Assembly (NCBI GenBank): GCA_021844425.1
Contig: JAKBTL010000087.1
Location: 1-64,000, forward strand
Source of the DNA: Actinomycetes bacterium
GTDB lineage: Bacteria > Actinomycetota > Acidimicrobiia > Acidimicrobiales > RAAP-2
Direction: 5' to 3'
Length of the DNA: 64,000 nt
Shown here: in pieces, positions 1 through 64,000 of the stretch
Position numbering within the stretch: position 1 is the first letter of the stretch
How the letters are laid out: each line of letters starts with the position of its first letter
Program-made: the position numbers and the translations under genes
Notes under the pieces: model-generated
What the model saw: only the letters and a program-made list of their open reading frames with translations
The model's database searches: none
What the model was told of the DNA's origin: nothing

Positions 1-223
1 TCCTGAGCGCGCGTAGCACGGTGTTGGTGTTCACGCCGAGGACTGCGGCGAGGTCCTTTGCCTGTGGGATGCACTCGCCGGGCCGGACCTCGCCTTCCGC
101 GATTGCCCGTCGTAGTTCGAGGGCCACCTGCTCATGGAGCAGGGTGGGATCCGCTCGGTTCACCGCTGCCAGACGCAGACGGGCTTCGTGGGTGCTCCCG
201 CTGGTCGTGCGTCCAGATGCCAT
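1..223 (-). CDS. GntR-family transcriptional regulator, N-terminal part (runs off the window)
   Basis: Read on the minus strand from an ATG at 223, the 74 visible codons give a GntR winged-helix N-terminus (residues PTLLHEQVALELRRAIAEGE, then a recognition region KDLAAVLGVNTNTVLRAL). It resembles the complete 115-residue regulator at 1019-1363 closely, so both probably belong to the short YtrA-like GntR subgroup that lacks a ligand-binding domain. The 3' end lies outside the window, so the true length and any operon partner are unknown. It is divergent from the gene at 420. DNA binding is family knowledge; the target is unknown. Confidence 0.85.
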   Translation of the reverse strand, partial: MASGRTTSGSTHEARLRLAAVNRADPTLLHEQVALELRRAIAEGEVRPGECIPQAKDLAAVLGVNTNTVLRALR

Positions 224-419
224 AACACTAGCGAGGATAGCGTTACATCAGCTGAGTGTCTAGCGCCGTCAGGACGCTGAAGTCGGCTCTCAGGACGTCT
301 GTCAAGGCGCCCCGTCGGTTGAAGGTGCCACCTATCACTGTGGCCGCGACGGTGTGCGCTGTGCTCGAATCGCCGGCAGCGGGAGATCGGTCGGGCGTCG
401 GTAGGTACGCTGGTCCACA

Positions 420-911
420 GTGGCTGAGGAAGACCTGCAGGAGCCGACCGCAGAGTTCGTCCTGACAGGGTCGGAGGGCGATGACCTCTCGTCCACGGAT
501 TCCGACGATGAGTGGAGTCCCTCCGACAACCTCGAGCTCACCTACAACGACCTGCTCCACGCTCTCAGGATGGTCCGCCGCAGCGTGTCCGACACCGCGT
601 CAGCGCGCGAGGTCGTTGAGTACCAGATCCAGCAGCTTGCGCGGCGCGCTGAAGACCCGGAAGGAAGCCTTGGCTCGGTCCGAGCAGCCATCGACGAGCA
701 GATCGCCGACCTGAAGACGCAGTTGGCTTTGATTGGAGCGCGTGTCGAGAACCTCGCGTCGATCTCAGAACACTTCCAGACGGATGTGGAACGTTTCCGA
801 ACGGAGAAGGAGCTTCTGAAAGCGAGTTACTCCGCAGTCGAAGCATTGACCGTGATGGGTGACGCCGTGGGCACTACCACGTCGCCTGACTCGACACCGC
901 GGACAGCCTGA
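420..911 (+). CDS. Hypothetical coiled-coil protein, 163 aa
   Basis: No family is recognised. Translation starts at a GTG (MAEEDLQEP). The first 45 residues are acidic and Ser/Asp-rich and look disordered. Residues about 50-140 are predicted helical with heptad-like spacing (VVEYQIQQLARRAEDPEG, then AAIDEQIADLKTQLALIGAR), suggesting a coiled coil. There is no signal peptide or membrane segment, so it is probably cytoplasmic. It lies between two GntR-type regulators and is read in the same direction as the second. Third-position GC is high, which supports coding. The 196 bases before it (224-419) show no gene. Confidence 0.6.
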   Translation: MAEEDLQEPTAEFVLTGSEGDDLSSTDSDDEWSPSDNLELTYNDLLHALRMVRRSVSDTASAREVVEYQIQQLARRAEDPEGSLGSVRAAIDEQIADLKTQLALIGARVENLASISEHFQTDVERFRTEKELLKASYSAVEALTVMGDAVGTTTSPDSTPRTA

Positions 912-1003
912 CGTCGCCCATATCACCGGCGTCAAGAGAAGTGACCTCTACCGCCGGTTAGTTGCGCACCGGCCCGACCTCTTGCCGCTCCCCGGTTGGT
1001 CCT

Positions 1004-1019
1004 AGTACGATGGGGTCCA
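1004..1019 (+). promoter_or_regulatory. Possible leaderless -10 element of the GntR gene
   Basis: TAGTACGAT sits about 10 bases before the ATG at 1019 and there is no purine-rich ribosome-binding site in front of that codon. A TAnnnT -10 box this close would place the transcript start at or next to the ATG, as in leaderless actinobacterial genes. A second ATG at 1010 is in frame. Inference only. Confidence 0.4.
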
Positions 1020-1363
1020 TGGACCTGCACATCGACCGCGGCGATCCGCTGCCTCTAGCCGAACAGGTGGCGGCCGAGATCCGGCGTGCGATCGCAGAGG
1101 GTGAGGCTGGACCCGGCGACCGGCTGCCGCTCGCAAAAGACCTCGCTGCGGTGCTGGGCGTGAACAAGAACACCGTGTTCCGCGCGCTTCACCTCCTCCG
1201 TGACGAAGGACTCCTGGAGTTCCGACGTGGTCACGGGATCACCGTGGCTGGGACGCCGGACAAGAGCGCACTCGTCGCCCAGGTGCGCGACCTCGTGCGT
1301 TCGGCTCGACGATACGGCTACCGCAAGAGCGAGCTCATCGCCATGATCGAGGCGGTCCGCTGA
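1019..1363 (+). CDS. Short GntR-family (YtrA-like) transcriptional regulator
   Basis: At 114 residues this is a complete winged-helix GntR domain (residues about 5-70: ADQ-type start DPLPLAEQVAAEIRRAIAEG, helix-turn-helix KDLAAVLGVNKNTVFRALHL, wing with LLEFRRGHGITV) followed by a short helical tail ending SELIAMIEAVR. The absence of an effector domain is typical of YtrA-like members, which usually control an adjacent membrane-protein or transporter operon. The stop is one base before the ATG of the membrane-anchored Asp-box protein at 1365, so the two are almost certainly co-transcribed and the regulator is probably autoregulatory. Upstream in-frame starts (TTG 962, ATG 1010) are possible but add residues unlike the family. 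Confidence 0.9.
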   Translation: MDLHIDRGDPLPLAEQVAAEIRRAIAEGEAGPGDRLPLAKDLAAVLGVNKNTVFRALHLLRDEGLLEFRRGHGITVAGTPDKSALVAQVRDLVRSARRYGYRKSELIAMIEAVR

Positions 1364-1364
1364 G

Positions 1365-3566
1365 ATGACCGTTCGGCCGCCCACCTTGGAGCGTCTCGCC
1401 GAGGCGGAAGGACCGACATCGCCCGAAGTGCTCTTCCGAGAAGCACGCCGGCGGCGCAGGCGGCGCTGGGTGCTCGGATCGGCCGTTGCCGTCGTGACTG
1501 CGGCGATCGCCATCTCCTTCGGGGTCGGTACGAACGGTCCAGGGCGCCGATCGCATCCTTCGAGCACGCCGACCACCCCAGCGCCCTCGGGTGTCGCGCC
1601 GACCGTTCCAAAGACCACGCTGGCGAGCCTGCCCGTCGGCCCGGCACGCATCACATTCACAACAGGCATGGCCTTTCTCAACGCCACAGACGGCTACGCG
1701 ATCTTCAGGACCGGTCCATACGGAGCGACATCCCAGAAGACATGCGGCCATCTCTTCGTCGGGAAGACGACCGACGGCGGCGGTCAGTTCAGGTCGGTCG
1801 CAGAGCTCCCTGGATGCGCCGCGAACGCCATCACGTTCGACGACCAAGGAGACGGCTTCGTCTACGGCCCCGGGCTCTACGTCACCCACGACGGCGGCAG
1901 CACCTGGGTCGCCCAGAAGGAGCCGGGCAACGTGCTTTCGGTTCGATCGGTGGGCACCTCGATTTGGATGCTCGTGAGCAAATGCCCTCAAGGGCAGCCG
2001 AGTACAAGCCACCCGGAGCACTGCCCCGTGGCAGTCCTCGCGTCTTCAGATGGGGGCAAGGTGTGGCACCCAAAGGTGTTCCCTTCGACAGCGCTAGTTT
2101 CCACAGCAGGGGGGAGTGACCCCCTGTCCATGGTGAGGATTGGCGTGTCGGCCGGCTACGTCGTCTTGGCACCGCCCCAACAGGACCAACCGATGGCGAC
2201 CACGACGTCTGGTTCTGTTCCCTTGTGGTCCACCTCCGACGCCGGCGGGTCCTGGGTGAAGCGCGAGATTCCTTGCGGGACGCTTGGCAACGTCGCAACA
2301 CCTCAGGAGAAGACGCCGAGTGGTGCCGTGGTCTCGGGGGCGCCCACAGGGACCCTCTTTGCGATCTGCGGCTATGCGTATCCCGGCCAGGACAACTGGT
2401 CGCAGTACTGGACGGTGCTCACCTCGGCAGATGGGGGCGTGCGCTGGTCGAAGGTCGCGAGCCACGTGTTCGGTGGGCACCTCGGCAAGCTCGACGCGGT
2501 GTCAGCGACCACCGCCTTCGAGCTCGGCTTTCACGGCTCGCTCATGAAGACGACCGATGGAGGCGTCTCTTGGTCGTCGAGCGGGGTGGGGGTCGTCACA
2601 AGCCCCTACGCCCTCGAGTTCTTCACGCCCACAGACGGGGTCGTCCTCGACGCAAACGCGCTGTGGCACACGAGCGACGGCGGGGCCTCGTGGACGCAAG
2701 TCGTCCCCACCGTGGTCGCCACATCGGCGCCAGCGTGCACGGCGAGCCAGTTGCAGGTGGGCCGGGGGCGACGGGCCAGTGCAGACGGGCACATCTTGGA
2801 CGTGGTGCTCCTCACGAACACCGGGACCGTCTGCACCCTCAGTGGTTGGCCCCTTCTCTTCGGCACATCGCCTTCGGGCAAACGGTCTTTGCCCGTCGGG
2901 TACTACACCTGGTTCGGGACACTCGTCCCCGCCGTCCTCTCCCACGGGGAACAGGGCCAGCTCTGGCTACAGACCACAACGACATGCGGACGAGCCACGC
3001 ACGGGCGCGTCGACAACGTCATCCTCGACCTCCCCGGTCGTGGCGGCACACTCACTTTGACGGGGCTCTCGTACACACTGGCCTGCGGGATCTCAGAGAC
3101 CCAGCTCGGCATCCCTCGGAAGTCCGCGGCTGGGCTCGGCGGTGTTGCGAGCTTGAAGGTCGAGCTATCCGGCCTGCCTGTCACAGTCATCGGCGGCAGC
3201 GTGCTGCACTACACGGTCACGCTCTACAACCTCAACAGTGTGACCGTGAAGATGTTGCCCTGCCCGCGCTACACGGTGGTCTTCCACACCGCCACAGGCA
3301 CATCCAAGCGTAAACGTGTGCTCGCCCGCGACACGGGGTCGTTCGCCTGCCGCACCGTCGGGAGCATCCCGCCTGGCGGGACGGCGCATGTCAGACTCTC
3401 TGTCCGAGCACCAAAGGTCACGCACATCACGACGACGGGTTTCACCTGGAAGTTCGACGTGCCCGGTGTGGTCACACCCCCCAGCAGCACATCGACAACC
3501 GGTATCGCCAGGTCCGGGATGAAGACCCTCACAGCTCGGGCGGCCGCTCAGAACGGTGTCAAGTGA
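1365..3566 (+). CDS. Membrane-anchored Asp-box (YCF48/BNR-like) beta-propeller with C-terminal DUF4232-like domain
   Basis: This 733-residue protein has a cytoplasmic N-terminus with a long Arg run (residues about 27-34), one transmembrane helix (about 36-53) and a Ser/Thr/Pro linker, followed by an extracellular part. Repeated Asp-boxes (THDGGSTW, SSDGGKVW, TSDAGGSW, SADGGVRW, TTDGGVSW, TSDGGASW) indicate a sialidase/YCF48-type beta-propeller over about residues 95-455. A Cys-containing DUF4232-like beta domain follows (from CTASQLQVGRG), then a further Ig-like beta region with two cysteines. No catalytic site is visible, so a ligand-binding or surface sensor role is more likely than hydrolysis. 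It is coupled to the GntR regulator in front and has a shorter paralogue downstream (3682-5016). Confidence 0.85.
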   Translation: MTVRPPTLERLAEAEGPTSPEVLFREARRRRRRRWVLGSAVAVVTAAIAISFGVGTNGPGRRSHPSSTPTTPAPSGVAPTVPKTTLASLPVGPARITFTTGMAFLNATDGYAIFRTGPYGATSQKTCGHLFVGKTTDGGGQFRSVAELPGCAANAITFDDQGDGFVYGPGLYVTHDGGSTWVAQKEPGNVLSVRSVGTSIWMLVSKCPQGQPSTSHPEHCPVAVLASSDGGKVWHPKVFPSTALVSTAGGSDPLSMVRIGVSAGYVVLAPPQQDQPMATTTSGSVPLWSTSDAGGSWVKREIPCGTLGNVATPQEKTPSGAVVSGAPTGTLFAICGYAYPGQDNWSQYWTVLTSADGGVRWSKVASHVFGGHLGKLDAVSATTAFELGFHGSLMKTTDGGVSWSSSGVGVVTSPYALEFFTPTDGVVLDANALWHTSDGGASWTQVVPTVVATSAPACTASQLQVGRGRRASADGHILDVVLLTNTGTVCTLSGWPLLFGTSPSGKRSLPVGYYTWFGTLVPAVLSHGEQGQLWLQTTTTCGRATHGRVDNVILDLPGRGGTLTLTGLSYTLACGISETQLGIPRKSAAGLGGVASLKVELSGLPVTVIGGSVLHYTVTLYNLNSVTVKMLPCPRYTVVFHTATGTSKRKRVLARDTGSFACRTVGSIPPGGTAHVRLSVRAPKVTHITTTGFTWKFDVPGVVTPPSSTSTTGIARSGMKTLTARAAAQNGVK

Positions 3567-3642
3567 GGCTCCGCGTGCTCTTGTGCACTCAGCGGAGCGT
3601 TGCGACGCCAGCGCGTGATCGCTGCACCCGACACCACATCGA

Positions 3643-3681
3643 AGAGCGAACTCATCGCGATGATCGAGGCGGTCCGCTGAG
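3643..3681 (+). pseudogene. Relic 3' end of a duplicated GntR regulator gene
   Basis: The 13 codons KSELIAMIEAVR-stop directly before the second Asp-box gene match the last 13 codons of the GntR gene at 1019-1363, at nearly identical DNA and with synonymous changes. Upstream of them no GntR domain can be read. This is the footprint of a tandem duplication of the regulator + propeller unit in which the second regulator has been lost except for its tail. The junction with the next gene (TGA-G-ATG) is also conserved. The rest of 3567-3642 shows no gene. Confidence 0.8.
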
Positions 3682-5016
3682 ATGACGGTGCGGCCGCCCA
3701 CCTTGGAGCACCCGGTCGAGGCGGGAGTTCCGCCTCCGCCCGACGTCCTCTTCAATGAGGCCCGCCAGCGGCGCAGGCGGCGCTGGATACGGGTACTTGC
3801 GGTGCTCGTCGTCGCCGCAGCAGGCGCAGGGATCAGCTATGGCGCAATCGGCCACGGCGGCCGTGCCCCCACATCGAAGAACGCTGCCCCCTCTTCCAAC
3901 AGCAAGGCGCCGGCGAAGTCCACCCGCTCTGCGACCAGCGGGTCATTGTGCGGAAGCGGCGCCGTCGACGTGACGAACTGTCTGGTAGCGCTCTCCTTCG
4001 TCTCGTCCGAGGTGGGCTTCGGTGTATATGGCCCCGTGTCGGGGCGGCCGCAGCTCGTCTCCACCACCGACGGCGGCTCGACGTGGCACGACGTGGGGCG
4101 CGCCCCAGTCGGGTACGGCCCCGTCGCGATCGATTTGCCCACCCTCACCTTCGTGGACGCGTCCAACGGCGTCGAGTACGGGACAAGGGGCGCCTTCGTC
4201 ACCCACGATGGCGGTCGTAGCTGGGCACCGATCCCCGTCTCGGGCCGGGTGGTCGCGAGCACCGCCGTCGGACGCCGCCTCTGGCTCACCGACACGACCT
4301 GTCCGGTGAGTCCGTCTACAGCACCGTGCACCGTCGGCGTTGAAGCATCCACTGACGCCGGCCGCACGTGGCGGGCGCTCGTCCTCCCGTCCGGGCCGTA
4401 TCGCTACGCCCAGACCGCCGTCGGACCTGGGGGCACGTTGGTCGTGGCCGAGTGGGCCGACCAGGAGGGCTACGTCAGCAACAACCCTGGCGTGCTGCTG
4501 GTAAGCACTGATGGTGGCGAGAGCTGGCAGACGACCCCTCTGCCTTGCCCAGTGGACTTCCGCTTGGGGGGACAGCTGTCCCTGGCTCCGTCGTCGCGCA
4601 CCGTTTGGTTGGTCTGCAGCGCCAACGGGGCAGTCGGACTCCGTCCAAATGTCGTGTACCGCTCGACCGACCTCGGCGCCTCATGGGAGGGAGAATCGAG
4701 CTTCGGTCCGCTCACAACCACCCTGCCACCGGGCGCACCCAACGGCACGATCGAAGTGCTTGCAGCTCGATCGAGCACCGACGCCTGGGTGCTTGAGATG
4801 AACCGGGGCGGGCTGCTCGCGACCAGCGACGGCGGCCGCAGCTGGCACAACGCCATGCCTTCGACCATACAGAGGGGCATCGACACACTGCGTGACACGC
4901 TCGACATGGTCAGCCCCAACGACGCGTACTTGGCCGCGCACGCCTTGTCGACCACCGACCATGGCGGACTGTGGCGCACCGAAGACGGCGGTCGAACCTG
5001 GCACCGCCTTCGGTAG
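3682..5016 (+). CDS. Membrane-anchored Asp-box (YCF48/BNR-like) beta-propeller, paralogue
   Basis: This 444-residue paralogue of the preceding protein shares its N-terminus (MTVRPPTLE, then the Arg-run RQRRRRRW and one transmembrane helix at about 35-53), a Ser/Ala-rich linker and an extracellular propeller with Asp-boxes (TTDGGSTW, THDGGRSW, STDAGRTW, STDGGESW, TSDGGRSW, TEDGGRTW). It lacks the DUF4232-like and Ig-like C-terminal domains of the 733-residue copy and ends right after the last Asp-box. The start is fixed by conservation with the upstream gene. No hydrolase residues are evident. Probably an envelope-exposed binding or sensing protein of unknown partner. Confidence 0.82.
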   Translation: MTVRPPTLEHPVEAGVPPPPDVLFNEARQRRRRRWIRVLAVLVVAAAGAGISYGAIGHGGRAPTSKNAAPSSNSKAPAKSTRSATSGSLCGSGAVDVTNCLVALSFVSSEVGFGVYGPVSGRPQLVSTTDGGSTWHDVGRAPVGYGPVAIDLPTLTFVDASNGVEYGTRGAFVTHDGGRSWAPIPVSGRVVASTAVGRRLWLTDTTCPVSPSTAPCTVGVEASTDAGRTWRALVLPSGPYRYAQTAVGPGGTLVVAEWADQEGYVSNNPGVLLVSTDGGESWQTTPLPCPVDFRLGGQLSLAPSSRTVWLVCSANGAVGLRPNVVYRSTDLGASWEGESSFGPLTTTLPPGAPNGTIEVLAARSSTDAWVLEMNRGGLLATSDGGRSWHNAMPSTIQRGIDTLRDTLDMVSPNDAYLAAHALSTTDHGGLWRTEDGGRTWHRLR

Positions 5017-5178
5017 CAGCGCGGCCTAGTTCTGAAGCTTCTGAAAGCTCCTCGGCTCATCTCCGAGGGAGCGGGAAGCCACACCGAGCTGAGCGCACGA
5101 GCACGCCCACAACGCGCGCCACCTACCGCCGGACGTCTACGACGTCACCCTCCGCCCCCGACCGCCGGCGGGGAGGCA

Positions 5179-5727
5179 CTACCAAATGCCAGCGGACGCT
5201 TCATTCACGAGCTGGAAGAGCTCCTTGACTGCAGTGTCGTCGTTGAGCAGTTGAACTCCATACCTGAACTCGAATACGGCATTGGCTGCGGCCAGGAAGT
5301 GCGCTGCTTCGCGGTCCTCGGGCTCCAGCGCACCGAGCCACTCCGCTACGTCTGACCAGCGCCACAGGCGACCCCGGTCGCGAGCATGAGAAATCGGAGC
5401 AGGGAATCCACCTCGGCCCCGTTTGCCCGTGATCAGCAGACGAACACTCTCCCGCGTTCGTTCCAACCGATCGGCGATCTCGGCCATGGTGACAATGTCG
5501 TCGGGCTCGATTCGACGAACGCGAAGGTTCTGCACTGACTCGACCTGACGAGCCGCGCTCAACACGGCATCAGCAAACGAAGGCGCCTCTCGAATGAACT
5601 CGCCATAGCCGGCGCCGTCGATCACGCCGAAGGTGGCGTCATCGCACCCTGCCTCGAAGAGCCCGCGAGCGACGTCCTCATCGGTGAGGTCACCGTCGAT
5701 CACAAGGGTGAACTCGTATTCACTCAT
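5179..5727 (-). CDS. HTH antitoxin-like partner of a HicA-like toxin (copy 1)
   Basis: The 182-residue protein has an N-terminal alpha/beta domain (residues 1-75, EYEFTLVIDGDLTDEDVARG) and a MerR/excisionase-like helix-turn-helix at about 90-120 (IVTMAEIADRLERTRESV). A Trp-containing segment (RLWRWSDVAEWLGAL) and a helical acidic tail follow. The ATG at 5727 overlaps the upstream toxin gene by 8 bases, so the pair is translationally coupled with the toxin first, as in hicAB. By family logic it should neutralise the toxin and bind the palindrome in the shared promoter. The antitoxin role is inferred from arrangement and HTH. An exact second copy is at 14123-14671. Confidence 0.72.
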   Translation of the reverse strand: MSEYEFTLVIDGDLTDEDVARGLFEAGCDDATFGVIDGAGYGEFIREAPSFADAVLSAARQVESVQNLRVRRIEPDDIVTMAEIADRLERTRESVRLLITGKRGRGGFPAPISHARDRGRLWRWSDVAEWLGALEPEDREAAHFLAAANAVFEFRYGVQLLNDDTAVKELFQLVNEASAGIW

Positions 5728-5962
5728 CGTCGGCCTCCTTTCTCTCGCACGCGTACACGGCTCGACGGATCTGGCGCCCGTGGTTCGACGGAACTTTCGG
5801 CGTCGACCAAATCCACACGAGGCAGTCATGACCTTCCCGTTGGCACGTTGCCTTCCCCCAAGGATGGCCAGGCCGCGGGGCTTCGACTTGCCACCCGTGC
5901 GCCTCGGCGAAGTCGAGCGCCTCCTCGACTTCCTTCTTCGGATGTCGGGGTCGATCAGTCAC
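5720..5962 (-). CDS. HicA-like toxin (putative mRNA interferase), copy 1
   Basis: An 80-residue basic protein with HicA-fold signatures: an N-terminal helix (KKEVEEALDFAEAHGWQVEA), a Gly-His turn (RPGHPWGKA) in the place of the HicA GSH motif, and a C-terminal NHGRQIRRAV helix typical of HicA relatives. HicA toxins cleave mRNA. The GTG at 5962 is preferred over the in-frame TTG at 5980 because that TTG overlaps the -10 box; the GTG sits about 9 bases after TATACT, so the transcript may be leaderless. It overlaps the antitoxin gene by 8 bases. An identical copy lies at 14664-14906. Function is not proven by sequence alone. Confidence 0.72.
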   Translation of the reverse strand: MTDRPRHPKKEVEEALDFAEAHGWQVEAPRPGHPWGKATCQREGHDCLVWIWSTPKVPSNHGRQIRRAVYACERKEADDE

Positions 5963-5971
5963 TCCGTTGAC

Positions 5972-6001
5972 AGTATACAACGGCCCGTTGCCTTATGTCA
6001 A
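5972..6001 (-). promoter_or_regulatory. Consensus sigma-70 promoter with palindromic operator in the spacer (TA copy 1)
   Basis: On the minus strand TTGACA (6001-5996) and TATACT (5977-5972) are separated by 18 bases. The spacer contains the perfect 6+1+6 palindrome CAACGGGCCGTTG (5978-5990). This is a near-ideal promoter for the toxin-antitoxin pair, with an obvious site for repression by the antitoxin or the complex. Confidence 0.85.
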
Positions 6002-6275
6002 CAACTCTCGAAGTGGAGCCACGAAGGTAGCGGTCGCTCCCTGTCCCCGAACGTCGCCGGCGCCTCCAGGCAACCCTCGAACGCCGGCTCGGCGGTCACT
6101 TTGTCAAGGCGGCGAAGGCAGGGCGCTAACTTTCGCGAGCTCTAGTTGCGGCTCAGGTCCGGCACGCCCAAGTGGGCCGGTCCATAGCTTCCCTGATCTG
6201 GGGCTGTGGAAGGTCCAGCCGCTATCGCGTGGACGCCCCCGACGAGAGTGGACGTTGCGGCAGGTCGGTCGCCCA

Positions 6276-6304
6276 TGCGAACACGCCACCAAGGCGTGTT
6301 CGCA
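6276..6304. other. 12-bp perfect hairpin in non-coding DNA, copy 1
   Basis: TGCGAACACGCC and GGCGTGTTCGCA flank a 5-base loop (ACCAA). A further half-site GGTGTTCGC follows at about 6318-6326. No T-run follows on either strand, so it is not a typical terminator. It lies in the roughly 500-base stretch 6002-6502, which holds no believable gene, between the toxin promoter and the transposase 3' end. It could be a protein-binding site, an element end or a structured RNA. Repeated at 15220-15248. Confidence 0.6.
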
Positions 6305-6465
6305 CCCGCGGGCACGCGGTGTTCGCAATTGGCACCAACTCGACGTGGGCGGGGCCCCGGGAGGGGTCAGAGCCGGGAAGAAGTGCCGTCGTGCGCCTGC
6401 GCGCCGGGTGGGACGCTCGGCACAGCGCCCACAGGGGCTTCGGCGCCGGTTTCCGGGCGCGCTGA

Positions 6466-6486
6466 CGCCGCCCCATCGGGGCGGCG
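6466..6486 (-). terminator. Strong GC hairpin downstream of the transposase gene
   Basis: GCCGCCCC and GGGGCGGC pair around a 3-base loop, about 17 bases after the transposase stop on the minus strand. No long U-tract follows, which is common for terminators in GC-rich actinobacteria. Repeated at 15410-15430. Confidence 0.5.
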
Positions 6487-6502
6487 GCTGAGGCGGAGGC
6501 GT

Positions 6503-8266
6503 TCAGGCGGCGGTCGCTGCAGGCGGCCCGGGGCCCGAGGGGGTGCCGAGGTCGGAGAAGCGCTTCGCTCGCCCCTTGCGTGGCGCCCGGGTCTTCTTGA
6601 CGGGCGGAAGGGCGTCAGGGTGTGTCGCCGCCAGCATGCGGTGGTCATGCAGCCACACGTGGATGCGGCTCCGGTTGTAGCCGACGATGGTGAAGGTGAG
6701 GAACAGCTTGATGCGCCCGCTGTCGCGCAGCCGGGTGTAGCCGCGCCCGATGTCGGTGATGGCGCCGTTCGCACCGTGAAGGAACGAGTTCGCGGTCTCG
6801 GCCAGCTGGCGCTTGCCCTCGGCCTTGGTCCACGCCGTCGTCCCGTAGAGGCACGGTTGGCGCAAGGGGAGCTGATCTGCCCCCGCCGTCACCGTGGAAA
6901 GGTCCGCTCCGTCGGGGAGGGTCACGAGCGGGGCCGTGCGGCTCTTGCGCATCGAGGCTGGCACCTGGCGGCTGCGCAACGTGCCGTTCTTGACCGGGTG
7001 AAGCCAGCGGGTGACGCCGTCGTCTCCCGGGGCCTTGATACATCCGTAGCGGTAGGCCGCCCGCTGGTCGAAGGTGGCCATGTAGGGGAGCTTCTCCTCC
7101 CACGTCGACCCTATGGGTGGCATGGGCGGCTTCACGAGCTCGTCGGGAAGGTCGGCGAAGAGGTGACCGTCGATGTAGCGCGCCGGTCCAATCCCGGGCT
7201 TCTCGCCGCGCTGGTGCTCCTTCAGCCTCGAGAACACGTGCAGTCCGAGCGCCTGGAGCGGATAGTGGAACCGCTCGGGCACCGACTGGATGTAGCCGCG
7301 GTCGACGACGACTCCGCGGCACAGCCCGCGGTCCTTCGCCCCCCTTGCCATCTCGACAGCAGGGTCGCCGCGGTGGCTGCCAGCCGGAACGAGGCGGGAG
7401 GTGACGACGACTTGGGGCACGTCGGGGCCGAACTTCACGTAGCTGACGCCGTCGGTCTTCTTGATGGTGGGAACCGCGATGCCGAGGTGCAGCTCCCTGC
7501 CCACGTAGGTGCCGCCTGGGTGCGAGGCGTTCCCGGTCCTGTAGCCGCCCCGGGCGTCGGTGTCCTTCGTGTAGACGTTGCGCCCGTCGGGCCCGGTGGC
7601 GAGAACCTTCGCCTTCTTCGACTTCTTCTTGCTCGCGTCGTCCGGCGGTTCGGCCTCCCCGTCGTAGTCGATGTCGGAAGGCTCGCCTTGGAGTCGCCCG
7701 CAGCTCTCCATCTCCGTGCCGTCGATGGCGAGGTCGACGTTGCCCACCATGCCCTTCATGACCACCTCGGGGACGGTGGCGTCGTACATGTGGCTCTCGA
7801 ACCATGTCCAGTCGCAGGTGACGACCGCTCCCGTGTCGGGGTCGAGCACCTCTTTGGCTGCGTCGAGGCGTGCAGACAGGCGCTTGTGGACGCGGTGGAC
7901 GAGGTCGTAGGAGCCGACCCGCCGCCAACCACGCATGCCGAGCCGGTCGAGCGCGGCGGGGCCGAAGCCGTTCAAGAGCCGCACCAAGTCGAGGAGCTTT
8001 GCCTTGTGGCCGTTCGTGGAGCCGTTCAAGGTGAGCACGACGAGGTAGCCCAAGACCGAGAGCCTCCGTCGCGGTGTGCGGGGCATCCCCATGAGGACCT
8101 CGAGCGGTCCGAGGACGCCGCTGCTTCGTACGTGCTCGGTCACCGCGGTGAACTCGCGTTCGTTGTGCGACCAGGTGGAGGTGAGGATAAGTCGCTGGGA
8201 CTTTGGAAGGTCGCGTCGGGTCGTGCGCTTGTCGCCAGCCGTCTTCGGGTCCGAGGTGCTTGCCAT
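6503..8266 (-). CDS. DDE-transposase-like protein (second gene of a two-gene element)
   Basis: This 587-residue protein starts at the ATG at 8266, which shares its A with the upstream stop (TGATG). The central part looks like an RNase-H-fold transposase: a beta-strand Asp in NVDLAIDGTEME, a second Asp in GVVVDRGYIQ, and downstream segments (VFSRLKEHQRG, TIVGYNRSRIHVWLHDH) where the third acidic residue would lie. The acidic triad is proposed by pattern, not by alignment. A Lys/Glu-rich insertion (about residues 200-225) and a basic C-terminus are also present. I do not recognise a named IS family. The last 121 codons recur exactly at 15447-15811. The longer N-terminal reading (to 8674) overlaps the upstream gene and is not used. 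Confidence 0.65.
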   Translation of the reverse strand: MASTSDPKTAGDKRTTRRDLPKSQRLILTSTWSHNEREFTAVTEHVRSSGVLGPLEVLMGMPRTPRRRLSVLGYLVVLTLNGSTNGHKAKLLDLVRLLNGFGPAALDRLGMRGWRRVGSYDLVHRVHKRLSARLDAAKEVLDPDTGAVVTCDWTWFESHMYDATVPEVVMKGMVGNVDLAIDGTEMESCGRLQGEPSDIDYDGEAEPPDDASKKKSKKAKVLATGPDGRNVYTKDTDARGGYRTGNASHPGGTYVGRELHLGIAVPTIKKTDGVSYVKFGPDVPQVVVTSRLVPAGSHRGDPAVEMARGAKDRGLCRGVVVDRGYIQSVPERFHYPLQALGLHVFSRLKEHQRGEKPGIGPARYIDGHLFADLPDELVKPPMPPIGSTWEEKLPYMATFDQRAAYRYGCIKAPGDDGVTRWLHPVKNGTLRSRQVPASMRKSRTAPLVTLPDGADLSTVTAGADQLPLRQPCLYGTTAWTKAEGKRQLAETANSFLHGANGAITDIGRGYTRLRDSGRIKLFLTFTIVGYNRSRIHVWLHDHRMLAATHPDALPPVKKTRAPRKGRAKRFSDLGTPSGPGPPAATAA

Positions 8267-9255
8267 CACGCACCCGCCAGCTGGGTCCAGGCCTCGCCGT
8301 CGGCGAGCGGGCGCACGAAGCCGAGGAGGTCGCCCAACGAGCCGAACGTGCGCATGCCTGCCGCTTGCAGGAGGGTTGGGAGCTGGGTCCCCGCCTCGAG
8401 GTGCGCGACGAGCCACGTGGAGCGAAGCCGCGCCGGCGAGAACGGGATGCAGCCGCCGTCGATGATGACGTCGGCTGCGAACTCCGAGGACGAGTTCTTC
8501 GACACCTTGCGGTCGCCGATGAGCAGCCCCTCCCCCGCCGCTGCGGCCAGCCCCAAGAGGTCTTCGGCGAAGCCGGCGCGCACGACGACACGGCGAGCGG
8601 CAGGGTCGGGCACCTCGACCACCACGAGGCCACCCAACTTCTTGACGGCGGTACCCCTGACCTTCGTGTTCCATCGTCCGTCGAGGCCCGCCCCGAGACC
8701 GAGCAGCGACGTCGCGCTGGCAGTCTGTCGTCGCAGCGCGGTCGCCTGGCGCGCGATGTCCCGCTCGATGAGGGCGAGCTCGGCCCGACTGTAGGGGGGC
8801 GGCAGCTTCGTGCGCGACAGCGGCGCGGGCAGCGGCTCCCAGGGGGCCGTCGCAGTGAGGGTTCTTCCCAGCCGGCGGAGGTCGCCACGTACCCGGCTCA
8901 TCGATGCCTCGGTGCCGCTGAGGCCCTCAGTGCAGTAGCGCTCGACGGTGTCGGGGTCGAGCACGTGCTCGACGTCGATGGGGATGTGTTGGTCGACGCA
9001 CCACGAGGTGAGGTAGGCAAGCGCGCGGATGCAGCGGCGCATCGTCTCGAGGCCAACGTTCAGGCGAAGCACCTGGGCCACGACGAGCTCTTGGACCTGT
9101 GGCCAGCGGGACTCGGAGAGACCGACCGGCACGTACGCGTGGACGTAGAGGGCCACTGGGTCGTCCACGGCGCGCGGGGTCGAGGTCGGGGTTCGCATGG
9201 GGAAGGCGTTGGCGGTGCGGGCTCGGTTGGGCATGGCGGCACCGTCCGGAGCCAT
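8266..9255 (-). CDS. Tyrosine-recombinase-like protein (first gene of the two-gene element)
   Basis: This 329-residue protein has a SAM-like helical N-terminal part (VERYCTEGLSGTEASMSRVR). Its C-terminal part resembles an integrase catalytic fold: GLGAGLDGRW at the usual Arg-I position, beta-strands, then RLRSTWLVAHLEAGTQLPTL at the HxxR/helix position. The nucleophilic Tyr expected after that is not evident (the segment reads AAGMRTFGSLGDLLGF), so it may be a non-catalytic DNA-binding relative. Its stop overlaps the start of the DDE-like gene by one base, implying a stoichiometric pair. It is divergent from the small HTH gene at 9352. Assignment rests on motif resemblance. Confidence 0.55.
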   Translation of the reverse strand: MAPDGAAMPNRARTANAFPMRTPTSTPRAVDDPVALYVHAYVPVGLSESRWPQVQELVVAQVLRLNVGLETMRRCIRALAYLTSWCVDQHIPIDVEHVLDPDTVERYCTEGLSGTEASMSRVRGDLRRLGRTLTATAPWEPLPAPLSRTKLPPPYSRAELALIERDIARQATALRRQTASATSLLGLGAGLDGRWNTKVRGTAVKKLGGLVVVEVPDPAARRVVVRAGFAEDLLGLAAAAGEGLLIGDRKVSKNSSSEFAADVIIDGGCIPFSPARLRSTWLVAHLEAGTQLPTLLQAAGMRTFGSLGDLLGFVRPLADGEAWTQLAGA

Positions 9256-9278
9256 CACGCCCTGTCAGTCGCTGATCT

Positions 9279-9293
9279 CGCGACTTAGTCGCG
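9279..9293. promoter_or_regulatory. Palindromic operator candidate between divergent element genes
   Basis: CGCGACTTAGTCGCG is a perfect 7+1+7 palindrome. A further half-site GCGCGACTTTG follows at 9304-9314. It lies 24 bases before the recombinase-like gene and 59 before the divergent HTH gene, where a shared autoregulatory site would be expected. Confidence 0.6.
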
Positions 9294-9351
9294 CCTTAGG
9301 GTAGCGCGACTTTGTAACGGTCGTGCCGGTTGCCGTGCCAGACTTTGGCCG

Positions 9352-9720
9352 ATGCCACCGGGCTTCCGCCCCGCCAGCTACCTCCTGAGACCGCGTGACT
9401 TCGGGGTCGTCGCGGACGCCGCGTGGCGGGCGGTGCCGACGGCGGAGCGTCCGAAGCTGGCGGTCGCGTACCTCCAGCACCGAATGGCAGTCGCGCTGCG
9501 CGGCCACCTCGGCTCGAATGCCGCGTCGCAGCTGGCCAGGAGATTCGGCGGGCTGTACCGCGAGGACTACTTCCGTCGGAAGCTCAACGGCCAGATCCCC
9601 TTCAACCTCACCGAGGTCATGGCAGTCTTGCTCGAGTTCGGCTCCGCGCTCGAGCCGATCGTTCTCAGCACCTCGACGCTGGTTCCGGAGATCCCCCTTA
9701 CATCGCGATCATCGAGCTGA
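9352..9720 (+). CDS. Small HTH-like putative regulator divergent from the element operon
   Basis: A 122-residue protein with no recognised family. Residues about 40-90 (QHRMAVALRGHLGSNAASQLARRFGG, split here for reading, then REDYFRRKLNGQIPFNLTEV) look like a Cro/C1-type helix-turn-helix in which the FRRKLNGQ segment would be the recognition helix. It is divergent from the recombinase/DDE pair with a palindrome between them, so it is the likely repressor of the element. No signal peptide. The ATG at 9352 is the first start; no clear ribosome-binding site is visible. The following 260 bases (9721-9980) hold no supportable gene. Confidence 0.55.
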   Translation: MPPGFRPASYLLRPRDFGVVADAAWRAVPTAERPKLAVAYLQHRMAVALRGHLGSNAASQLARRFGGLYREDYFRRKLNGQIPFNLTEVMAVLLEFGSALEPIVLSTSTLVPEIPLTSRSSS

Positions 9721-9980
9721 GCCGCGCATCCCGCGACGACAGCACGCGCCGCTCGCTCGCAACTCGAGCCCTCGTTCGGATGCCAGTGTCCGTTGCGGCG
9801 TGGGACAAGTTGCCAACTCTGCTCTGGCTGCTCGCGATCGTTGCGTGCCCATGAACGAATCCTCGGGGACGCGCCGCGCCGTGATAGTGGGACAGAGGAG
9901 CAGCGCGGTAGGCGACACTCCATCGCCCAATCGAGCCTCCGCCAAAGTGAACGCGGCGACTCGCGACAGCCAGTTGCCAC

Positions 9981-11228
9981 ATGGGACACTTGATCCTCGA
10001 GATGGGTGCTGGACATTGGCGCGGGGTAATCCCTTGGGCCTCCGTGGTCGTCGTCGCTGGCCTGGTTGGTGGCGCCGCCTGGTTTGGCGCGGCAGGGTTT
10101 CCTTCTTCCGCTTCTGATCGCCCCTCTCTTGCTCTTTCGCCGGTGGTTGTCACTCGGCTCTGCAATCCGCCGACGAAGTTCGCCGGCTACAGCTACCGAG
10201 CGCGCGGCCCGTTCACCCAGATCAGCGCCACGTGGAGGGTGCCTACTGTCACCAAGGCCGTCAAAACAGGGGTGGGCGTCGCTGTGTGGGTCGGCCTCGC
10301 CTCCAAGGCAGGGGCCTTCATCCAGCTTGGTACCGAGGTCCTCGCCCCGTCCGCAGGTGCATCGATCACCTATCACGGCGTCTGGGGAGCGACGCGCAGC
10401 TTCACTACCAAGGCCCACGACATCCTCGACCTCAGGCCCGGCGACGTCGTGAAGGCCGACATCTCGCGTGGGCGCAGTGGTGTGTGGCGCCTGCGGCTCG
10501 TCGACGTCACTCAAGACCACTCCGCCGCCTTCGTCGTGCACTACGCCACAGCCGCCACGTTCACAACAGCCCAGTGGTTCGAAGAAGACATGTCGCCACA
10601 CTGCACGATTCAGAGCTTTCTGGAGCCGGCACCGGTCACGGTCGGGGACCTTCGCCTCGACCGGACCGCGCCTCGCCTCTCCGATCGTTCGGAATCCGTC
10701 ATCGAGGCTCCGAACGGCATCGAGTTCGTCGCGAGCCCTCTCCACGACGACAGCTTCACTCTGGGCCCTCCTTCGGGCTTTTCTGCCCGCTACCTCCACG
10801 TCACGGCTCCGTTCAACGTCGCACTCGAGGAGTTCGAGGCTGACGTAGGAGCGGCGGCCAGGGCGGCGCACCCGACCCGCTATCGCACAGGGTCGGCTGA
10901 CGTGCAGTCCACAGCCGAAGTCGCCAAGGGTTTGAGCCTCGAAGCGGTCACAGCAGGCGAGCAGGCGATGGCGGTGGGCCGCCACGTTCTCGACGAGCTG
11001 GGACAACAGCGTTGGCCGGCAACGGCAAGCGCTCGCGTTGGAGCGCTCGTGCGCGCGGCGAGAGCGATGATCGCCGCCGTCGGGTCGATCATCGCTCGCT
11101 CTGAGCGCTCGACAGCGTGGACACTGGAACGACTTGTGCAGAGCGGCGGCCGAGTCGTGGCGGCTGCGAACCAGGTTCGCCAGCGGATCGGTCTGCCGCC
11201 CGCCGACACAGTGTTCGCACCCATGTGA
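9981..11228 (+). CDS. Peptidase G1 (eqolisin, glutamic endopeptidase) family protein, membrane-anchored
   Basis: The 415-residue protein has an N-terminal membrane helix (about 16-38), then a G1 domain at about residues 66-215. By comparison with scytalidoglutamic peptidase (catalytic Gln53 in ILQTG, Glu136 in AEFIIED), the dyad is retained as Gln115 (FIQLGTE) and Glu202 (AQWFEED); the WVG motif before the Gln is also kept (VWVGLAS). G1 enzymes are acid-active beta-sandwich endopeptidases, so extracytoplasmic action at low pH fits. The C-terminal 200 residues are helical, Ala-rich and not part of the known domain. A 104-aa gene follows with a GTGA overlap. Activity is inferred from the dyad only. 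Confidence 0.8.
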   Translation: MGHLILEMGAGHWRGVIPWASVVVVAGLVGGAAWFGAAGFPSSASDRPSLALSPVVVTRLCNPPTKFAGYSYRARGPFTQISATWRVPTVTKAVKTGVGVAVWVGLASKAGAFIQLGTEVLAPSAGASITYHGVWGATRSFTTKAHDILDLRPGDVVKADISRGRSGVWRLRLVDVTQDHSAAFVVHYATAATFTTAQWFEEDMSPHCTIQSFLEPAPVTVGDLRLDRTAPRLSDRSESVIEAPNGIEFVASPLHDDSFTLGPPSGFSARYLHVTAPFNVALEEFEADVGAAARAAHPTRYRTGSADVQSTAEVAKGLSLEAVTAGEQAMAVGRHVLDELGQQRWPATASARVGALVRAARAMIAAVGSIIARSERSTAWTLERLVQSGGRVVAAANQVRQRIGLPPADTVFAPM

Positions 11229-11539
11229 GCCGAGCGAGTGGCACCCTCATCTGGCGCGGGCGCGCATACACAACGGATCCCAAGAGCGCGGCGACTTCGA
11301 TCCGCAGCGACCTAGACCCCCGACTGCGAGTCGGCGAGCCAACGCTGGATCTTCGGGCCCTCGGCGTCACTGGAACGCAGGTCGAGCCGTCACGATGGAC
11401 CACCCCGCAGCTCCAGAACGGGTGGGCCACCTGCACTGCGTATGTTGCGGGTGGAAGCTGTGCCGCCTCCGCCGGTATCTCATTTGCCGTCGTGAGTGAG
11501 AACACCTGGGGAACGCTGACGCGCCACGACGCCGAGTGA
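11225..11539 (+). CDS. Hypothetical protein coupled to the G1 peptidase gene, 104 aa
   Basis: No family recognised. The GTG at 11225 overlaps the peptidase stop as GTGA, a coupling arrangement seen repeatedly in this genome, which is the main argument that it is real. The sequence is balanced rather than Arg-rich, with two cysteines close together near the end (GWATCTAYVAGGSC). No signal peptide is visible. It might be an accessory or inhibitor of the peptidase, but nothing in the sequence shows that. The 246 bases after it (11540-11785) contain no supportable gene. Confidence 0.4.
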   Translation: MSRASGTLIWRGRAYTTDPKSAATSIRSDLDPRLRVGEPTLDLRALGVTGTQVEPSRWTTPQLQNGWATCTAYVAGGSCAASAGISFAVVSENTWGTLTRHDAE

Positions 11540-11785
11540 CGTGCGGCGCAGATCCTTGGGGTGTGTTCTCCGGGGGCTGACAGACGCCGTAAGGACCGCC
11601 GAAGCCGACGTACGCGTCACGCACTTCGATGGGATAGCACCCCAAGCCCACGCCTGTGGACGGCGGTGGCTTGGGCGCCGGCGCCGTGTTGGGGGAGTGA
11701 GCGTTTGTCCAAAGGGATGTACGCGCGCCGCGAGAGCGGGCAGGGCGCGCTTCGGACGACCAGTCGGTGACAGCTGACAGGCGAA

Positions 11786-11968
11786 TTATGGGGAGGACTT
11801 CAAGATGTGGACGTGGACACCCACGCGCGCGCCCACATGGTGGATCACGGGTGGGATCAAGTAGTACACACGGTGGACGACTGGCTCACTGCGCGCGAAG
11901 GCGACCACCAAGCCGGCGACCAACGCGACGGTTCCGAGCAGTAGGCCGATCTTCAGCCACACGCGCAC
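11786..11968 (-). CDS. Small single-pass membrane peptide, 60 aa
   Basis: Starts at GTG with a short basic N-terminus followed by one hydrophobic helix (KIGLLLGTVALVAGLVVAFA, residues about 6-25) and a short extracytoplasmic tail. Unrecognised. It lies 18 bases downstream of the beta-domain gene at 11987-12238 on the same strand and could be its membrane partner. Short length makes the call uncertain. Confidence 0.4.
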   Translation of the reverse strand: MRVWLKIGLLLGTVALVAGLVVAFARSEPVVHRVYYLIPPVIHHVGARVGVHVHILKSSP

Positions 11969-11986
11969 AGGCCCGCCCCGAGCGAC

Positions 11987-12238
11987 TTACCGGACAGTCT
12001 CGTACATGACGAGGACTGTGGACTTGACCTGTCCTGCGCGCACGAAAAGGCGCGTCGGCTGGCTCCAATGCCTCCCGCCACTGATTTGCTCGCTCCGACC
12101 CTCGATGATGTAGGCGCCAGGAGGGAGGACGGCCTTCCAGTGGCCGCGGGTGGCCGTGGTCTTGTACGTCCTGCGGCCATGGTCGGTGACGAACCGAATC
12201 ATTCCGGAGAGCTTCATGTCGTGGAGCCCCGTGGGCAC
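11987..12238 (-). CDS. Beta-sandwich (carboxypeptidase-regulatory-like) domain protein, 5' end interrupted by IS1380
   Basis: The 83 readable residues look like a small prealbumin/carboxypeptidase-regulatory domain: an N-terminal strand, then TRGHWKAVLPPGAYIIEG (the LPPGxY turn is characteristic), then VRAGQVKSTVLVMYE. The frame stays open only up to the IS1380 end at 12262; joining the sequence across the IS (12256 to 13975) extends the same frame into the 1,837-bp repeat (residues MSRGAFRSFRGTF). This suggests that the original start was separated by the insertion. The GTG at 12238 may now serve as start. No enzymatic residues. Probably extracytoplasmic originally. Confidence 0.45.
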   Translation of the reverse strand: MPTGLHDMKLSGMIRFVTDHGRRTYKTTATRGHWKAVLPPGAYIIEGRSEQISGGRHWSQPTRLFVRAGQVKSTVLVMYETVR

Positions 12239-12261
12239 AGTGGCGACGAAGGTGCCTCTGA

Positions 12262-13974
12262 CCTACATCCGCGAGTAAGCCCCGCGAACACCCGTTCGAT
12301 ACGCGACAAAGTGCCTTTCACCTGGGAGAATGGAGGTTGAAAACGACCCATGACCCCGAGCGAAAGGCACCTGTCTGGTGGCAACGATAGCCAAACGCAA
12401 GGCCAAGGTGGTGCTGGGTGGCCATGACGGGCGGATCACCCCGCGAGCCGGCCTCCACCTCGTGGCGAAGCTCGACGAGCTGCTCGGCATCACCACTGCG
12501 ATCGACGCTGGGGCTCCCTCGATCAAGAAGCGCCGCCGCGGCCTTCTACTCGGCGGCCTGATGGTGGCAGCAGCCGAGACGATGCTCTCGGGCGGCGACT
12601 TCATGTCCGACCTCGACAACCAGCGCAAGGACGCAGCCGGACTCTCACTGCGGGCCGTGCCCGGCGTGCCGGCCTCGACCACGTTCATCGCGATCGCCAA
12701 GCGCTTCGACGCCCAAGCGCGCGCTCACGTCGAGCGGGCCAACGCGACCCTGGTAAAGAAGGCGTACGCGCTGGTTCCCGAACGACGACGGGTCGAGCTC
12801 GCCCGGCAGCGCCCGACGATCGACCTCGACCCCACCGACACCGAGGTCTACGGCCGGAACAAACGAGGCTCGGACTACAACTACCAGGGCCAGCGCGTCT
12901 ATCGCCCGCACCCCGCCGTGTGGGCGGAGGCCGGGTGGGCACTGGCCGCCGACTTCGGATCGGGAAGGACCGACCCGCGCCCCCAGGCGGCGGGACTGCT
13001 CAAACGGGCACTCGACGCGCTGCCCGAGGGGCTCTTGCGCCCGATCGTGCGGGCCGACTCGGGGTTCTTCGACCACAAGCTTGCAGACGTGGCGCTCTCG
13101 TCTGACTGCGACTACGCGATCGCGGTCAGGCGCACCGACGCGGTGTGGCGCTCGGAGCGCAAGATCCCTGATAGCGCCTGGCGCAGGGCGAAGCGTATGG
13201 ACGCAGAGGTGGCCGAGTGCGACTACTCGCCCACCGGGTGGCCGAGCGGTGCGCGTGTCATCTGCCGGCGGGTGAAGGTCTACGCCGCAGACCTCTCCGC
13301 CGACCCGCGCAGCCGCCGTCGGCGCACCATCGATCCCGCACAACTCAGCCTCCTTCGCGCAGGCGACGTGGCGTTCGCCTATGCGTACTCGTTCATCATC
13401 ACGAACCTCGACGGCGACATCATCGACATCGAGGCGTGGTTTCGCCTACGTGCCCGGGTCGAAGAGTCCATCAAGGACTCCAAGCTCGGCATGGCGATGC
13501 GCCACATGCCTTCGGGTTACGAGCCGGTGAACGCGATGTGGATGTGGGTGGCGTTGCTCGCCTTGAACATGTCGTCGTGGCTCCAGGCGCTCAGTGGTCA
13601 CGACGAGGCGAACGGCCGCGCTCATGGCAAGCGGCTGCGACGAGAGCTCATCTGCATCGCCGCACGCGTCACCCACCACGCGCGCCGAACCGAGGTCCAC
13701 GCCTCATGGGAGGACCATCTCGGCGCCTTCGGCGATACGTGGCGAGGACTCGACGCGCTGCTCGCCATCGGAAGCACGTAGCGCGCACGGGCAGCAACCG
13801 GTCGCGCTTGCGCGTCGATGACCCGGCGGCCGGCACCTCGAATGACAAGAACTCACACCCTTGGTCGAGCGCGCCTTCGAACCGCACCACGGCAGCCGCC
13901 GATGACTCGAGACCGGAGCGGTCTGCTCTGGCACTCCAGATCAGGACGTACCGAGGTCTACTCGCGGATGTAGG
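12262..13974 (+). mobile_element. IS1380-family insertion sequence, complete, with 5-bp target duplication
   Basis: Terminal inverted repeats CCTACATCCGCGAGTA (12262-12277) and TACTCGCGGATGTAGG (13959-13974) are perfect over 16 bases. Identical 5-bp sequences TCTGA flank them (12257-12261 and 13975-13979). The resulting 1,713-bp element holds one transposase gene, which fits the size of the family. An internal inverted repeat GTGCCTTTC/GAAAGGCAC (12311-12319, 12362-12370) lies just before the transposase start and could be a regulatory hairpin. Confidence 0.93.
12378..13781 (+). CDS. IS1380-family transposase
   Basis: This 467-residue DDE transposase is full length for the family. Visible features are the N-terminal GLHLVAKLDELLGI region, the first catalytic Asp region (RPTIDLDPTDTEVYGR), the second Asp (IVRADSGFFDHKLAD), and the Y-(2)-R-(3)-E-(6)-K-like block near the C-terminus (RLRARVEESIKDSKLGMAMR) carrying the Glu. 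Translation begins at a GTG (12378) inside the element. The frame is intact and the termini are preserved, so the element could still be active. It inserts and excises DNA at its inverted repeats. Bases 13782-13958 between the gene and the right end hold nothing else. Confidence 0.95.
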   Translation: MATIAKRKAKVVLGGHDGRITPRAGLHLVAKLDELLGITTAIDAGAPSIKKRRRGLLLGGLMVAAAETMLSGGDFMSDLDNQRKDAAGLSLRAVPGVPASTTFIAIAKRFDAQARAHVERANATLVKKAYALVPERRRVELARQRPTIDLDPTDTEVYGRNKRGSDYNYQGQRVYRPHPAVWAEAGWALAADFGSGRTDPRPQAAGLLKRALDALPEGLLRPIVRADSGFFDHKLADVALSSDCDYAIAVRRTDAVWRSERKIPDSAWRRAKRMDAEVAECDYSPTGWPSGARVICRRVKVYAADLSADPRSRRRRTIDPAQLSLLRAGDVAFAYAYSFIITNLDGDIIDIEAWFRLRARVEESIKDSKLGMAMRHMPSGYEPVNAMWMWVALLALNMSSWLQALSGHDEANGRAHGKRLRRELICIAARVTHHARRTEVHASWEDHLGAFGDTWRGLDALLAIGST

Positions 13975-14122
13975 TCTGAAGCTTCTGAAAGCTCCTCGGC
14001 TCATCTCCGAGGGAGCGGGAAGCCACACCGAGCTGAGCGCACGAGCACGCCCACAACGCGCGCCACCTACCGCCGGACGTCTACGACGTCACCCTCCGCC
14101 CCCGACCGCCGGCGGGGAGGCA

Positions 14123-14671
14123 CTACCAAATGCCAGCGGACGCTTCATTCACGAGCTGGAAGAGCTCCTTGACTGCAGTGTCGTCGTTGAGCAGTTGAAC
14201 TCCATACCTGAACTCGAATACGGCATTGGCTGCGGCCAGGAAGTGCGCTGCTTCGCGGTCCTCGGGCTCCAGCGCACCGAGCCACTCCGCTACGTCTGAC
14301 CAGCGCCACAGGCGACCCCGGTCGCGAGCATGAGAAATCGGAGCAGGGAATCCACCTCGGCCCCGTTTGCCCGTGATCAGCAGACGAACACTCTCCCGCG
14401 TTCGTTCCAACCGATCGGCGATCTCGGCCATGGTGACAATGTCGTCGGGCTCGATTCGACGAACGCGAAGGTTCTGCACTGACTCGACCTGACGAGCCGC
14501 GCTCAACACGGCATCAGCAAACGAAGGCGCCTCTCGAATGAACTCGCCATAGCCGGCGCCGTCGATCACGCCGAAGGTGGCGTCATCGCACCCTGCCTCG
14601 AAGAGCCCGCGAGCGACGTCCTCATCGGTGAGGTCACCGTCGATCACAAGGGTGAACTCGTATTCACTCAT
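14123..14671 (-). CDS. HTH antitoxin-like partner of a HicA-like toxin (copy 2)
   Basis: Residue-for-residue identical to the 182-residue protein at 5179-5727, including the N-terminal alpha/beta domain, the central helix-turn-helix and the acidic helical tail, and again overlapping the toxin gene by 8 bases. Because both copies are intact, antitoxin from one locus would be expected to neutralise toxin from the other and to repress both promoters. Loss of one copy would not cause post-segregational killing while the other remains. Downstream (13980-14122) is the repeat's non-coding 3' flank. Confidence 0.72.
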   Translation of the reverse strand: MSEYEFTLVIDGDLTDEDVARGLFEAGCDDATFGVIDGAGYGEFIREAPSFADAVLSAARQVESVQNLRVRRIEPDDIVTMAEIADRLERTRESVRLLITGKRGRGGFPAPISHARDRGRLWRWSDVAEWLGALEPEDREAAHFLAAANAVFEFRYGVQLLNDDTAVKELFQLVNEASAGIW

Positions 14672-14906
14672 CGTCGGCCTCCTTTCTCTCGCACGCGTAC
14701 ACGGCTCGACGGATCTGGCGCCCGTGGTTCGACGGAACTTTCGGCGTCGACCAAATCCACACGAGGCAGTCATGACCTTCCCGTTGGCACGTTGCCTTCC
14801 CCCAAGGATGGCCAGGCCGCGGGGCTTCGACTTGCCACCCGTGCGCCTCGGCGAAGTCGAGCGCCTCCTCGACTTCCTTCTTCGGATGTCGGGGTCGATC
14901 AGTCAC
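14664..14906 (-). CDS. HicA-like toxin (putative mRNA interferase), copy 2
   Basis: Identical to the 80-residue toxin at 5720-5962, with the GHPW turn and the NHGRQIRRAV helix, the same GTG start close behind the TATACT box and the same promoter. No degeneration separates the two copies, so the duplication is recent or kept uniform by gene conversion. Confidence 0.72.
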   Translation of the reverse strand: MTDRPRHPKKEVEEALDFAEAHGWQVEAPRPGHPWGKATCQREGHDCLVWIWSTPKVPSNHGRQIRRAVYACERKEADDE

Positions 14907-14915
14907 TCCGTTGAC

Positions 14916-14945
14916 AGTATACAACGGCCCGTTGCCTTATGTCAA
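14916..14945 (-). promoter_or_regulatory. Consensus sigma-70 promoter with palindromic operator in the spacer (TA copy 2)
   Basis: Exact copy of the promoter at 5972-6001: TTGACA, 18-base spacer containing CAACGGGCCGTTG (14922-14934), TATACT. Confidence 0.85.
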
Positions 14946-15219
14946 CAACTCTCGAAGTGGAGCCACGAAGGTAGCGGTCGCTCCCTGTCCCCGAACGTCG
15001 CCGGCGCCTCCAGGCAACCCTCGAACGCCGGCTCGGCGGTCACTTTGTCAAGGCGGCGAAGGCAGGGCGCTAACTTTCGCGAGCTCTAGTTGCGGCTCAG
15101 GTCCGGCACGCCCAAGTGGGCCGGTCCATAGCTTCCCTGATCTGGGGCTGTGGAAGGTCCAGCCGCTATCGCGTGGACGCCCCCGACGAGAGTGGACGTT
15201 GCGGCAGGTCGGTCGCCCA

Positions 15220-15248
15220 TGCGAACACGCCACCAAGGCGTGTTCGCA
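15220..15248. other. 12-bp perfect hairpin, copy 2
   Basis: Copy of the hairpin at 6276-6304 (TGCGAACACGCC, 5-base loop, GGCGTGTTCGCA) in the gene-free part of the second repeat (14946-15446). Confidence 0.6.
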
Positions 15249-15409
15249 CCCGCGGGCACGCGGTGTTCGCAATTGGCACCAACTCGACGTGGGCGGGGCC
15301 CCGGGAGGGGTCAGAGCCGGGAAGAAGTGCCGTCGTGCGCCTGCGCGCCGGGTGGGACGCTCGGCACAGCGCCCACAGGGGCTTCGGCGCCGGTTTCCGG
15401 GCGCGCTGA

Positions 15410-15430
15410 CGCCGCCCCATCGGGGCGGCG
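15410..15430 (-). terminator. GC hairpin downstream of the transposase fragment, copy 2
   Basis: Copy of the hairpin at 6466-6486 (GCCGCCCC, 3-base loop, GGGGCGGC). Confidence 0.45.
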
Positions 15431-15446
15431 GCTGAGGCGGAGGCGT

Positions 15447-15855
15447 TCAGGCGGCGGTCGCTGCAGGCGGCCCGGGGCCCGAGGGGGTGCCGAGGTCGGA
15501 GAAGCGCTTCGCTCGCCCCTTGCGTGGCGCCCGGGTCTTCTTGACGGGCGGAAGGGCGTCAGGGTGTGTCGCCGCCAGCATGCGGTGGTCATGCAGCCAC
15601 ACGTGGATGCGGCTCCGGTTGTAGCCGACGATGGTGAAGGTGAGGAACAGCTTGATGCGCCCGCTGTCGCGCAGCCGGGTGTAGCCGCGCCCGATGTCGG
15701 TGATGGCGCCGTTCGCACCGTGAAGGAACGAGTTCGCGGTCTCGGCCAGCTGGCGCTTGCCCTCGGCCTTGGTCCACGCCGTCGTCCCGTAGAGGCACGG
15801 TTGGCGCAAGGTGAGCTGGTCTGCCCCCACTCTCACCGTCGAGGGGTCCGCAGGC
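15447..15855 (-). pseudogene. C-terminal fragment of a DDE-transposase-like gene
   Basis: The last 121 codons equal those of the gene at 6503-8266. For about 15 codons further upstream the protein is similar but not identical (PSTVRVGADQLTLRQP against LSTVTAGADQLPLRQP), and beyond that no transposase is readable. So this is a truncated copy whose 3' part is identical and whose 5' edge comes from a diverged relative. That pattern fits recombination or gene conversion ending inside transposase homology. It runs directly into the MazF relic on the same strand. Confidence 0.85.
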
Positions 15856-16185
15856 TCAGCGGTCGCAGTCAACGGCGACTTCGAGCGCCTCACACAGCTG
15901 GCGCATCCTGACGTCGGCCAAGCGCCCGATCCGTTCGGTGAGCACGCCGAGGGCGACACTTTCGATCGCGTCCAAGTTGGCCACGCAGTGCTGTGGCACA
16001 GGGTCGTCGCCTGGCTCGAGGACAACCTCACTGTGCACGCCACGGATGGTCGTGGTGCACGGAGCGATGACCGCCCGCCGAAGGCGAGGAATGGCGGCGT
16101 CGCGCGATCACACGACCACCGGCCTTCGGCCAATGTCGGGAAGCTCACACCACCAGACGTCGCCCCGAGCGGGCAACGAGCTCAT
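15856..16185 (-). pseudogene. MazF-type toxin relic with an in-frame stop
   Basis: Reading from the ATG at 16185 gives a typical MazF start (RGDVWWCELPDIGRRPVVV). Codon 26 (16110-16108) is then TGA, where the family has a hydrophobic residue before the conserved SRD. The same frame continues SRDAAIPRLRRAVIAPCTTT, then EVVLEPGDD, CVANLDAIESV and IGRLADVRMRQLCEALEVAV to a stop at 15856. All other parts of the 110-codon gene are present, so inactivation looks recent or could be a sequencing error. MazF is an mRNA interferase. The start overlaps the antitoxin stop as ATGA. Confidence 0.85.
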
Positions 16186-16304
16186 GACGCGCCAGCCGCA
16201 GCCCGGAACGATGCGGGATCAGCCCACTCGTCGTCTTCGTCAAGCGGGTGGTGGTCGTAGGAGGCGTACGCTGCGTCGACTTCGGCGGCACGGTGTCGAG
16301 CCGG
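16182..16304 (-). pseudogene. MazE-type antitoxin relic, C-terminal part
   Basis: Forty codons before the MazF ATG read [17 protein letters not shown], then [17 protein letters not shown] and AAAGAS, an acidic toxin-binding tail typical of antitoxins paired with MazF. A TAG at 16305-16307 closes the frame, and no DNA-binding N-terminus can be read in any frame upstream without shifting. The stop overlaps the toxin start (ATGA). The antitoxin has therefore decayed together with the toxin. The stretch 16308-16615 holds no other supportable gene. Confidence 0.65.
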
Positions 16305-16615
16305 CTACCTCGCGGTTCTCCGACCTCGATCGCACGTTGGCCCAGGTCGGCTGCTCGTGCGGACACACCACGACATGCCCATGAAGAGCCCGCCTGGCCG
16401 GGCGCGACGAGAGTGATGACGTCGTCGCCTCAGGACGTGAGGTGCCATGACGACACGGCGGGCAGCGACGCCGGCGAAGGCCGTACGTGCCGGCCCGAGG
16501 AGCGCGTCTCAAGTGCTCCCTCGTAGAGGAGCGGCCAAGAGGTGAACCCCAGCCCAGGCACCGCGCGCGTACTCTCGGGTCGAGACGATGGAGCCCACGT
16601 GAAAGAGCACAGCCC

Positions 16616-17971
16616 ATGAAGAGCCTTGGAAAGCTCGTCGCCGCGATGCGCCCGTTCGAAACCATCGGAGCCAGCGCAGCGTCGCACGGCGGGTGTCCAC
16701 CCGGATGCGGCGCACAGCGCTGGCACGCTGCCAGGTTGCGACGCGCGGGTGCCGGGCTCGTGCGTGTGCTGGGGGCCGGGGCACTCGTCGCCGCTGCGGC
16801 CCTCGCACTGGGTGCCGCTCGGTCTCCCACTGCTGGGGCATCTCCCGCTGGTGGGACCGTCACCGTCTCGCCCGGCTCTGGACCGGTCGGCACCGTCGTC
16901 CACGTGCTCGGCCACGTCGCACCAGCGTGCATGCCGAGCTCTCGGACCGCCGAGGTGACGCTCGAGCGCGTCGGGCAGACACGCGTCGGCGGCGTGGAGA
17001 GCATGTGGACGCGCATCGAGCCGGACGGCTCCTTCGACCTCGAATACCGGGTGCCCACCACGATCGGCGGCGCCGCCACCCGCGGTCTGTTCGCCTATGC
17101 GGTGCGCGAGGGCACATACCAGTTCCAGTTCTCGACCGACGCAGCGACATGCGCGCTTTCGTCCACCGGCATCTTCCGGGTCACCGGACCAGCCAGGCCG
17201 GGCGCCAACTCCTTCGTCGGCATTGCGTCGACCCCCGACGGCGAGGGCTACTGGCTCGCCCAAGCCGGCGGTGGCGTGTACAGCTTCGGGGACGTCGGCT
17301 TCTACGGCTCGTTACCCGGGATCGGCGTGCGACCAGCCCAGCCCGTCGTGGGTATCGCGTCCACCCCCGACGGCAAGGGGTACTGGCTCGTGGGCGCCGA
17401 CGGCGGGGTGTTCGCCTTCGGTGACGCCGGCTTTTACGGCTCACTGCCGGGTCTGCACATCTCACCGAACGCGCCGGTGGCAGGCATCGCGTCCACCCCG
17501 GACGGCAAGGGCTACTGGCTCGTGGGCGCCGATGGCGGGGTGTTCGCCTTCGGCGACGCCACCTACCAGGGGCGCCAGACACCGGCATTCGCTCCCTACG
17601 AGTCGATTGCGCCACTCGCTGGGGGGCACTACGCCGTGGCGTCGGCCCATCCGGGAGCCATCTGGGACGAACCGTCGAACACCAAGGTCTCGACACTGGC
17701 GACGCAAGGGGACTTCCCCCTGGCGGCCTCGATCAGCGGCGCGGCCGTCACGCCGACAGGGAAGGGCGCCTGGCAGGTCGGCCTCGACGGCGGGGTGTTC
17801 GCCTTCGGCACGGCGCCGTTCGAAGGGTCGCTGCCGGGGATCGGAGTCATCCCCAACACACCGATCGTGGGCATCGCATCCACCCCGGACGGCCAGGGCT
17901 ACTGGCTCGTGGGCGCCGATGGCGGCGTGTTCGCCTTCGGTGACGCCGGCTTTTACGGCTCGGTCGTCTGA
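16616..17971 (+). CDS. Secreted protein with GIASTPDGKGYW-type propeller repeats
   Basis: A 451-residue protein starting at the ATG at 16616. An extended basic N-terminus is followed by a hydrophobic signal/anchor (VRVLGAGALVAAAALALGA) and an Ig-like segment (about 75-195, TVTVSPGSGPVGTVVHVLG). Then come five to six imperfect repeats of about 45 residues built on GIASTPDGKGYWLVGADGG and VFAFGDAGFYGSLPG. The fourth is degenerate. Such repeats probably form blades of a beta-propeller and are, to my knowledge, frequent in secreted Acidimicrobiia proteins. No catalytic residues are visible. Likely a cell-surface or secreted binding protein. It points to the host lineage rather than to the mobile elements on its left. 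Confidence 0.75.
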   Translation: MKSLGKLVAAMRPFETIGASAASHGGCPPGCGAQRWHAARLRRAGAGLVRVLGAGALVAAAALALGAARSPTAGASPAGGTVTVSPGSGPVGTVVHVLGHVAPACMPSSRTAEVTLERVGQTRVGGVESMWTRIEPDGSFDLEYRVPTTIGGAATRGLFAYAVREGTYQFQFSTDAATCALSSTGIFRVTGPARPGANSFVGIASTPDGEGYWLAQAGGGVYSFGDVGFYGSLPGIGVRPAQPVVGIASTPDGKGYWLVGADGGVFAFGDAGFYGSLPGLHISPNAPVAGIASTPDGKGYWLVGADGGVFAFGDATYQGRQTPAFAPYESIAPLAGGHYAVASAHPGAIWDEPSNTKVSTLATQGDFPLAASISGAAVTPTGKGAWQVGLDGGVFAFGTAPFEGSLPGIGVIPNTPIVGIASTPDGQGYWLVGADGGVFAFGDAGFYGSVV

Positions 17972-18071
17972 GCCGCTTCGCGTTCTCGGGGCGACGCCAC
18001 CCGGGCGCACGTCGAGGGAAGGTGCGCTCGACGCGTCGGTCCCGCTCGAGTGGTGCTCGCTTGAACGGCAA

Positions 18072-18238
18072 CTACCTGGCACCACTCGAATTTCGCGTCA
18101 GGTCACCGATGGTGAGCGCGTCTTTGAAGCCGTCGCCGATGTGGACGATCCCCGTGACGACGTCCGCCGACTGGTCCTTCAGCGTCTGGATGAGGCGCTG
18201 ATCGAGCCACCCCAGCCCGCCAGCTGAGTGGTGGCCGG
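18072..18238 (-). other. Possible coding remnant downstream of the 85-aa secreted protein
   Basis: Immediately after the stop of the gene at 18239, another frame on the same strand reads naturally (VAGHHSAGGLGWLDQRLIQ, then KDQSADVVTGIVHIGDGFKD) with high third-position GC, to a stop at 18072. It has no start codon of its own nearby. It may be the C-terminal part of the upstream gene separated by a one-base frameshift, real or from sequencing. Confidence 0.4.
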
Positions 18239-18496
18239 CTACGGGCAGGTTCCCGGTGATGCCACGCCGTTGGTGATGTACACGGCGCAGAACATGCCGT
18301 CGTCGCCGGCCGCATTGTTCACCCCCATGGCGTTCAACATCCCGGACCGCGCGTTTGTGTTCTCCATGTTGGCGGCGCCGATCAAATGGTTGGGCGTCGG
18401 ATTGGGCGCGGCGGCCGCGGATCCGGCGCCGACAAACGCGGCGCCGGCGATGGCAACGGCGGGGACCGCGGCGAGCAGGACGTTGATCGGTTTCAT
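18239..18496 (-). CDS. Small secreted protein, 85 aa
   Basis: A clear signal peptide (MKPINVLLAAVPAVAIAGAA, cleavage likely after the AAAA at about residue 30) is followed by a mature part of about 55 residues. That part is rich in Asn/Gly/Met, with two cysteines (FCAVYITNGV and the C-terminal CP). No family recognised. The ATG overlaps the stop of the 110-aa gene as ATGA, so it is the third gene of a coupled LuxR-110-85 unit. The frame may be prematurely closed, because coding-like sequence continues downstream in another frame (18072-18238). Confidence 0.55.
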   Translation of the reverse strand: MKPINVLLAAVPAVAIAGAAFVGAGSAAAAPNPTPNHLIGAANMENTNARSGMLNAMGVNNAAGDDGMFCAVYITNGVASPGTCP

Positions 18497-18825
18497 GGGT
18501 GCTCTCCTCCGTGTGTCGGGGCGACAGAGACCGCCAGCTGTAGGACCGGCTGACGTGTCCGGTCCCGCTCGGCCCGGGTGCCAAGGGCTCGCACGTCGGA
18601 ACCGAAGCTGGCCGGGTTGAACGCCCAGCCTTCGAAGATGACCGCTGCGGTCTGATTGACCGTCCCGAGTGCGACGCTCGTTACCCGAGGGAGGGCGAGC
18701 GCCGAGATGGCCGCCGCACCGATTGGTACGTCGGCCTGCTCTGGCGAGTCGAGCAGCACCAGCAGCGCCATCGAGATCTCACCGTAAGGGTGTTGCTCGG
18801 CGGGATCATCCGGCACCTCCCTCAC
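18493..18825 (-). CDS. Hypothetical protein between a LuxR regulator and a secreted peptide, 110 aa
   Basis: No family recognised. It overlaps the 3' end of the LuxR-type gene by about 20 bases and the start of the 85-aa gene by 4, so it sits in a tight operon. The composition is natural: a hydrophobic, Ala-rich central part (MALLVLLDSPEQADVPIGAA) and a segment TSVALGTVNQTAAVIFEGWA. There is no signal peptide and no clear transmembrane helix. An internal ATG (residue 19) is an alternative start. The function cannot be read from the sequence; the context suggests a target or accessory of the regulator. Confidence 0.5.
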   Translation of the reverse strand: MREVPDDPAEQHPYGEISMALLVLLDSPEQADVPIGAAAISALALPRVTSVALGTVNQTAAVIFEGWAFNPASFGSDVRALGTRAERDRTRQPVLQLAVSVAPTHGGEHP

Positions 18826-21622
18826 CTTTTTGGGTCAGGATCGCCGCCAGTTCGGCACGGTTGCGAGCACCGAGCTTCGCCAGGATGTGCGAGACGTGAC
18901 GTTCGACGGTCTTGCGGGAGAGGAACAGGGATCTGGCGATCTCCGGGTTGGTTGCTCCTCTGGCCACGGCATCGGCGACCTCATGCTCTCGTTCACTAAG
19001 TGCCGTCATCGAGACCGTCGGGCCTCGACGCCAGGTGCGGACACCCAGGCCGCGTAGTCCTGCCATGGCAAGCTCCCGTTCGCTCTGCGCGCCCATCTCT
19101 TCCGCTTCGCGGGCTGCCCGCCTGAAGGCTTCGACACTTTGCGCCGCGTCGATGTGCGACAGCACCGCCGCATGGTCCAGGTCGATCCACAGCCGCATCA
19201 ACCTGTAACCGACATCTTCGGCTTCTTGGGCAGCCTTCGCGAACAGGGCGATGCTCGTGTCCGGGTCGTGACGGGCGGTGATCAGTGCGTCGACGTAATC
19301 CCGGTGGGCTACTGACCCGCCCGGGGCTGGATCCGGGTGGGAAGTGTCCCACCGTCCCAACGCTTCTTCGGCGGCACCGACCGGTCCGACGCGCGCCAAG
19401 GCTTCCGCGGAATCGAGGACCGACTCCCAGAGGCAGCGCGCGCAGCCGGCGACCTCGGCGTCCGTCGCCATCTCTTCGATCCAGCCATGCAGCGGACGGC
19501 TGCCGGGGGTCCAGAACCGGCCGACAAGTCCCACATGGATGGCCCGAATGAGCAGCCGGAAGTGGGGGTCGGACTCGGCAGCGATCAAACGCTCGATGGC
19601 GTCGACGTTCGACTGCCAGTCGGTACGGCTGGCTTCGATTCCGTGTGCAACCGCCTGCAGCTGGGGCAAGGTGAAGCGGCGTGGTGCGCCAACTCGCTCG
19701 GCCAGCGCGATGGCCTGGCGCATCACCGTCGACGCCTCGTCGAGGCGACCGAGGTGGTGAGAGATCCAGCCCACCCAGTGGGTGGCTTCCACTTCGAGGC
19801 TCGGCATGGTCAACCGGTGGGACTCCTCGAGGGCGCGCTTCGCCCGTGGCTCTGCTGCACGCGGGAGACCTTCGAACTGGAGCATTGAGAAGATGCTGTC
19901 CGAGGCCGCTGCAAGGACCTCTGCCGCGTCGCGTGCTCCTTGTTGGATCAAGTCGGCACAGTGGCGGACCGTCGTGGCGTCGGCTCGACGGATGGCCGCA
20001 TCGAGTTGGGCCCGGAGAGCTTTGACGTACGCAGCGGACTCGCGGTCGCCGAGCTGGCTGATCCCTCCTGCCTGCTCGACCAGGCTCTCGGATGCGGCCT
20101 TGACCCTGTCGACGAGCGGCTGCGCCTCCGCCACTCGGCCTTCCAGCCACAGGAGCGACTGCACGTCGAGGCAGTCGGCGTCGATCTCGAGCACCCGATC
20201 GCGATCGCCGAGGGCACGAGCGGAGGCAGACCACGCGTGGATATCGACGGGTCGGCCGAGCTTGAACGCTGCTGCTCCCGCCGCCAGTGCGGCGTCAGCG
20301 CGCGCTGACCCAGATCCAAGGCGATCCGCGAGGATCGACCAGCGCTCGAATGCTGCTGCCCAATCCCCGATCTCCGACGCGAGACCGGCGATCTCCTTCT
20401 GAAGTGCGACCCCCGACATCCCGCCGTCCCGGTCCGCGATCTCAGCGACCACCCTCAGCCCTTCCCTGCCGATGAGCCGTCGTTGAGGAGACCGGGCGAT
20501 TCGAAGGGCCAGGTCGTGAGGATCCAGCCTCGACGCCACCCGGTGCTCCAGCGCGCGCAGAAGCTCACGAATATCATCGCCCGCCGACGCTTCGAGCCAC
20601 TGGGCGAGGCGCGTGTGCATCCGCACGCGTTCCTCTTCGCCAAGCTCCGGCAACGCTGTCTCGCGTATGAGGTCGTGGGCGATCCACACGACGCCGCCGT
20701 CCTGAAGCACCAGGGCCCGGTTCACGAGCGCCAGCGTGGCACTGACCACCCGTGCTTCGGTCCAATCCAGCACCTCCCCGATGCCTTCGATGCCCAGCGG
20801 CTGCGCAGCCACCAGCAGGAGCGCGAACACCGCTGCCGGGTCTGGGGCCAGGCTGGCGCGCCGGCTCTGGATGAGATGCTGCGGGGTCCGTCGCGTGTCG
20901 CTGTTGGATCCCATGTCAGCGGCGAACGCGGTCAACCAGAAGGGGGAACCGGAAGCTCTGCGCCACAAGTCGGCCGCGCGCTCGGGTGCAACGCCAGGCG
21001 CCAGCGCGGTGAGCAGGTCGATCCCTGCTCGTTCATCGAGGGGTCCAAGTGCGACGTACGCGAATCGATCTGGGGGAAACGCGGCGGCGAACTGCGTGGC
21101 GAAAGAGGCCGATCCTGGCGCGGGTCGGCTGGCGCACATCACGAAAAGGGGAGCGTCGGCGCTGATCGCCGCCACGACCAGATAGAGCAGGAGGGCGAGG
21201 GTCTGCCGATCCATCCATTGCAGGTCATCTGCGACGATCGCAAGCGGGCCCATCCGAAGCACGCAACGAAACGCCGTCTCGAACAAGCGCACAGAGTCGG
21301 GGGACATCGCGGTCCCGGCATCACCCACCAAGAGCGCGTCGAGTCGCGCGCCGACGTCGGGCACCCCGGCCAACTCCCGCAGGAGGCCACCAGCCGCCCA
21401 GAGGGCGACCTCGCTCGCCGTCTCGTAGCCTTGGATCCGCACGAAGGGCAACGTCAGCGTTCCCACCAGCTCACCCAGGAGACGCGACTTCCCAACCCCC
21501 GGTGTGCCGACGACCATGCCCCCCGCTGGACCCCGGCTTGCGGCCGCGCACGCGAGCCCACCAAAGAGGGACAATTCCGCCGACCGACCGACGAACGGGC
21601 TCGCCGATTGCCCCGCTCCCAC
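18806..21622 (-). CDS. LAL-type LuxR-family ATP-binding transcriptional regulator
   Basis: A large (about 938-residue) STAND-type regulator. The N-terminal AAA/NTPase module begins SPFVGRSAEL, with the Walker A GTPGVGKSRL and a Walker B-like LAIVADDLQWMD. The middle 500 residues are helical, TPR-like repeats. The last 65 residues are a LuxR helix-turn-helix (LSEREHEVADAVARGATNPE, IARSLFLSRKTVERHVSHIL). Such proteins integrate ligand binding and ATP to activate transcription. The start is uncertain: the GTG at 21622 is chosen because family members begin a few residues before the FVGR motif; GTGs at 21733 and 21739 are possible. Bases 21623-22029 hold no supportable gene. It is followed by two overlapping small genes. 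Confidence 0.88.
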   Translation of the reverse strand: MGAGQSASPFVGRSAELSLFGGLACAAASRGPAGGMVVGTPGVGKSRLLGELVGTLTLPFVRIQGYETASEVALWAAGGLLRELAGVPDVGARLDALLVGDAGTAMSPDSVRLFETAFRCVLRMGPLAIVADDLQWMDRQTLALLLYLVVAAISADAPLFVMCASRPAPGSASFATQFAAAFPPDRFAYVALGPLDERAGIDLLTALAPGVAPERAADLWRRASGSPFWLTAFAADMGSNSDTRRTPQHLIQSRRASLAPDPAAVFALLLVAAQPLGIEGIGEVLDWTEARVVSATLALVNRALVLQDGGVVWIAHDLIRETALPELGEEERVRMHTRLAQWLEASAGDDIRELLRALEHRVASRLDPHDLALRIARSPQRRLIGREGLRVVAEIADRDGGMSGVALQKEIAGLASEIGDWAAAFERWSILADRLGSGSARADAALAAGAAAFKLGRPVDIHAWSASARALGDRDRVLEIDADCLDVQSLLWLEGRVAEAQPLVDRVKAASESLVEQAGGISQLGDRESAAYVKALRAQLDAAIRRADATTVRHCADLIQQGARDAAEVLAAASDSIFSMLQFEGLPRAAEPRAKRALEESHRLTMPSLEVEATHWVGWISHHLGRLDEASTVMRQAIALAERVGAPRRFTLPQLQAVAHGIEASRTDWQSNVDAIERLIAAESDPHFRLLIRAIHVGLVGRFWTPGSRPLHGWIEEMATDAEVAGCARCLWESVLDSAEALARVGPVGAAEEALGRWDTSHPDPAPGGSVAHRDYVDALITARHDPDTSIALFAKAAQEAEDVGYRLMRLWIDLDHAAVLSHIDAAQSVEAFRRAAREAEEMGAQSERELAMAGLRGLGVRTWRRGPTVSMTALSEREHEVADAVARGATNPEIARSLFLSRKTVERHVSHILAKLGARNRAELAAILTQKGEGGAG

Positions 21623-22029
21623 CAGGTGAACGCTACTGGAGATCAGTCGCCCAAGCTCTTCCGTGGGGGCGCGAAATGCGACGACGCGGCACCTCGTGTG
21701 CAAAAGCTCCGCGGCGCAGCGTTGGAGGTGCACCGACACCCGCGCTGCGGTCGTGGACGAACGCTCCCCTGAGATTGTGCGAACCCACTCGGGCGGGGAT
21801 CGGTCGGGGTCCCCCCGCTCCAGCGAGCGCCACCCGGAGGGACCGCCCGGCCATGCTCCGTCACGCCAACCCACCTCGGCGCCGACGAGATCGACCCCGT
21901 CTTGACGCCGTTGCGCACAGTCTCCCCCGCCGAGCCCGTCCCCCTCCGCCACCACGCCCGACATATCGGTCTGGCAGACGTTGGGGCCGCAGAGGGCGCG
22001 CAGCGAGACGGCTCGGCGCCCGGATCCGG

Positions 22030-23064
22030 TCAGCCGGTCCGACGCTTGTCGTGGTGCCGTGCCTCGAGGGCGCGCAGCTTCCAGAGGCGCTGCGCCTCGC
22101 GGCGCGCGACGGGATCGTGCTGACGGCGATCGGCATGCGACTCGCGCGAGAGCTTGCGGAAGCTCGCAAGCCGTCCCGGCTCGAGCCTCCCGCGCGCGAG
22201 CGCGTCGGTCACCGCGCATCCAGGCTCGGTCTCGTGGCGGCAGTCGCGGAAGCGGCACTCCCGCGCCATGGCGTCGATCTCGGGGAACACGTCGTCCAGG
22301 TCGACGTCCCCCACGAGCGCAATGCTCCGCACACCGGGGGTGTCGATCAGGACACCGCCACCGGGCAGGCAGAGCAGCTGACGAGAGGACGTGGTGTGCC
22401 TGCCGCGGCGGTCACCGGCTCGCACGCTCCCGGTGGCCTGCACGGCCTCGCCCAGCAGCGCGTTCACGAGCGTCGACTTCCCGGCCCCCGATGGCCCGAG
22501 GAGGACGCCCGTCCGACCCGGTCCGATCTCGCCAAGGAGGTCGCCGAGCCCCTCTCCGCTCTGCGCGCTCGTCCCGATGCACGTGACGCCGGTGAGGCGT
22601 GTCCGCAGGCGTCCGAGCGCAGCGGTGTCGAGGTCGGCCTTGGTCAGCACGACGAGTGGGCGCGCACCGCTGTCCCAGGCGACCGCGAGCTCGCGCTCCA
22701 CCCGTGACGCGCTGCACCTGTCGGCAGGAGCCGTGATGACGACGACGTCCACATTGGACGCGAGCACCTGGGTACCGGACTGGGCACCGCTCTGCGCCGG
22801 GTCGGCGCGCGTGACGGCCGACCAGCGCGGCAGCACGTGGTGGAGCGCGTCGTGTCCGGCGGCCACCCAGTCTCCGACGGCGACCGGTCCTTCGGACCGC
22901 AACGTGCACTCCGAACCGTCAGCGCGGACGATCACCGCCGCGCCCCGCTCGACGCGTACGACACGGGCCGGAAGGAGGTCCGGGTCGCCGACGTCGCCCC
23001 ACAGGGCCCGCACGCGCTCGGACCAACCGTACGGGACGAGCGCTTCGAAGAGAGATGTCGACAT
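22030..23064 (-). CDS. rsgA: Ribosome small-subunit-dependent GTPase A
   Basis: A 344-residue circularly permuted GTPase that assists 30S subunit maturation. An N-terminal OB-like domain precedes the G4 motif LTKAD, which is followed by G1 GPSGAGKST and G3 DTPG in the permuted order. The family zinc site appears as CRFRDCRHETEPGC, then a helical C-terminus rich in basic residues that contacts rRNA. The ATG at 23064 has GAGGACC in front of it as a ribosome-binding site. It is divergent from the alanyl-tRNA synthetase gene with about 155 bases between. Residues needed for GTP hydrolysis and zinc binding are all present. Confidence 0.95.
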   Translation of the reverse strand: MSTSLFEALVPYGWSERVRALWGDVGDPDLLPARVVRVERGAAVIVRADGSECTLRSEGPVAVGDWVAAGHDALHHVLPRWSAVTRADPAQSGAQSGTQVLASNVDVVVITAPADRCSASRVERELAVAWDSGARPLVVLTKADLDTAALGRLRTRLTGVTCIGTSAQSGEGLGDLLGEIGPGRTGVLLGPSGAGKSTLVNALLGEAVQATGSVRAGDRRGRHTTSSRQLLCLPGGGVLIDTPGVRSIALVGDVDLDDVFPEIDAMARECRFRDCRHETEPGCAVTDALARGRLEPGRLASFRKLSRESHADRRQHDPVARREAQRLWKLRALEARHHDKRRTG

Positions 23065-23220
23065 GGAAGGTCCTCTGGTGGGGGCTTGCTCCCGCTCGAC
23101 GATGGTCGGCGACGGATCGCATCCGGTGGTGCGTGCGCCCGTGCGAACGCTAGCGCACGCACCGCATCGAGGAGCACGGGGAGAGACAGGCGCGTCCGGG
23201 CTCGCTGATAGCGTCGATGC

Positions 23221-25125
23221 GTGGACGCAACGCAGATCAGGCAGGCCTACCTCGACTTCTTCGTCGGGCGCGGCCACGCCCACATCGCCCGGGCGAACCT
23301 CGTGCCGCGCGAGGACCCGACCACCTTGTTCACCGGATCGGGGATGCAGCCCCTCATCCCCTATCTCCTCGGTGCGACGCATCCGACAGGCGATCGGCTC
23401 GTCGACTCCCAGGTGTGCTTCCGCGCAGAAGACATCGACGAAGTCGGCGACGCCCGCCACACCACCCTCTTCGAGATGCTGGGCAACTGGTCGCTGGGCA
23501 GCTACTTCAAGGAGAGCCAGCTCCCCTGGCTCTTCGAATTCCTGACCGGCGTGGTCGGGCTCGACCCCTCGCGGCTCTACGCGAGCATCTTCGCCGGGTC
23601 GCCGCGCTGGGACGTCCCGCGGGACGACGAATCGGAGCAACGGTGGAAGGAGCTCTTCTTTGGGGTGGGCGTCGACCCCGTCGTGACCGAATTGGGTTCT
23701 GCGGAGCGGGCATCGGCAACCGGGATCGGTGACGCAAGGATCGTCGCCTACGACGAGTCCCAGTGTTGGTGGAGCCGCTCGGGACCCCCTGCCGCCATGC
23801 CTGCAGGCGAGCCGGGCGGCCCGGACTCCGAGGTCTTTTATCTCTTCCCCGAGGTCCCCCACGACACGCGTTTCGGCGCGCACTGCCACCCGCACTGCGA
23901 CTGCGGACGCTTCGTGGAGATCGGCAACTCGGTCTTCATGCAGTACCGGAGGACCGCGTCCGGTTTCGAGTTGCTCCCCCAGCGAAACGTCGACTTCGGC
24001 GGCGGTCTCGAACGCATCGCCATGGCCGCCGCCGGCACCCCCGACGTCTTCCAGATCGACCTGCTCGCTCCGCTCATGTCGGCGATCGAGTCCATGCGGC
24101 CAACCGCCGGCGTCCGCACCTCTGCCGGAGCAGGAACGACCGATCCGGAATCCGATCGGCGCGCCAGGCGCATCATCGCCGACCACACCCGTGCGGTCGT
24201 GTTCTTGGCATTCGACGGGGTCGAACCCTCGAACAACACGCAGGGATACGTCATGCGTCGCTTCGCCCGGCGTGCGATCCGTCAGGGCCTGCACATCGGC
24301 ATCGACGCGGACCTCCTCCCCACCCTCTCAGACGCCGTCGTCGCGATCTACAAGGACGCCTACCCCGAGCTCGGCGCGCGGGCACACGATATCCGGGGAG
24401 TCCTCGAGCGAGAAGAGACGCTCTTCCGAAAGACCCTCGCGCGCGGCGTGCGAGAGCTGCCGCGCATTGCGGGCAACCTCCTCGACGGCGAAGCCGTCTT
24501 CAAGCTCTTCGACACCTACGGCTTCCCCCCGGAGCTGAGCGTCGAAGAGGCGAGGGCGGGCGGGATCCCGGTCGATCCCGGGTGGAGCGCGCAGTTCGAT
24601 CTGCTCATGACCGAACAACGCGAGCGATCTCGGACCGCGGCCGCCGGCATGTTCAAGGGCGGCCTCGCGGACCAATCCGAGGCGACGACCCGCTTGCACA
24701 CGGCGACCCACCTGCTCTACAAGGCCCTCCGACTGGTCCTGGGCGACCACGTCGTCCAGCGCGGCAGCAACATCACCGCAGAGCGCCTCCGTTTCGACTT
24801 CTCCCATCCGCAGAAGATGACGGCGGAAGAGACGGCAAAGGTCGAGGCGATCGTGAACGAGGCCATCAGGCGGGACTGGCCGATGCAGGTGTCCGAGATG
24901 GCTCCAGAACAAGCCTTCTCCGAGGGCGCGCTCGGAGCGTTCGGCGACCGCTACGGCCCGACCGTCACGGTGTACACGGCGGGCGATCCGCACGGTGAGT
25001 GGTACAGCAAAGAGATCTGCGGGGGACCCCATGTCTCCCACACGGGCGAGCTGGGCCACTTCCGCATCGTGAAGGAGGAGTCCTCCGCTGCCGGGGTCCG
25101 CCGCATCAGGGCAGTCGTCGAGTAG
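23221..25125 (+). CDS. alaS: Alanyl-tRNA synthetase, short form without C-Ala domain
   Basis: At 634 residues this charges tRNA-Ala and edits mischarged tRNA, but is much shorter than the usual ~875. The class II catalytic core is intact (motif 1 region GSGMQPLIPYLLG, motif 2 region CFRAEDIDEVGDARHTTLFE, motif 3 GGGLERIAMA). The editing domain has HTATH (about residue 493) and CGGPH (about 600). The protein stops right after the editing domain, so the dimerising C-Ala domain is missing. A Cys/His-rich insertion (HCHPHCDCGRFVEIGN) sits inside the core. The architecture resembles the compact AlaS of Patescibacteria-type genomes. Whether a second full-length alaS exists elsewhere cannot be seen. 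GTG start. Confidence 0.92.
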   Translation: MDATQIRQAYLDFFVGRGHAHIARANLVPREDPTTLFTGSGMQPLIPYLLGATHPTGDRLVDSQVCFRAEDIDEVGDARHTTLFEMLGNWSLGSYFKESQLPWLFEFLTGVVGLDPSRLYASIFAGSPRWDVPRDDESEQRWKELFFGVGVDPVVTELGSAERASATGIGDARIVAYDESQCWWSRSGPPAAMPAGEPGGPDSEVFYLFPEVPHDTRFGAHCHPHCDCGRFVEIGNSVFMQYRRTASGFELLPQRNVDFGGGLERIAMAAAGTPDVFQIDLLAPLMSAIESMRPTAGVRTSAGAGTTDPESDRRARRIIADHTRAVVFLAFDGVEPSNNTQGYVMRRFARRAIRQGLHIGIDADLLPTLSDAVVAIYKDAYPELGARAHDIRGVLEREETLFRKTLARGVRELPRIAGNLLDGEAVFKLFDTYGFPPELSVEEARAGGIPVDPGWSAQFDLLMTEQRERSRTAAAGMFKGGLADQSEATTRLHTATHLLYKALRLVLGDHVVQRGSNITAERLRFDFSHPQKMTAEETAKVEAIVNEAIRRDWPMQVSEMAPEQAFSEGALGAFGDRYGPTVTVYTAGDPHGEWYSKEICGGPHVSHTGELGHFRIVKEESSAAGVRRIRAVVE

Positions 25126-25199
25126 CTCCCGGCACCTCGCCGGGCGCACCGAGGACCGCACGCCCCGCCCGCAGCGGTCCGCATCGCACATACTGGGGC

Positions 25200-27338
25200 G
25201 TGCCTCGAGCCGCAGTCGCCGCCACCGAGGCCGCACCTCCGCCGAGCATCGGCGCCCCCGCTGCCGCAGACACCCCTCCCGATGGGCCAACGGTCGGTCC
25301 GCACCTCGCCTACATGCCCGCGCTCGACGGCATGCGGGCGATCGCGGTGATGGGAGTGCTCGCCTACCACGGCGGGATTTCCTGGCTGCCCGGAGGGTTC
25401 CTCGGAGTGGACGCCTTCTTCGTCCTGTCCGGCTTCCTCATCACGTCGCTCCTCGTGCGCGAGTGGTCGCAGACGGGGACGATCGCGCTCGGGGCATTCT
25501 GGGCGCGCCGGGCGCGCCGGCTGCTTCCTGCGCTCTTCGCCGTCGTGCTCTTCGTGGTGTGCTACGCCGCGTGGGGGGTGCCCGCAGGCACCTATCCCGG
25601 CCTGCGCGCCGACGCGCTCTCGGCGCTCTTCTACGTCGCGAATTGGCACTTCATCGTGAGCGGGTCGAACTACTTCGCACAGTCGGCCCTCACCTCACCG
25701 CTCACCCACACCTGGTCGCTGGCGATCGAAGAGCAGTTCTACCTTGTCTGGCCCGTCGTGGTCGTCCTGATCCTCACGCGTACGCGTCGGTTGCGCACGT
25801 TGTGGTGGACCTGCCTCGCAGGCACGGTCGGCTCTGCGCTCGAGATGGTGGTGCTCTTCCACGGAGGATCGAGCCTCACACGTCTGTACTACGGCACCGA
25901 CACCCACGCGCAGTCTCTCCTCGCAGGTGCCACGCTCGCCGTCGCGCTCGGGATGATCACCGAGCGGCGACGCGCCGGGCTCGCGCCCGACCCCTCGCTC
26001 ACGCCGACGTCGCGCCGCGGGCGCCTGCTCCTGGCCGTGCTCGGGGCGGCCGGGATCGCCGCCTGCGCGGTGCTCTGGTGGCGCGCAACGGGCAGCTCGT
26101 CGTTCCTCTACGACGGAGGATTCTTGGTTGCGGCCCTCAGCGCGGGCGCGGTGCTCGCCGCCGCGGTCTGCGACCCCAACGGCCTGATTGCGCGGGCTCT
26201 CAGCCTGCGCCCCCTGCGCTACGTCGGGCGCATCTCCTACGGGGTCTACCTCTGGCACTACCCGCTGTTCATCTGGCTGGATGCCGCACGGACCGGCCTC
26301 GAGGGCGCACCGCTCTTCGTGCTGCGCTGCGCGATCACGTTCGTGGTCGCGAGCATCTCGTTCTTCTTGCTCGAGCGTCCGATCCGTCACGGACGCGTCC
26401 TCCGGTCCCGACGCGCATGGGTTGCCGCCCCGGCAGCCGCTGCCATCTGCGCGGCGGCGATCGTGGTCATGACGGTGCCGACCGGCGCACTCAGCGGCAC
26501 GCTGTCGCACCCCAGCGTGCGCGCGGCGCACGGTGCTCCGGGAGCTCGCGCGGCACCGCTGCGCGTGCTCACGATCGGTGACTCGACCGCGCTCACGCTC
26601 GGCATCGCGCTGTCTCAGGACGCGGCGTCGTACGGCATCACACAGCGGGTCGAAGCGATCTTGGGCTGCGGCGTGACGGACGGCCGCGAAGTGCGTGCAA
26701 CCGGAACCGTTCTGCGCGTCGCGAACGCCTGTTACTCGGGTCGGCTCCCCCCGGGCACGCCGAGGGTCAAGACGGTCCCGACGCCGTACGGCGTCACGAC
26801 GACCGTCCCTGACGCCGAACAGTGGAAAGCCTGGTACCGACACTGGGTCGCGGTGGATCACCCGAACGTCGTGATCGTGCTGGCGGGCAGGTGGGAGATC
26901 GTGACACGCACCTTCGATGGAGCGTGGACCACCATCTTGCACCCGGCCTTCGCGGCCTACGTCGCGCACGAGCTGGCGTCCCTCGTACGGATCGCGAGCG
27001 CCAAGGGTGCGCGCGTCGTGCTCATGACCGCACCGTGCTACGACAGCGGCGAGCAACCCGACGGGCAGCCCTGGCCGACAGAGTCACGTGCACGAGTCGC
27101 TGCGTACAACCGCATCGTCGCCCAAGTGGCGGCCCGCTTTTCTCCGGTCACCTCGGTCTACGACCTCCACGCACAAGTCTGCCCCCACGGGGTGTTCCAC
27201 GCAGAGCTCGGCGGTGTCCTGGTGCGCTCGGCCGACGGCGTGCACTTTTCTCCCGCGGGTGGCGCGTACCTCGGGCCCAGGGTGTGGCCGTTCATCGCAC
27301 GGATCGGGCGTGCCCAGCGCGCCGGACTGCATCACTGA
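25200..27338 (+). CDS. Acyltransferase-3 family protein with C-terminal SGNH domain (OatA-like)
   Basis: A 712-residue integral membrane protein. Residues about 40-400 form an acyltransferase-3 domain of some ten membrane helices, with the start ALDGMRAIAVMGVLAYH (catalytic His) and the typical SLAIEEQFYLVWP and YGVYLWHYPLFIW segments. The C-terminal extracytoplasmic part is SGNH-hydrolase-like: GDST near residue 460, and DGVHFSPAGG near 679 supplying Asp/His. Such two-domain proteins move acetyl or acyl groups across the membrane onto cell-wall or surface polysaccharides. The GTG start follows CATACT by a few bases and has no Shine-Dalgarno, so a leaderless transcript is possible. The acceptor is unknown. 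Confidence 0.9.
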   Translation: MPRAAVAATEAAPPPSIGAPAAADTPPDGPTVGPHLAYMPALDGMRAIAVMGVLAYHGGISWLPGGFLGVDAFFVLSGFLITSLLVREWSQTGTIALGAFWARRARRLLPALFAVVLFVVCYAAWGVPAGTYPGLRADALSALFYVANWHFIVSGSNYFAQSALTSPLTHTWSLAIEEQFYLVWPVVVVLILTRTRRLRTLWWTCLAGTVGSALEMVVLFHGGSSLTRLYYGTDTHAQSLLAGATLAVALGMITERRRAGLAPDPSLTPTSRRGRLLLAVLGAAGIAACAVLWWRATGSSSFLYDGGFLVAALSAGAVLAAAVCDPNGLIARALSLRPLRYVGRISYGVYLWHYPLFIWLDAARTGLEGAPLFVLRCAITFVVASISFFLLERPIRHGRVLRSRRAWVAAPAAAAICAAAIVVMTVPTGALSGTLSHPSVRAAHGAPGARAAPLRVLTIGDSTALTLGIALSQDAASYGITQRVEAILGCGVTDGREVRATGTVLRVANACYSGRLPPGTPRVKTVPTPYGVTTTVPDAEQWKAWYRHWVAVDHPNVVIVLAGRWEIVTRTFDGAWTTILHPAFAAYVAHELASLVRIASAKGARVVLMTAPCYDSGEQPDGQPWPTESRARVAAYNRIVAQVAARFSPVTSVYDLHAQVCPHGVFHAELGGVLVRSADGVHFSPAGGAYLGPRVWPFIARIGRAQRAGLHH

Positions 27339-27423
27339 CGGCCGGCCACCTCGGACCGCCGGTCTCACCAGGGAACCTGATCTCGCGTGTAGCCCGTGGG
27401 CAACCGGGGAACCACTACAGGGG

Positions 27424-28251
27424 ATGGACGGCCGCACGCCCGGGACGTCGTTCGCCGGGGGGTCCAACCGCCCCGGCGACCCTGATCGCCGCGCGCTCGA
27501 CGCCATGGCGGCTGCCGCCCGGCGTGCGCGCGAGCGGCTTGCGCCCGGCCCGGACAACGACGACGACGTGGGAGAGCGCCGCCTGGTCGCCCGCGCGCGC
27601 GGGACGACGCAGACCGAGCGGCCCGCGCGCCCCCGGCGCGCCGACGTGCCCCTTTCCCGGGTGACCCCGGAGCGACGCGCCCCGCGCCGTCCGGGCGCCG
27701 GACGGCGGGAGGGTCCGGGCACGAGACGGGCGGTCCTCGCGGCGGCGGTCGCAGGAGCGCTGGTCGTGGCCGGCGGCGGACTGGCACTCGGGCTCGGGGT
27801 GAGCTCGCACACGGCGGTGACCGCGAGGAGCGGGGCATCGCGGCGCCCCGAGTCCTCGCACGGGGTGTCCCGCCGTTCGGCCAGCCCCTCCTCCTCCCCC
27901 GGGTCGGCGCCGGGCGCAGGCACGCAGTCGGCGCCGGGCGCAGGCACGCAACCGGCGGTGGCGGCGCCGGCCACGACACCGACCGCCTCGCCGGGCGCTC
28001 CCCGCCTCACTTCGGTGAACCCTGCGGCGGGTGGCCCGGGCCAGCGCGTCATCCTGAGCGGCGCCAACCTCTTCAGCGCCGATGGCGAAGTCGTGGCCTA
28101 CTTCGGGCCCCAGGCGGCACCGACCAGCTGCTCGTCACAGACCTCGTGCACCGCGACGGTGCCCAACTTCGGATCGGGGCCCTCGACAGTCCCGATCACG
28201 GTGACCACGCAGCACGGGAGGTCCGACGCGGTGCGCTTCGCGTACCGCTGA
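27424..28251 (+). CDS. Membrane-anchored IPT/TIG-domain protein
   Basis: The 275-residue protein has a long, charged, Pro/Arg-rich cytoplasmic N-terminus (1-100), one transmembrane helix (about 102-122) and a Ser/Ala/Pro linker with a short repeat (SAPGAGTQ). A single C-terminal IPT/TIG beta-sandwich follows (LTSVNPAAGGPGQRVILSGA, ending DAVRFAYR). Two cysteines (SCSSQTSCTATV) could form a disulfide. No catalytic site. It follows the acyltransferase gene by 85 bases on the same strand and may be co-transcribed. A surface-binding role is plausible but not shown. Confidence 0.7.
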   Translation: MDGRTPGTSFAGGSNRPGDPDRRALDAMAAAARRARERLAPGPDNDDDVGERRLVARARGTTQTERPARPRRADVPLSRVTPERRAPRRPGAGRREGPGTRRAVLAAAVAGALVVAGGGLALGLGVSSHTAVTARSGASRRPESSHGVSRRSASPSSSPGSAPGAGTQSAPGAGTQPAVAAPATTPTASPGAPRLTSVNPAAGGPGQRVILSGANLFSADGEVVAYFGPQAAPTSCSSQTSCTATVPNFGSGPSTVPITVTTQHGRSDAVRFAYR

Positions 28252-28261
28252 GCGACCGGCG

Positions 28262-29455
28262 TCAGGGGCCCGAGCGCTCGCCCTGTGCCGGTGGCCCGAG
28301 CCACTGCGGCCCTAGATCGCCGACCGAAGGGCATCCCAAGAGGACCAACGTTCGCCGCATCTCGGCCGCCATGACGTCGAGGACCCGCTCGACGCCACGC
28401 TGGCCCGCAGCGCCGAGGCCGTAGAGGTAGGGACGTCCCACGAGCACCGCACGCGCGCCAAGCGCCAGGGCCGCCACGACGTGCGAGCCTCGGCGCACGC
28501 CGCCGTCGACGAGCACCTCTGCGGTGTCTCCCACCGCTGCGACCACCTCGGGGAGCACGTCCAAGGTCGCCGGCGCCCCATCGAGCTGGCGCCCGCCGTG
28601 GTTCGACACGATGACGGCGTCGGCTCCCGCGGCGACCGCCCGGCGCCCGTCGTCGCCGCTCAGGACGCCCTTCACGACAAGCTTGCCGCGCCAGCCTTCC
28701 TTGAAGTGGGCGACGTCGTCCCACGAGAACGGGGACGCGACCGCGGAGAGCAGCCCCTGGCCGTGCCCCGCGGGACCCGCGCCACGCCGCGACAGCCTGA
28801 GTCCGGTCGCCGCGAGCTGCGCTGCCCACCGCGGACGTGCCAGGACCTGGACACCGAGGGGGACCGCGTTGTGCGCGTCGACCCGCAGCGGGGGAGCAAC
28901 GCCATGGCGGACGTCGCGCTCGCGGTTGCCGAGCGTGGGCGTGTCGACGGTCACGACCAGCACCTCGACTCCGGCGGCTGCGGCTCTCGCGCAGAGGGCG
29001 TCGGCTTCGCTACGTCCACCTGCCGCGTACAGCTGGAACCACATCGGCACCGCGGCCGCGGCGGTGACATCTTCGATGCTGCTCCCTGCGACGGTGCTCA
29101 GCACCGAGATCGTTCCCCGCGATGCCGCGGCACGCGCCGCCCCCGCAGCACCGTCGGGATGGAGCAGTCGGATGAGGCCCCCCGGTGCGAGCAGCACGGG
29201 CAGGTCGACCGGGAGGTCCAGCACGGTCGTGGACAGTCGCGGCTCGACCGGCCCGATCGCCATCTTCGGGCGAAACGTGACCCGGCAGAACGCCGCCTCG
29301 TTGCGCTGCATCGTGACCTCATCGTCGGCAGCTCCGTCGACGTAGTCGAACACCACCGACGGCAACCGCCGCCGGGCGCCACGACGCGCGTCGCGGATGC
29401 TGTGGATCCGCGCGGCCGCGCGCTCGTCGGCCTTGGAGTAGACCGCACGCAACAT
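28262..29455 (-). CDS. FMN-dependent alpha-hydroxy-acid oxidase/dehydrogenase family protein
   Basis: A 397-residue TIM-barrel flavoenzyme of the LldD/glycolate-oxidase family. Visible landmarks are the N-terminal VFDYVDGAADDEVT, FMN-contacting strands (VPMWFQLYA, VLVVTVDTPTLGNRERD), the catalytic Lys in KLVVKGVLS, the active-site His-containing SNHGGRQLDG and the phosphate-binding end VLVDGGVRRGSHVVAALALG. It would oxidise a 2-hydroxyacid such as L-lactate to the 2-oxo acid. The mycofactocin-maturation enzyme MftD belongs to the same family, but no mycofactocin gene is nearby. It lies 35 bases after an SDR gene on the same strand. Upstream GTG starts are possible. Confidence 0.88.
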   Translation of the reverse strand: MLRAVYSKADERAAARIHSIRDARRGARRRLPSVVFDYVDGAADDEVTMQRNEAAFCRVTFRPKMAIGPVEPRLSTTVLDLPVDLPVLLAPGGLIRLLHPDGAAGAARAAASRGTISVLSTVAGSSIEDVTAAAAVPMWFQLYAAGGRSEADALCARAAAAGVEVLVVTVDTPTLGNRERDVRHGVAPPLRVDAHNAVPLGVQVLARPRWAAQLAATGLRLSRRGAGPAGHGQGLLSAVASPFSWDDVAHFKEGWRGKLVVKGVLSGDDGRRAVAAGADAVIVSNHGGRQLDGAPATLDVLPEVVAAVGDTAEVLVDGGVRRGSHVVAALALGARAVLVGRPYLYGLGAAGQRGVERVLDVMAAEMRRTLVLLGCPSVGDLGPQWLGPPAQGERSGP

Positions 29456-29490
29456 CGCGCCGGCATCACCCTTGCGAGGCGTGGCGGCGC

Positions 29491-30222
29491 TCAACGGCGG
29501 TGCACCGTGGTGGCACCCGCCTGGTCGCGGGCGAGCACGACGAGCGTGTCGATGTTGACGTGCGGGGGCCTGCTCACGACGAACCCGATGCACTCGGCCA
29601 CGTCCATGGCACTGAGCGGCGTCAAGCCTTCGTAGACCGCCGCCGCGCGCGACTCGTCTCCATGGAACCGGACGGTGCTGAACTCGGTCTGTACGAGGCC
29701 CGGATCGATCTCGGACACCCGCACTGGACGCCCGAGCACCTCGAGCCGGAGCACCTTGGTGAGCGCTCGTTCGGCGAACTTCGCGGCGTTGTAGCCGGCG
29801 CCGCCGATGTAGGGCTCGTAGCCGGCGATGGAGCCCACGTTCACGACGTGACCGTCGCCGCTCGCCTCGAGCAGTGGGAGCAGGCGCTTGGTCATGCGCA
29901 AGGTCCCGAGCACGTTCACCTCGAACATGGCTCGCCACTCGCCTTCGTCTGCCTGTGCGATCCGATCGAGACCGAGCGCGCCCCCCGCATTGTTCACGAG
30001 GACCCGGCACTCCTCGACGGCGTCGCAGAACCTGTCGACCGAAGCTGGATCCGTGACGTCCAGCACGTGCCAGCGCGCCCCGATCGCCTCGGCGACGGCA
30101 CGCAGACGCTCCTCGCGCCGCCCCCCGATCACGACGTCGAATCCGTCGGCGGCGAGGCGAGTGGCCGTCGCCTCGCCGATGCCGCTCGTCGCCCCCGTCA
30201 CGACGGCCACCCCGGTACGCAT
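29491..30222 (-). CDS. SDR-family NAD(P)-dependent oxidoreductase
   Basis: A 243-residue classical short-chain dehydrogenase: cofactor motif TGATSGIGEA, an Arg pair after the second strand (GGRREERL) favouring NADP, NNAG, catalytic Ser in VGSIAGY, and YNAAK. It is close to the YdfG-like group that acts on 3-hydroxy acids or serine. The ATG at 30222 gives a canonical N-terminus. It precedes the FMN-dependent hydroxyacid enzyme and the two may act on related hydroxy/oxo acids, which is inference from proximity. Confidence 0.92.
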   Translation of the reverse strand: MRTGVAVVTGATSGIGEATATRLAADGFDVVIGGRREERLRAVAEAIGARWHVLDVTDPASVDRFCDAVEECRVLVNNAGGALGLDRIAQADEGEWRAMFEVNVLGTLRMTKRLLPLLEASGDGHVVNVGSIAGYEPYIGGAGYNAAKFAERALTKVLRLEVLGRPVRVSEIDPGLVQTEFSTVRFHGDESRAAAVYEGLTPLSAMDVAECIGFVVSRPPHVNIDTLVVLARDQAGATTVHRR

Positions 30223-30309
30223 GGGTGGCACCCTATGCGATCTGCGGCATGTGACCGTCGATCGCTGGCGCACACCGGTGCCGCCCGTTCGGCCGGGCGA
30301 CCGAGCTCT

Positions 30310-31383
30310 TCAGGAGCGACAGGGGTCGTACCACGGCTGTTCGCCGTCGGCGTTGTACAGCGCGATCGCAAGCAGGCACTGGTCGCGCGGTGACGCTTTA
30401 TACGGCGGAACACCGACGAGTGTCGGCAGCCCTGCGAGCTGCGCGGCGTCGTTCCACGTGGACTGGGAGAACTGGAACGCCCCCATGTACAGCCCTGTCG
30501 GCGAGATCGCTTGGTAGTTGCCCCCCGACTCGGCCTGGATGACGCAGCTCAGGAAGGGGTTCAGCGCGGGCAAGGCGCCTGTTGCGGCGGAGGGTGCAGG
30601 CGTGGGAGCCGACGGAGGCGCGGTGGCGGCACGCGCAGGCGGCGCCGGCGCGGCGCTCCTCAGTGCTTGCGCCGCCGCAGCCGCGGCCGCGGCTTGCGCC
30701 TGCTGCTGGGCGATGGCGGCCGCGAGCTGACCGGAGATGGTCGCGTGCTGCTGCGCGAGCTTCTGCTCCGTCGCCTGCGCGGCGGCGAGCTCTGCATTGG
30801 CCTGTGCAAGCCGCTGTTGGGCCTGCGCGGCGATCTCTTGCTGCGCCGCCTCCTCGCGGCCCAGTGCTCGCCGATCGATACGCAGGTTGTCGATCGCGGT
30901 CGAGAGATCGCCCGTGACCACCTGGTCGTACACCGCACTCGCGCCGTTCGACGGATCGGACGCAAAGAGCGCTCCCGTCCCGTCGGCTTGCGCACCACCC
31001 TCCACGTATGCCTTCACGGCGGCGTTGCGGAGGTTGGCCATGTCCAACGAGATCCGGCGGCGCGTCGCCGCCATCTGTGCTTGCATCGCAGCGAGTTGCG
31101 CGTTGTCCGCCGCGACGCCGGCAGTATCGGCGTTGCGCTGCTGGAGATACCCGCCGATCTGGAGCTGCTCGAGCAGCATCTCTTGGGAGAGCTGCGCGGC
31201 TTGTGCGTGGAGGTTCGTCACCTGGTCCGCGCTTGCGGGCGCGACGGGAGAGAGCAGCGTTGCACCGAACACCGCTGCGACTCCGAGGCAGCAACCGACA
31301 CGAACTGCGGCCATTCCGGCGCGCACTCCGCTCTGCCGCCCCGAGTCCGAACCGGCCGAAATGGCATGTCGAACGTCGCTCAA
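30310..31383 (-). CDS. Secreted coiled-coil protein with Rpf-like transglycosylase domain
   Basis: The 357-residue protein has a signal peptide (hydrophobic core about 27-48, AGMAAVRVGCCLGVAAVFGA) and a long coiled coil (about 55-235, rich in Gln/Ala), like the N-terminal part of RipC-type peptidoglycan hydrolases. A Pro/Ala linker then leads to a C-terminal transglycosylase/resuscitation-promoting-factor-like domain of about 80 residues (CVIQAESGGNYQAISPTGLY, then GAFQFSQSTWNDAA), in which the Glu of QAESGG is the catalytic acid. Rpf-type enzymes cleave peptidoglycan glycan strands and promote growth resumption. Two cysteines in the domain match the family disulfide. It is followed by 240 gene-free bases upstream of the start (31384-31627). 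Confidence 0.9.
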   Translation of the reverse strand: MSDVRHAISAGSDSGRQSGVRAGMAAVRVGCCLGVAAVFGATLLSPVAPASADQVTNLHAQAAQLSQEMLLEQLQIGGYLQQRNADTAGVAADNAQLAAMQAQMAATRRRISLDMANLRNAAVKAYVEGGAQADGTGALFASDPSNGASAVYDQVVTGDLSTAIDNLRIDRRALGREEAAQQEIAAQAQQRLAQANAELAAAQATEQKLAQQHATISGQLAAAIAQQQAQAAAAAAAAQALRSAAPAPPARAATAPPSAPTPAPSAATGALPALNPFLSCVIQAESGGNYQAISPTGLYMGAFQFSQSTWNDAAQLAGLPTLVGVPPYKASPRDQCLLAIALYNADGEQPWYDPCRS

Positions 31384-31627
31384 GGGAACCCCGTTCTAGC
31401 GAGGACCCCGTCACCCGTCAAGCGCGCAGCCGTCGTCTCGGCCGCTCACCCGCGGACCACGACGCACCGGGGGCATCTGCGGTCGGCGTCGCGCGCTCGT
31501 GTCCACTGCGCCCTGCTACGCGTCCGCAATCTCGCGTGCGTCTGCGCGCCACGACTTCTTCACGCGACTGCAATGAGCAATGACCGGGTGCACGAGATCG
31601 GTTGGCCCGAAAGGGCAAACTGCACGC

Positions 31628-31849
31628 GTGACGCGCCGTCCCCCGCACCGTCCGCTCGCGCTCGACGCGTCGCACTGGCGGAACGACGGCCAGGCAAAGG
31701 TGCGGTACTCGAGTCGCACCGACGCCCTCGTCGCGGCAGACGAGCGCTCGAAGGAATCGGGGACGCAGCTCGGTGTCTACCAGTGCGCGTTCTGCAGCGG
31801 CTGGCACATGGGCCGGCGTTCTGGTCGGAGCGGACGCGCCGACGACTGA
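31628..31849 (+). CDS. Small putative zinc-ribbon-like protein, 73 aa
   Basis: Starts at GTG (VTRRPPHRPLALDASHW). The C-terminal motif YQCAFCSGWHMGRR combines CxxC with a Trp-His, suggesting a half zinc-binding site that might be completed in a dimer. A conserved-looking central part (YSSRTDALVAADERSKESG) precedes it. I have seen the same C-terminal signature in short actinobacterial proteins of unknown function. No partner gene is obvious; the MFS gene downstream is on the other strand. Confidence 0.6.
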   Translation: MTRRPPHRPLALDASHWRNDGQAKVRYSSRTDALVAADERSKESGTQLGVYQCAFCSGWHMGRRSGRSGRADD

Positions 31850-31893
31850 CGCGCGGGCGGCGCGAGCGCCTCGCGCGCCGTCAGCTCCAGCGA

Positions 31894-33789
31894 CTACTGC
31901 GACAGCCCGCTGCCGGTCGTCGGCGACGAGACATCGCCGTCCACGGTGCCACCGGCGCCGGCTCGAGCGCCGGCGTCTGTCGCGCGCGCTGCGTCATGCG
32001 ACCGTCCGTTGGCGCCAGGCCGCGCGAGCGGTGCCGGGCCCGCGGGCGCCGTGGCGTCGCGCTCCACGTACACGTACTTTCCTCCGCGCAACCACGACGC
32101 CCCCGCGGCGACCAGGCACGCCAGGATGGCGAAGTCGAATGCCTCGTGGAGCCCGCGTTGGAACGGCCGGATGATGAGGCGGGGAAAGAATGCTCGTCCA
32201 GTCAGCGCGTGGACGCTCGCTGCCGGCAGATGGGACAAGACCGCCGCTCCGAGAAGGTGCTTGATGGGGCTGTACCCCAAGAAGGCGGCGAAGAGGACCG
32301 ACACCGGCGGGAGCTTCGCCACTGCGTGGGCCGCCGATGCAGGCACGCCGTGCGTGAGCAGTCCGTGCTCGAGGGCGGCCGGCAAGCTGCTCGAGAGCCC
32401 GACGATCATGAGCGTGAAGAAGATCCCGATCGAAAGGACCTGTGCGGAGTTCTGGAAGGTCGAGTTCATGCCGGAGCCCACGCCTCGGTGCTGCGGCGGC
32501 AGGCTGTTCATCACCCCTGCGCGGTTCGGCGCGGCGAACGCCCCCATCGCAAGCCCGTTCATGAGCAGGAGCGCGGCGAAAGCCCAGTAGGGGAAGTCCA
32601 CGGGGAGCACCTCGAGCAGCCCGAAGGAGACTGCGGCGGCAACCATGCCCCCCGACGCGAAAGGCCGCGACCCGTACCGGTCGGAGAGGATGCCCGACAC
32701 GGGACCGGCGAGGAGGAAGCCGCCCGTGAGCGGCATCATGTAGATGCCCGCCCACAGCGGCGTGCTCGAAAAGGTGTAGCCGTGCAACGGCAGCCAGATG
32801 CCCTGCAGCCAGATGATGAGCATGAACATGAGGCCGCCCCTGCCCATCGACGACAGGAGCGACGACAGGCTCCCGGCGGTGAACGCACGGATGCGGAAGA
32901 GGTTCATCCGGAACATCGGGTCCGGCACCTTGGTCTCGATGATCGAGAAGGAGACGAGCAGCACGGCCGCCGCGGCAAAGCACGCGTCGACGAGCGGGCT
33001 CGTCCACCCCATGGCGTGCCCGCCGTAGGGCTGGATGCCGTACGTGATGGCGATCATCAGCGCGATCAGCCCGAGGGAGAAGGTGATGTTTCCCGCCCAG
33101 TCCAGTCGCGCATGCTGGCGGCGCGCCACCTCGTGCAGCTTCGTGTACGCCCAGATGGTCCCGACGAGTCCCACCGGGACGGAGACCAAAAAGATCAACC
33201 GCCACTGGATGGGTGCCAGCACGCCGCCGAGGACGAGGCCGATGAACGAGCCGCTGATGCCGGCGATCTGGTTCACCCCGAGTGCCATCCCGCGCTGTCC
33301 CGGCGGGAAGGCGTCGGTGAGGATCGCCGATGAGTTCGCGATGAGGAAGGCCGCGCCGACGCCTTGGAAGAGCCGCATCACCACGAGCCAGATCGCCGCG
33401 CTCGTCCCGTGCATCCAGGTGATCGTCAACACGATGGAAAAGAACGTGTACAGGGCGAAGCCCAGGTTGTACATCTTGACCCGGCCGTACATGTCGCCGA
33501 GGCGGCCCAGGCTCACGACGAGCACGCTGGTGACCACCATGAAGCCGAGGATCATCCACAGGAGGAAGAAGCTGTTGCCCGGCTTCAGGGGATCGATGCC
33601 GATGCCCCGGAAGATGTCGGGCAGCGCGATGAGCATGATCGAGATGTCGATCGTCGCCATCAGCATGCCGAGGGTCGTGTTGGTCAGGACGACCCACTTG
33701 TAGCGGTCGGAGCCGGGGGGCTCCGCCGTGTCGGGGGGACCGTCGAGACGCGCGCGACGACGGGAAGGGAGCTTCTGGCGACCGTGCAT
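31894..33789 (-). CDS. MFS transporter, DHA2 (14-TM drug:H+ antiporter) family
   Basis: A 631-residue integral membrane protein with about 14 hydrophobic helices. It carries the DHA2 start (TNTTLGMLMATIDISIMLIA), motif A (GRLGDMYGRVKMYNLG) and motif C (GVNQIAGISGSFIGLVLGG). Members export drugs, lipids or other amphiphiles in exchange for protons. A long polar Ala/Gly-rich tail (last 60 residues) is unusual. It starts at an ATG at 33789 and its upstream region is shared with the divergent gene at 33939. The substrate cannot be deduced. Confidence 0.92.
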   Translation of the reverse strand: MHGRQKLPSRRRARLDGPPDTAEPPGSDRYKWVVLTNTTLGMLMATIDISIMLIALPDIFRGIGIDPLKPGNSFFLLWMILGFMVVTSVLVVSLGRLGDMYGRVKMYNLGFALYTFFSIVLTITWMHGTSAAIWLVVMRLFQGVGAAFLIANSSAILTDAFPPGQRGMALGVNQIAGISGSFIGLVLGGVLAPIQWRLIFLVSVPVGLVGTIWAYTKLHEVARRQHARLDWAGNITFSLGLIALMIAITYGIQPYGGHAMGWTSPLVDACFAAAAVLLVSFSIIETKVPDPMFRMNLFRIRAFTAGSLSSLLSSMGRGGLMFMLIIWLQGIWLPLHGYTFSSTPLWAGIYMMPLTGGFLLAGPVSGILSDRYGSRPFASGGMVAAAVSFGLLEVLPVDFPYWAFAALLLMNGLAMGAFAAPNRAGVMNSLPPQHRGVGSGMNSTFQNSAQVLSIGIFFTLMIVGLSSSLPAALEHGLLTHGVPASAAHAVAKLPPVSVLFAAFLGYSPIKHLLGAAVLSHLPAASVHALTGRAFFPRLIIRPFQRGLHEAFDFAILACLVAAGASWLRGGKYVYVERDATAPAGPAPLARPGANGRSHDAARATDAGARAGAGGTVDGDVSSPTTGSGLSQ

Positions 33790-33876
33790 CGACGTTCACG
33801 TTAACTGCCACCAGGGCAGCCGGGAGACGGCCGGAGACCCGCCGGGGGCACCGCGAGCGCACCGGACGGCCGGCCT

Positions 33877-33903
33877 GGGGGGCGGGGGCGGGGCGGGGCG
33901 GGG
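33877..33903 (+). other. G-tract array (quadruplex-prone) upstream of the YbjQ cassette
   Basis: Five consecutive runs of 4-6 G separated by single C (G6-C-G5-C-G4-C-G4-C-G4) lie 36 bases before the GTG at 33939, in the intergenic region between two divergent genes. Confidence 0.6.
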
Positions 33904-33938
33904 CGACGGTTGCGAGCTGCGGCGATAGCCTGTCGGGC

Positions 33939-34391
33939 GTGAGCGACGTGAACGGGCACGACGCCGGAGGGCTGGACGCCGGAGGGCTGGACGGGGGTGG
34001 CCAGCGCGACGACCTCGATCTCGACCTGCTCGCGTCGTCCCTGCGTGCGGACGACGGCGACGTCCGGGTGCTGCTGCGTGCGCTGGTGACCAGGCTCTCG
34101 GGAGCGCTCGGCGACCGGTTGGTCGTCGAGCGTGCAGGCCGGTTCAAGAAGAGCGACGAGATCCGCCGCGTCTCGATCCAGCTGGGCGACGACCAGTTCG
34201 AGGCCACCGTGGACCGGGCCTCCCTCGCATGCACGGTGAGCCGGAGCAGTGGCGGGATACGGATCCGCTCGAGCCGCGTCGGCACCGACGAGTGGCTCCT
34301 GCGGCTGCTCGGTGCGCTGCGCGACGAGGCGGCGACCACCCAGGCGACCCGGGTGGCGCTCGAGTCCCTTGTGATAGGAAACTCCGCGTGA
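33939..34391 (+). CDS. Hypothetical protein, first gene of a YbjQ-domain cassette, 150 aa
   Basis: Not recognised as a named family. The first 25 residues are Gly/Asp-rich with a short repeat (AGGLDAGGLDGGG). The remaining 120 look like a compact alpha/beta domain (VRVLLRALVTRLSGALGD, then RVSIQLGDDQFEATVDR and IRIRSSRVGTDEWLLRLLGA). It ends at a TGA overlapped by the next gene's GTG. The tight coupling with three YbjQ-like genes suggests a common complex. Cytoplasmic; no signal peptide. The GTG start is supported by position after the G-rich upstream stretch only. Confidence 0.65.
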   Translation: MSDVNGHDAGGLDAGGLDGGGQRDDLDLDLLASSLRADDGDVRVLLRALVTRLSGALGDRLVVERAGRFKKSDEIRRVSIQLGDDQFEATVDRASLACTVSRSSGGIRIRSSRVGTDEWLLRLLGALRDEAATTQATRVALESLVIGNSA

Positions 34392-35263
34392 CGAACGCGC
34401 CGAGTGGGGACGACAAGGTCCCCCAGGCCGGACAGACGGTGGTTCCCGCCGGCGGTCCCCTCCCCGAAGGCCTCCCTCCCGACGCCAATCGCCGCCTCGC
34501 AGAGCTCGAGGACCGGCCCGGTCACAAGGGGATGTTCACCTCAGACCTCTCGGTGAACGAATTCCTTCTGATCAAAGAAGTCGGGTTCCATCCACTGGGT
34601 TTCGTGATGGGGAGCTCGATCTACCACATCGGCATCCAGACGCGGCGATGGTCGCAAAGCCAGGAGCTCTCGAAGCTCACCGGGGCGATGTACGAAGCGC
34701 GCCAGCTCGCGATGGATCGCATGGACGCCGAGGCGACCGAGCTCGGCGCCGACGGCGTCGTCGGTGTCCGCCTCGACGTGAACTACTACGAGTGGGGCTC
34801 GGACACCGCGGAGTTCATCGCGGTGGGCACCGCCGTCAAGTCCGAGGACGGGCGCTCGTACCGGAACCGTCAAGGCAAGCCCTTCACCTCCGACCTCTCG
34901 GGACAGGACTTCTGGGTGCTGATGCAGACGGGGCACGTACCGCTCGGGCTCGTCATGGGGACCTGCGTGTACCACATCGCCCACCGCGGCGTCGGCCAGA
35001 CCCTGCGCAGCGCAGGACGCAACGTCGAGCTCCCGAACTTCACCCAGGCGCTCTACGAAGCGCGTGAGCTCGCCATGACGCGCATGCAGGACGAGGCCAA
35101 CGAGCTCGGCGCCTCGGGCATCGTCGGCGTCCGCCTCGAGGAGAAGACCCACATGTGGGGCGACCACACGATCGAGTTCCTCTCACTGGGCACGGCCGTC
35201 GTCAAGTCCGACGGGGACCACACGATCCCCCAACCCCAGACGATCATCTCGCTCGACGGCTGA
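34388..35263 (+). CDS. Protein with two YbjQ-like (heavy-metal-binding-type) domains, 291 aa
   Basis: Two similar halves, about 45-155 and 160-285, each begin with FTSDLSxxxF and run GFHPLGFVMGSSIYHIG / GHVPLGLVMGTCVYHIA. Next comes an amphipathic helix (ARQLAMDRMDAEATELGADG / ARELAMTRMQDEANELGASG) and a closing strand (VVGVRLDVNYYEW / IVGVRLEEKTHMW). This helix-plus-VVGVR signature is that of the YbjQ/UPF0145 family, pentameric proteins labelled heavy-metal-binding without clear function. It overlaps the previous gene by GTGA and the next by one base. Metal binding is not demonstrated; conserved cysteines are absent. Confidence 0.82.
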   Translation: MTNAPSGDDKVPQAGQTVVPAGGPLPEGLPPDANRRLAELEDRPGHKGMFTSDLSVNEFLLIKEVGFHPLGFVMGSSIYHIGIQTRRWSQSQELSKLTGAMYEARQLAMDRMDAEATELGADGVVGVRLDVNYYEWGSDTAEFIAVGTAVKSEDGRSYRNRQGKPFTSDLSGQDFWVLMQTGHVPLGLVMGTCVYHIAHRGVGQTLRSAGRNVELPNFTQALYEARELAMTRMQDEANELGASGIVGVRLEEKTHMWGDHTIEFLSLGTAVVKSDGDHTIPQPQTIISLDG

Positions 35264-36213
35264 TGGCATCCCAGGCGGCCCCCGGCGAGGACCTTCCCGA
35301 GGCGGCCGGCCGCCGCCTCTCGACGGGTGCGTGGTCGTCGGGGCTCTCCGTTGCCGACTTCTCGTCGTCCCTCGAGATGGGCATGGACCCCGTCGGTTAC
35401 GTGCAGGGCTACGCCGTGATGCAGTGGAGCTGGTACATGGCGACAGGGGGGTTCGGCGCAGGCTTCGGGGGCGGGGCAGGCTTCGGGGGCGGGTGGGCAG
35501 CGGGTCCGCAGCGCCACGGTCAGTACGTCGAGCAATGGCAGTGCCCGCACGGATTCGTGAGCGCCGAGCACCGCATGTACGGGGCGAACTACGAGCTGAC
35601 ATGGCTGGAGCAGAGCTGGGCCACGGGCTGGTCGCTGGCCACGACCAGAATGGTCGAAGAGGCGACCTCGCTCGGTGCGACGGGCATCGTCGGCGTGGTC
35701 GACTCGATGCGACCCCTGACCGGAGGGGCAGTCGTCGAATTCCGCTCGAGCGGCACCGCCGTCGCGGTGCGCGACGCGCCGCGCCTCACCACTCCCTTCA
35801 GCACCTATCTCTCCGGCCAACGGCTGGCCAAGCTCATCGAGGCAGGGTTCGCGCCGATCTCGGTGGTGGCCACGCTCAGCTCCGTGCGCATGCTCGGGTA
35901 CTGCATCACCCATTACCAGCTCGCCGGATCGACCGCCGGCACGTGGTACGGGTCGGGGGCGGGCGGGGTCAGCGGGGTGGGACCGGTCGACCAGGTGAAC
36001 CGTGCGCAAGCGGCGGTCAGGCGGCTCGCACGCGAGCGCATCCGCGCGCAGCTCGGATCCGACGTGCTCCACGGCGCCCACATGGAGCAGTCCGAGCGCG
36101 AGATCGGTGAGGGCGACCTCTCCATCCAGTGCACCCTGAAAGGGAACAGGGTACGGCCGTTCAAGGACTTCGACCCGCTGCCCGAGCCGCTTCCCGTGGT
36201 CCGGCTCGCATGA
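35263..36213 (+). CDS. Protein with two YbjQ-like domains, 316 aa
   Basis: Second YbjQ-like member of the cassette. The N-terminal half carries a Gly-rich insertion (GFGAGFGGGAGFGGGWAAGP, residues about 62-85) and then MVEEATSLGATGIVGVVDSM. The second half (from TPFSTYLSGQRLAKLIEAGF) is more diverged. A short VxR-rich C-terminus ends it. Its ATG shares one base with the TGA of the preceding gene, a translational coupling. Possibly a subunit of a mixed oligomer with its neighbours, given that UPF0145 proteins are pentameric. No catalytic motif. Confidence 0.78.
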   Translation: MASQAAPGEDLPEAAGRRLSTGAWSSGLSVADFSSSLEMGMDPVGYVQGYAVMQWSWYMATGGFGAGFGGGAGFGGGWAAGPQRHGQYVEQWQCPHGFVSAEHRMYGANYELTWLEQSWATGWSLATTRMVEEATSLGATGIVGVVDSMRPLTGGAVVEFRSSGTAVAVRDAPRLTTPFSTYLSGQRLAKLIEAGFAPISVVATLSSVRMLGYCITHYQLAGSTAGTWYGSGAGGVSGVGPVDQVNRAQAAVRRLARERIRAQLGSDVLHGAHMEQSEREIGEGDLSIQCTLKGNRVRPFKDFDPLPEPLPVVRLA

Positions 36214-36229
36214 CCCGCACGCGGTGACG

Positions 36230-37096
36230 ATGCGCCTGCGCGACGAGGTCCGCGACGCGGTGCGTGCCGCGGGACCCGCGGGCGGCGCGGCCGCCCCGGC
36301 GGCGTCGTCTGCGAGGGACGGCGGGCGCACGGGGGTCGGTGGCACCACGTCGGACCTCACGATCGACGAGACCCTCCTGCTCCACTCGGCGGGCTGGGAA
36401 CCGGTCGACCTCGTCTACGGGGTCTCGTGGTGGTCGATTCCCTGGGGGGTCTGGCAGTGGTCGACGGGTGAAGTCCAAGAAGCGACCGCGGCGTTTGCCG
36501 GGGCCGTCGACCAGGCGGCGAAGCTGCTCCGCCAAGAGTGCGAGAAGGCGGGCGGGTCCGGCGTCCTCGGGGTGGAGATCGGCATTCGCGTGTCGTCGCA
36601 CCACGTCGCGATCGAGCTTTCGGGCACCGCCGTGCGCCGCACGCAGGGAACCAGGCCCACGTTCGAATTCATCTCCGACCTCTCGGCGCGCGACTTCGTC
36701 CTGCTCACCCGCGCGGGATGGTGGCCGCTCGGGCTGGCCGCGGGCGCGAGCTTCGTGGTCGCTCCCCGGCGTACGGCTCGTCAGTGGGCCGCGCAGCAGG
36801 GGCAGAACACCGAGCTTCCGAACCTGACCGAAGCGCTCTACCTGGCGAGAGAGCGGGCCATGGAGCGCATGCAGCGCTCAGGAGCAGCGATGAAGGCAGA
36901 GGGCATCGTCGCCGTGAAGCTGCGCGAGGGACGCGCCAGCTCGGGTGTGCGCGTCATGCAGTTCGTCGCCATCGGGACCGGCGTGCACCTCCGCACAGGT
37001 GAGCACCGTTCGATCGCACCCACCATGGTCGTCGCGCTCGACGAGCTCGTCCGCCAGTTCGACGTGAAGAGCCTGCGCAGCGCGAGCACGCAGTAA
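36230..37096 (+). CDS. Protein with two YbjQ-like domains, 288 aa
   Basis: Third YbjQ-like member. Half one (TSDLTIDETLLLHSAGWEPV, then CEKAGGSGVLGVEIGIRVSS) and half two (FISDLSARDFVLLTRAGWWP, then RSGAAMKAEGIVAVKLREGR) keep the same order of elements as the two upstream proteins. The N-terminal 35 residues are Ala/Gly-rich and probably flexible. The ATG at 36230 is chosen; GTG at 36224 is equally possible. It starts 16 bases after the preceding stop, so the four genes 33939-37096 form one operon. Confidence 0.78.
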   Translation: MRLRDEVRDAVRAAGPAGGAAAPAASSARDGGRTGVGGTTSDLTIDETLLLHSAGWEPVDLVYGVSWWSIPWGVWQWSTGEVQEATAAFAGAVDQAAKLLRQECEKAGGSGVLGVEIGIRVSSHHVAIELSGTAVRRTQGTRPTFEFISDLSARDFVLLTRAGWWPLGLAAGASFVVAPRRTARQWAAQQGQNTELPNLTEALYLARERAMERMQRSGAAMKAEGIVAVKLREGRASSGVRVMQFVAIGTGVHLRTGEHRSIAPTMVVALDELVRQFDVKSLRSASTQ

Positions 37097-37129
37097 GCCC
37101 GCCTCCCCCACCCGGTGCGGGCCTCCTCG

Positions 37130-38527
37130 TCACCCGGGGGACCCAGCGTCCCTCCGCGCCCCGGTGAGGAGCAGGACCACTCGATCGTGCGGCGCGACCC
37201 GCTCGCCCTCGATCAGCTCGAACAGGCCCGCCAGGCCCGCCGTACCGGTCGCGTCCGCATCGAGCCCGGCCGAGCGGGCGAGGTCGTTGGCCTCCGCCAG
37301 GCGCTTCTCTCCCACCACGACGGGCAGCCCGCCGGTTGCGAGCATCCCCCCGACGACGGCGAGCCAGTCGTACGTCTCGTCGTCGAGGATCCCGCCGGCG
37401 ATGCTGTGCGGCGGGCTCTCCCACGGCCACATGTAGTGCGAGCGGTGCCGTGCCGCCGCGTAGAGCGCGCCCTGCAGCTCGCCGGCATCGGCCCCGGCGC
37501 CGCCGGCGACGCCGGCCGGCACCAGGTCACGCACCTTGTGGTAGGCACGCTCGAGCGGGTGCGCGGAGACGGACTGCACGGTGTGCAGCGCCGGCCGGCG
37601 GTCGAGCACGCCGAGCTCGGTCGCCTCGGCGAAGGCCTGCGCGCAGGAGCTGGCGAGCGCCCCCCCGCCGACCTGGACGACGAGGTGGTCGGCGGAGATG
37701 CCCTCCGCCGCCAGCTGCCAGGCGATCTCGTAGCCGAGGGTCTCGCCGCCCTCGATCACCAGTCCGTTGAGGTTGCCCTGGCAGGTAAAGGGAAGCATGC
37801 CAGCGCCAAGGGCGTCGAGCAGGCGCAGGTACGGCGGGTCGCCACGCTCGCCGGTGCGGCGCTCGCAGGAGACGACGTCGGCCCCGAGGGCCACGAGGCG
37901 TGCGAGGATCGCCGGGTTGGCGTCGGGAGGGACGAAGACCCGGAGCCGGCGTCCCGCGGCGGCGGCGACGACGGCTGCCGCCAGGGCCGCGTTGCCGCAG
38001 CTCGCGACGGCGAGCGAGCGCCTGGCCGCCGGGTCGGCGAGCCCGACCAGCTCGGCGACCTCGAGGTGCAGCGCCACGCCCATGAGGTGGCGTGCCTTGT
38101 GCGAGCCCGAGACGTTGCCGGTCTCGTCCTTCACCCACACCCCTCCGGACTGTCCGAAGCCGAGGGCGCCGGACAGCGCGTCACTGCGGGCCAGCGGGGT
38201 CTCGGAGAAGCCATGGCCGTCGACGGCGGCGACGGCGGCGTCCAGGCGCCGTGCGAGCGCGACGTAGGCCTCGTCGCTGGCGCCGGCCGCTCGCGCACGG
38301 TGGTAGCTGTGCAGGAGCCGGCGGAATCGGACGAAGCTGCACGGATCGCCGGCGGCGCGATCAGCGTCGACGTCGTCGCGGCTCACCACAGCGGTGTCGA
38401 GATGACGCACGAGCACGTGGTCCACGTCGCCGCTGCCGACGTTCGGGCACGCAAAGGGGTAGGGCTCGGCAGCGTCCGGAGATGCACCGCAACCCGCGCA
38501 CTCGAGCCAGGTGATGGCACCGCTCAT
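37130..38527 (-). CDS. PLP-dependent threonine synthase-like enzyme
   Basis: A 465-residue fold-type II PLP enzyme. The N-terminus has a possible zinc ribbon ([10 protein letters not shown] with a later Cys), a feature of threonine synthase relatives. The PLP lysine is in [11 protein letters not shown], the phosphate-binding Gly-rich loop is [12 protein letters not shown], and the Asn-containing [11 protein letters not shown] contacts the cofactor. It starts at an ATG overlapping the stop of the upstream PLP gene (ATGA), so the two are coupled. It probably performs beta- or gamma-replacement/elimination on an amino acid, but the canonical threonine synthase role is not certain because both proteins form an unusual pair. 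Confidence 0.82.
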
Positions 38528-40020
38528 CCGGCGCGCACGCCGCTGCGGGCGTTGAACTCACCGATCATCTCGTCCCAGCTGTCGAGCTTGGCGCGCAGCC
38601 CCCGCCACCAGGACTGCTCGCGGCGCGCCACGAAGTCCTCGACGCTCACGCCCTGCTGCTCGACCCAGGTGTAATAGCCGAGGTTGAAGATCCGGGTGCG
38701 ATCCTCGAGCGTCGTCTCGAGCACGTGGTCGCTCTGCGCACCGAGCAGGTACCGGCCGAAGACCTCCGCGGCGTGCGCCTCGTCGAAGCCGTCGGGGAAG
38801 TCGCGGGCGAGGATCCGCTCGCGCTCGCTCGCGTACAACTCGGCTCCGTCGGTGGCGACCGTCATCAGCACGTCATCGGGCCCGAGCCCGAGAAGCTTGG
38901 CGGTCTTGACGGCAGCGACGACGTTGCAGATGCTCGACAGCCCGAAGTGGTCGAGCGCCTCGAGGGTCTCCTCGCTGACGCCGCGCCGCCCGGCGAGGAA
39001 CTCCCGGCCCTGTGCCGTGCCGAAAAGCAGGGCCAGGTGGTCGGTCGCGCGGTCGCTCACGGCCGCCACGATGTCGGTGTTGTGCACGTTGTGGACGTAG
39101 GGGATGTGCTTGTCGCCGATCCCTTGGATGTTGTGCTCGCCGAAGCCGTTGGCGAGCATCGTGGGACATTCGAGCGCCTCGACGGCGACGGTCTTCGAGC
39201 CGTGCTCCTCTTTCAAGAAGTCGCCCGCGGCGATCGTCCCGGCGGACCCGGTCGCCGAGACGAACGCGGCGAGGCGCAACCCCGGCGTCCGGCGCGCGAG
39301 GGCCTCGAAGACGTGGGCGAGGGCACGCCCGGTGCAGCGGTAGTGCACGAGGTGGTTGCCGAACTCGGCGAACTGGTTGAAGATGACGTGCTGGGGGTCA
39401 CGCGAGAGCTCGTCGCAGGCGTCGTAGATCTCCTTCACGTTGCTCTCCGTGCCGGGGGTGGTGATCACGTCGGCCGGGTCGCTCACCCAGCTGTAGAGCC
39501 AGTCGAACCGTTCGCGGCTCATGCCTTCCGGCAGTACCGCGACGCCGCGACAGCTCATGAGGCGCGAGATCGCCACCCCGCCTCGGCAGAAGTTGCCCGT
39601 CGAGGGCCAGACCGCCTTGTGCACGGTCGGGTCGAACTGGCCGGTGACGATGCGGGGCACGAGGCATCCGTAGGTGGCGAGCACCTTGTGGGCACGGATC
39701 ATCGGGAAGCGGTCGCCGTAGAGCACCACGACCGGCGACGCGATGCCGGTGAGCTCGCTTTCGAGCACCACGTGGCCGGGCACCTCCGAAATCGAAGCGC
39801 GGTCGGCGGCGTTGAACCAGTGGACACGGAACAAGTTGCGCGGATCTGCCTCGTCGGGCTTCACACCCACGAGCGCGGCGCGCACGGCGTCGGGGATCCG
39901 GGCTGGCTCGGCCAGCTCGGCGAAGGTCGGCAGCAGGATCCTGCGCTGCCGGAAGCTCTCCAGGGTCCGCTCGTAGACGCCTTCGTCGACGACGTGGTCC
40001 TCCAGTCCAAGGGTCGGCAT
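38524..40020 (-). CDS. PLP-dependent cysteine synthase-like enzyme, long form
   Basis: A 498-residue fold-type II enzyme, much longer than O-acetylserine sulfhydrylase (~310). The active-site region is atypical: [13 protein letters not shown] sits where the Ser/Thr-Gly-Asn substrate loop is expected. The loop [19 protein letters not shown] resembles the Gly-rich phosphate site. A PLP-binding lysine is not obvious to me by eye; the K in [10 protein letters not shown] is a candidate. The ATG at 40020 has AGGAGG upstream (CAGGAGGAAGCG), a good ribosome-binding site. The gene is coupled to the threonine synthase-like gene. Bases 40021-40303 hold no supportable gene. Confidence 0.75.
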
Positions 40021-40303
40021 CGCTTCCTCCTGAGTCTCGCTCGCCTTCTCCACCACGAGACGCCGCCTGGCATCGGGACGGCCGCCCGTACTCCCAGACG
40101 ACCCCGTCGTCGAGCGTCGCGTCGGCGACCTTCATGGAGCCGGCGATCTTGGCGCCGCAAACGTAATCGGTGCGGCACTGCTGGCGGTCAACCACGCCCG
40201 CGCGCTCCCACGGCGGTCGTCGACCGAGGGACGCGGAGCACGACGCCAGGAGCCGCTCGGTCCCGCTGCCTTCCGTGCGCGCTCCGTATGCGCCGGCCGC
40301 CTC

Positions 40304-41467
40304 CTACAGCCCCTTGACGAAGCTGGCGATGCGCTCGAGGGCGGACTCGATGTTCTCGACCGAGTTGGCGTACGACAGACGCAGGTAGCCCTCGCCGTAG
40401 GCCCCGAACGCGGTGCCGGCGAGGCAGGCCACGCCGCACTCCTCGAGCAAGCGGCGCTGCAGGGTGTCCGCCGAGATGCCGAGCTCCCTCACGTTCGGGA
40501 AGACGTAGAACGCGCCCTCCGGACGCGCGCAGGTGATCCCCTCGATGGCGTTCAGCCCGTCCACGATCACCTCTCGGCGGCGGCGGAACTCCTCGACCAT
40601 CTCCTCGACCGCCTGCCAGGGACCTTCGAGCGCAGCCTTCGCTGCATGCTGGCTGAATGCCGAGGTGCACGAGACGGAGTTGACGACGAGGCGCGTCACG
40701 GGCTCGACGAGGGGGGTCGGGAAGACACCGAAGCCGAGGCGCCAGCCGGTCATGGCGAAGGTCTTCGACCAGCCGTCGAGCAGCACGGTCCGCTCGGGCA
40801 TGCCGTCCAGCTCGAGCACGCTGGCGTGGCGCCCGCCGTAGCGGATCGCCCAGTAGACCTCGTCGGAGAGCACAACGAGGTCGTGGCGCAGCGCCAGCTC
40901 GGCGATCGCCTCGCACTCGGAGGGGCCGAGCGCGCTGCCGCAGGGGTTGTGCGGGGAGTTGAGCACGAGCAACTTGCTCCGCGCCGTGACGAGGCGCTCG
41001 AGCTCCTCGGGGTCGATCCGGAAGCCGTTCTCCTCCCGCAGGGGAACCGGCACCGGCACGGCGCCGGAGAAGGCGCTGATCGACTCGTACATCGGGAAGC
41101 CCGGATCGGGGTACAGCACCTCGTCTCCCGGCTCGCAAAGGGCGAGGATCGTGTAGAACATGATCGGCTTGGCGCCGGGGGTGACGATCACCCGGTCGGC
41201 GCCAGCCGAGAGGCGCCCCGTCCGCTCGAGGAACGCGCTCACCGCCTCGCGCAGCGCCAGGATGCCGGGCGCCGCGACGTAGTGCGTGGATCCCGCTCGC
41301 AGCGCGGCGACTGCCGCCTCGACGATGTGGGCGGGCGTCGCGAAATCGGGCTCGCCGATCTCGAGATGGACGATGCTGCGCCCGGTGGCCTCGAGCTCCT
41401 GGGCTTTGGCGAGCACCGCGAAGGCACTCTCGGTCCCGAGCAGCTGCATCCTGCTTCCAAGCTCCAT
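40304..41467 (-). CDS. Class I/II aminotransferase (aspartate aminotransferase-like)
   Basis: A 387-residue fold-type I PLP enzyme. Features: the N-terminal IVHLEIGEPDFATP, the cofactor-stacking region TPGAKPIMFYTILAL, the Asn/Pro motif LNSPHNPCGSAL, Asp in VVLSDEVYWAI, the Schiff-base lysine in LDGWSKTFAMTGWRLG, and the C-terminal substrate Arg in YLRLSYANSVENIE. It would transaminate aspartate or a related amino acid with 2-oxoglutarate. The ATG at 41467 is chosen over one nine codons upstream. It lies in line with the two PLP synthase-like genes, a third PLP enzyme in the block. Confidence 0.92.
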   Translation of the reverse strand: MELGSRMQLLGTESAFAVLAKAQELEATGRSIVHLEIGEPDFATPAHIVEAAVAALRAGSTHYVAAPGILALREAVSAFLERTGRLSAGADRVIVTPGAKPIMFYTILALCEPGDEVLYPDPGFPMYESISAFSGAVPVPVPLREENGFRIDPEELERLVTARSKLLVLNSPHNPCGSALGPSECEAIAELALRHDLVVLSDEVYWAIRYGGRHASVLELDGMPERTVLLDGWSKTFAMTGWRLGFGVFPTPLVEPVTRLVVNSVSCTSAFSQHAAKAALEGPWQAVEEMVEEFRRRREVIVDGLNAIEGITCARPEGAFYVFPNVRELGISADTLQRRLLEECGVACLAGTAFGAYGEGYLRLSYANSVENIESALERIASFVKGL

Positions 41468-41634
41468 GGCGGCATACTCCCGCGCGGCGTGCACTCCAGC
41501 TAGGGTCCAAAGTTAGTTCGTGCGCGTCGAAGGCGCAGGTGACGAACGGCCCTAGCTGAGGGCCGCCCGCCGGGCCATCATCGCCGTTGGCCCGCAAGGA
41601 CCCGAGCCCGTGACGCCCGGGAGGTCCGATCACC

Positions 41635-44034
41635 ATGCACGAAGTCGAGGTCGCCTACGAGCCCCGCCGCTTTCCGGCCGCGGGCAACGAGGAGGTCGAG
41701 CGGCTCTACGCCGCCTCAGCCGCGGACTTCGCCCGCTTCGAAGTGCTGAAGGACCTCGTCGACGAGTGCATCGACCTCTCGCTCGACTATCGCCAGAGCG
41801 GACATCCGGGCGGCTCGCGCTCGAAAGTCCACATGCTCTTGTCGCTGATGCTGAGTGGGGCGATGCGGTACGACCTGCGGCGTCCCTGGCTGCGGTGGGC
41901 CGACCGCTTCGTGCTCGCCGCCGGGCACACCGTGCCGCTCGTGTACGCCACCCTGGCGGTGCTGAACGAGGGACTGCGGGCGCGGGGGCGCGCCGATGGT
42001 GACGAACGCTTCTTTTTCCCCGAGGGCGGGCGCTTCGCCGTGACGTGGGAGGACCTGCTCGAGCTGCGACACCGCGGCGGCCTGCCGGGGCACGCCGAGA
42101 TGGCCGGCAAGACGCTCTTCCTCAAGAGCAACACCGGTCCCTCGGGGCACGGCATGGCGCCTGCAGCCGGCGAGGCCCTGGCGCTCAAGCTCGCCGGGGC
42201 CGAAGAGGTGAAGGTCTTCGTCGTCGAAGGCGAGGGAGGCCTCACCCCGGGCGCGGCACACGAGGTGAAGCACACGGCCTACGGCCTCGGACTCTCCAAT
42301 CTCGTCTTCTTGATCGACTGGAACGACTTCGGGATCGACCCCCGACCGCACTCGTCCGTCGTTGCCGGGACGCCCGTCGACTGGTTCGCCCCCTACGGCT
42401 GGCGCGTCACCGGAACCGAGGACGGCTCGGCGTGGGGCCCGGTCACCCGCACGGTGCTCGATGCCGCATGCGGCGCCAATCCTGATGGCATGCCGACGGT
42501 GGCATGGCTGAAGACGCGCAAGGGCCGCGGGTACGGCAAGTGCGACGCGGCGAGCCACGGCACGCCCTGGCCGCGGCACAGCGAACAATTCTGGAGTGTG
42601 CGCAAGCAGTTCATGGAGCGGTACGACGTCGAGTACCGCGGCGTCGACCGGCCGGCGCCGACCGACCCGGCGGACCAGCGCGCCGAGGAAGCGGCCAACC
42701 TCGAGGTGGCCCTCAGCGTGCTGCACCGCGACGAGGACCTCGTCGACTGGCTCTCCGACCGCCTCCTCGCCATCGCCGCCGGCGTGCCCGAGGAGATGCC
42801 TCGGGCCAGCGCAGGGCGCCGGCCGGTCCCAGGCGCCGACCGGCGCTTCTTCGACCCGGCGAGCTACCCGCCACAGATGTGGAAACCCCCTGGGGAAAAG
42901 GTCGCCAACCGCGCCGCATTGGGGACGTGGGGCGCCTACGTCAATTCGCTCGCCAGGAGCGACTACGGGCGGCCGCTGTTCGTCGCCTGCTCCGCCGACC
43001 TCGCCGAGTCGACGAACATCGCAGGCTTCGGGGCGAGCTTCGGCGAGGCGCCCGGATTCGGCTGGTACGAGCGCACGACCAACCCGACCGGCAGCCTGTT
43101 GCCAACCGAGATCACCGAGTTCACGAACGCCGGGATGATGGCAGGGCTCGCCACGGTCAACCTTGCCGACGACCCGTTCGCGGAGTTCGACGGGTTCTAC
43201 GGCGCGTGCTCGACCTACGGCTCGTTCTCCTACCTCAAATACGGCTCCCTGCGCCTGTTCAGCCAGCTCGCCCAGGACTGCGAGCTGAAGGTCGGCAAGG
43301 TGCTCTGGGTCGCCGCGCACTCGGGACCCGAGACGGCCGAAGACTCGCGCACCCACTTCGGCGTCTTCGCGCCGGGCGTGACCCAGCTCTTTCCCGACGG
43401 CCAGGTGATCGACCTGCACCCCTGGGAGTACAACGAGGTGCCGGTCGTGCTCGGGCGGGCGCTCTCGGCCGATGCCCCGATCGTCGCGCTGCACCTCACG
43501 CGGCCGGCGATCGAGGTCCCCGATCGGGAGGCCCTCGGCATGCCCTCGCACCTGGCGGCCGGGAACGGGGCCTACGTGCTGCGTCCGTTCCGCGAGGACC
43601 AGCCCAAGGGGGGGACGGTCTTCGTGCGCGGGACGCTGCCGACGGCCAACCTCGTGGCGATCCTCCCCGAGCTCGATGCCAACCGCCTCAATGTGAAAGT
43701 GGTTGCCGCGATCAGCCCGCAGCTGTTCGCTCTCGCCGGCGAGCCCTATCGCTCCTCGGTCATCGCGCCCGCCGATGCGATCGACTCGATGGTGATCACC
43801 AACGGGGCGTTCAAGCTGATGCGCGACTGGGCCGCAGGACCGATCGTGCGGGAGTACTCGCTGTCCGCGGACTTCGACGACCGCTGGCGCACCGGCGGGA
43901 GCGTCGAGGAGGTGATCGAAGAGGCGCACCTCGACGCCGGGCATCTCCTCGCCGGGATCGAGCGCTTCGTCGCCGAACGGACACTGCGGCTCCGCCGCTG
44001 GCAGACGTTGCTCGAGGAGATGTCCTCCCGGTAG
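41635..44034 (+). CDS. Transketolase-like thiamine-diphosphate enzyme, non-canonical
   Basis: A 799-residue protein with transketolase domain order: an N-terminal TPP domain (SGHPGGS, then KSNTGPSGHGMA), a pyrimidine-binding domain (from ANRAALGTWGAYVN, with Glu in TEITEFTNAGM) and a C-terminal domain. The TPP/Mg motif is altered: VVEGEGGLTPGAAHE followed by LIDWNDFGID, where canonical enzymes have GDG...NN. It may therefore use a different metal ligand set or substrate. It is longer than TktA (~660). It is divergent from the aminotransferase gene with 167 bases between (41468-41634, no gene). The substrate is unknown; two-carbon ketol transfer is the family reaction. Confidence 0.85.
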   Translation: MHEVEVAYEPRRFPAAGNEEVERLYAASAADFARFEVLKDLVDECIDLSLDYRQSGHPGGSRSKVHMLLSLMLSGAMRYDLRRPWLRWADRFVLAAGHTVPLVYATLAVLNEGLRARGRADGDERFFFPEGGRFAVTWEDLLELRHRGGLPGHAEMAGKTLFLKSNTGPSGHGMAPAAGEALALKLAGAEEVKVFVVEGEGGLTPGAAHEVKHTAYGLGLSNLVFLIDWNDFGIDPRPHSSVVAGTPVDWFAPYGWRVTGTEDGSAWGPVTRTVLDAACGANPDGMPTVAWLKTRKGRGYGKCDAASHGTPWPRHSEQFWSVRKQFMERYDVEYRGVDRPAPTDPADQRAEEAANLEVALSVLHRDEDLVDWLSDRLLAIAAGVPEEMPRASAGRRPVPGADRRFFDPASYPPQMWKPPGEKVANRAALGTWGAYVNSLARSDYGRPLFVACSADLAESTNIAGFGASFGEAPGFGWYERTTNPTGSLLPTEITEFTNAGMMAGLATVNLADDPFAEFDGFYGACSTYGSFSYLKYGSLRLFSQLAQDCELKVGKVLWVAAHSGPETAEDSRTHFGVFAPGVTQLFPDGQVIDLHPWEYNEVPVVLGRALSADAPIVALHLTRPAIEVPDREALGMPSHLAAGNGAYVLRPFREDQPKGGTVFVRGTLPTANLVAILPELDANRLNVKVVAAISPQLFALAGEPYRSSVIAPADAIDSMVITNGAFKLMRDWAAGPIVREYSLSADFDDRWRTGGSVEEVIEEAHLDAGHLLAGIERFVAERTLRLRRWQTLLEEMSSR

Positions 44035-44068
44035 GGCCCGTTCGTCGGGTGACCCGCGCGGGGAACTC

Positions 44069-44443
44069 TCAGACGCGGTGGTTGATGAGCTGCGTCGCCG
44101 TGGAGCGGAAGTACTCGGCCAGCTCCGCGTGATCGTCGGGCGGCAGGTGTGCCTGCTCGAGCGCCGCCAGCATGTGGCGCAGCCACGCATCCCGCTCGGC
44201 AAGGCCGATCTCGAACGGGGCATGGCGCATTCGCAGCCTCGGATGGCCTCGCAGCTCGCTGTACGTCTGCGGGCCGCCCCAGTACTGCACGAGGAAGAGG
44301 CGGAGGTGCTGGGTGGGCGCCTCGAGGTCTTCTGGATAGAGGGGGCGCAGCGTCGGGTCCCGCGCGACACCGTCGTAGAACCGGTCCACGAGATCCGAGA
44401 AGAACTGCTCACCCCCCACTCGCTCGTACATCGTCGAAGGCAT
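44069..44443 (-). CDS. glbO: Group II truncated haemoglobin
   Basis: A 124-residue 2-on-2 globin (TrHbO type). Landmarks: YERVGGEQFFSDLVDRFYDG with Tyr at the B10 position, a long E-helix region, the proximal His in RMRHAPFEIG, and the group-II Trp in DAWLRHMLAAL (G8). It binds haem and O2 and may act in redox or NO/peroxide chemistry; in actinobacteria glbO is usually single copy. The ATG at 44443 begins right before the globin core (MPSTMYERVGG). It faces the transketolase-like gene with 34 bases between stops. Confidence 0.95.
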   Translation of the reverse strand: MPSTMYERVGGEQFFSDLVDRFYDGVARDPTLRPLYPEDLEAPTQHLRLFLVQYWGGPQTYSELRGHPRLRMRHAPFEIGLAERDAWLRHMLAALEQAHLPPDDHAELAEYFRSTATQLINHRV

Positions 44444-44530
44444 CGACTCGACGGTAGACGCTCGACGGCGGACGGTCGCGCGGCGCGCCTACACTCGCCT
44501 CGGTCGAGGCAGCGCCTCACGATGTCCCAC

Positions 44531-44601
44531 GCGGCCGTAGTTCAATGGCAGAACCTCAGCCTTCCAAGCTGATGACGCGGGTTCGAATCCCGTCGGCCGC
44601 T
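44531..44601 (+). tRNA. tRNA-Gly (anticodon TCC)
   Basis: A 71-base cloverleaf: the acceptor GCGGCCG pairs with CGGCCGC, D-arm TAGTTCAATGGCAGAA, anticodon stem-loop TCAGC-CTTCCAA-GCTGA with TCC as anticodon, and T-arm GCGGGTTCGAATCCCGT. The 3' CCA is not encoded. It decodes GGA/GGG codons. Confidence 0.96.
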
Positions 44602-44793
44602 CCCACGATTTTCCCTGGTGAGTGGATCTTTCCACCAGCCGGCGAACAGCCATCGCGTGCACAGAACTGCGACCGGCTCGACGTCGACGGGGACAGACGG
44701 GGACGAGCAGACCGTGGATCCGGGCAGTCGAGGTACCATGCGGCCCGTTCCCACCAACGCGCGCCGGTCGGAGCGTGCCGCCTGGAGATCTCC

Positions 44794-45387
44794 GTGTTCC
44801 ATGACATTCCGACCGACATGCTCGAGCGTATGCACGAGCTCGAGCAGCGTGACCAGGCCGACCGCACCGACGGCACCTCCCGCCTTGACCGGCTCCGCCA
44901 GATCCCGGAGGAGACCGGGCGCTTCCTTGCGTTATGGGCAGCTTCTGCTCCCGAGGGGGCACTGATCGAGATCGGCACCAGTGCCGGCTATTCGGCACTC
45001 TGGCTCGCACTTGCCTGCCGGGCGAGGGCGCGCACGCTCACGACCTTCGAGGTCCTCCCCCACAAGGTGGCCCTCGCCCGAGAGACGTTCGCCCGCGCCG
45101 GCGTCGGCGACGTGGTCACGCTCGTCGAGGGCGACTTCCTCGATCACGCAGACGAGATCGATCGGGTCGGGTTCTGCTTCCTCGACGCCGAGAAGGAAGT
45201 GTACGAGGCCTGTTACCGCGTGGTCGTGCCGCGCCTTGTCCCCGGCGGCATGTTGATCGCGGACAACGCGATCAACCACAAGGAGACGCTGCAGCCGATG
45301 ATCGACGCCGCGCTTGCCGACGAGCGCGTCGACGCGCTCGTCGTGCCCATCGGCAAGGGCGAGCTCGTGTGTCGAAGGAAGACGTGA
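44794..45387 (+). CDS. Class I SAM-dependent O-methyltransferase
   Basis: A 197-residue protein with a Rossmann methyltransferase fold of the caffeoyl-CoA/catechol-like O-methyltransferase type: motif [17 protein letters not shown], acidic residue after strand 2 ([12 protein letters not shown]), [10 protein letters not shown], then [14 protein letters not shown] with the metal-site Asp and DNAINH. The start is taken as GTG at 44794 (GGAG six bases upstream); an ATG at 44818 is possible. It lies just downstream of the tRNA but is separated by about 190 bases. The substrate is unknown. Confidence 0.88.
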
Positions 45388-45409
45388 CTCCCGCTGCGAC
45401 CGCCCGGAG

Positions 45410-46456
45410 TCACACGAGGATCAGGTGCACGTCGCCAAACTCGTGCCACAGATATCCCTCGGTCAGCGCCGCCTCGTAGGAGCGCTCGAGCAGCGACACT
45501 CCGGCGATCGCCTCGAGCATCAAGAGGTGCGAGGCCTCGGGCTCGTGCCAACCGGTGAGCAAGCCGTCGACGACCTGCACCCCGCGCTCGGGAGTGATGA
45601 CGACGTCGGTCCAGCCGTCGAGCGGGCGAAGCGCATCCTCCTTTGCGTCCCAGGCAGATTCGAGCGCCCGCACGACCGTGGTCCCGACCGCGACGACCCG
45701 CCCGCCGGTACGCCGGGCGAGGTTCACGCGGTCCGCCGTTGCCGGCGGTACCTTCACGCGTTCGGGGTAGGGGTGTTCGCCGGCGCCGAGCGACGCGACG
45801 CCGGTGTGCAGCACGACCGGGGTCACGGCAACGCCTTTGGCGACGAGCCTCGTGACCATCTCCGCGGTGAAGGGACGGCCCGCACTCGGCATCTCGGCGC
45901 TCCCGGGCTCGGTCACGTAGACGTTCTGGTAGTACGAGAGCGGCCACGGCCGCTCCACGTAGCTGTAGCGGATCGGTTCGCCGTGCAGGGCGAGCCACCG
46001 CCGGACCGGCACGGGCGTGCGCACGCTGGCGGTCCACAGCCGGCGGCTCCGCCGATAGGGCTCGAGGAGCTCGAGCGACGCGTCGGTGCCGAATGCGATC
46101 CGCGTGGGAGGGTGCGCGGACACCCACCACGGCCCGGTGCCGTGCGCGCCGGGCTGCCGAGGCTCGACGACCCAGAGGCCGGGGCCGAGCTCCGAGGAGA
46201 AGTGGACGACCACGGGCACCCCGCCCTGAGCGCTGCCTCCGACGGCCGCGGCGAGCGTCCCCGACGTGTTCACCACGACGAGGTCACCCGGCTCGAGGAA
46301 GGTCGGGAGGAGCGAGAACGTCGTATGGACGAGGCGCGCGTCCGCGCGGCGCGAGACGAGCATGCGCACGGCGTCGCGCGTGAGCCCCCGGGCCTCGGCC
46401 GGCTCCGACGCTTCGAGGCGCGGCGGAAGGGCGAAGGAGAGCACGGGGCTCGTCAC
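45410..46456 (-). CDS. QueA-like S-adenosylmethionine:tRNA ribosyltransferase-isomerase family protein
   Basis: A 348-residue QueA-family protein. Its two-domain pattern is recognisable: LEPGDLVVVNTSGTLAAAV, YYQNVYVTEPGSAEMPSAG, TPVVLHTGVASLGAGEHPY, VVAVGTTVVRALES and a C-terminal GYLWHEFGDVHLIL. The QueA hallmark APTAGLHFT reads MPSAGRPFT here, so the active site has diverged. QueA builds epoxyqueuosine in tRNA, but no other queuosine gene is visible, and such paralogues occur in actinobacteria without that pathway. The GTG at 46456 overlaps the upstream SDR stop (GTGA), so both are coupled. The real substrate is uncertain. Confidence 0.85.
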   Translation of the reverse strand: MTSPVLSFALPPRLEASEPAEARGLTRDAVRMLVSRRADARLVHTTFSLLPTFLEPGDLVVVNTSGTLAAAVGGSAQGGVPVVVHFSSELGPGLWVVEPRQPGAHGTGPWWVSAHPPTRIAFGTDASLELLEPYRRSRRLWTASVRTPVPVRRWLALHGEPIRYSYVERPWPLSYYQNVYVTEPGSAEMPSAGRPFTAEMVTRLVAKGVAVTPVVLHTGVASLGAGEHPYPERVKVPPATADRVNLARRTGGRVVAVGTTVVRALESAWDAKEDALRPLDGWTDVVITPERGVQVVDGLLTGWHEPEASHLLMLEAIAGVSLLERSYEAALTEGYLWHEFGDVHLILV

Positions 46457-47151
46457 ACCGCTCCCGTCGACTGGGCGAGGAGGTCTGCCAGCCTCACCCT
46501 TCCGCTCGGCAGGCGCTGTTCCAAGAGGACCATCAGTGCCGGGACGATCGTCTCGGGGGAGGGGCGGTCGCTGATGTCCTCTCCGGGAAATGCCGCCTGG
46601 TGCATGCGGGTCCGCATGTCGCCGGGGTCCACCCACCAGACCCGGAGGCCCGGCTCCTCGGCCACGAGCACCCGGCTCAGCTGTTCGAGCGCCGCCTTCG
46701 ACGCGCCGTAGCCGCCCCAGCCCTCGTAACCTTCGACTGCGGCGTCCGAGGTCACGTTCACGACCGCGCCGCTGCGTGCGAGCAGCTGCGGGAGCGCCTC
46801 TTGAATGAGGGAGAGCGGCGCGACGACGTTCGTCTCGACGACGTCTCGGAGGTCCGACAGCGGATAGGCGGAGAGTCGCGGCAACGGGCTCGGACCGAGC
46901 GTGCCGGCGTTGTTGACGAGCAGGTCGACTCCCCCACCGTGGCGCACCGCCGCCTGCACGAGCTCCTTCCGGTGGGCCGCGATCGTCACGTCGCCGGGCA
47001 CGATGATCGCACCCGTCTTTCGCCCCGCGGCAGCCAGGGCCCGCGGATCTCGGCCGTCGATCACCACGGTCCATCCACGCGCGACCAGTCCTGTTGCGAT
47101 GGCCTTTCCGAAGCCGTGTGAACCACCGGTCACGATCGCAGTGCGCTCCAT
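46453..47151 (-). CDS. SDR-family oxidoreductase
   Basis: A 232-residue short-chain dehydrogenase: TGGSHGFGKA cofactor loop, DGRDPRAL after strand 2, NNAG, Ser in VNVTSDAAV and the YGASK catalytic pair, then WWVDPGDMRTRM. It is slightly short at the C-terminus. It is translationally coupled to the QueA-like gene, an unusual partnership. Upstream, around 47170-47190, AT-rich DNA (TAAAGTTTACTTGAAGTCAAG) stands out from the GC-rich background and probably carries its promoter. Confidence 0.92.
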   Translation of the reverse strand: MERTAIVTGGSHGFGKAIATGLVARGWTVVIDGRDPRALAAAGRKTGAIIVPGDVTIAAHRKELVQAAVRHGGGVDLLVNNAGTLGPSPLPRLSAYPLSDLRDVVETNVVAPLSLIQEALPQLLARSGAVVNVTSDAAVEGYEGWGGYGASKAALEQLSRVLVAEEPGLRVWWVDPGDMRTRMHQAAFPGEDISDRPSPETIVPALMVLLEQRLPSGRVRLADLLAQSTGAV

Positions 47152-47220
47152 GGGCGCGATCGTACGAGCTAAAGTTTACTTGAAGTCAAGTATTGGTCCG
47201 GACGGGCGGCAGCCGGCCGG

Positions 47221-47754
47221 TCAGGGCATGGCCAGGCGGTACGCGAGGAGGGGCACCTCGGGAACCGGTGCCCAGTCGCGCTCGGGGGAACGCTCGAACC
47301 CGCACGACGAGTACAGCCGCTGCGCCACCGTCATCCACGGGGTCGTGTGGAGGAGGAGCGCCGAGCGGCCGAGCTCGCCGGTGCGCGCGACACACGCCTC
47401 GACGAGCGCGCGGCCGCATCCGCGCCCCTGTGCGTCGGGGCGAACCGCGAGCATCCGGATCCCCGACTCGCCGTCCTCCAGGAGCTCGGCCCACGGGGAG
47501 GAGCGGTCCGGGACGAAGGTGACGCACCCGACGATCTCGTCGCATGGCGCCCCGGCGACATCGGCGAGAGCCACCAGCACCTCTGCCTCCGACGCTCGGC
47601 GCGCCACGTCGGCGAGCTCGGCCGCGTAGTCCTCGGTCAGGTGCTCCCCAGGCAGCGCGCGATACGCGGCCACCACGAGCGCCCCTGCGCGTTCGTGCTC
47701 ATCGGGGAGCACGCGGCGGATCTCCACTGCAGGGAAGCTACCCGCAGCCGGCAT
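47221..47754 (-). CDS. GNAT-family N-acetyltransferase
   Basis: A 177-residue acetyltransferase. N-terminal IRRVLPDEHERAGALVVAAY, a central strand IVGCVTFVPD, and the acetyl-CoA signature MLAVRPDAQGRGCGRALVEA are clear, followed by LLLHTTPWMTVAQRLYSSCG typical of the C-terminal half. It transfers an acetyl group to an unknown amine. The ATG at 47754 is used; GTG at 47727 begins closer to the domain. It is divergent from the methyltransferase gene at 47790. Confidence 0.9.
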   Translation of the reverse strand: MPAAGSFPAVEIRRVLPDEHERAGALVVAAYRALPGEHLTEDYAAELADVARRASEAEVLVALADVAGAPCDEIVGCVTFVPDRSSPWAELLEDGESGIRMLAVRPDAQGRGCGRALVEACVARTGELGRSALLLHTTPWMTVAQRLYSSCGFERSPERDWAPVPEVPLLAYRLAMP

Positions 47755-47789
47755 GGCCCGTCGTCGCTCGGCGTGGTTCACTTGGGCGC

Positions 47790-48536
47790 ATGGAGGGCTA
47801 CGGTCCGTCGACGTACGGCGATCGCATCGCCGAGGTCTACGACGAGTGGTACGGACCCAGCAAGGACCCCGCGGACGCAGTCGATTTCCTGACGAGCCTG
47901 GCGCACGGAGGGCGCGCCCTGGAGCTCGGGATCGGCACCGGACGCATCGCACTGCCGCTCGCCGCACACGGTGTCGAGGTCCATGGCATCGACGCGTCCC
48001 GGCGGATGGTGGACAAGTTGCGCGCGAAGCCCGGCGGCGAGCGCATCCCGGTGACGATCGGCGATTTCGCCGACGTCGGCGTCGATGGTCCCTTCTCGCT
48101 CGTCTACGTGGCGTTCACCACGTTCTTCGCGCTTTCGAGCCAAGAGGACCAGGTGCGCTGCATGCGTCGCGTCGCGGCAGTCCTCGGCTCCGACGGCAGG
48201 TTCGTGCTGGAGGCGTTCGTCCCGGACCTCTCGCGCTACACGCACGGCCAGTCGACCACGACGATCGAGACGGGGCTCGACTCCGTGCTCCTCGACGCGG
48301 TGCGCCACGATCCGGTCGCCCAGACGGTCGCAGGCCACCACGTCATGCTCACCCATGGCGCGACCGCGCTCTATCCGGTGCGGCTCCGCTACTGCTGGCC
48401 CGCCGAACTGGATCTCATGGCGCAGCTTGCCGGCCTCAGTCTCGAGTCCCGGTTCGCGTGGTACGACCGATCGCCGTTCGACGCGCGTGCCACGCGCCAC
48501 GTATCGGTCTATGCGCGCCCCGGGGCCGAGGGGTAG
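47790..48536 (+). CDS. Class I SAM-dependent methyltransferase
   Basis: A 248-residue methyltransferase: motif I ALELGIGTGRIALPLA, GIDASRRMVDKLRAK after strand 2, then VTIGDFADVGVDGPFSLVYV and FVLEAFVPDL. The N-terminal TYGDRIAEVYDEWYGPSKD is common in small-molecule methyltransferases. The substrate is unknown. Its 3' end overlaps the convergent acetyltransferase gene by 28 bases. Confidence 0.9.
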   Translation: MEGYGPSTYGDRIAEVYDEWYGPSKDPADAVDFLTSLAHGGRALELGIGTGRIALPLAAHGVEVHGIDASRRMVDKLRAKPGGERIPVTIGDFADVGVDGPFSLVYVAFTTFFALSSQEDQVRCMRRVAAVLGSDGRFVLEAFVPDLSRYTHGQSTTTIETGLDSVLLDAVRHDPVAQTVAGHHVMLTHGATALYPVRLRYCWPAELDLMAQLAGLSLESRFAWYDRSPFDARATRHVSVYARPGAEG

Positions 48537-48913
48537 ATGCGGTACCCGGGCATCACGCGGTGCGTGAAGCGCTCGTAGAAGCCGCTCGAGAGCTCCTCGC
48601 TCAGCACGTCGACACGAAGGCCGCCAGCCAACGCGTGCGCGCCGCGCACCAGCTCCGTGCCGATGCCTCGTCCACGCATGTCATCGGCCACCAAGAGGAG
48701 CGCGAGGTACCCCTGGATCTCGCCGTCGCTCAGGACCTGGGCGAATCCCACGACCCGTTCATCGTCGAGCGCGACGACGGTCGTCACCCCGGGGGCGCGC
48801 AGCGCGCGCCGCGCGCGGTCCGGGTCGTCGGGCAACGACGGCCATCCCTGCCTGCGGCAAAGGTCGAGCACCGCGTCGAGGTGCACGTCTGCGAACGGGA
48901 CGACGTCGGCCAT
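48509..48913 (-). CDS. GNAT-family N-acetyltransferase
   Basis: A 134-residue acetyltransferase with strand VVGFAQVLSDGEIQGYLALL and the acetyl-CoA loop VADDMRGRGIGTELVRGAHA, then a short C-terminal part ending GFYERFTHRVMPGYRIYP. The ATG at 48913 is preferred over the one three codons upstream. It is convergent with the methyltransferase gene and divergent from RNase Z. Confidence 0.9.
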   Translation of the reverse strand: MADVVPFADVHLDAVLDLCRRQGWPSLPDDPDRARRALRAPGVTTVVALDDERVVGFAQVLSDGEIQGYLALLLVADDMRGRGIGTELVRGAHALAGGLRVDVLSEELSSGFYERFTHRVMPGYRIYPSAPGRA

Positions 48914-48998
48914 GTCCCGCATCCTTATCGGCCGCGTCCCCCTCCGCGTCGTCGGCGCGGCGGCTGCAGGGGACCTTCCCCCGGTAGCGTCCGGTCGC

Positions 48999-49937
48999 GT
49001 GCCCCGCGAGCTCGTCGTCCTCGGATCGGCCAGTCAGGTCCCGACCCGCCGACGGAACCACAACGGGTACCTGTTGCGCTGGGATGCCGACGCCATCCTC
49101 TTCGACCCCGGAGAGGGAACGCAGCGCCAGATGACCTTCGCCGGTGTCTCGTCGTCGGCGGTGACCCATGTCTGCGTGACGCACTTCCACGGCGACCACT
49201 GCCTCGGACTGCCGGGCGTGCTCCAGCGCATGTCCCTCGACGGGGTCGCCCGGCGGCTGCCGGTCGCGTTCCCCGCGGGAGGCGCCGCGTACTTCGACAG
49301 GCTGTGCCACGCGAGCGCGTTCGAGAACCGGCTGGACGTCGTCCCGGTCCCCGTCGCTGCGCGAGACGACGGGATCAGTACTCCGGTCCCCTGCGACCCA
49401 CCCGCCTCGACGACCCTCTTCGCCGCGTCACTGCGCCACGGCATCAGCACCGTGGGGTGGCGGCTCGAGGAGCACGCGGGGCGCACCATGCTCCCCGACC
49501 GGCTCGAAGCCGCAGGTGTGATCGGCCCCGACATCGCGCGCCTGCAGCGACACGGCGAGCTCTCGATCGATGGGCGCCTGGTGGTGCTCGACGACGTGAG
49601 CGTCGCACGACCGCCCCAGGTGGTGGCGTTCGTGATGGACACCGGGTGGTGCCAGAGCGCGCTGGCCCTTGCGCGCGGCGCGGACCTCCTCGTCTGCGAA
49701 GCGACGTTCGACGACGGCGACGCCGGCCTGGCCGCGCGCGCCGGCCATCTGACCGCGTCCCAGGCCGGCCGTCTCGCGGCAGAGGCCGGGGCGCGCCTCC
49801 TCGTCCTCACGCACTTCTCCCAGCGCTACTCTGACATCGGCCCCTTGGTGGCTCGGGCCCGGGCGGAGTTCTCGGGCGACGTCGTCGCCGCCGAGGACCT
49901 GGCCACCGTCGCGCTCCCCGCGCGCCGCAGCGCGTGA
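48999..49937 (+). CDS. rnz: Ribonuclease Z (tRNA 3' processing endonuclease)
   Basis: A 312-residue metallo-beta-lactamase-fold nuclease that removes the 3' trailer of tRNA precursors lacking encoded CCA, which fits the CCA-less tRNA-Gly at 44531. The signature THFHGDHCLGLPG supplies zinc ligands, with further ligands in VMDTGWC and LTHFSQRY. The N-terminal ELVVLGSASQVPTRRRNHNG is typical of the family. The start is taken as GTG 48999. Length is as expected for the short form. Confidence 0.93.
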   Translation: MPRELVVLGSASQVPTRRRNHNGYLLRWDADAILFDPGEGTQRQMTFAGVSSSAVTHVCVTHFHGDHCLGLPGVLQRMSLDGVARRLPVAFPAGGAAYFDRLCHASAFENRLDVVPVPVAARDDGISTPVPCDPPASTTLFAASLRHGISTVGWRLEEHAGRTMLPDRLEAAGVIGPDIARLQRHGELSIDGRLVVLDDVSVARPPQVVAFVMDTGWCQSALALARGADLLVCEATFDDGDAGLAARAGHLTASQAGRLAAEAGARLLVLTHFSQRYSDIGPLVARARAEFSGDVVAAEDLATVALPARRSA

Positions 49938-50139
49938 GGTGCGCGGTCCTCACCCCGACGCGTGCTCAGTCCGACGAAGGCTGGACGACCACGTCGCCGT
50001 CGTCGCCGGCGAACCAACGTGTCTGCTTCTCGGACTGGATGGCCGGAGACGAGCGCTCCAGGAGCGCGGACTGGCGTGCGGTCCGCCTGGCACGCGCCCT
50101 CGAGCCCGGCCCGGCTGCCACGTTGAGTTGGCCCGGCGC

Positions 50140-50808
50140 TCAGCCGGCACGGGCGATCTGCCCACGAGGTGCGATCGGCGACGCCCCGCCGGCGGGTGCG
50201 CAGAGCCCGCGCGCCGGCACGATGATGTCGTCGACGATGCCGTAGGCCTTTGCCTCTTCGGCGGTCATGAAGTAGTCGCGGTCGATGTCGCGCTCGACCT
50301 TCTCGATCGTCTGCCCACTGTGGAAGGCGATGATCTCGGCCATCCGTCTCGTCGTGGCCATGACCTCGCGCAGATGGATCTCCATGTCGCGCGGCGCCCC
50401 GCGCGTGCCGGCGGTCCCTTGGTGGATCATGATCCGCGAGTTCGGCAGCGCATACCGCTTCCCCGCCGCGCCGCCGCAAAGGATCATGGCCGCTGCGGAC
50501 ATGCCCATCCCGACGCACATCGTCGAGACGTCGCAGCTCACGTGCTGCATGACGTCATAGATGGCCATCCCCGCGTAGGAGAGGCCCCCGGGCGAGTTGA
50601 CGTACAAGAAGATGTCCTTTTGGGGGTCGTCGGCCGCGAGGTACAGGATCTCGGCGACCAGCAGGTTGGCGATCTGGTCGTCGACCTCTTGGCCCAAGAA
50701 GACGATCCGGTCCTTCAAGAGCAGCGAGTAGATGTCGAACGGGCGGTCTCCGCGCGCCGTCTGGTCGAACACCGTCGGGATCACTGCGTGGTGTCCCTCG
50801 CTTGTCAT
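50140..50808 (-). CDS. clpP: ATP-dependent Clp protease proteolytic subunit
   Basis: A 222-residue ClpP with the catalytic triad in place: Ser104 (VGMGMSAAAMIL), His129 (MIHQG) and Asp178 (IDRDYFM). The N-terminal IPTVFDQTARGDRPFDIYSL and the handle helix are canonical. With a Clp ATPase it forms the housekeeping or regulated protease chamber. The ATG at 50808 is preceded by GGAGGAGG-like sequence (CATGGAGGAGGTCTG). It is divergent from an XRE regulator plus an inactive ClpP-like gene. The C-terminal 25 residues are Ala/Gly/Pro-rich. The stretch 49938-50139 has no gene. Confidence 0.95.
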   Translation of the reverse strand: MTSEGHHAVIPTVFDQTARGDRPFDIYSLLLKDRIVFLGQEVDDQIANLLVAEILYLAADDPQKDIFLYVNSPGGLSYAGMAIYDVMQHVSCDVSTMCVGMGMSAAAMILCGGAAGKRYALPNSRIMIHQGTAGTRGAPRDMEIHLREVMATTRRMAEIIAFHSGQTIEKVERDIDRDYFMTAEEAKAYGIVDDIIVPARGLCAPAGGASPIAPRGQIARAG

Positions 50809-50839
50809 CAGACCTCCTCCATGTCGGTGGCTGACGTCG

Positions 50840-50869
50840 TTGCCACGATCTCGTTTTCGAGATATCATA
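50840..50869. promoter_or_regulatory. Divergent promoter with operator palindrome between clpP and the XRE gene
   Basis: For the XRE gene, TTGCCA (50840-50845) and TATCAT (50863-50868) are spaced by 17 bases. The spacer is almost wholly occupied by the perfect inverted repeat ATCTCG-TTTT-CGAGAT (50848-50863). On the other strand TATGAT (50869-50864) forms an overlapping -10 for clpP. One bound repressor would block both directions. Confidence 0.75.
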
Positions 50870-50906
50870 GACACGATACGCGTGCGGGATCACCAGTGAG
50901 ACCCAG

Positions 50907-51218
50907 ATGAACGAGCGTCGCCACGAGCCGCTGCTGCCAGGGTTCAAGGAGATGGCGCAGCGCCGCAAGGCCCTGGCATCGGACCTTGTCGCGCGCCGCG
51001 TCGCCCTCGGCCTGACCCAGACCCAGGTCGCCGCGCGCATGGGGACGTCGCAGTCCTCGGTCGCCCGCGTCGAGGCTGGCGCGGCCGACGTGCGCCTGTC
51101 GACGATCGATCGATACGCCGCGGCCGTCGGGCACGTCGTGGCCTGGCGCCTGGACGCGCCGCGGACCGCTCCCCGGCCACCGCCTCGCGGGAAGGGCGCC
51201 GAGCGTGGCGATGACTGA
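50907..51218 (+). CDS. XRE-family HTH regulator
   Basis: A 103-residue protein with one Cro/C1-type helix-turn-helix at about residues 27-80 (LVARRVALGLTQTQVAARMG, TSQSSVARVEAGAADVRLST) and a basic Pro-rich tail. The form is like HigA-type repressors rather than ClgR, the known actinobacterial clp activator. Its TGA overlaps the ATG of the inactive ClpP-like gene, and it is divergent from clpP with a palindrome in its own promoter spacer. It probably represses its operon and possibly clpP. Confidence 0.88.
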   Translation: MNERRHEPLLPGFKEMAQRRKALASDLVARRVALGLTQTQVAARMGTSQSSVARVEAGAADVRLSTIDRYAAAVGHVVAWRLDAPRTAPRPPPRGKGAERGDD

Positions 51219-51798
51219 GCTCGTTCTCGGATCAGACAACGGACCCGGCATGGACGACGACGTCCGACGGCAACTTCTCGCAAGACGCATCGTCCTCGTC
51301 CACGGCTTCGTCGGCGATGCGGAGGCGGCAGAGACCGCGGCCGCCCTGATGCTGCTCGATGCGACGGGTGACGAGCGCATCGTGGTGCGCATGACGGCTG
51401 TGGAGACCACCTTGGACCACGCGATGTCGCTGATGGACGTCGTCGGAGTGCTTGGCGTGCCGATCGACATGGTGGGGTCTGGCACGATCGCCGGCGGGGC
51501 GGTCGGGGTGTTCGCCTGCGGGCGAACCCGGGTGCTCGCACCCCACGCCCGGCTCCGGCTCCGCGAGCCCGACGCGTCGGTGAGCGGGCGTGCGATCGAC
51601 ATCGAGCGCACGCTCGCAGCCGCCGGCACGCTGCGTGACCGGTACTTCATCCGCCTTTCAGCGCTCACCGCCCGCCCGCTCGCCGATGTCGCGCACGAAT
51701 GGGAGTCGGATCGTTTTTTGGAGCCAGAGGATGCCGTCACCCTCGGCTACGCAGACGGCGTGGAGGAGACGGCGACCCGGCGGGGTGCGCCCAGCTGA
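51211..51798 (+). CDS. Catalytically inactive ClpP-like protein (pseudo-ClpP)
   Basis: A 195-residue protein with a ClpP/crotonase-like fold. Aligning VGSGTIAGGAVGVF with the VGMGMSAAAMIL of the neighbouring ClpP places Ile93 where the nucleophilic Ser should be. ARLRLREP against SRIMIHQG places Arg118 at the catalytic His. Both residues are therefore lost while the fold (strand VGVLGVPIDMVGSG, handle helix AIDIERTLAAAGTLRDRYFI, SDRFLEPEDAVTLGYADGV) is preserved. Cyanobacterial and plastid ClpR are comparable dead subunits that join mixed ClpPR rings. It is coupled to the XRE regulator. A regulatory or structural partner of ClpP is the natural inference. Confidence 0.82.
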   Translation: MTELVLGSDNGPGMDDDVRRQLLARRIVLVHGFVGDAEAAETAAALMLLDATGDERIVVRMTAVETTLDHAMSLMDVVGVLGVPIDMVGSGTIAGGAVGVFACGRTRVLAPHARLRLREPDASVSGRAIDIERTLAAAGTLRDRYFIRLSALTARPLADVAHEWESDRFLEPEDAVTLGYADGVEETATRRGAPS

Positions 51799-51853
51799 AC
51801 GACCCTGACGCTGACGCGACCGTGCCCGCTGGCCACCGTCGTAGAGTGCGCCG

Positions 51854-52888
51854 GTGCCAGACGCTCCCCTCAGGCTCTCCGCCCTGACGCCCGATCCGGA
51901 GTCGCTTCGCGCGCTCTCTCGTATCGACGACGAGTCGATCGGCCGTGACGCCGTCTCCGAGATGCTGCCCGCGATCCGCCCCTACGTGCGCACGACCCCG
52001 GTCATTCGCATCGATCGTGCCGAGCTGGGCCTCTCCGCCGGCCCGCTCGTGCTCAAGCTCGAGCACCACCAGCACTCGGGCTCGTTCAAGGCACGGGGTG
52101 CGTTCGCCAACCTGCTCATGGGTGCGATCCCTCCTGCGGGGGTGGTCGCCGCGTCGGGTGGCAATCACGGGGCGGCGGTCGCCTACGCCGCGCGGCGTCT
52201 CGGGGTGGAGGCGACCGTCTTCGTTCCAGAGGTCTCCTCGCCGGCAAAGCTCGCGAGGATCGAGGCCTACGGTGCGCACCTGGTCGTGGGCGGCGCCTCG
52301 TACGACGAGGCCCGAGCCGCCGCCGGGCGCTGGCACGAGGAGACCGGCGCCCTCGACGTCCCTGCGTTCGATGCCGTAGGCACGGTGCTCGGTGCGGGCT
52401 CAGCCGCGATCGAGCTCCAATTCCAGGCACCTGATGTGGACACGGTGATCGCGTCGGTGGGCGGCGGCGGTCTTGTGGCGGGCCTGTGCGCGGGGTATGA
52501 CGGGGCGGCATCGGTCGTCGGTGCCGAGCCGGACGGCGCGCCCACGCTGACCGAAGCGTTGCGTGCGGGACATCCAGCCGACGCACCCGTCGGCAGCGTG
52601 GCCATCGACTCGCTTGCGCCTCGGCGGGTGGGCGTGCACACCTACAACGTCATCGCGCGGCTCGGCTCGGGAGCCGTCCTCGTGGACGACGCCTCGATCG
52701 TCGCCACCCAGCGGCTGCTCTGGGACCGCCTCCGTCTCGTGCTCGAGCCCGGGGGCTGCACCTCGCTCGGTGCGCTCGTCTCGGGCGCCTACGCGCCCGC
52801 CCCCGGCGAGACCGTCGCCGTGGTGTTGAGCGGTGCGAACACGACAGCCGTGGACTTCGACCGAACGTCGCCGTCACCCCTGCACTGA
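51854..52888 (+). CDS. Threonine dehydratase / serine racemase-like PLP enzyme
   Basis: A 344-residue fold-type II enzyme: PLP lysine in HSGSFKARGAFANL, Asn-containing SGGNHGAAVAYAAR, tetraglycine phosphate loop SVGGGGLVAGLC, and the C-terminal cofactor Ser/Gly region VLSGANTTAVDF. There is no C-terminal ACT domain, so it is the catabolic or racemase-like short form. It deaminates threonine or serine to the 2-oxo acid (or racemises serine). Starts at GTG. It is separate from the 37-41 kb PLP block. Confidence 0.9.
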   Translation: MPDAPLRLSALTPDPESLRALSRIDDESIGRDAVSEMLPAIRPYVRTTPVIRIDRAELGLSAGPLVLKLEHHQHSGSFKARGAFANLLMGAIPPAGVVAASGGNHGAAVAYAARRLGVEATVFVPEVSSPAKLARIEAYGAHLVVGGASYDEARAAAGRWHEETGALDVPAFDAVGTVLGAGSAAIELQFQAPDVDTVIASVGGGGLVAGLCAGYDGAASVVGAEPDGAPTLTEALRAGHPADAPVGSVAIDSLAPRRVGVHTYNVIARLGSGAVLVDDASIVATQRLLWDRLRLVLEPGGCTSLGALVSGAYAPAPGETVAVVLSGANTTAVDFDRTSPSPLH

Positions 52889-52896
52889 GCACGGGC

Positions 52897-54891
52897 TCAG
52901 GTGCCGAGGCGGTCCTCGTGGACGATCTCGACGGGCTCGAGGCGGTCCGCCGGTTCGAACCCGAGCACGCGGCCATAGAAGTACAGCTCGGCCTCGGCGG
53001 TCCGGCGCACGGTCTCGGCTCTGCGGAAGCCGTGCTGCTCGCCTTCGTACGCGACGTACGCGTGGGGGACGCCCTTCTCCGAGAGCGCCGCCACGATGAT
53101 CTCCGCCTGGTCGGGCGGCACCACCTTGTCCTCGAGCCCTTGGAACACGATGAGCGGCGTCCGCAGCTGCTCGGTGTGAAACGCCGGGGAGCGGGCGCGA
53201 TAGACGTCTTCGGCTTCAGGCCACGGGCCGAACAACCCGTCCACGTAGCGCGACTCGAACTTGTGGGTCGTGTGGGCGAACACCACCGCGTCGGCGACCC
53301 CGAAGTAGCTGGCTCCCGCGGCGAACATGTCGGTGAACGTGAGGGCGCACAGCGTCGTGTAACCCCCGGCGCTGCCGCCGTGGATGAGCAGCCGGTCGCC
53401 GTCGACTCGGCCGCTCTCCACGAGGTGCCGCGCGGCGTTCACGCAGTCCTCGAGGTCGACCACGCCCCACGCACCGCGCAGGCGCTCGCGGTACGCGCGG
53501 CCGTACCCGGTGCTGCCGCCGTAGTTGACGTCGACCACCGCGAACCCCCGGCTCGTCCAGAACTGGATGCCGTAGTTGAGCACGGCCGACGCGGCGGAGG
53601 TCGGGCCGCCGTGGATCCCCACGATGAGCGGGGGCAGCTCGTCGATCGGCGCGTCGACGTCGGGGTTCTTCGGCGCGTAGAAGAGCGCATGGGCACGCGC
53701 GCCGCGCTCGGTCGGAAACTCGATGGGCTCGGGCTCCGACAGGTACGCCGCGTCGACGACCCGCTCGCGGGCTCGCTTCACCACGACGACCTGCTCGCCG
53801 CCGGGGACGCCCGGGGTGATCCGCACGATGCTCGGCGGCGCAGACGCCGACCCGGCCACGGCGACCGCACTCCTCCCGTCGCCCGCAGTGCGGAGCTGGG
53901 CGAACGCCGTCCAGGTGGAGGGGATCTCGTCGAACGCGTCCGCTCGCGGCGCGAGCGTGCCCACGTGGCTGAGGCCGTCCTGGCTCCATGCCGCGAGGAT
54001 GGTGCCGTCGGCGAGCACCGCGTACGACGAGGTGCCGAAGACCCAGTCGGGCGCGCCGAGGTCCGCCTGCATCGGGGCGAGCGGCCGGTCGGTACCACCG
54101 TCGAGGGCCGCCGCGTAGAGGTTCCACCACCCCGTGCGGTCCGAGATGTACACAAGCTCGCCCTGCGGCGTGTACTTCGGCTGGATGACCGACTCCGACG
54201 GGCCCCCCGCCACGCGCCGCTCGTGACGCAGCTCGAAGCCCCCGGACGTGTCGAGCTCCGCCTCCCACAGCTCCGTGCCGTCCCACGGCATGTTCGGATG
54301 ATCCCAGCTGACCCAGCTCATCCGCCGGCCGTCGGGCGAGACCACGGGATGCGAATAGAAATCGTGCCCACCGGCGACGGCGCGCGGCGGTGCGTCACCC
54401 GACGTCGGGACGACGACGACGTCGTTGACCACGGTCGAGGGCAGGTCGGGATCCCCGTGACGCTCGCGCACCGCGAGCACGTACCGGCCGTCGGGAGTGA
54501 CCACCGGCGCCGCGAACCGCACCGCGCACGGTGAGGGCGGCTCGGGCGTGATCGGCCGTGGCTCGTGGCCGGGATCCACTCGGTACAGGCGCTGATCGGC
54601 GAAGTTGGAGAAGAAGACCGTGTCGCCCGACACCGCCGCGCACAGGCCGCCGTACTCGTGGACGAGCGTCCGCGCGTTGAAGTCGGGGCCGAAGACGTCG
54701 TGCGCCTCCCCGCCGCCCGCGGGGGCACGCACCAGGACGAGTCTTCCCCCTTCGGCCGGACGCGCCTCGGTCCAATAGATGTGGTGCGTCGTGGCGATCG
54801 GGAACGCGACCCCGACGGTCTTTTCGACGAGGAGGTCGAGACTGAGAGGGGAGGCCCAGGTCCCGTAGGGCGCGCGGCGGGGCATCTTCAT
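52897..54891 (-). CDS. S9-family prolyl oligopeptidase / acylaminoacyl-peptidase-like serine peptidase
   Basis: A 664-residue two-domain peptidase. Residues about 30-390 form a WD/PD40-like propeller (VTPDGRYVLAVRERHGDP, VSPDGRRMSWVSWDHPNMPW). The C-terminal alpha/beta-hydrolase domain has the nucleophile Ser in IHGGSAGGYTTL (about residue 502), Asp in GLEDKVVPP (about 585) and His in EQHGFR (about 618). It cleaves short peptides or N-acyl amino acids, with the propeller filtering substrates. No signal peptide, so it acts in the cytoplasm. The ATG at 54891 has GGAGATGAAG just upstream. Confidence 0.93.
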   Translation of the reverse strand: MKMPRRAPYGTWASPLSLDLLVEKTVGVAFPIATTHHIYWTEARPAEGGRLVLVRAPAGGGEAHDVFGPDFNARTLVHEYGGLCAAVSGDTVFFSNFADQRLYRVDPGHEPRPITPEPPSPCAVRFAAPVVTPDGRYVLAVRERHGDPDLPSTVVNDVVVVPTSGDAPPRAVAGGHDFYSHPVVSPDGRRMSWVSWDHPNMPWDGTELWEAELDTSGGFELRHERRVAGGPSESVIQPKYTPQGELVYISDRTGWWNLYAAALDGGTDRPLAPMQADLGAPDWVFGTSSYAVLADGTILAAWSQDGLSHVGTLAPRADAFDEIPSTWTAFAQLRTAGDGRSAVAVAGSASAPPSIVRITPGVPGGEQVVVVKRARERVVDAAYLSEPEPIEFPTERGARAHALFYAPKNPDVDAPIDELPPLIVGIHGGPTSAASAVLNYGIQFWTSRGFAVVDVNYGGSTGYGRAYRERLRGAWGVVDLEDCVNAARHLVESGRVDGDRLLIHGGSAGGYTTLCALTFTDMFAAGASYFGVADAVVFAHTTHKFESRYVDGLFGPWPEAEDVYRARSPAFHTEQLRTPLIVFQGLEDKVVPPDQAEIIVAALSEKGVPHAYVAYEGEQHGFRRAETVRRTAEAELYFYGRVLGFEPADRLEPVEIVHEDRLGT

Positions 54892-54902
54892 CTCCTAGGC
54901 GA

Positions 54903-55211
54903 TCAATCGTCCAGCACGTCCGCCAGGCCCGCGGCCTCGAAGGCCCGGCGCGTGGCTCCGCGCGCCCCGCGGATCACGAGGCGGTTCCCGCCCGTCTCGA
55001 TGCTGCGTCGCGCACGGACGAGCGTCGACAGGCCGCTCGAGTCGATGAACTCGAGCGCGGAGAGGTCGGCGACCACGGTCGAGCCCGCGAGCGCGAGCAG
55101 CGCCTGGCGGACACCGTCCGCACTCACGAGGTCCAGCTCACCGTGGAGCCGGAGCACGTGGACACCACAAGGGTCTTCGTCGACCTCCATGCGAAACGCC
55201 TGAGAACGCAT
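54903..55211 (-). CDS. STAS-domain anti-sigma factor antagonist
   Basis: A 102-residue SpoIIAA/RsbV-type protein: strand VHVLRLHGELDLVSADGVRQ, then VVADLSALEFIDSSGLSTLV, where the first Ser after Asp (FIDSSG) is the site that a kinase anti-sigma factor phosphorylates. When dephosphorylated, such proteins sequester the anti-sigma factor and free an alternative sigma factor. No sigma or anti-sigma gene is adjacent here. An in-frame GTG at 55220 is an alternative start. It lies 11 bases upstream of the S9 peptidase start. Confidence 0.92.
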   Translation of the reverse strand: MRSQAFRMEVDEDPCGVHVLRLHGELDLVSADGVRQALLALAGSTVVADLSALEFIDSSGLSTLVRARRSIETGGNRLVIRGARGATRRAFEAAGLADVLDD

Positions 55212-55315
55212 GTCCGCCACCGATCCTTCCCTGCGCCGTTGCCGACCTGCCTCTCGTCGCACTCACTCATCCCCGCACACGCCCGTGTCGATGCGCCCCG
55301 GCGAGGGTGCAGGGC

Positions 55316-55567
55316 CTATGTCGCGTCCTCGGGGGTCGTTTCCCACCACTGGCACCACCAATTCGCCCCGACGAGGATGCGGAGCTTCGGGTGCCAGCAG
55401 TAGGAGAGGTCGTTGTACGGCTCGAGGTAGTAACGGCAGTTCTCGCACTTCTCGTCACCCGAGGGGTGCCCGCGCAGGACCGCGTTGTCGGCCATGTGAC
55501 GGAGCTCGATCGAGAGCTTTTCGTCGATCTCCTTGGGCTCTGGTTCAGGGATCACGTAGTCGGTCAC
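55316..55567 (-). CDS. Small four-cysteine protein, HiPIP-like, 83 aa
   Basis: Four cysteines are arranged CENCRYY ... YCWHPKLR ... WWCQWWE, the CxxC, single C and aromatic-C-x-W spacing of high-potential iron-sulfur proteins, which carry one [4Fe-4S] cluster for electron transfer. Unlike exported HiPIPs there is no Tat signal; the N-terminus is acidic (IPEPEPKEIDEKL). A structural zinc site is the alternative. The start may be GTG 55567 or GTG 55588. It is divergent from the MFS gene at 55720. Confidence 0.6.
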   Translation of the reverse strand: MTDYVIPEPEPKEIDEKLSIELRHMADNAVLRGHPSGDEKCENCRYYLEPYNDLSYCWHPKLRILVGANWWCQWWETTPEDAT

Positions 55568-55719
55568 GGTGCTGAACCTAGTTGGCACGGCGCCTCACGG
55601 TCATCCTGGCGTCTTTGGGGTAGGGCTGCCGGCGTCGTTTGCTACGCTCCGTGTCGTCTCACTTCCGGACGGCCACGGGCGCGGCCTGGAGTCCCGCACA
55701 CCGGGGAGAACGGGCGGTC

Positions 55720-57342
55720 ATGCCGAAATTGCATCGGAAGTGGTGGACGCTGATCGCCGTCTGCACGGCGATCTTCATGCTCCTGCTCGATATCACGATC
55801 GTCAACGTCGCGCTGCCGAGCATCCAGCGGTCCCTCCATGCGACGTTCAGCGACTTGCAATGGGTGATCGACGCCTATGCGCTCACCCTCGCGGCGCTCA
55901 TGCTCACGGCCGGCGTCCTCGGCGACATGTTCGGGCGCCGCGAGATGTTCGCCATCGGCCTCGGGATCTTCTCGGTGTCGTCGTTCGTCTGTGGCGTGTC
56001 CACCGGCTCGACCATGCTGAACGTGGCCCGCGCCGCACAGGGTGTCGGCGGAGCGATCATGTTCGCGACGTCGCTGGCGCTCATCGCCCAAGCGTTCCAT
56101 GGGCGAGACCGCGGCACCGCGTTCGGCATCTACGGCGCGGTGATCGGTGGTGCGATCGCGATCGGTCCTTTGCTCGGCGGCGTCATTACGAGCGGGATCG
56201 GGTGGCGCTGGATCTTCTTCGTGAACGTGCCGATCGGCATCCTGGCGATCTTCATCACGCTCACGCGTATGGACCGATCCAAGATTGTGACGAGCCGGCG
56301 GGTGGACTACGTCGGGTTCGTATCCTTCTCCGCCTCGCTCTTCATGCTCGTGCTCGCACTGGTGCGAGGCGACACAGACGGATGGAGCAGCAGTCTCGTG
56401 GTCGGCCTGCTCACGGGTTCGGCAGTGCTCTTCGGCGTCTTCGTCGTGACCGAGCTGCGCCGACGCGACGCCATGCTCGATCTGTCGCTCTTCAGGCTCC
56501 CCGCGGTGACCGGGGTGTCGATCACCGCACTGACGCTCAGTGCGTCGGTCTTCTCGCTGTTCTTGTACTTGACGCTCTACATCCAAGACGACCTCGGGTA
56601 CGGCCCCCTCGCCGCGGGGCTTCGGTTCCTTCCGGTCTCCCTCCTTGCCTTCGCCGTCTCGCCGGTCGCGGGGAAGCTGACCGTACGGATCCAGGCGCGC
56701 TACCTGCTCGGTGCGGGCCTCGTCGTGGTCGGCGTCGGCTGCGTGCTCATGTCCTTTACGACTCCGAGCTCGGGATGGTTGGCCATCCTCCCCGGCCTTG
56801 CCGTCGCAGGCATCGGGATCGGAGTGGTGAACCCGGTGCTCGCCTCGTCGTCGGTGGCGGTCGTCGAGCCCGACAGGGCAGGCATGGCCTCGGGCGCGAA
56901 CAACACGTTCCGCCAAGTGGGCATCGCGACGGGGATCGCCGGGCTCGGCACGATCTTTGCGGGCCAGATGCGCCAGAGGGTCACGGCGTCGCTCCTTTCC
57001 TCTCCCGCAGGTCGTGCAGTGGCCGAGCTGCACGGACAGCACCTTGCGACAGCGCTCGCATCCGGCCAGGTACGCACAGCGATCAGGCGATGGCCCCCTG
57101 CCCAGGCGCATGCACTCCTGCAGGCCTACCGCATCGCCTTTTCCGCGACGTTCGACCACCTCGTGCTGATCGCGGCGGCGATCGCGTTCGCCGGTGCCGT
57201 GCTCTCCTACGTCCTGGTCCGCCAGCGCGACTTCGTCCCGGCGCGAGGCCCGGGTGCGGGAAGCCCCCCGCCCGGCGACCGCCGAGACGGGCATCCCGCC
57301 ACGGCGCACCGACCCGGGCTTCCTACGGGGGCCACTCCATGA
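55720..57342 (+). CDS. MFS transporter, DHA2 family (EmrB/QacA-like)
   Basis: A 540-residue membrane protein with 14 predicted helices: start RKWWTLIAVCTAIFMLLLDI, TIVNVALPSIQRSL (motif D1), motif A GDMFGRREMFAIGL, motif C GAVIGGAIAIGPLLGGVI. Members expel drugs or metabolites by proton antiport. The ATG at 55720 is the conserved family start. The C-terminal 40 residues are polar and Gly/Pro-rich. Its 3' end overlaps the convergent enoyl-CoA hydratase gene by 20 bases. Confidence 0.93.
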   Translation: MPKLHRKWWTLIAVCTAIFMLLLDITIVNVALPSIQRSLHATFSDLQWVIDAYALTLAALMLTAGVLGDMFGRREMFAIGLGIFSVSSFVCGVSTGSTMLNVARAAQGVGGAIMFATSLALIAQAFHGRDRGTAFGIYGAVIGGAIAIGPLLGGVITSGIGWRWIFFVNVPIGILAIFITLTRMDRSKIVTSRRVDYVGFVSFSASLFMLVLALVRGDTDGWSSSLVVGLLTGSAVLFGVFVVTELRRRDAMLDLSLFRLPAVTGVSITALTLSASVFSLFLYLTLYIQDDLGYGPLAAGLRFLPVSLLAFAVSPVAGKLTVRIQARYLLGAGLVVVGVGCVLMSFTTPSSGWLAILPGLAVAGIGIGVVNPVLASSSVAVVEPDRAGMASGANNTFRQVGIATGIAGLGTIFAGQMRQRVTASLLSSPAGRAVAELHGQHLATALASGQVRTAIRRWPPAQAHALLQAYRIAFSATFDHLVLIAAAIAFAGAVLSYVLVRQRDFVPARGPGAGSPPPGDRRDGHPATAHRPGLPTGATP

Positions 57343-58105
57343 CCCACGACGGCAGGCGTTTGTCCAAGAACGCCTGCATCCCCTCAGCGCCGGACTCTCC
57401 TCGGAACAAGGCGTCGGACAGGGTTGCGGCGTCCTCGATCGCCTCGTCCCAGGGGCGTGCCGCCAGGTCGAAGAGTCCCTTCGTGGCAGCGACCGCCACC
57501 GGCGCGCAGCGCAGCAGCGAGCTGACCACCGAGCGGACCCAGTCGTCGAGCGCGGCACCGTCGCTCACCGCCGCGGTCAACAGGCCAGCCGCCTGGGCCT
57601 CGGCCGAGCCGAAGACATCACCGGTCAGGGCGTAGCGCTCGAACGCGCGCCGGTGCATGCGACGCAGCGCAGGCACCGCGATGACGGCCGGCGCCACTCC
57701 GACGCGGACCTCGGAGAAGCCGAACGTTGCGCTATCGGGCGCCGCGGCCAGGTCGCACGCGCTCACGAGTCCCATGCCTCCCGCTCGCACGTGGCCGTTC
57801 ACGCGGGCGATGACCGGTTGCGGCATCGACACGATCGCCGTGAGCACGCGAGCCAGCGTCGCCGGAGGGTCTCCCGGCGGCGGATGGAGGCGCTCTGTGA
57901 GGTCGACCCCCGAGCAGAACGTGGTCCCCGCGCCGGTCAGGACCACGACGCGGACCTCGGGATCGGCACTCGCCTCCCCCAGTGCGGACGCCAGCTCGGC
58001 GAGGAGGCGCACGGACAGGGCGTTGCGGTTGTGCGGCGAGTCGAGGGTGAGGGTGAGGACCGGACCCTCGGACGCTCGACGGACGAGCGCTGGTTCGCTG
58101 GCCAC
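57323..58105 (-). CDS. Enoyl-CoA hydratase/isomerase family protein
   Basis: A 260-residue crotonase-fold protein: LTLTLDSPHNRNALSVRLLA, the first oxyanion-hole/CoA segment GAGTTFCSGVDLTERL, the second oxyanion segment VNGHVRAGGMGLVSACDLAA and VGVAPAVIAVPALRRM. The usual catalytic Glu positions are not obvious (RAGGMGL region; FSEVRVGVAP has one Glu), so hydration versus isomerisation cannot be settled. It acts on acyl-CoA thioesters in the cytoplasm. Starts at GTG 58105. Confidence 0.88.
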   Translation of the reverse strand: MASEPALVRRASEGPVLTLTLDSPHNRNALSVRLLAELASALGEASADPEVRVVVLTGAGTTFCSGVDLTERLHPPPGDPPATLARVLTAIVSMPQPVIARVNGHVRAGGMGLVSACDLAAAPDSATFGFSEVRVGVAPAVIAVPALRRMHRRAFERYALTGDVFGSAEAQAAGLLTAAVSDGAALDDWVRSVVSSLLRCAPVAVAATKGLFDLAARPWDEAIEDAATLSDALFRGESGAEGMQAFLDKRLPSWVMEWPP

Positions 58106-58142
58106 TGCCGCAGTGTAGGCAGTGTAGGAGGAGCGGGGATGC

Positions 58143-58472
58143 TCAGAGCGGGAGCCGCGGCGCCGCCGCGAGCGGTGCACGCGCGGCCGCACGCGTCCCA
58201 CGCGCGGGGGGCGGAAGGACCTGTTCGGGACGCACGGAGCGAAGCGACCGACATCCCGGGCGGCCACCGACGACTTCGACCCATTCCTCGCCGGTGCGCG
58301 CGTTGCGGACGTGGGCGACGAAGGCCCAGGTCGCCGAGCGCAGGCGCATGCCGGCGACGTCGACCGCGTCGCCAGGGCGCAATCCTGCCCAGCGTGTCGT
58401 CCTGACCAGGTGGGAGACGGCACGCACCGCCGGATCGGCGTCGTCACGGGCGCGGACCGGTCGTCGGGGCAT
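58143..58472 (-). CDS. Hypothetical protein, 109 aa
   Basis: Unrecognised small basic protein. Residues about 25-85 look like a compact beta domain (RPGDAVDVAGMRLRSATWAF, VAHVRNARTGEEWVEVVGGR). The C-terminus is Ala/Pro/Arg-rich and probably flexible. I recall similar short proteins in other actinobacteria but no function. It is divergent from the RecB-like nuclease gene with 38 bases between. Confidence 0.55.
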   Translation of the reverse strand: MPRRPVRARDDADPAVRAVSHLVRTTRWAGLRPGDAVDVAGMRLRSATWAFVAHVRNARTGEEWVEVVGGRPGCRSLRSVRPEQVLPPPARGTRAAARAPLAAAPRLPL

Positions 58473-58510
58473 CGCGACGATCATGGCAGCCCCGCCTAGT
58501 GTTGGCGGCG

Positions 58511-59302
58511 ATGCCGCTCGCGCTGCCGCGTTCGCTGTCGCCGACGCGGGTCACGTCGTTCACCGCGTGCCCCCTCGCGTTCCGGCTCCGGGCGATCGAC
58601 CGCCTCCCCGAACCGCCGTCCCCGCATGCCGTCAAGGGCACGCTCGTGCACCGGGTGCTCGAGCGCCTGGTCTGGGACCACGCCGGGACCGACCGCACGC
58701 CTGCCGTGGCCGCCGCGGAGCTCGAGCGGGCATGGGTCGAGCTGCGCGGGTCCGACGAATTCGCTGAGCTCGGACTCGATGACGCCGAGGCGACCGCATT
58801 CCGCGCCGACGCCGCCCACCTGCTCGAGAACTACTTCGCCATCGAGGCCCCCGAGGGCGTCCGGGCCATCGGGGTCGAGGTCTGCCTGGAAGCCGACCTC
58901 GACGGTCTGCGCCTGCGGGGCATCATCGACCGGCTCGACCTCACCGAGCGCGGGGAGCTCGTCGTGGTCGACTACAAGACCGGCCGCGCGCCGTCCGCCC
59001 GCTTCGAGCAGGCAAAGCTCACCGGGGTCCACCTGTACGCGCTGCTCTGCGAGCAAGCGCTCGGGAAGGTGCCCGTCGAGGTGCGGCTTCTGCACCTGCG
59101 GGAGCCGCTCTCGATCACCGCCACCCCGAGCGCGCAGACGCTGCGAGGGCAGCGACAGCGGACGCTCGCCGTCTGGCGTGCCATCGAACGGGCATGCGAC
59201 AAGGAGGATTTCGCGCCCCGACCTTCGGGACTGTGCGAGTACTGCAACTTCCAGATGTGGTGCCCGGCATTCGGCGGGGCTCCTCCAGCGGCCGCTCCGT
59301 GA
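58511..59302 (+). CDS. RecB-family PD-(D/E)XK nuclease with Fe-S cluster ligands
   Basis: A stand-alone 263-residue nuclease of the RecB/Cas4-like group. One Cys near the N-terminus (SFTACPLAF) and three at the C-terminus (CEYCNFQMWC) match the AddB/Cas4 arrangement for a [4Fe-4S] cluster. The catalytic core shows His in GTLVHRVLERL, Asp in GIIDRLDL and the ExK-like VVDYKTGRAP. Such proteins cut DNA ends in repair. No CRISPR array or cas gene is nearby, so a repair function is more likely than Cas4. The stop overlaps the PAP2 gene start (GTGA). ATG at 58511 chosen; an ATG four codons upstream is possible. Confidence 0.9.
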   Translation: MPLALPRSLSPTRVTSFTACPLAFRLRAIDRLPEPPSPHAVKGTLVHRVLERLVWDHAGTDRTPAVAAAELERAWVELRGSDEFAELGLDDAEATAFRADAAHLLENYFAIEAPEGVRAIGVEVCLEADLDGLRLRGIIDRLDLTERGELVVVDYKTGRAPSARFEQAKLTGVHLYALLCEQALGKVPVEVRLLHLREPLSITATPSAQTLRGQRQRTLAVWRAIERACDKEDFAPRPSGLCEYCNFQMWCPAFGGAPPAAAP

Positions 59303-59868
59303 GCCCGGGGCAGGTCACGGACCTCGGGAGCGTGCTCGGGGCGATCGACGACGCGGGCGACGCGCTGTGCGAGCGCCTGCGGGGCCGCAGGTGGGCGGAC
59401 GCTGCCGCCGCCGTCCTGTCGAACCTCTCGGACTACGGCTTCGTGTGGGTGCTCGCCGCGGCCGTGAAGGCGAGGAGACCGGGGAAGCGCCGCCGGCGCG
59501 CCGTTGCGGCGCTCGCCATCGCCGGGTGCGCCTCGTACGGCGTCAACCGGCTGGTCAAAGGGGCCGTCCGGCGGGACCGTCCCCCCTGCGGCGCACCGGG
59601 CTCGTGGCGCGACGTGCCCCCCGTGCGCCGACCCGCCAGCAGCAGCTTCCCGAGCGGGCACACGCTCGCCGCCTTCTGCACTGCGGCGGTCCTGAGCGAG
59701 AACGCGGCGCAGGCGGCCGTCGCGCTGGGCTTTGCCTCGGCGGTCGCGGCCAGCCGGGTCCACCTTCGCGCGCACCACACCAGTGACGTCCTCGGTGGGG
59801 CGCTCATCGGTGCCACCCTCGGCGCCGTCCTGCGGCCCGTCGTCGACGTCCTCCTCCGAGGGGAATAG
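59299..59868 (+). CDS. PAP2-family membrane phosphatase
   Basis: A 189-residue membrane protein with the three PAP2 motifs: KGAVRRDRP (KxxxxxxRP), SSSFPSGHTLA (PSGH) and SRVHLRAHHTSDVLGG (SRxxxxxHxxxD). These form the phospho-His active site that dephosphorylates lipid phosphates such as undecaprenyl-PP or phosphatidate. Several hydrophobic helices are present. The GTG start overlaps the nuclease stop, a coupling of two unrelated functions. Confidence 0.92.
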   Translation: MSPGQVTDLGSVLGAIDDAGDALCERLRGRRWADAAAAVLSNLSDYGFVWVLAAAVKARRPGKRRRRAVAALAIAGCASYGVNRLVKGAVRRDRPPCGAPGSWRDVPPVRRPASSSFPSGHTLAAFCTAAVLSENAAQAAVALGFASAVAASRVHLRAHHTSDVLGGALIGATLGAVLRPVVDVLLRGE

Positions 59869-59896
59869 GTCTGCGGGGCAGACGGTTGATGTGACC

Positions 59897-60502
59897 ATGG
59901 CCCTGCCTCCATTCTCCGTCACCTGGGATTACCTGTGCCCGTTCGCCCGCAACGCACATGAGCACCTCGTCGCCGGACTGGCCGCCGGGGCGCCGTGGGA
60001 CGTGACGTTCACCCCCTTCTCCCTCATGCAAGCGCACGTCGCCGAGGGCGACGAGCCGGTGTGGGAGCAACCCGAAAAGGCGCGCGGGCTGCTCGCGCTC
60101 GAAGCGGGCATCGTGGTGCGGGACCGGTTCTCCGAACTCTTCCCCGCGGCGCACCGCGCGCTGTTCGCCGCCCGTCACGACGACGGCAAGGAGCTCGCCG
60201 ACCCCGACGTGGTGAAAGGGGCGCTCTCCTCGGTCGGAGTGCCGGTGGACGCGGTCTTCGCCGAGATCGACAAGGGATGGCCGCTCGACACCTTGCGCTC
60301 CGAGCACGAGAAGGCGACGACCGAGCACGAGGTCTTCGGCGTGCCGACGTTCGTGGTCGGAGACTCGGCGGTGTTCGTCCGGCTCATGACACGTCCCGCC
60401 GGAGACGGCGCGCGGGCCCGCGCGACCATCGAGCGGGTCCTCTCGCTCCTCGTCGAACACCCTGAGCTGAACGAGTTCAAGCACACCAAGATCTCGCGCT
60501 GA
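59897..60502 (+). CDS. DsbA-family thioredoxin-fold protein
   Basis: A 201-residue protein of the DsbA/FrnE-like family: strand and active-site region FSVTWDYLCPFARNAHEH, where a single Cys (CPFA) replaces the CxxC pair, a helical insert domain (about 60-145), and the cis-Pro loop HEVFGVPTFVVGDSAVFVR. With only one active-site Cys it cannot form an internal disulfide and may act as a glutathione/mycothiol-dependent isomerase or transferase, like 2-hydroxychromene-2-carboxylate isomerases. No signal peptide. The ATG at 59897 is used; GTG 59891 is possible. Confidence 0.88.
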   Translation: MALPPFSVTWDYLCPFARNAHEHLVAGLAAGAPWDVTFTPFSLMQAHVAEGDEPVWEQPEKARGLLALEAGIVVRDRFSELFPAAHRALFAARHDDGKELADPDVVKGALSSVGVPVDAVFAEIDKGWPLDTLRSEHEKATTEHEVFGVPTFVVGDSAVFVRLMTRPAGDGARARATIERVLSLLVEHPELNEFKHTKISR

Positions 60503-60525
60503 GCGGGGCCCGGTATCGTTCCGGC

Positions 60526-61803
60526 GTGCCAGAGAGGGAGAACGGGTCCTCGCCGACCCCGACCGCTGCCGTCGGCATCGTGGGCGCGGGCCAGCTCGCC
60601 CGGATGGTGTGCGAAGCAGCGAGCGTGCTGTCGATCCGCACCGCCGTCCTCGCCGGGCATCATGACGATGCCGCGGCGTCCGTGGCCCACGACGTGGTGG
60701 TGGGCACGCCGGCCGACGCAATCGCCATGCGGACGATGGCCCAATGCTGCGACGTGCTCACGTTCGACCACGAGCAAGTCGACCTCGGCGTGCTCGCGGA
60801 CCTCGAGCGCGCCGGCACGCTGCTGCGTCCAGGTCTCGAGACGCTGCGCATGGCGGTCGACAAGGCACAGATGCGCGCACGGCTCCAGGCCGGCGGACTG
60901 CCCGTCCCCGCGTACGAGGTGCTCGACGGCCCGCCCGGCGCCTCGACGTCCCACGTCGCCGGCGCTCTCGAGGCGTTCGCCTCTCGCTACGGCTGGCCGG
61001 TCGTCGTCAAGGCCACCCGCGGCGGCTACGACGGCAAGGGCGTCTGGGTGGTCCACGACGCCGGCGAGGCGCAGCGCGTCGTGGCAGGTGCCGCCGCGAG
61101 CGCGACGCCCCTCCTCGTCGAAGAGCTCGTGAAGATCGACATCGAGCTTGCGGTGGTGGTCGCGCGGCGCGCGGACGGCGAGACGGTGGCGTGGCCCCCC
61201 GTCGAGACGGCGCAGATCGACGGCGTGTGCCGGGAAGTCGTCTATCCCGGGAGGGTCCCCCCGGCGCTGGCTCGCGAGGCGTCCGCGCTCGCACGGGAGG
61301 TGGCGGGCGTCGCCGGCGTCACGGGCGTGCTCGCCGTCGAGCTCTTCTCTGCGGACGGGCGTCTGCTCGTGAACGAGATCGCCGCGCGACCGCACAACTC
61401 GGCGCACTGGACCATCGAGGGCGCCACCACCTCGCAGTTCGAGAACCACCTGCGCGCCGTCTTGGACCTCCCCCTCGGGGACACTTCCCCCATCGCCTCC
61501 CACGTGGCGAGCGTGAACATCTTCGGTGCGCCGAGCGGCGGCACGGGGTGCACGGGGTCCACGGGGTCCACGGGGTCCACGGGGTCCACGGGAGGCCGCG
61601 GTCCTGGGTCCGGCCTCGCACGCGCGCTCGCGGTGCGCGGCGCGCACGTCCATCTCTATGGCAAGGCACCTCGTCCAGGACGCAAACTGGGCCACGTGAC
61701 GATCTGCGGAGAGGACGCACGGGATGTGCGTCGGCGCGCCTGGGCCGCCGCGACCGCGCTCGGCACGCCGGTCCCGGCCTCCCTCGACCTGGGCACCCCG
61801 TGA
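60526..61803 (+). CDS. purK: 5-(carboxyamino)imidazole ribonucleotide synthase
   Basis: A 425-residue ATP-grasp enzyme of purine synthesis that makes N5-CAIR from AIR, ATP and bicarbonate. Features: [38 protein letters not shown], the ATP-grasp [19 protein letters not shown] and [19 protein letters not shown] 9-base tandem repeat (61542-61590) inserts [13 protein letters not shown] after the [13 protein letters not shown] region, in a surface loop before [17 protein letters not shown]. Starts at GTG; its stop overlaps purE (GTGA). Confidence 0.95.
61542..61590 (+). repeat. In-frame 9-bp tandem repeat inside purK
   Basis: Five units of CACGGGGTC (the first ends in G) and a partial sixth encode repeated Thr-Gly-Ser. 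The unit length is a multiple of three, so copy-number change keeps the purK frame. Confidence 0.9.
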
Positions 61804-62336
61804 CCGCTCCGAGCGGGACCGGGCTCCCCCCGGCTTCCTCCGGGGATCCCTTGGTCGGGATCGTGATGGGCAGCGCATCGGACCTCGAGGTGATGCGCGA
61901 GGCGGCTCAGGTGCTCGACCGCTTCTCGGTGCCGAGGGAGGTCCGCGTGGTGTCCGCACACCGCACCCCCGATGACATGCTCGCCTACGGGCGTTCCGCC
62001 GCGGCCCGCGGGATCCGGGTGATCGTGGCAGGCGCCGGCGGCGCCGCGCACCTGCCCGGCATGCTCGCCTCGGCGACCACGCTGCCCGTGATCGGCGTGC
62101 CGGTGGCGCTCGCCCGCCTCGACGGCCTCGACTCGCTCCTCTCGATCGTCCAGATGCCGCGTGGCGTCCCCGTGGCCACCGTCGCGGTGAACGGGGCGTA
62201 CAACGCGGGGCTTCTCGCGATCGGCATCCTCGCGCTCGGCGATCCCGACCTCTCCGCCGCACTCGGCACCTATAGGGCGGAGCTCGCCGATCAGGCGCGC
62301 GCCCAGGACGCCGACGTGCGCGGGTCCGCACCGTGA
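61800..62336 (+). CDS. purE: N5-carboxyaminoimidazole ribonucleotide mutase
   Basis: A 178-residue PurE class I enzyme converting N5-CAIR to [78 protein letters not shown] and [20 protein letters not shown] are all conserved. GTG start overlapping purK's TGA; its own TGA overlaps the start of the next gene. The purK-purE pair performs one pathway step in two reactions. Confidence 0.96.
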
Positions 62337-63169
62337 CGGACCCGCTCGCCGCGCAGCTCGGCTACCCCGCCGACGCGAGGCTGCTGATCGTGAGCGCGGA
62401 CGACCTGGGCCTGTGCCACGCGGCCAATGTCGGGGTCTACGACTGCCTGCGCTCTGGCAGCGTGTCGTGCGCGACGCTCATGGTGCCGGCCCCCTGGGCG
62501 CGCGATGCCGCGGCGCGGTATCGGGGCGAGGACGTCGGCGTCCATCTCACGGTGAACGCCGAGTGGGAGCGCTACCGCTGGGGCCCGATCACCCATGCCC
62601 CGTCGCTCCTCGACGGAGACGGCGGGTTCCCCCGCACGCTCGAGGACTTCTGGGACCATGCGGACCTCGATGAGGTGCGACGGGAGTGCCGCGCGCAGAT
62701 CGAGCGCGCCATCCTGTGGGGATTCGACGTCAGCCACCTCGACGCGCGCATGGGGACGCTGCTCATGCGCCCCGAGTTCTTCGACATCTACCTCGAACTG
62801 GCGCTCGACTTCGGTCTTCCCGCTCGCCTCGCCGGGAGCCCCGGGACAGACCGGCTCGGCTTCCCCGCGCGCCAGCTCGCCGCGGACGCCGGGGTGGTCT
62901 TCGTGGACCGCGTGCTCTCGGCACCCGGTCACGGCATCCGCCGGATCACCGAGCGCCAGCTCGGCGAGATCCCGCCCGGGATCACCGAGCTCCGCCTGCA
63001 CCCCGCGATCGACACTCCCGAGCTCCGGGCGATCGCGCCGGACTGGGCAGCACGCGTCGACGACTACCGCGTCGTCTGCGAAGAGGCCACGCTGGCGAGC
63101 GCGCTGGAAGCGTCGGGGGTGACGCAGGTCACGTACCGCGCGTTGCGCGACCTGTCGCGCGCCGGCTGA
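62333..63169 (+). CDS. ChbG/YdjC-family carbohydrate deacetylase
   Basis: A 278-residue protein of the YdjC fold. The metal-binding Asp-Asp is in [20 protein letters not shown], a His ligand in [11 protein letters not shown], the family [12 protein letters not shown] in the middle, and [11 protein letters not shown] near the end. Members remove acetyl groups from N-acetylated sugars such as diacetylchitobiose. The GTG start overlaps purE by GTGA, so it is co-expressed with purine genes without an obvious metabolic link. Confidence 0.9.
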
Positions 63170-63181
63170 GGTCGAGCCGGG

Positions 63182-64000
63182 TCAGCGTGTGCGGGCGCCG
63201 GCACGCACACCTGTCTGCATGCCTGTGCCGACGCCTGTGCCGACGCCTGTGCCGACGCCTGGACCGATGCCTGTGAAGAGGTCGTCCTCCACCACAGGGG
63301 CGGCCGCACCGGCGATGCCGGGCCCCACGCGGCGCTGCGCCAGGAAGTAGTCGTCGAAGGGGTAGAGCGTCCGAAGCACCTCCGGCGGCAATCCGAACCA
63401 GAACGGGGACGTCGGGTCCACCTGGGTGGCATGCGCCCGCAGCGCCTCGCCACGCACATCCTCGAAGCCGGTGAGGTCGACAGAGGTGGTCACCGGGTCG
63501 TCACGCTGCATGCGGGCGAGCCGCGCCTCGTCGAATGGTGACGCAAGGCCGAGCTCCAAGAACTTCTCGTGCATGGCGCGGGACCGCCTGCGCGGCCACA
63601 TCGTGTAGTACAGCTTCGACGGCGCCCACGGCTCGCCGGCCTCGGGGTAGCGCGCCGGATCGGCGGCCGCGTCGAACGCCACGACCGAGATCTCGTGGAC
63701 GCGCAGGTGGTCGGGATGGGGGTATTCGCTCTGGTCCTCGGGATAGGTGACCATCACCTGCGGCCGCACGCGCCGGATGACCGCCACAAGCCTGCCGACG
63801 GCCTCGTCGAGCCGGGCGTTCGCAAACGCGTCGGGACGGGCGTTGGCCTCCGTGCCGGGCATCCCCGAGTCCCTGTAGCCGAGCAGGACCACCTCGTCGT
63901 AGCCGATGATCTTTGCCGAGTCCTCGAGCTCCCGGCGCCGGATGGCAGGGAGATCCGCCCGCACCTCGGGCGTGTCCATGGCCGGGTTCAAGATGTCGCC
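63182..64000 (-). CDS. mca: Mycothiol S-conjugate amidase-like (PIG-L/MshB) deacetylase, 5' end outside window
   Basis: The visible 273 codons begin GDILNPAMDTPEVRADLPAI, which in Mca follows the N-terminal HPDDE zinc motif that lies beyond the window. LGYRDSGMPGTEAN, VMVTYPEDQSEYPHPDHLRV (second zinc His) and the C-terminal FGLPPEVLRTLYPFDDYFLA are characteristic. Mca cleaves mycothiol conjugates for detoxification, so this supports an actinobacterial host. The C-terminus has a 12-base tandem repeat (63222-63263) encoding repeated GVGT that extends the protein beyond the family length. It is convergent with the deacetylase gene. Confidence 0.9.
   Translation of the reverse strand, partial: GDILNPAMDTPEVRADLPAIRRRELEDSAKIIGYDEVVLLGYRDSGMPGTEANARPDAFANARLDEAVGRLVAVIRRVRPQVMVTYPEDQSEYPHPDHLRVHEISVVAFDAAADPARYPEAGEPWAPSKLYYTMWPRRRSRAMHEKFLELGLASPFDEARLARMQRDDPVTTSVDLTGFEDVRGEALRAHATQVDPTSPFWFGLPPEVLRTLYPFDDYFLAQRRVGPGIAGAAAPVVEDDLFTGIGPGVGTGVGTGVGTGMQTGVRAGARTR
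63222..63263 (-). repeat. 12-bp tandem repeat at the 3' end of mca
   Basis: Three consecutive copies of CCTGTGCCGACG and a partial fourth, read on the minus strand as Gly-Val-Gly-Thr repeats near the C-terminus of the deacetylase. Confidence 0.85.

Follow-up and report, generated by a model that had tools for sequence, protein, structure and literature searches.

Does a DNA segment that encodes both a tyrosine-recombinase-like protein and a DDE-transposase-like protein move by one enzyme or by the other, and what is left for the second protein to do? This question is raised by two overlapping genes, here called A and B, in the window, a stretch of 64,000 nucleotides from contig JAKBTL010000087.1 of an actinobacterial assembly (GCA_021844425.1). 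The pair had been singled out from sequence alone in an earlier note. We analyzed the window together with related genomes.

Genes A and B and the element that carries them

Gene B (6503-8266, minus strand) encodes 587 amino acids and is preceded by gene A (8266-9258, minus strand), which encodes 330. The stop codon of A and the start codon of B have one base in common (TGATG). It should be noted that the start codon of A is uncertain and that about 27 N-terminal residues of A are disordered in the model. A small HTH-like gene of 122 amino acids (9352-9720, plus strand) diverges from A. The perfect 15-base palindrome CGCGACTTAGTCGCG (9279-9293) is a candidate operator. Its arms are kept in the orthologous element of the congener G002, where the 15 bp differ solely at their central, unpaired base, and another half-site (GCGCGACTTT) is likewise conserved there. 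The layout and the conserved arms fit a regulatory circuit in which the product of the small gene probably acts on the palindrome to repress the A-B operon. The one-base overlap, the length of B, the divergent gene and the palindrome are all present as the earlier note had claimed.

The searches of Pfam and NCBIfam with the window proteins A and B gave no match. The structure of A was predicted from ten homologs with a mean pLDDT of 79, and the model matched the recombinases Cre, XerH and XerA (Foldseek E 3e-6, probability 1.0), in agreement with the fold proposed earlier; the best PDB sequence-profile match was a Xer-type recombinase, a weak one (E 0.1). The window A combines a single helical domain at the N-terminus with a catalytic-domain fold of full length, and a zinc-finger region is absent. 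When the catalytic columns were set by canonical motif spacing rather than by a solved structure, the window protein was found to carry D at R-I, A at H-II, R at R-II, L at the position of the nucleophile and M at H-III. The C-terminal part of A is also free of tyrosine, which bears out the former remark that the nucleophilic residue is missing. Among 37 A proteins, R-II was present in all 37, the nucleophilic Tyr in 14, R-I in 5 and the His of the HxxR motif in 1. Judging by the model and these columns, A is a protein of the tyrosine-recombinase fold whose active site is lost in the clade of the window and partly lost elsewhere. The proteins that retain Tyr or R-I weaken the case for full inactivity across the whole family.

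Meanwhile, the residues D182, D322 and E490 of B were invariant in the alignment of nine diverged homologs. Six of the nine matched the profile DDE_Tnp_1_6 and six of the nine the NCBIfam profile IS1182 (best E 1.7e-7), which the window B itself does not match. The structure search with B was weak (best E 0.08; model pLDDT 71), and its top matches were retroviral integrases and the mariner transposase Mos1. These results agree with the earlier guess of a DDE enzyme of the RNase-H type and, as far as alignments and profiles tell, B is a DDE transposase that remotely resembles those of IS1182. The D-D-E triad and the element ends described below suggest that B catalyzes transposition.

The interval 6467-9720, formerly taken for the element, is merely a part of it. 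The inverted ends and the ACCAA found on both sides delimit an element of 8,939 bp (6293-15231, minus strand in the A-B orientation) that is a member of a tandem array. The left target duplication, ACCAA or TTGGT on the opposite strand, occupies positions 6288-6292 and is the same in G002, and the right one occupies 15232-15236. The B-side terminal repeat GGCGTGTTCGCAC (6293-6305, plus strand) is followed 23 nt inward by a second copy of its core, GTGTTCGCA (6319-6327, plus strand), a spacing that is family-wide. The far-side terminal repeat (15219-15231, minus strand) reads ATGCGAACACGCC on the plus strand and is inverted relative to the B-side end. The same ATGCGAACACGCC on the plus strand marks the far-side end of the left neighbour element (6275-6287, minus strand). 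The right neighbour starts with its B-side end (15237-15249, plus strand) and holds a remnant of B, the last ~150 codons only (15450-15899, minus strand).

A direct repeat of 1,881 bp across the left junction (5027-6907, plus strand) is 99.5% identical to 13971-15851 across the right junction, and it is either a true duplication in the array or an effect of the assembly. The contig begins inside the array and the window copy adjoins no RNA gene. Copies of the left end were sought elsewhere in the same genome and none was present beyond the two of the array, so the RNA gene that once adjoined the array was not found. The element carries as cargo a Peptidase_A4-like protein of 415 amino acids (9981-11228, plus strand; profile match, E 1.3e-9), and the transposase of another IS (DDE_Tnp_1_4, IS1380-like) lies within it (12378-13781, plus strand). 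The window also holds two related adjacent BNR-repeat genes (1365-5016), 84% identical where they start, and, to the right of the array, several diverged repeats of 100-220 bp (17211-17962).

Pairing of A and B in Actinomycetota

The A-B pairs were found in 26 of the 397 genomes (~7%) of a sample of the phylum Actinomycetota and in 82 of the 397 genomes, about one fifth, of a sample of the order. The reading put forward in the earlier note had been staked on the co-occurrence of the two families, and they co-occur widely, in dozens of genomes. Gene A stands directly upstream of B, with an overlap of 4 nt in 48 of 65 pairs and of 1 nt in four, the window included. The main groups are common to the tree of A and the tree of B. 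The dN/dS values of A and B, calculated for three pairs, ranged from 0.14 to 0.34; both genes are under purifying selection. The recurrence of the pair together with these values indicates that A and B are no chance pattern of open reading frames.

The divergent regulator recurs beside A in other loci as well, and across loci A usually has a small divergent gene in front of it. Relatives of the small gene of the window occupy the same position in L092 and L123, likewise divergent, XRE-like genes diverge from A in nine loci, and HTH-like genes with weak Pfam matches precede A in L043 and L045. In about 20 loci (L113, L112, L056, L126, L163, L172 and L177 among them) the divergent gene belongs to DUF6788, a family of unknown function that occupies the place of the HTH regulator.

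Two further layouts were seen. The elements of L099-L102 contain two tandem A genes each and are possibly a larger sub-type; in L099, L101 and L102 a different region lies directly 3' of B, and a nearby tRNA was not found. On the linear plasmid pSCL3 of Streptomyces clavuligerus (L155, 4116-7281), a regulator, A and B have the same layout, with no tRNA detected, and are annotated as a transcriptional regulator and hypothetical proteins.

Element ends at the 3' ends of tRNA and tmRNA genes

The tRNA and tmRNA genes were located using ARAGORN, and in many loci one of them lay just past B and convergent with it. In the first set of loci, the 3' end of an RNA gene was situated 100-270 nt past the stop codon in 30 of 51 B reading frames, compared with 8 of 2,251 other reading frames of the same loci. 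The extended set comprised 57 junctions, in which the distance from the stop of B to the RNA 3' end had a median of 206 nt (10th-90th percentile, 140-224 nt). Twelve of these junctions involve tmRNA and the others tRNAs of 12 isotypes (Leu, Ser, Ala, Val, Met, Cys, Tyr, Gly, Arg, Ile, Glu and Pro), and throughout them the element is oriented with B towards the RNA gene. Many of the remaining B loci contain a tRNA fragment that comes from the 3' half (L112, L094, L117), suggesting that this half alone may be enough as a target, and others are tandem junctions (L044, L048, L120 and the window).

At the B-side end, a 14-nt motif occurs twice in direct orientation, with exactly 23 nt from one copy to the next: a shift of 23 nt gave a mean of 8.53 matches out of 14, against 2.8-4.0 at every other shift tested. 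The sequence of the motif varies between lineages, and the far end of the elements has a single inverted copy. When the 3' end of the tRNA was taken as the boundary, 7 of 48 loci, compared with none of 240 shifted controls, had inverted ends of 14/20 or better together with an exact 5-bp duplication; relaxing the ends to 13/20 or better gave 10 loci and one control. A boundary-free search for inverted ends with a duplication showed no clear excess over the control, so that the separation appears only when the ends are tied to the tRNA border. The duplication mostly consists of the discriminator base, CCA and one further base, as in GCCAC (Ser), ACCAC (Ile) and ACCAA (Leu). As it comprises the discriminator base and four nucleotides, the RNA gene stays whole. 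L163 and L180 have clear ends and unequal 5-bp flanks, as seen when the duplication was no longer required. The delimited elements measure from 2,992 bp (L113) to 9,573 bp (L052), and in the shortest, A, B and a gene of the DUF6788 family leave room for nothing further. A clean empty site for L113 was sought within its genus and none was obtained.

A comparison of insertion sites in related strains had been proposed earlier, and presence or absence of the element at the orthologous tmRNA site was compared within the genus of the window. The orthologous element of G002 is 98.0% identical over 3,345 nt, with B and most of A deleted, and begins at tmRNA-ACCAA, the same ACCAA as in the window. In G001, a B gene of 73% identity with one in-frame stop is located at tmRNA-ACTCG. 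Judging by the positions of these two elements, the window lineage is likely to target the tmRNA gene ssrA. The array of G002 (L228, G002:C63; 418-424 and 6618-6635) starts with ACCAA beside tmRNA and ends with ACTCG, the tmRNA flank of other congeners; these unequal flanks may reflect nested elements or a coupling-type exchange. The tmRNA gene of the window's own genome (L035, G000:C136, about 1850-3350) is followed by ACTCG and then directly by a large-serine-recombinase-like gene, and G008 and G010 have similar sequence after tmRNA, which indicates that the 3' ends of ssrA are contested in the genus. In several other congeners of this genus the element end was absent from the tmRNA site. 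The earlier view of the locus stood as to both folds, the pairing and the divergent regulator, and it missed the true ends and the homing to tRNA and tmRNA 3' ends, which is the main feature.

Roles of A and B and comparison with known systems

The reading that we favour, and regard as probable, is that these elements are a family of DNA transposons homing to tRNA and tmRNA genes, in which B would catalyze the reaction and A would select the target. The co-occurrence and translational coupling of the genes, the fold of A and the loss of its active site, the triad of B, the ends, the duplication and the target position are read directly from sequence; catalysis by B, the choice of target by A and repression by the small gene are inferred. 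According to this scheme, the catalytically dead A, as the DNA-binding partner of B, would recognize the RNA gene by its 3' part and direct or recruit B there. B would act on the terminal repeats and insert the element into a cut, staggered by 5 bp, at the border of the acceptor stem and the discriminator base, which would leave the RNA gene intact and create the 5-bp duplication. The product of the small divergent gene would repress the operon.

The same transposon could also work with B or a host factor picking the target and with A in an architectural or regulatory role, binding and bending the ends, for example at the motifs spaced by 23 nt. The conserved end architecture calls for a binder, and the divergence of A tracks target identity no better than that of B: the two are equally correlated with the target, and these comparative data could not separate them as determinants. 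However, the end motif could be bound by B just as well, A has a fold well suited to recognizing the target, as tRNA and tmRNA 3' ends are the classic targets of tyrosine integrases, and the precedent of TnsF favours a recombinase as the selector. We therefore consider this assignment of roles rather unlikely, though it deserves weight. It is very improbable that the elements are site-specific integrative ones in which A is or was an active integrase, possibly helped by a host recombinase, and B an accessory or passenger. The usual targets of integrases, the Tyr retained in part of the A proteins and the unequal flanks of a few elements fit such an origin, but A of the window clade is devoid of R-I, both His residues and Tyr, B keeps its triad in every aligned diverged homolog, and inverted-repeat ends with 5-bp duplications are the signature of DDE enzymes. 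An ordinary IS with a passenger gene, surviving next to tRNA genes because such intergenic sites are permissive, scarcely merits belief: genomic islands are indeed common at tRNA 3' flanks, but the delimited elements sit with base precision, the spacing from B is tight, its side towards the RNA gene is constant and its neighbour is always A.

Returning to the transposon with A as the selector, we searched the literature, subscription journals being mostly uncovered, and no description of the A-B pairing or of its target was found, TnsF and Dada being the nearest. We lean, somewhat less firmly, towards an unnamed class independent of Tn7, distributed Actinomycetota-wide, in which a dead recombinase would be the sole selector for an IS1182-like DDE enzyme at the discriminator base, with no AAA+/TniQ bridge.

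The elements share with tyrosine-recombinase integrative elements the recombinase fold and the tRNA/tmRNA 3'-end target that leaves the gene intact. They are set apart by their DDE enzyme and by inverted terminal repeats flanked by a 5-bp duplication, and the R-K-H-R-H/W-Y catalytic set of those integrases is absent from the window A. IS1182, the nearest curated profile for B, resembles them in its DDE enzyme and inverted repeats. IS1182 elements have one transposase gene, unlike the present layout in which A precedes and overlaps B, and no homing of theirs to tRNA genes is known.

Dada elements are animal DNA transposons that home to genes of small RNAs, tRNAs among them (PMC8869645). Unlike the A-B elements, they are eukaryotic and insert inside the tRNA gene, in the anticodon/A-box region, and the abstract names no recombinase-fold partner. 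Tsy resembles the A-B elements as a small non-Tn7 element with a recombinase-fold target selector, but it has two active tyrosine recombinases, no DDE enzyme and no inverted repeats, and it targets comM (PMC10293859).

The closest precedent is TnsF of the Tn7-like transposon Tn6022, a dead tyrosine recombinase that selects the target comM for DDE transposition (Faure et al. 2023, PMC10293859). Both systems thus combine DDE transposition and target-site duplications with a catalytically dead protein of the tyrosine-recombinase fold, the guiding role of A being presumed. Inverted ends and a fixed-length duplication also occur in Tn7-like elements, but they are common to many DDE transposons and non-diagnostic. 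Compared with the description of TnsF, the window A has neither N-terminal zinc fingers nor tandem CB domains nor a partial CAT domain. Tn6022 needs TnsA, TnsB, TnsC and TniQ, whereas the A-B elements have only A, B and the small gene, and the 2,992 bp of L113 lack room for the Tn7 core TnsB/TnsC/TniQ; a search of the window's own genome for TniQ was silent, as was its control. The dead recombinase as a selector is already known from Tn6022, and the A-B elements are without Tn7 components.

If the favoured reading is true, a second, independent dead tyrosine recombinase has been co-opted by a DDE transposon as its targeting module. It would explain the uncharacterised gene pairs of the order and phylum samples, place the DUF6788 family in a context and provide a minimal system for how a dead recombinase passes a target to a DDE enzyme, possibly also a tool for site-specific integration. 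Such a system would be far simpler than Tn6022, with two proteins, no AAA+/TniQ bridge and some complete elements of ~3 kb, and it would use an IS1182-like DDE enzyme and, instead of comM, tRNA and tmRNA genes, targets that are universal and are preserved by the 5-bp duplication.

Follow-up and report, generated by a model that had tools for sequence, protein, structure and literature searches.

A four-gene block with two overlapping PLP enzyme genes

What is the function of two overlapping genes for unusual PLP enzymes that lie beside an aminotransferase gene and a divergent gene for a transketolase-like enzyme? The block is located in a window of 64,000 nucleotides (the whole stretch of DNA analysed) from an actinomycete of the order Acidimicrobiales, and a previous sequence-only reading had proposed that the four genes could make or degrade a non-standard amino acid from a sugar-derived skeleton. 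The block (37130-44034) comprises the following features.

37130-38527, minus strand: gene A, threonine-synthase-like fold II PLP enzyme, 465 amino acids (open reading frame, PALP match and model)
38524-40020, minus strand: gene B, long cysteine-synthase-like fold II PLP enzyme, 498 amino acids (open reading frame, AlphaFold2 model)
38524-38527, minus strand: ATGA overlap of 4 nt, the ATG of A lying on the TGA of B (ends of the open reading frames)
40304-41494, minus strand: gene C, class I/II aminotransferase, 396 amino acids, 283 nt upstream of B (PF00155)
41495-41634, no strand: 140-nt intergenic space from which C and D diverge, a possible shared promoter region (open reading frame coordinates only)
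41635-44034, plus strand: gene D, transketolase-like TPP enzyme, 799 amino acids, with GEG where GDG is usual, oriented away from C (Pfam, alignment)

The four open reading frames and the overlap of A with B that had been described were both confirmed by the ends of the reading frames. The frame of B is open upstream as far as a GTG at 40056 in the list of open reading frames. An Rfam search of positions 37000-45000 returned a tRNA as the only match. The complete block was found only in the window genome (G000) and, as a near copy, in a second genome (G002), while its halves, B-A and C-D, recur.

A and B have predicted fold II PLP enzyme structures but score far below known synthase families

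The A protein matched the Pfam family PALP with 126 bits, above the cut-off, and its AlphaFold2 model (pLDDT 93.7) was most similar to threonine synthase (2d1f; Z 38.6, rmsd 2.3 over 321 residues), followed by threonine/serine dehydratases. A solved diaminopropionate lyase (5ygr) was matched with a Z score of 30.6 (rmsd 2.8, 320 residues). The lysine of the GSHKAR motif, K144, was invariant in 30 of 30 aligned rows. Although A shares the fold of the threonine synthase ThrC, it reached only 84.5 bits against the threonine synthase model NF006050 (cut-off 303) and 22.8 bits against the diaminopropionate ammonia-lyase model NF006058 (cut-off 276). When the profile of A was compared to those of three YgeX-type lyases, they shared PALP homology and showed no special closeness.

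For B, the PALP score was 31.2 bits, below the cut-off of 35. Its AlphaFold2 model (pLDDT 92.7) nevertheless displayed a cysteine-synthase fold (3vc3_A; Z 33.0, rmsd 2.9, 305 residues, aligned range 44-411), and the asparagine loop, the GSAGT phosphate loop and the IQGIG motif aligned with those of a solved CysK. The CysK-type fold, asparagine loop and phosphate loop that characterise fold II PLP enzymes are thus all present, and on this model B looks like a PLP enzyme. The sequence-only reading had left the PLP lysine of B to be located. K112 is the likely candidate: it was invariant in 38 of 38 rows and is the first residue of a modelled helix (112-125), although sequence profiles align it uncleanly. 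We abandoned the idea that D391 is an altered partner of the PLP ring nitrogen, as its position in the alignment is uncertain.

Compared to CysK and cystathionine beta-synthase, with which it shares the fold and the PLP motifs, B is longer and carries a conserved C-terminal extension (about residues 412-498), and it scored far below the curated cut-off of the cysteine synthase model TIGR01139 (75.3 bits; cut-off 350.95). No match of B to NF006058 was listed, and the lyase 5ygr did not appear among the best 50 structural matches listed for B, which excludes nothing. The label "synthases", previously given to both proteins, was not supported, as neither reaches the cut-off of its synthase models. 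The window genome contains two other thrC genes above the cut-off as well as other CysK/M- and CBS-type genes, indicating that A and B are additional to these.

The B-A gene order is old

B was followed by A in 56 of 80 named loci, always on the same strand (56/56), with a median gap of 37 nt; A lay within 203 nt of B in 55 of these 56 pairs. Of the 24 loci without the pair, 5 end within 200 nt of B. The pair, which we regard as old, occurs in at least six phyla. Acidimicrobiia, Myxococcota, Acidobacteriota and Pseudomonadota are among the hosts of B, and the carriers include cultured bacteria (Desertimonas flava, L080; Pleomorphomonas, L066). Its distribution is patchy: B was detected in 28 of 396 genomes of the window's phylum and A in 9 of 61 relatives. 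When 53 genomes of the phylum were searched for A, it was found in 19, all of them among the 28 genomes with B and none among the 25 that possess only the molybdenum hydroxylase described below. One contig of the window's genus (G006:C33) showed A and B in convergent orientation, contrary to the usual order.

B loci are linked to genes of the reductive uric acid pathway

The reductive uric acid pathway was worked out only in 2025, and its last enzyme in E. coli, YgeX, accepts both D and L isomers. The pathway is described in E. coli and C. difficile with XdhD, YgfK/UacX, SsnA, HyuA, YgeW/UacY, YgeY and YgeX (PMC12507026, PMC12990295), and its last amino acids are albizziin and 2,3-diaminopropionate (PMC12507026). 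Among the neighbours of B in the 80 named loci, we identified a hydroxylase (>500 bits) in 17, an SsnA-type gene in 19, either of the two in 24 and both in 12; many of the SsnA-, YgeW- and YgeY-like neighbours score below curated cut-offs. Neighbour names (CoA transferase, LamB/YcsF, serine dehydratase, F420 genes, carbamoyltransferases, SsnA) derive from family scans of single representatives and were carried to other loci by phmmer similarity. Neighbouring nucleoside transporters are presumably NupA/NupB and were labelled as such.

In the 396 genomes of the phylum, the molybdenum hydroxylase was present in 25 of 28 genomes with B compared to 25 of 368 without (Fisher p about 1e-22, for lineages that are not independent: the B genomes represent 10 families and the hydroxylase-only genomes 5). 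The opposite pattern was observed for the YgeX-type lyase, which was found in 2 of the 28 B genomes, one of them the window genome, versus 22 of the 25 hydroxylase genomes lacking B. B and YgeX are thus nearly mutually exclusive in the phylum sample.

Individual loci displayed linked homologues of hydroxylase, YgfK, SsnA, carbamoyltransferase and YgeY/hydrolase genes (L049, L096 and L178), with some components under their cut-offs. L049 has a hydroxylase above the cut-off (886 bits) and SsnA-, YgeW-, YgeY- and YgfK-like genes below theirs, while at L096 YgfK, SsnA, hydroxylase and a YgeX-type lyase (NF006058) all exceed their cut-offs beside B. L178 carries on one strand, in order, C, D, a PyrB-like and an OTC-like gene, carbamate kinase, B, an SsnA-like gene and YgfK, of which YgfK (896 bits) and carbamate kinase are above the cut-offs. 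For two B genes close to that of the window, the neighbourhoods consisted of an SsnA-like gene, B and a dihydropyrimidinase in a row (L040) and of B, A and two carbamoyltransferases (L042); the L042 genome gave no strong hydroxylase match, its xanthine-dehydrogenase-like protein included. A single contig of a genome of the window's genus (G006) combines 8-oxoguanine deaminase, an SsnA-like gene, hydroxylase, a YgeX-type gene and A-B.

In the window itself, no pathway gene was detected among 15 proteins checked by Pfam, and whole-genome searches gave no hydroxylase, YgfK or YgeX match on its contig. The hydroxylase of the window genome is located beside the YgeX-type gene on a 5.2-kb contig (C72), which may be mis-binned. 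The co-occurrence of YgeX with A-B in G006 and with B at L096 shows that A-B is no simple stand-in for YgeX there, and we dropped the simple idea that A replaces YgeX. Homologues of hydroxylase, YgfK, SsnA, HyuA, YgeW, YgeY and carbamate kinase surround B(-A) and, once, C-D, and the link of A-B to the reductive purine pathway is well supported. Unlike the known pathway, B loci of the phylum sample mostly have two other PLP enzymes instead of YgeX, and some B loci encode LLM-type or half-length YgfK-like proteins.

C and D form a recurring module

The aminotransferase noted upstream of B was verified as gene C, which passed the gathering score of PF00155 (Aminotran_1_2) of 19.7 with 240.7 bits. 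The transketolase-like character of D, its altered TPP motif and its divergent orientation also held. D matched Transketolase_N with 62.6 bits and Transket_pyr with 24.9 bits (below the cut-off of 27), and the profile of its family covers nearly all of the solved transketolase 8r3o (E 6e-43). D differs from transketolase, however, in the GEGGLTPG sequence at the place of GDG, invariant in six aligned D-family sequences including that of the window, in its length of 799 amino acids and in its score against TIGR00232 (82.8 bits; cut-off 682.25), whose GDG...N TPP motif is replaced by GEG.

We had considered C and D to be unconserved, as D was found in 2 of 61 relatives and in none of the 80 named loci. 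The 396-genome search and the C-D loci reversed this assessment. A plasmid search with D gave no match. D occurs in 6 of the 396 genomes, 4 of which have B, and C-like genes adjoin D-like genes in three further genomes beyond the window (G351, G377 and G286), in one case within a continuous series of genes that also holds B, SsnA and YgfK. A D homologue (67% identical) lies directly beside B in G260, and the end of a C homologue (83%) adjoins A in G006. The recurrence of the pair indicates that the aminotransferase and the transketolase-like enzyme form a true module.

Proposed role and alternatives

We propose, with about even confidence for and against, that A and B carry out the final PLP chemistry of reductive purine (urate) breakdown and that C-D is an accessory branch. 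Which way the pathway runs in these hosts, its substrates and the division of labour are inferred: the upstream genes would reduce the purine and open its ring, giving 2,3-diureidopropionate and then albizziin and/or 2,3-diaminopropionate. B, probably with the help of A, would then remove the beta nitrogen of the C3 amino acid by PLP chemistry via aminoacrylate to pyruvate and ammonia, the job of YgeX in E. coli. YgeX is likewise a fold II PLP enzyme, and by analogy the same reaction may apply to A-B, even though A is far below the YgeX-type cut-off and B is not listed. A need for two enzymes might arise if A and B each accept only one of the D and L isomers, both of which YgeX takes, or if B and A work one after the other. 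C could convert a 3-substituted alanine to its 2-keto acid by transamination, and D might use this keto acid in a TPP reaction. Of the earlier proposal, the degradation of a non-standard amino acid is consistent with B(-A) accompanying the reductive purine pathway; its sugar-derived skeleton was not supported, and the C3 unit of the purine is the most likely source.

Several other explanations were weighed against this proposal. B might act on another beta-nitrogen amino acid arising from several ring-opening pathways, with purine and F420 contexts, A tuning it to the purine one. We consider this unlikely, although it would suit many alphaproteobacteria, which have B without A and weak or absent hydroxylase matches: their B genes adjoin F420 biosynthesis genes (above the cut-off in L094 and L115), and their neighbours include an LLM-class enzyme, CoA transferases, LamB/YcsF and, twice, a serine dehydratase. 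A strong hydroxylase match was obtained in only 2 of 13 genomes with B and without A versus 16 of 22 with both. In the phylum of the window, however, 25 of the 28 B genomes possess the hydroxylase, and in one of the three that lack it (G351) a full-length YgfK gene and an SsnA-like gene adjoin B. A biosynthetic function appears improbable. Here B would add a nucleophile to aminoacrylate, as cysteine synthase does, and convert some of the diaminopropionate to serine, cysteine or a beta-substituted alanine, which A would process, perhaps as a lyase of the serine/threonine dehydratase type. The cysteine-synthase fold of B and the resemblance of A to threonine synthase and next to the dehydratases would fit, as would the serine dehydratase identified by Pfam in the vicinity of B at L084 and its counterpart at L106; near-exclusion with a catabolic lyase, YgeX, and the catabolic genes surrounding B argue against it.

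That all four genes together serve a non-standard amino acid built on a sugar skeleton is very doubtful. The C-D pair does recur, but the genes found repeatedly beside B in different phyla are of the purine type, no sugar gene recurred among those named, and the full block is confined to the two genomes mentioned above. Chance adjacency of housekeeping threonine and cysteine synthase paralogues is scarcely credible: the fold matches alone speak for it, against the patchy distribution of A and B, their scores far under the family cut-offs, the presence of further thrC and CysK-type genes in the same genome and the B-A adjacency across phyla.

Tentatively, and with more doubt than confidence, we suggest that an environmental purine pathway of many phyla ends in a PLP relay of B and then A (isomer split or series) rather than in YgeX, with C-D as a side branch that feeds some of the C3 unit into carboligation. 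If so, the uric acid pathway of the gut would be a single offshoot of an environmental system that is older and more widespread. The pair, nearly excluding YgeX, provides named candidate enzymes for the last step and its stereochemistry, and its taxonomic spread bears on the origin of the pathway. Our search of the open-licence PMC literature yielded no paper on B-A in the purine pathway. The terms "cysteine synthase" and "threonine synthase" occur 0 times in PMC12507026; this paper colours SsnA neighbourhoods by PF00291, so that B or A could have been counted as YgeX there. RidA, a marker of aminoacrylate release, was found beside B only on a Bosea plasmid in the loci scanned with one seed. 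A B homologue in two plasmid records is annotated only as "pyridoxal-phosphate dependent enzyme", and the purine context is the first functional context for protein B.

Gene organization and enzyme families

The four open reading frames of the sequence-only reading (A to D) were confirmed by an ORF check and lay among the following genes.

34229-37096: three YbjQ-type putative heavy-metal-binding domain genes in series, the second scoring below the Pfam cut-off
37130-38527 (-): A, PALP protein, 465 aa
38524-40020 (-): B, remote cysteine-synthase relative, 498 aa; ATGA overlap with A
40304-41494 (-): C, class I aminotransferase, 396 aa; 283 nt upstream of B
41635-44034 (+): D, remote transketolase, 799 aa; divergent from C, 140 nt between starts
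44069-44443: truncated bacterial globin (PF01152, 114 bits), directly after D on the opposite strand
44531-44601: tRNA gene (Rfam, 72.7 bits)
51854-52888: further PALP gene of the serine/threonine dehydratase type (matched stretch 349 bits to NF006094, cut-off 331)

Families were assigned by family scans, in which threonine synthases were nearest to A, with a score far below their cut-offs. Since the window genome contains two further genes over the thrC cut-off (genome scan), as well as CysK/M- and CBS-type genes (under cut-offs, with the matched stretch alone scored), A and B are extra. The predicted structure of B (alignment of 38 sequences, pLDDT 92.7) displayed the CysK/CBS fold, with a match to 3vc3_A (Z 33.0, rmsd 2.9, 305 residues; rows differing by 1 or less were treated as ties). 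Its WPSTGN, GSAGT and IQGIG stretches are counterparts of solved CysK motifs, and K112 is likely the PLP lysine. The model of A (alignment of 30 sequences, pLDDT 93.7) showed the threonine-synthase fold (2d1f: Z 38.6, rmsd 2.3, 321 residues), and its GSHKAR lysine was invariant in that alignment.

Conservation of the B-A pair

Scanning genome contigs with B confirmed relatives in at least 588 stretches, and the best 80 were kept as loci. According to record titles, these best 80 came from Actinomycetota, Acidobacteriota, Myxococcota, Planctomycetota, Gemmatimonadota, Pseudomonadota and others. B was followed by A on the same strand at 56 of the best 80, with a median gap between aligned ends of 37 nt (203 nt or less in 55 of the 56 and 1,024 nt in one). 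Five of the 24 loci without A after B had a contig end within 200 nt of B. A and B were convergent on one contig (G006:C33). At two loci from deep-branching genomes (L182 and L183), a remote A-like PLP gene (55 and 65 bits) was found directly upstream of B, in reversed order.

In a quick tree, window B clustered (support 99) with three loci: L026 from the same genus; L042 from Nocardioides, which comprised B, A, two carbamoyltransferases and a xanthine-dehydrogenase-like protein that scored weakly against the model of the molybdenum hydroxylase of the reductive uric acid pathway (hereafter, hydroxylase); and L040, with an SsnA-like gene, B and a dihydropyrimidinase.

Association with purine-pathway genes

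A hydroxylase that resembles the model for selenium-dependent xanthine dehydrogenase and scored above 500 bits to a single seed was located near B at 17 of the best 80 loci and SsnA-type aminohydrolases at 19; either type occurred at 24 and both at 12. Scans of individual loci against families bore out these gene types. L096 contained YgfK, SsnA, hydroxylase and diaminopropionate lyase over their cut-offs. At L049 the hydroxylase exceeded its cut-off; SsnA, YgeW, YgeY and YgfK (N-terminal part) scored lower than theirs. Hydroxylase loci of the window genus, typed by family scans of G001 and G008 proteins, carried an 8-oxoguanine deaminase, an SsnA-like gene (under cut-off), a hydantoinase/carbamoylase-family amidase, a YgeX-type lyase and a dihydropyrimidinase. 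Such gene types belong to the reductive uric acid pathway described in PMC12507026 or to its relatives.

At seven actinomycetotal loci (L062, L067, L071, L072, L085, L086 and L088), a fold III-type gene and B were divergent and no more than about 1.2 kb apart; at L075, L093 and L035 such a gene lay 4 to 7 kb from B. That of L085 had alanine-racemase and D-serine-dehydratase domains, and the others were assigned by similarity; the presence of this gene hints at D-amino acids. On a Bosea vaviloviae plasmid (L171), B lay near genes for a TPP-binding protein and a RidA family protein.

Of 61 relatives, 14 had B, 17 had the hydroxylase (above 600 bits) and 13 had both. The 396 phylum genomes contained B in 28, the hydroxylase (E ≤1e-180) in 50 and both in 25 (Fisher p ~1e-22, which overstates independence, because the B genomes belong to 10 families and the 25 that had the hydroxylase only belong to 5 others). 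The three of 28 B genomes without a hydroxylase hit were G249, G404 and G351, the last of which had, beside B, a complete YgfK together with an SsnA-like gene and a further protein of the xanthine-dehydrogenase type. A (E ≤1e-25) was detected in 19 of the 28 B genomes versus 0 of the 25 hydroxylase-only genomes. In a second sample of 39 genomes of named loci, taken mostly from other phyla, a strong hydroxylase (scoring above 700 bits) was found in 16/22 with A adjoining B versus 2/13 without A (Fisher p ~0.002), and in 2/4 with a truncated contig. Thus, outside the phylum, the B-A pair marks the pathway more than B alone does.

Relation to YgeX and proposed role

YgeX, a diaminopropionate ammonia-lyase, is the usual last enzyme of the pathway. 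Of the 28 B genomes, 2 had a YgeX-type lyase (E ≤1e-30); of the 25 hydroxylase-only genomes, 22 did, one of them marginally below the cut-off. A plain replacement of YgeX by A-B is nevertheless countered by their co-presence in the window genus, as in G006, where a YgeX-type gene lies about 4 kb from A-B on a contig that also carries a hydroxylase, an 8-oxoguanine deaminase and a gene resembling SsnA, and by L096, which has YgeX plus B. This co-presence leaves room for a task beyond YgeX, for example on one isomer; equal activity of YgeX on both isomers is reported in PMC12507026, citing earlier work. The window genome itself has a hydroxylase and a YgeX-type gene on a short contig (C72, L154). 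This hydroxylase was 94-95% identical to those of G001 and G012 versus 82-83% to that of G002, although the window and G002 share 99% identity in their A-D proteins; C72 may be mis-binned.

The B-A pair, the folds, the contexts and the co-occurrence are established by sequence. It is quite probable that B-A belongs to the reductive uric acid pathway. Among fold II PLP enzymes, many lyases and synthases have aminoacrylate as an intermediate. B, with A, would split the beta nitrogen off diaminopropionate or albizziin, a step that we propose only tentatively. The earlier proposal, a four-gene set making or degrading a non-standard amino acid from a sugar-derived skeleton, holds for the degradation of such an amino acid, as far as genomics tells; its sugar origin was unsupported. 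B-A is a variant of a known pathway type, resting on uncharacterised enzyme families.

The C-D module

D was found in 2 of the 61 relatives and in 6 of the 396 phylum genomes, four of the six being just 31-33% identical; four of these six contained B (Fisher p ~3e-4). In G260, D (67% identical) directly adjoined B. G351 (L178) carried on one strand C, D, an aspartate-carbamoyltransferase-like gene, an ornithine-carbamoyltransferase/YgeW-like gene, carbamate kinase, B, an SsnA-like gene and YgfK (896 bits, over cut-off), and C-D occurred without B in G377 and G286. As C-D is seen both with and without B, it constitutes a separate module, accompanied by B at two or more sites. Judging from transketolase chemistry, D might act on a 3-substituted pyruvate produced by C. 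The C-D-like pair of G286 (L180) adjoined an alcohol dehydrogenase, a second aminotransferase and a 2-oxoacid:ferredoxin-oxidoreductase-like pair.

B without A in Alphaproteobacteria

Alphaproteobacterial B without A was observed at L084, L094, L097, L106, L115, L116 and L117, where it was accompanied by varying subsets of genes for F420 biosynthesis, CoA transferases, an LLM-class oxidoreductase, transporters and LamB/YcsF. This setting possibly represents a second, F420-dependent ring-breaking pathway; CofGH, CofC, CofD, CofE and F420 reductase were over their cut-offs in L094/L115.
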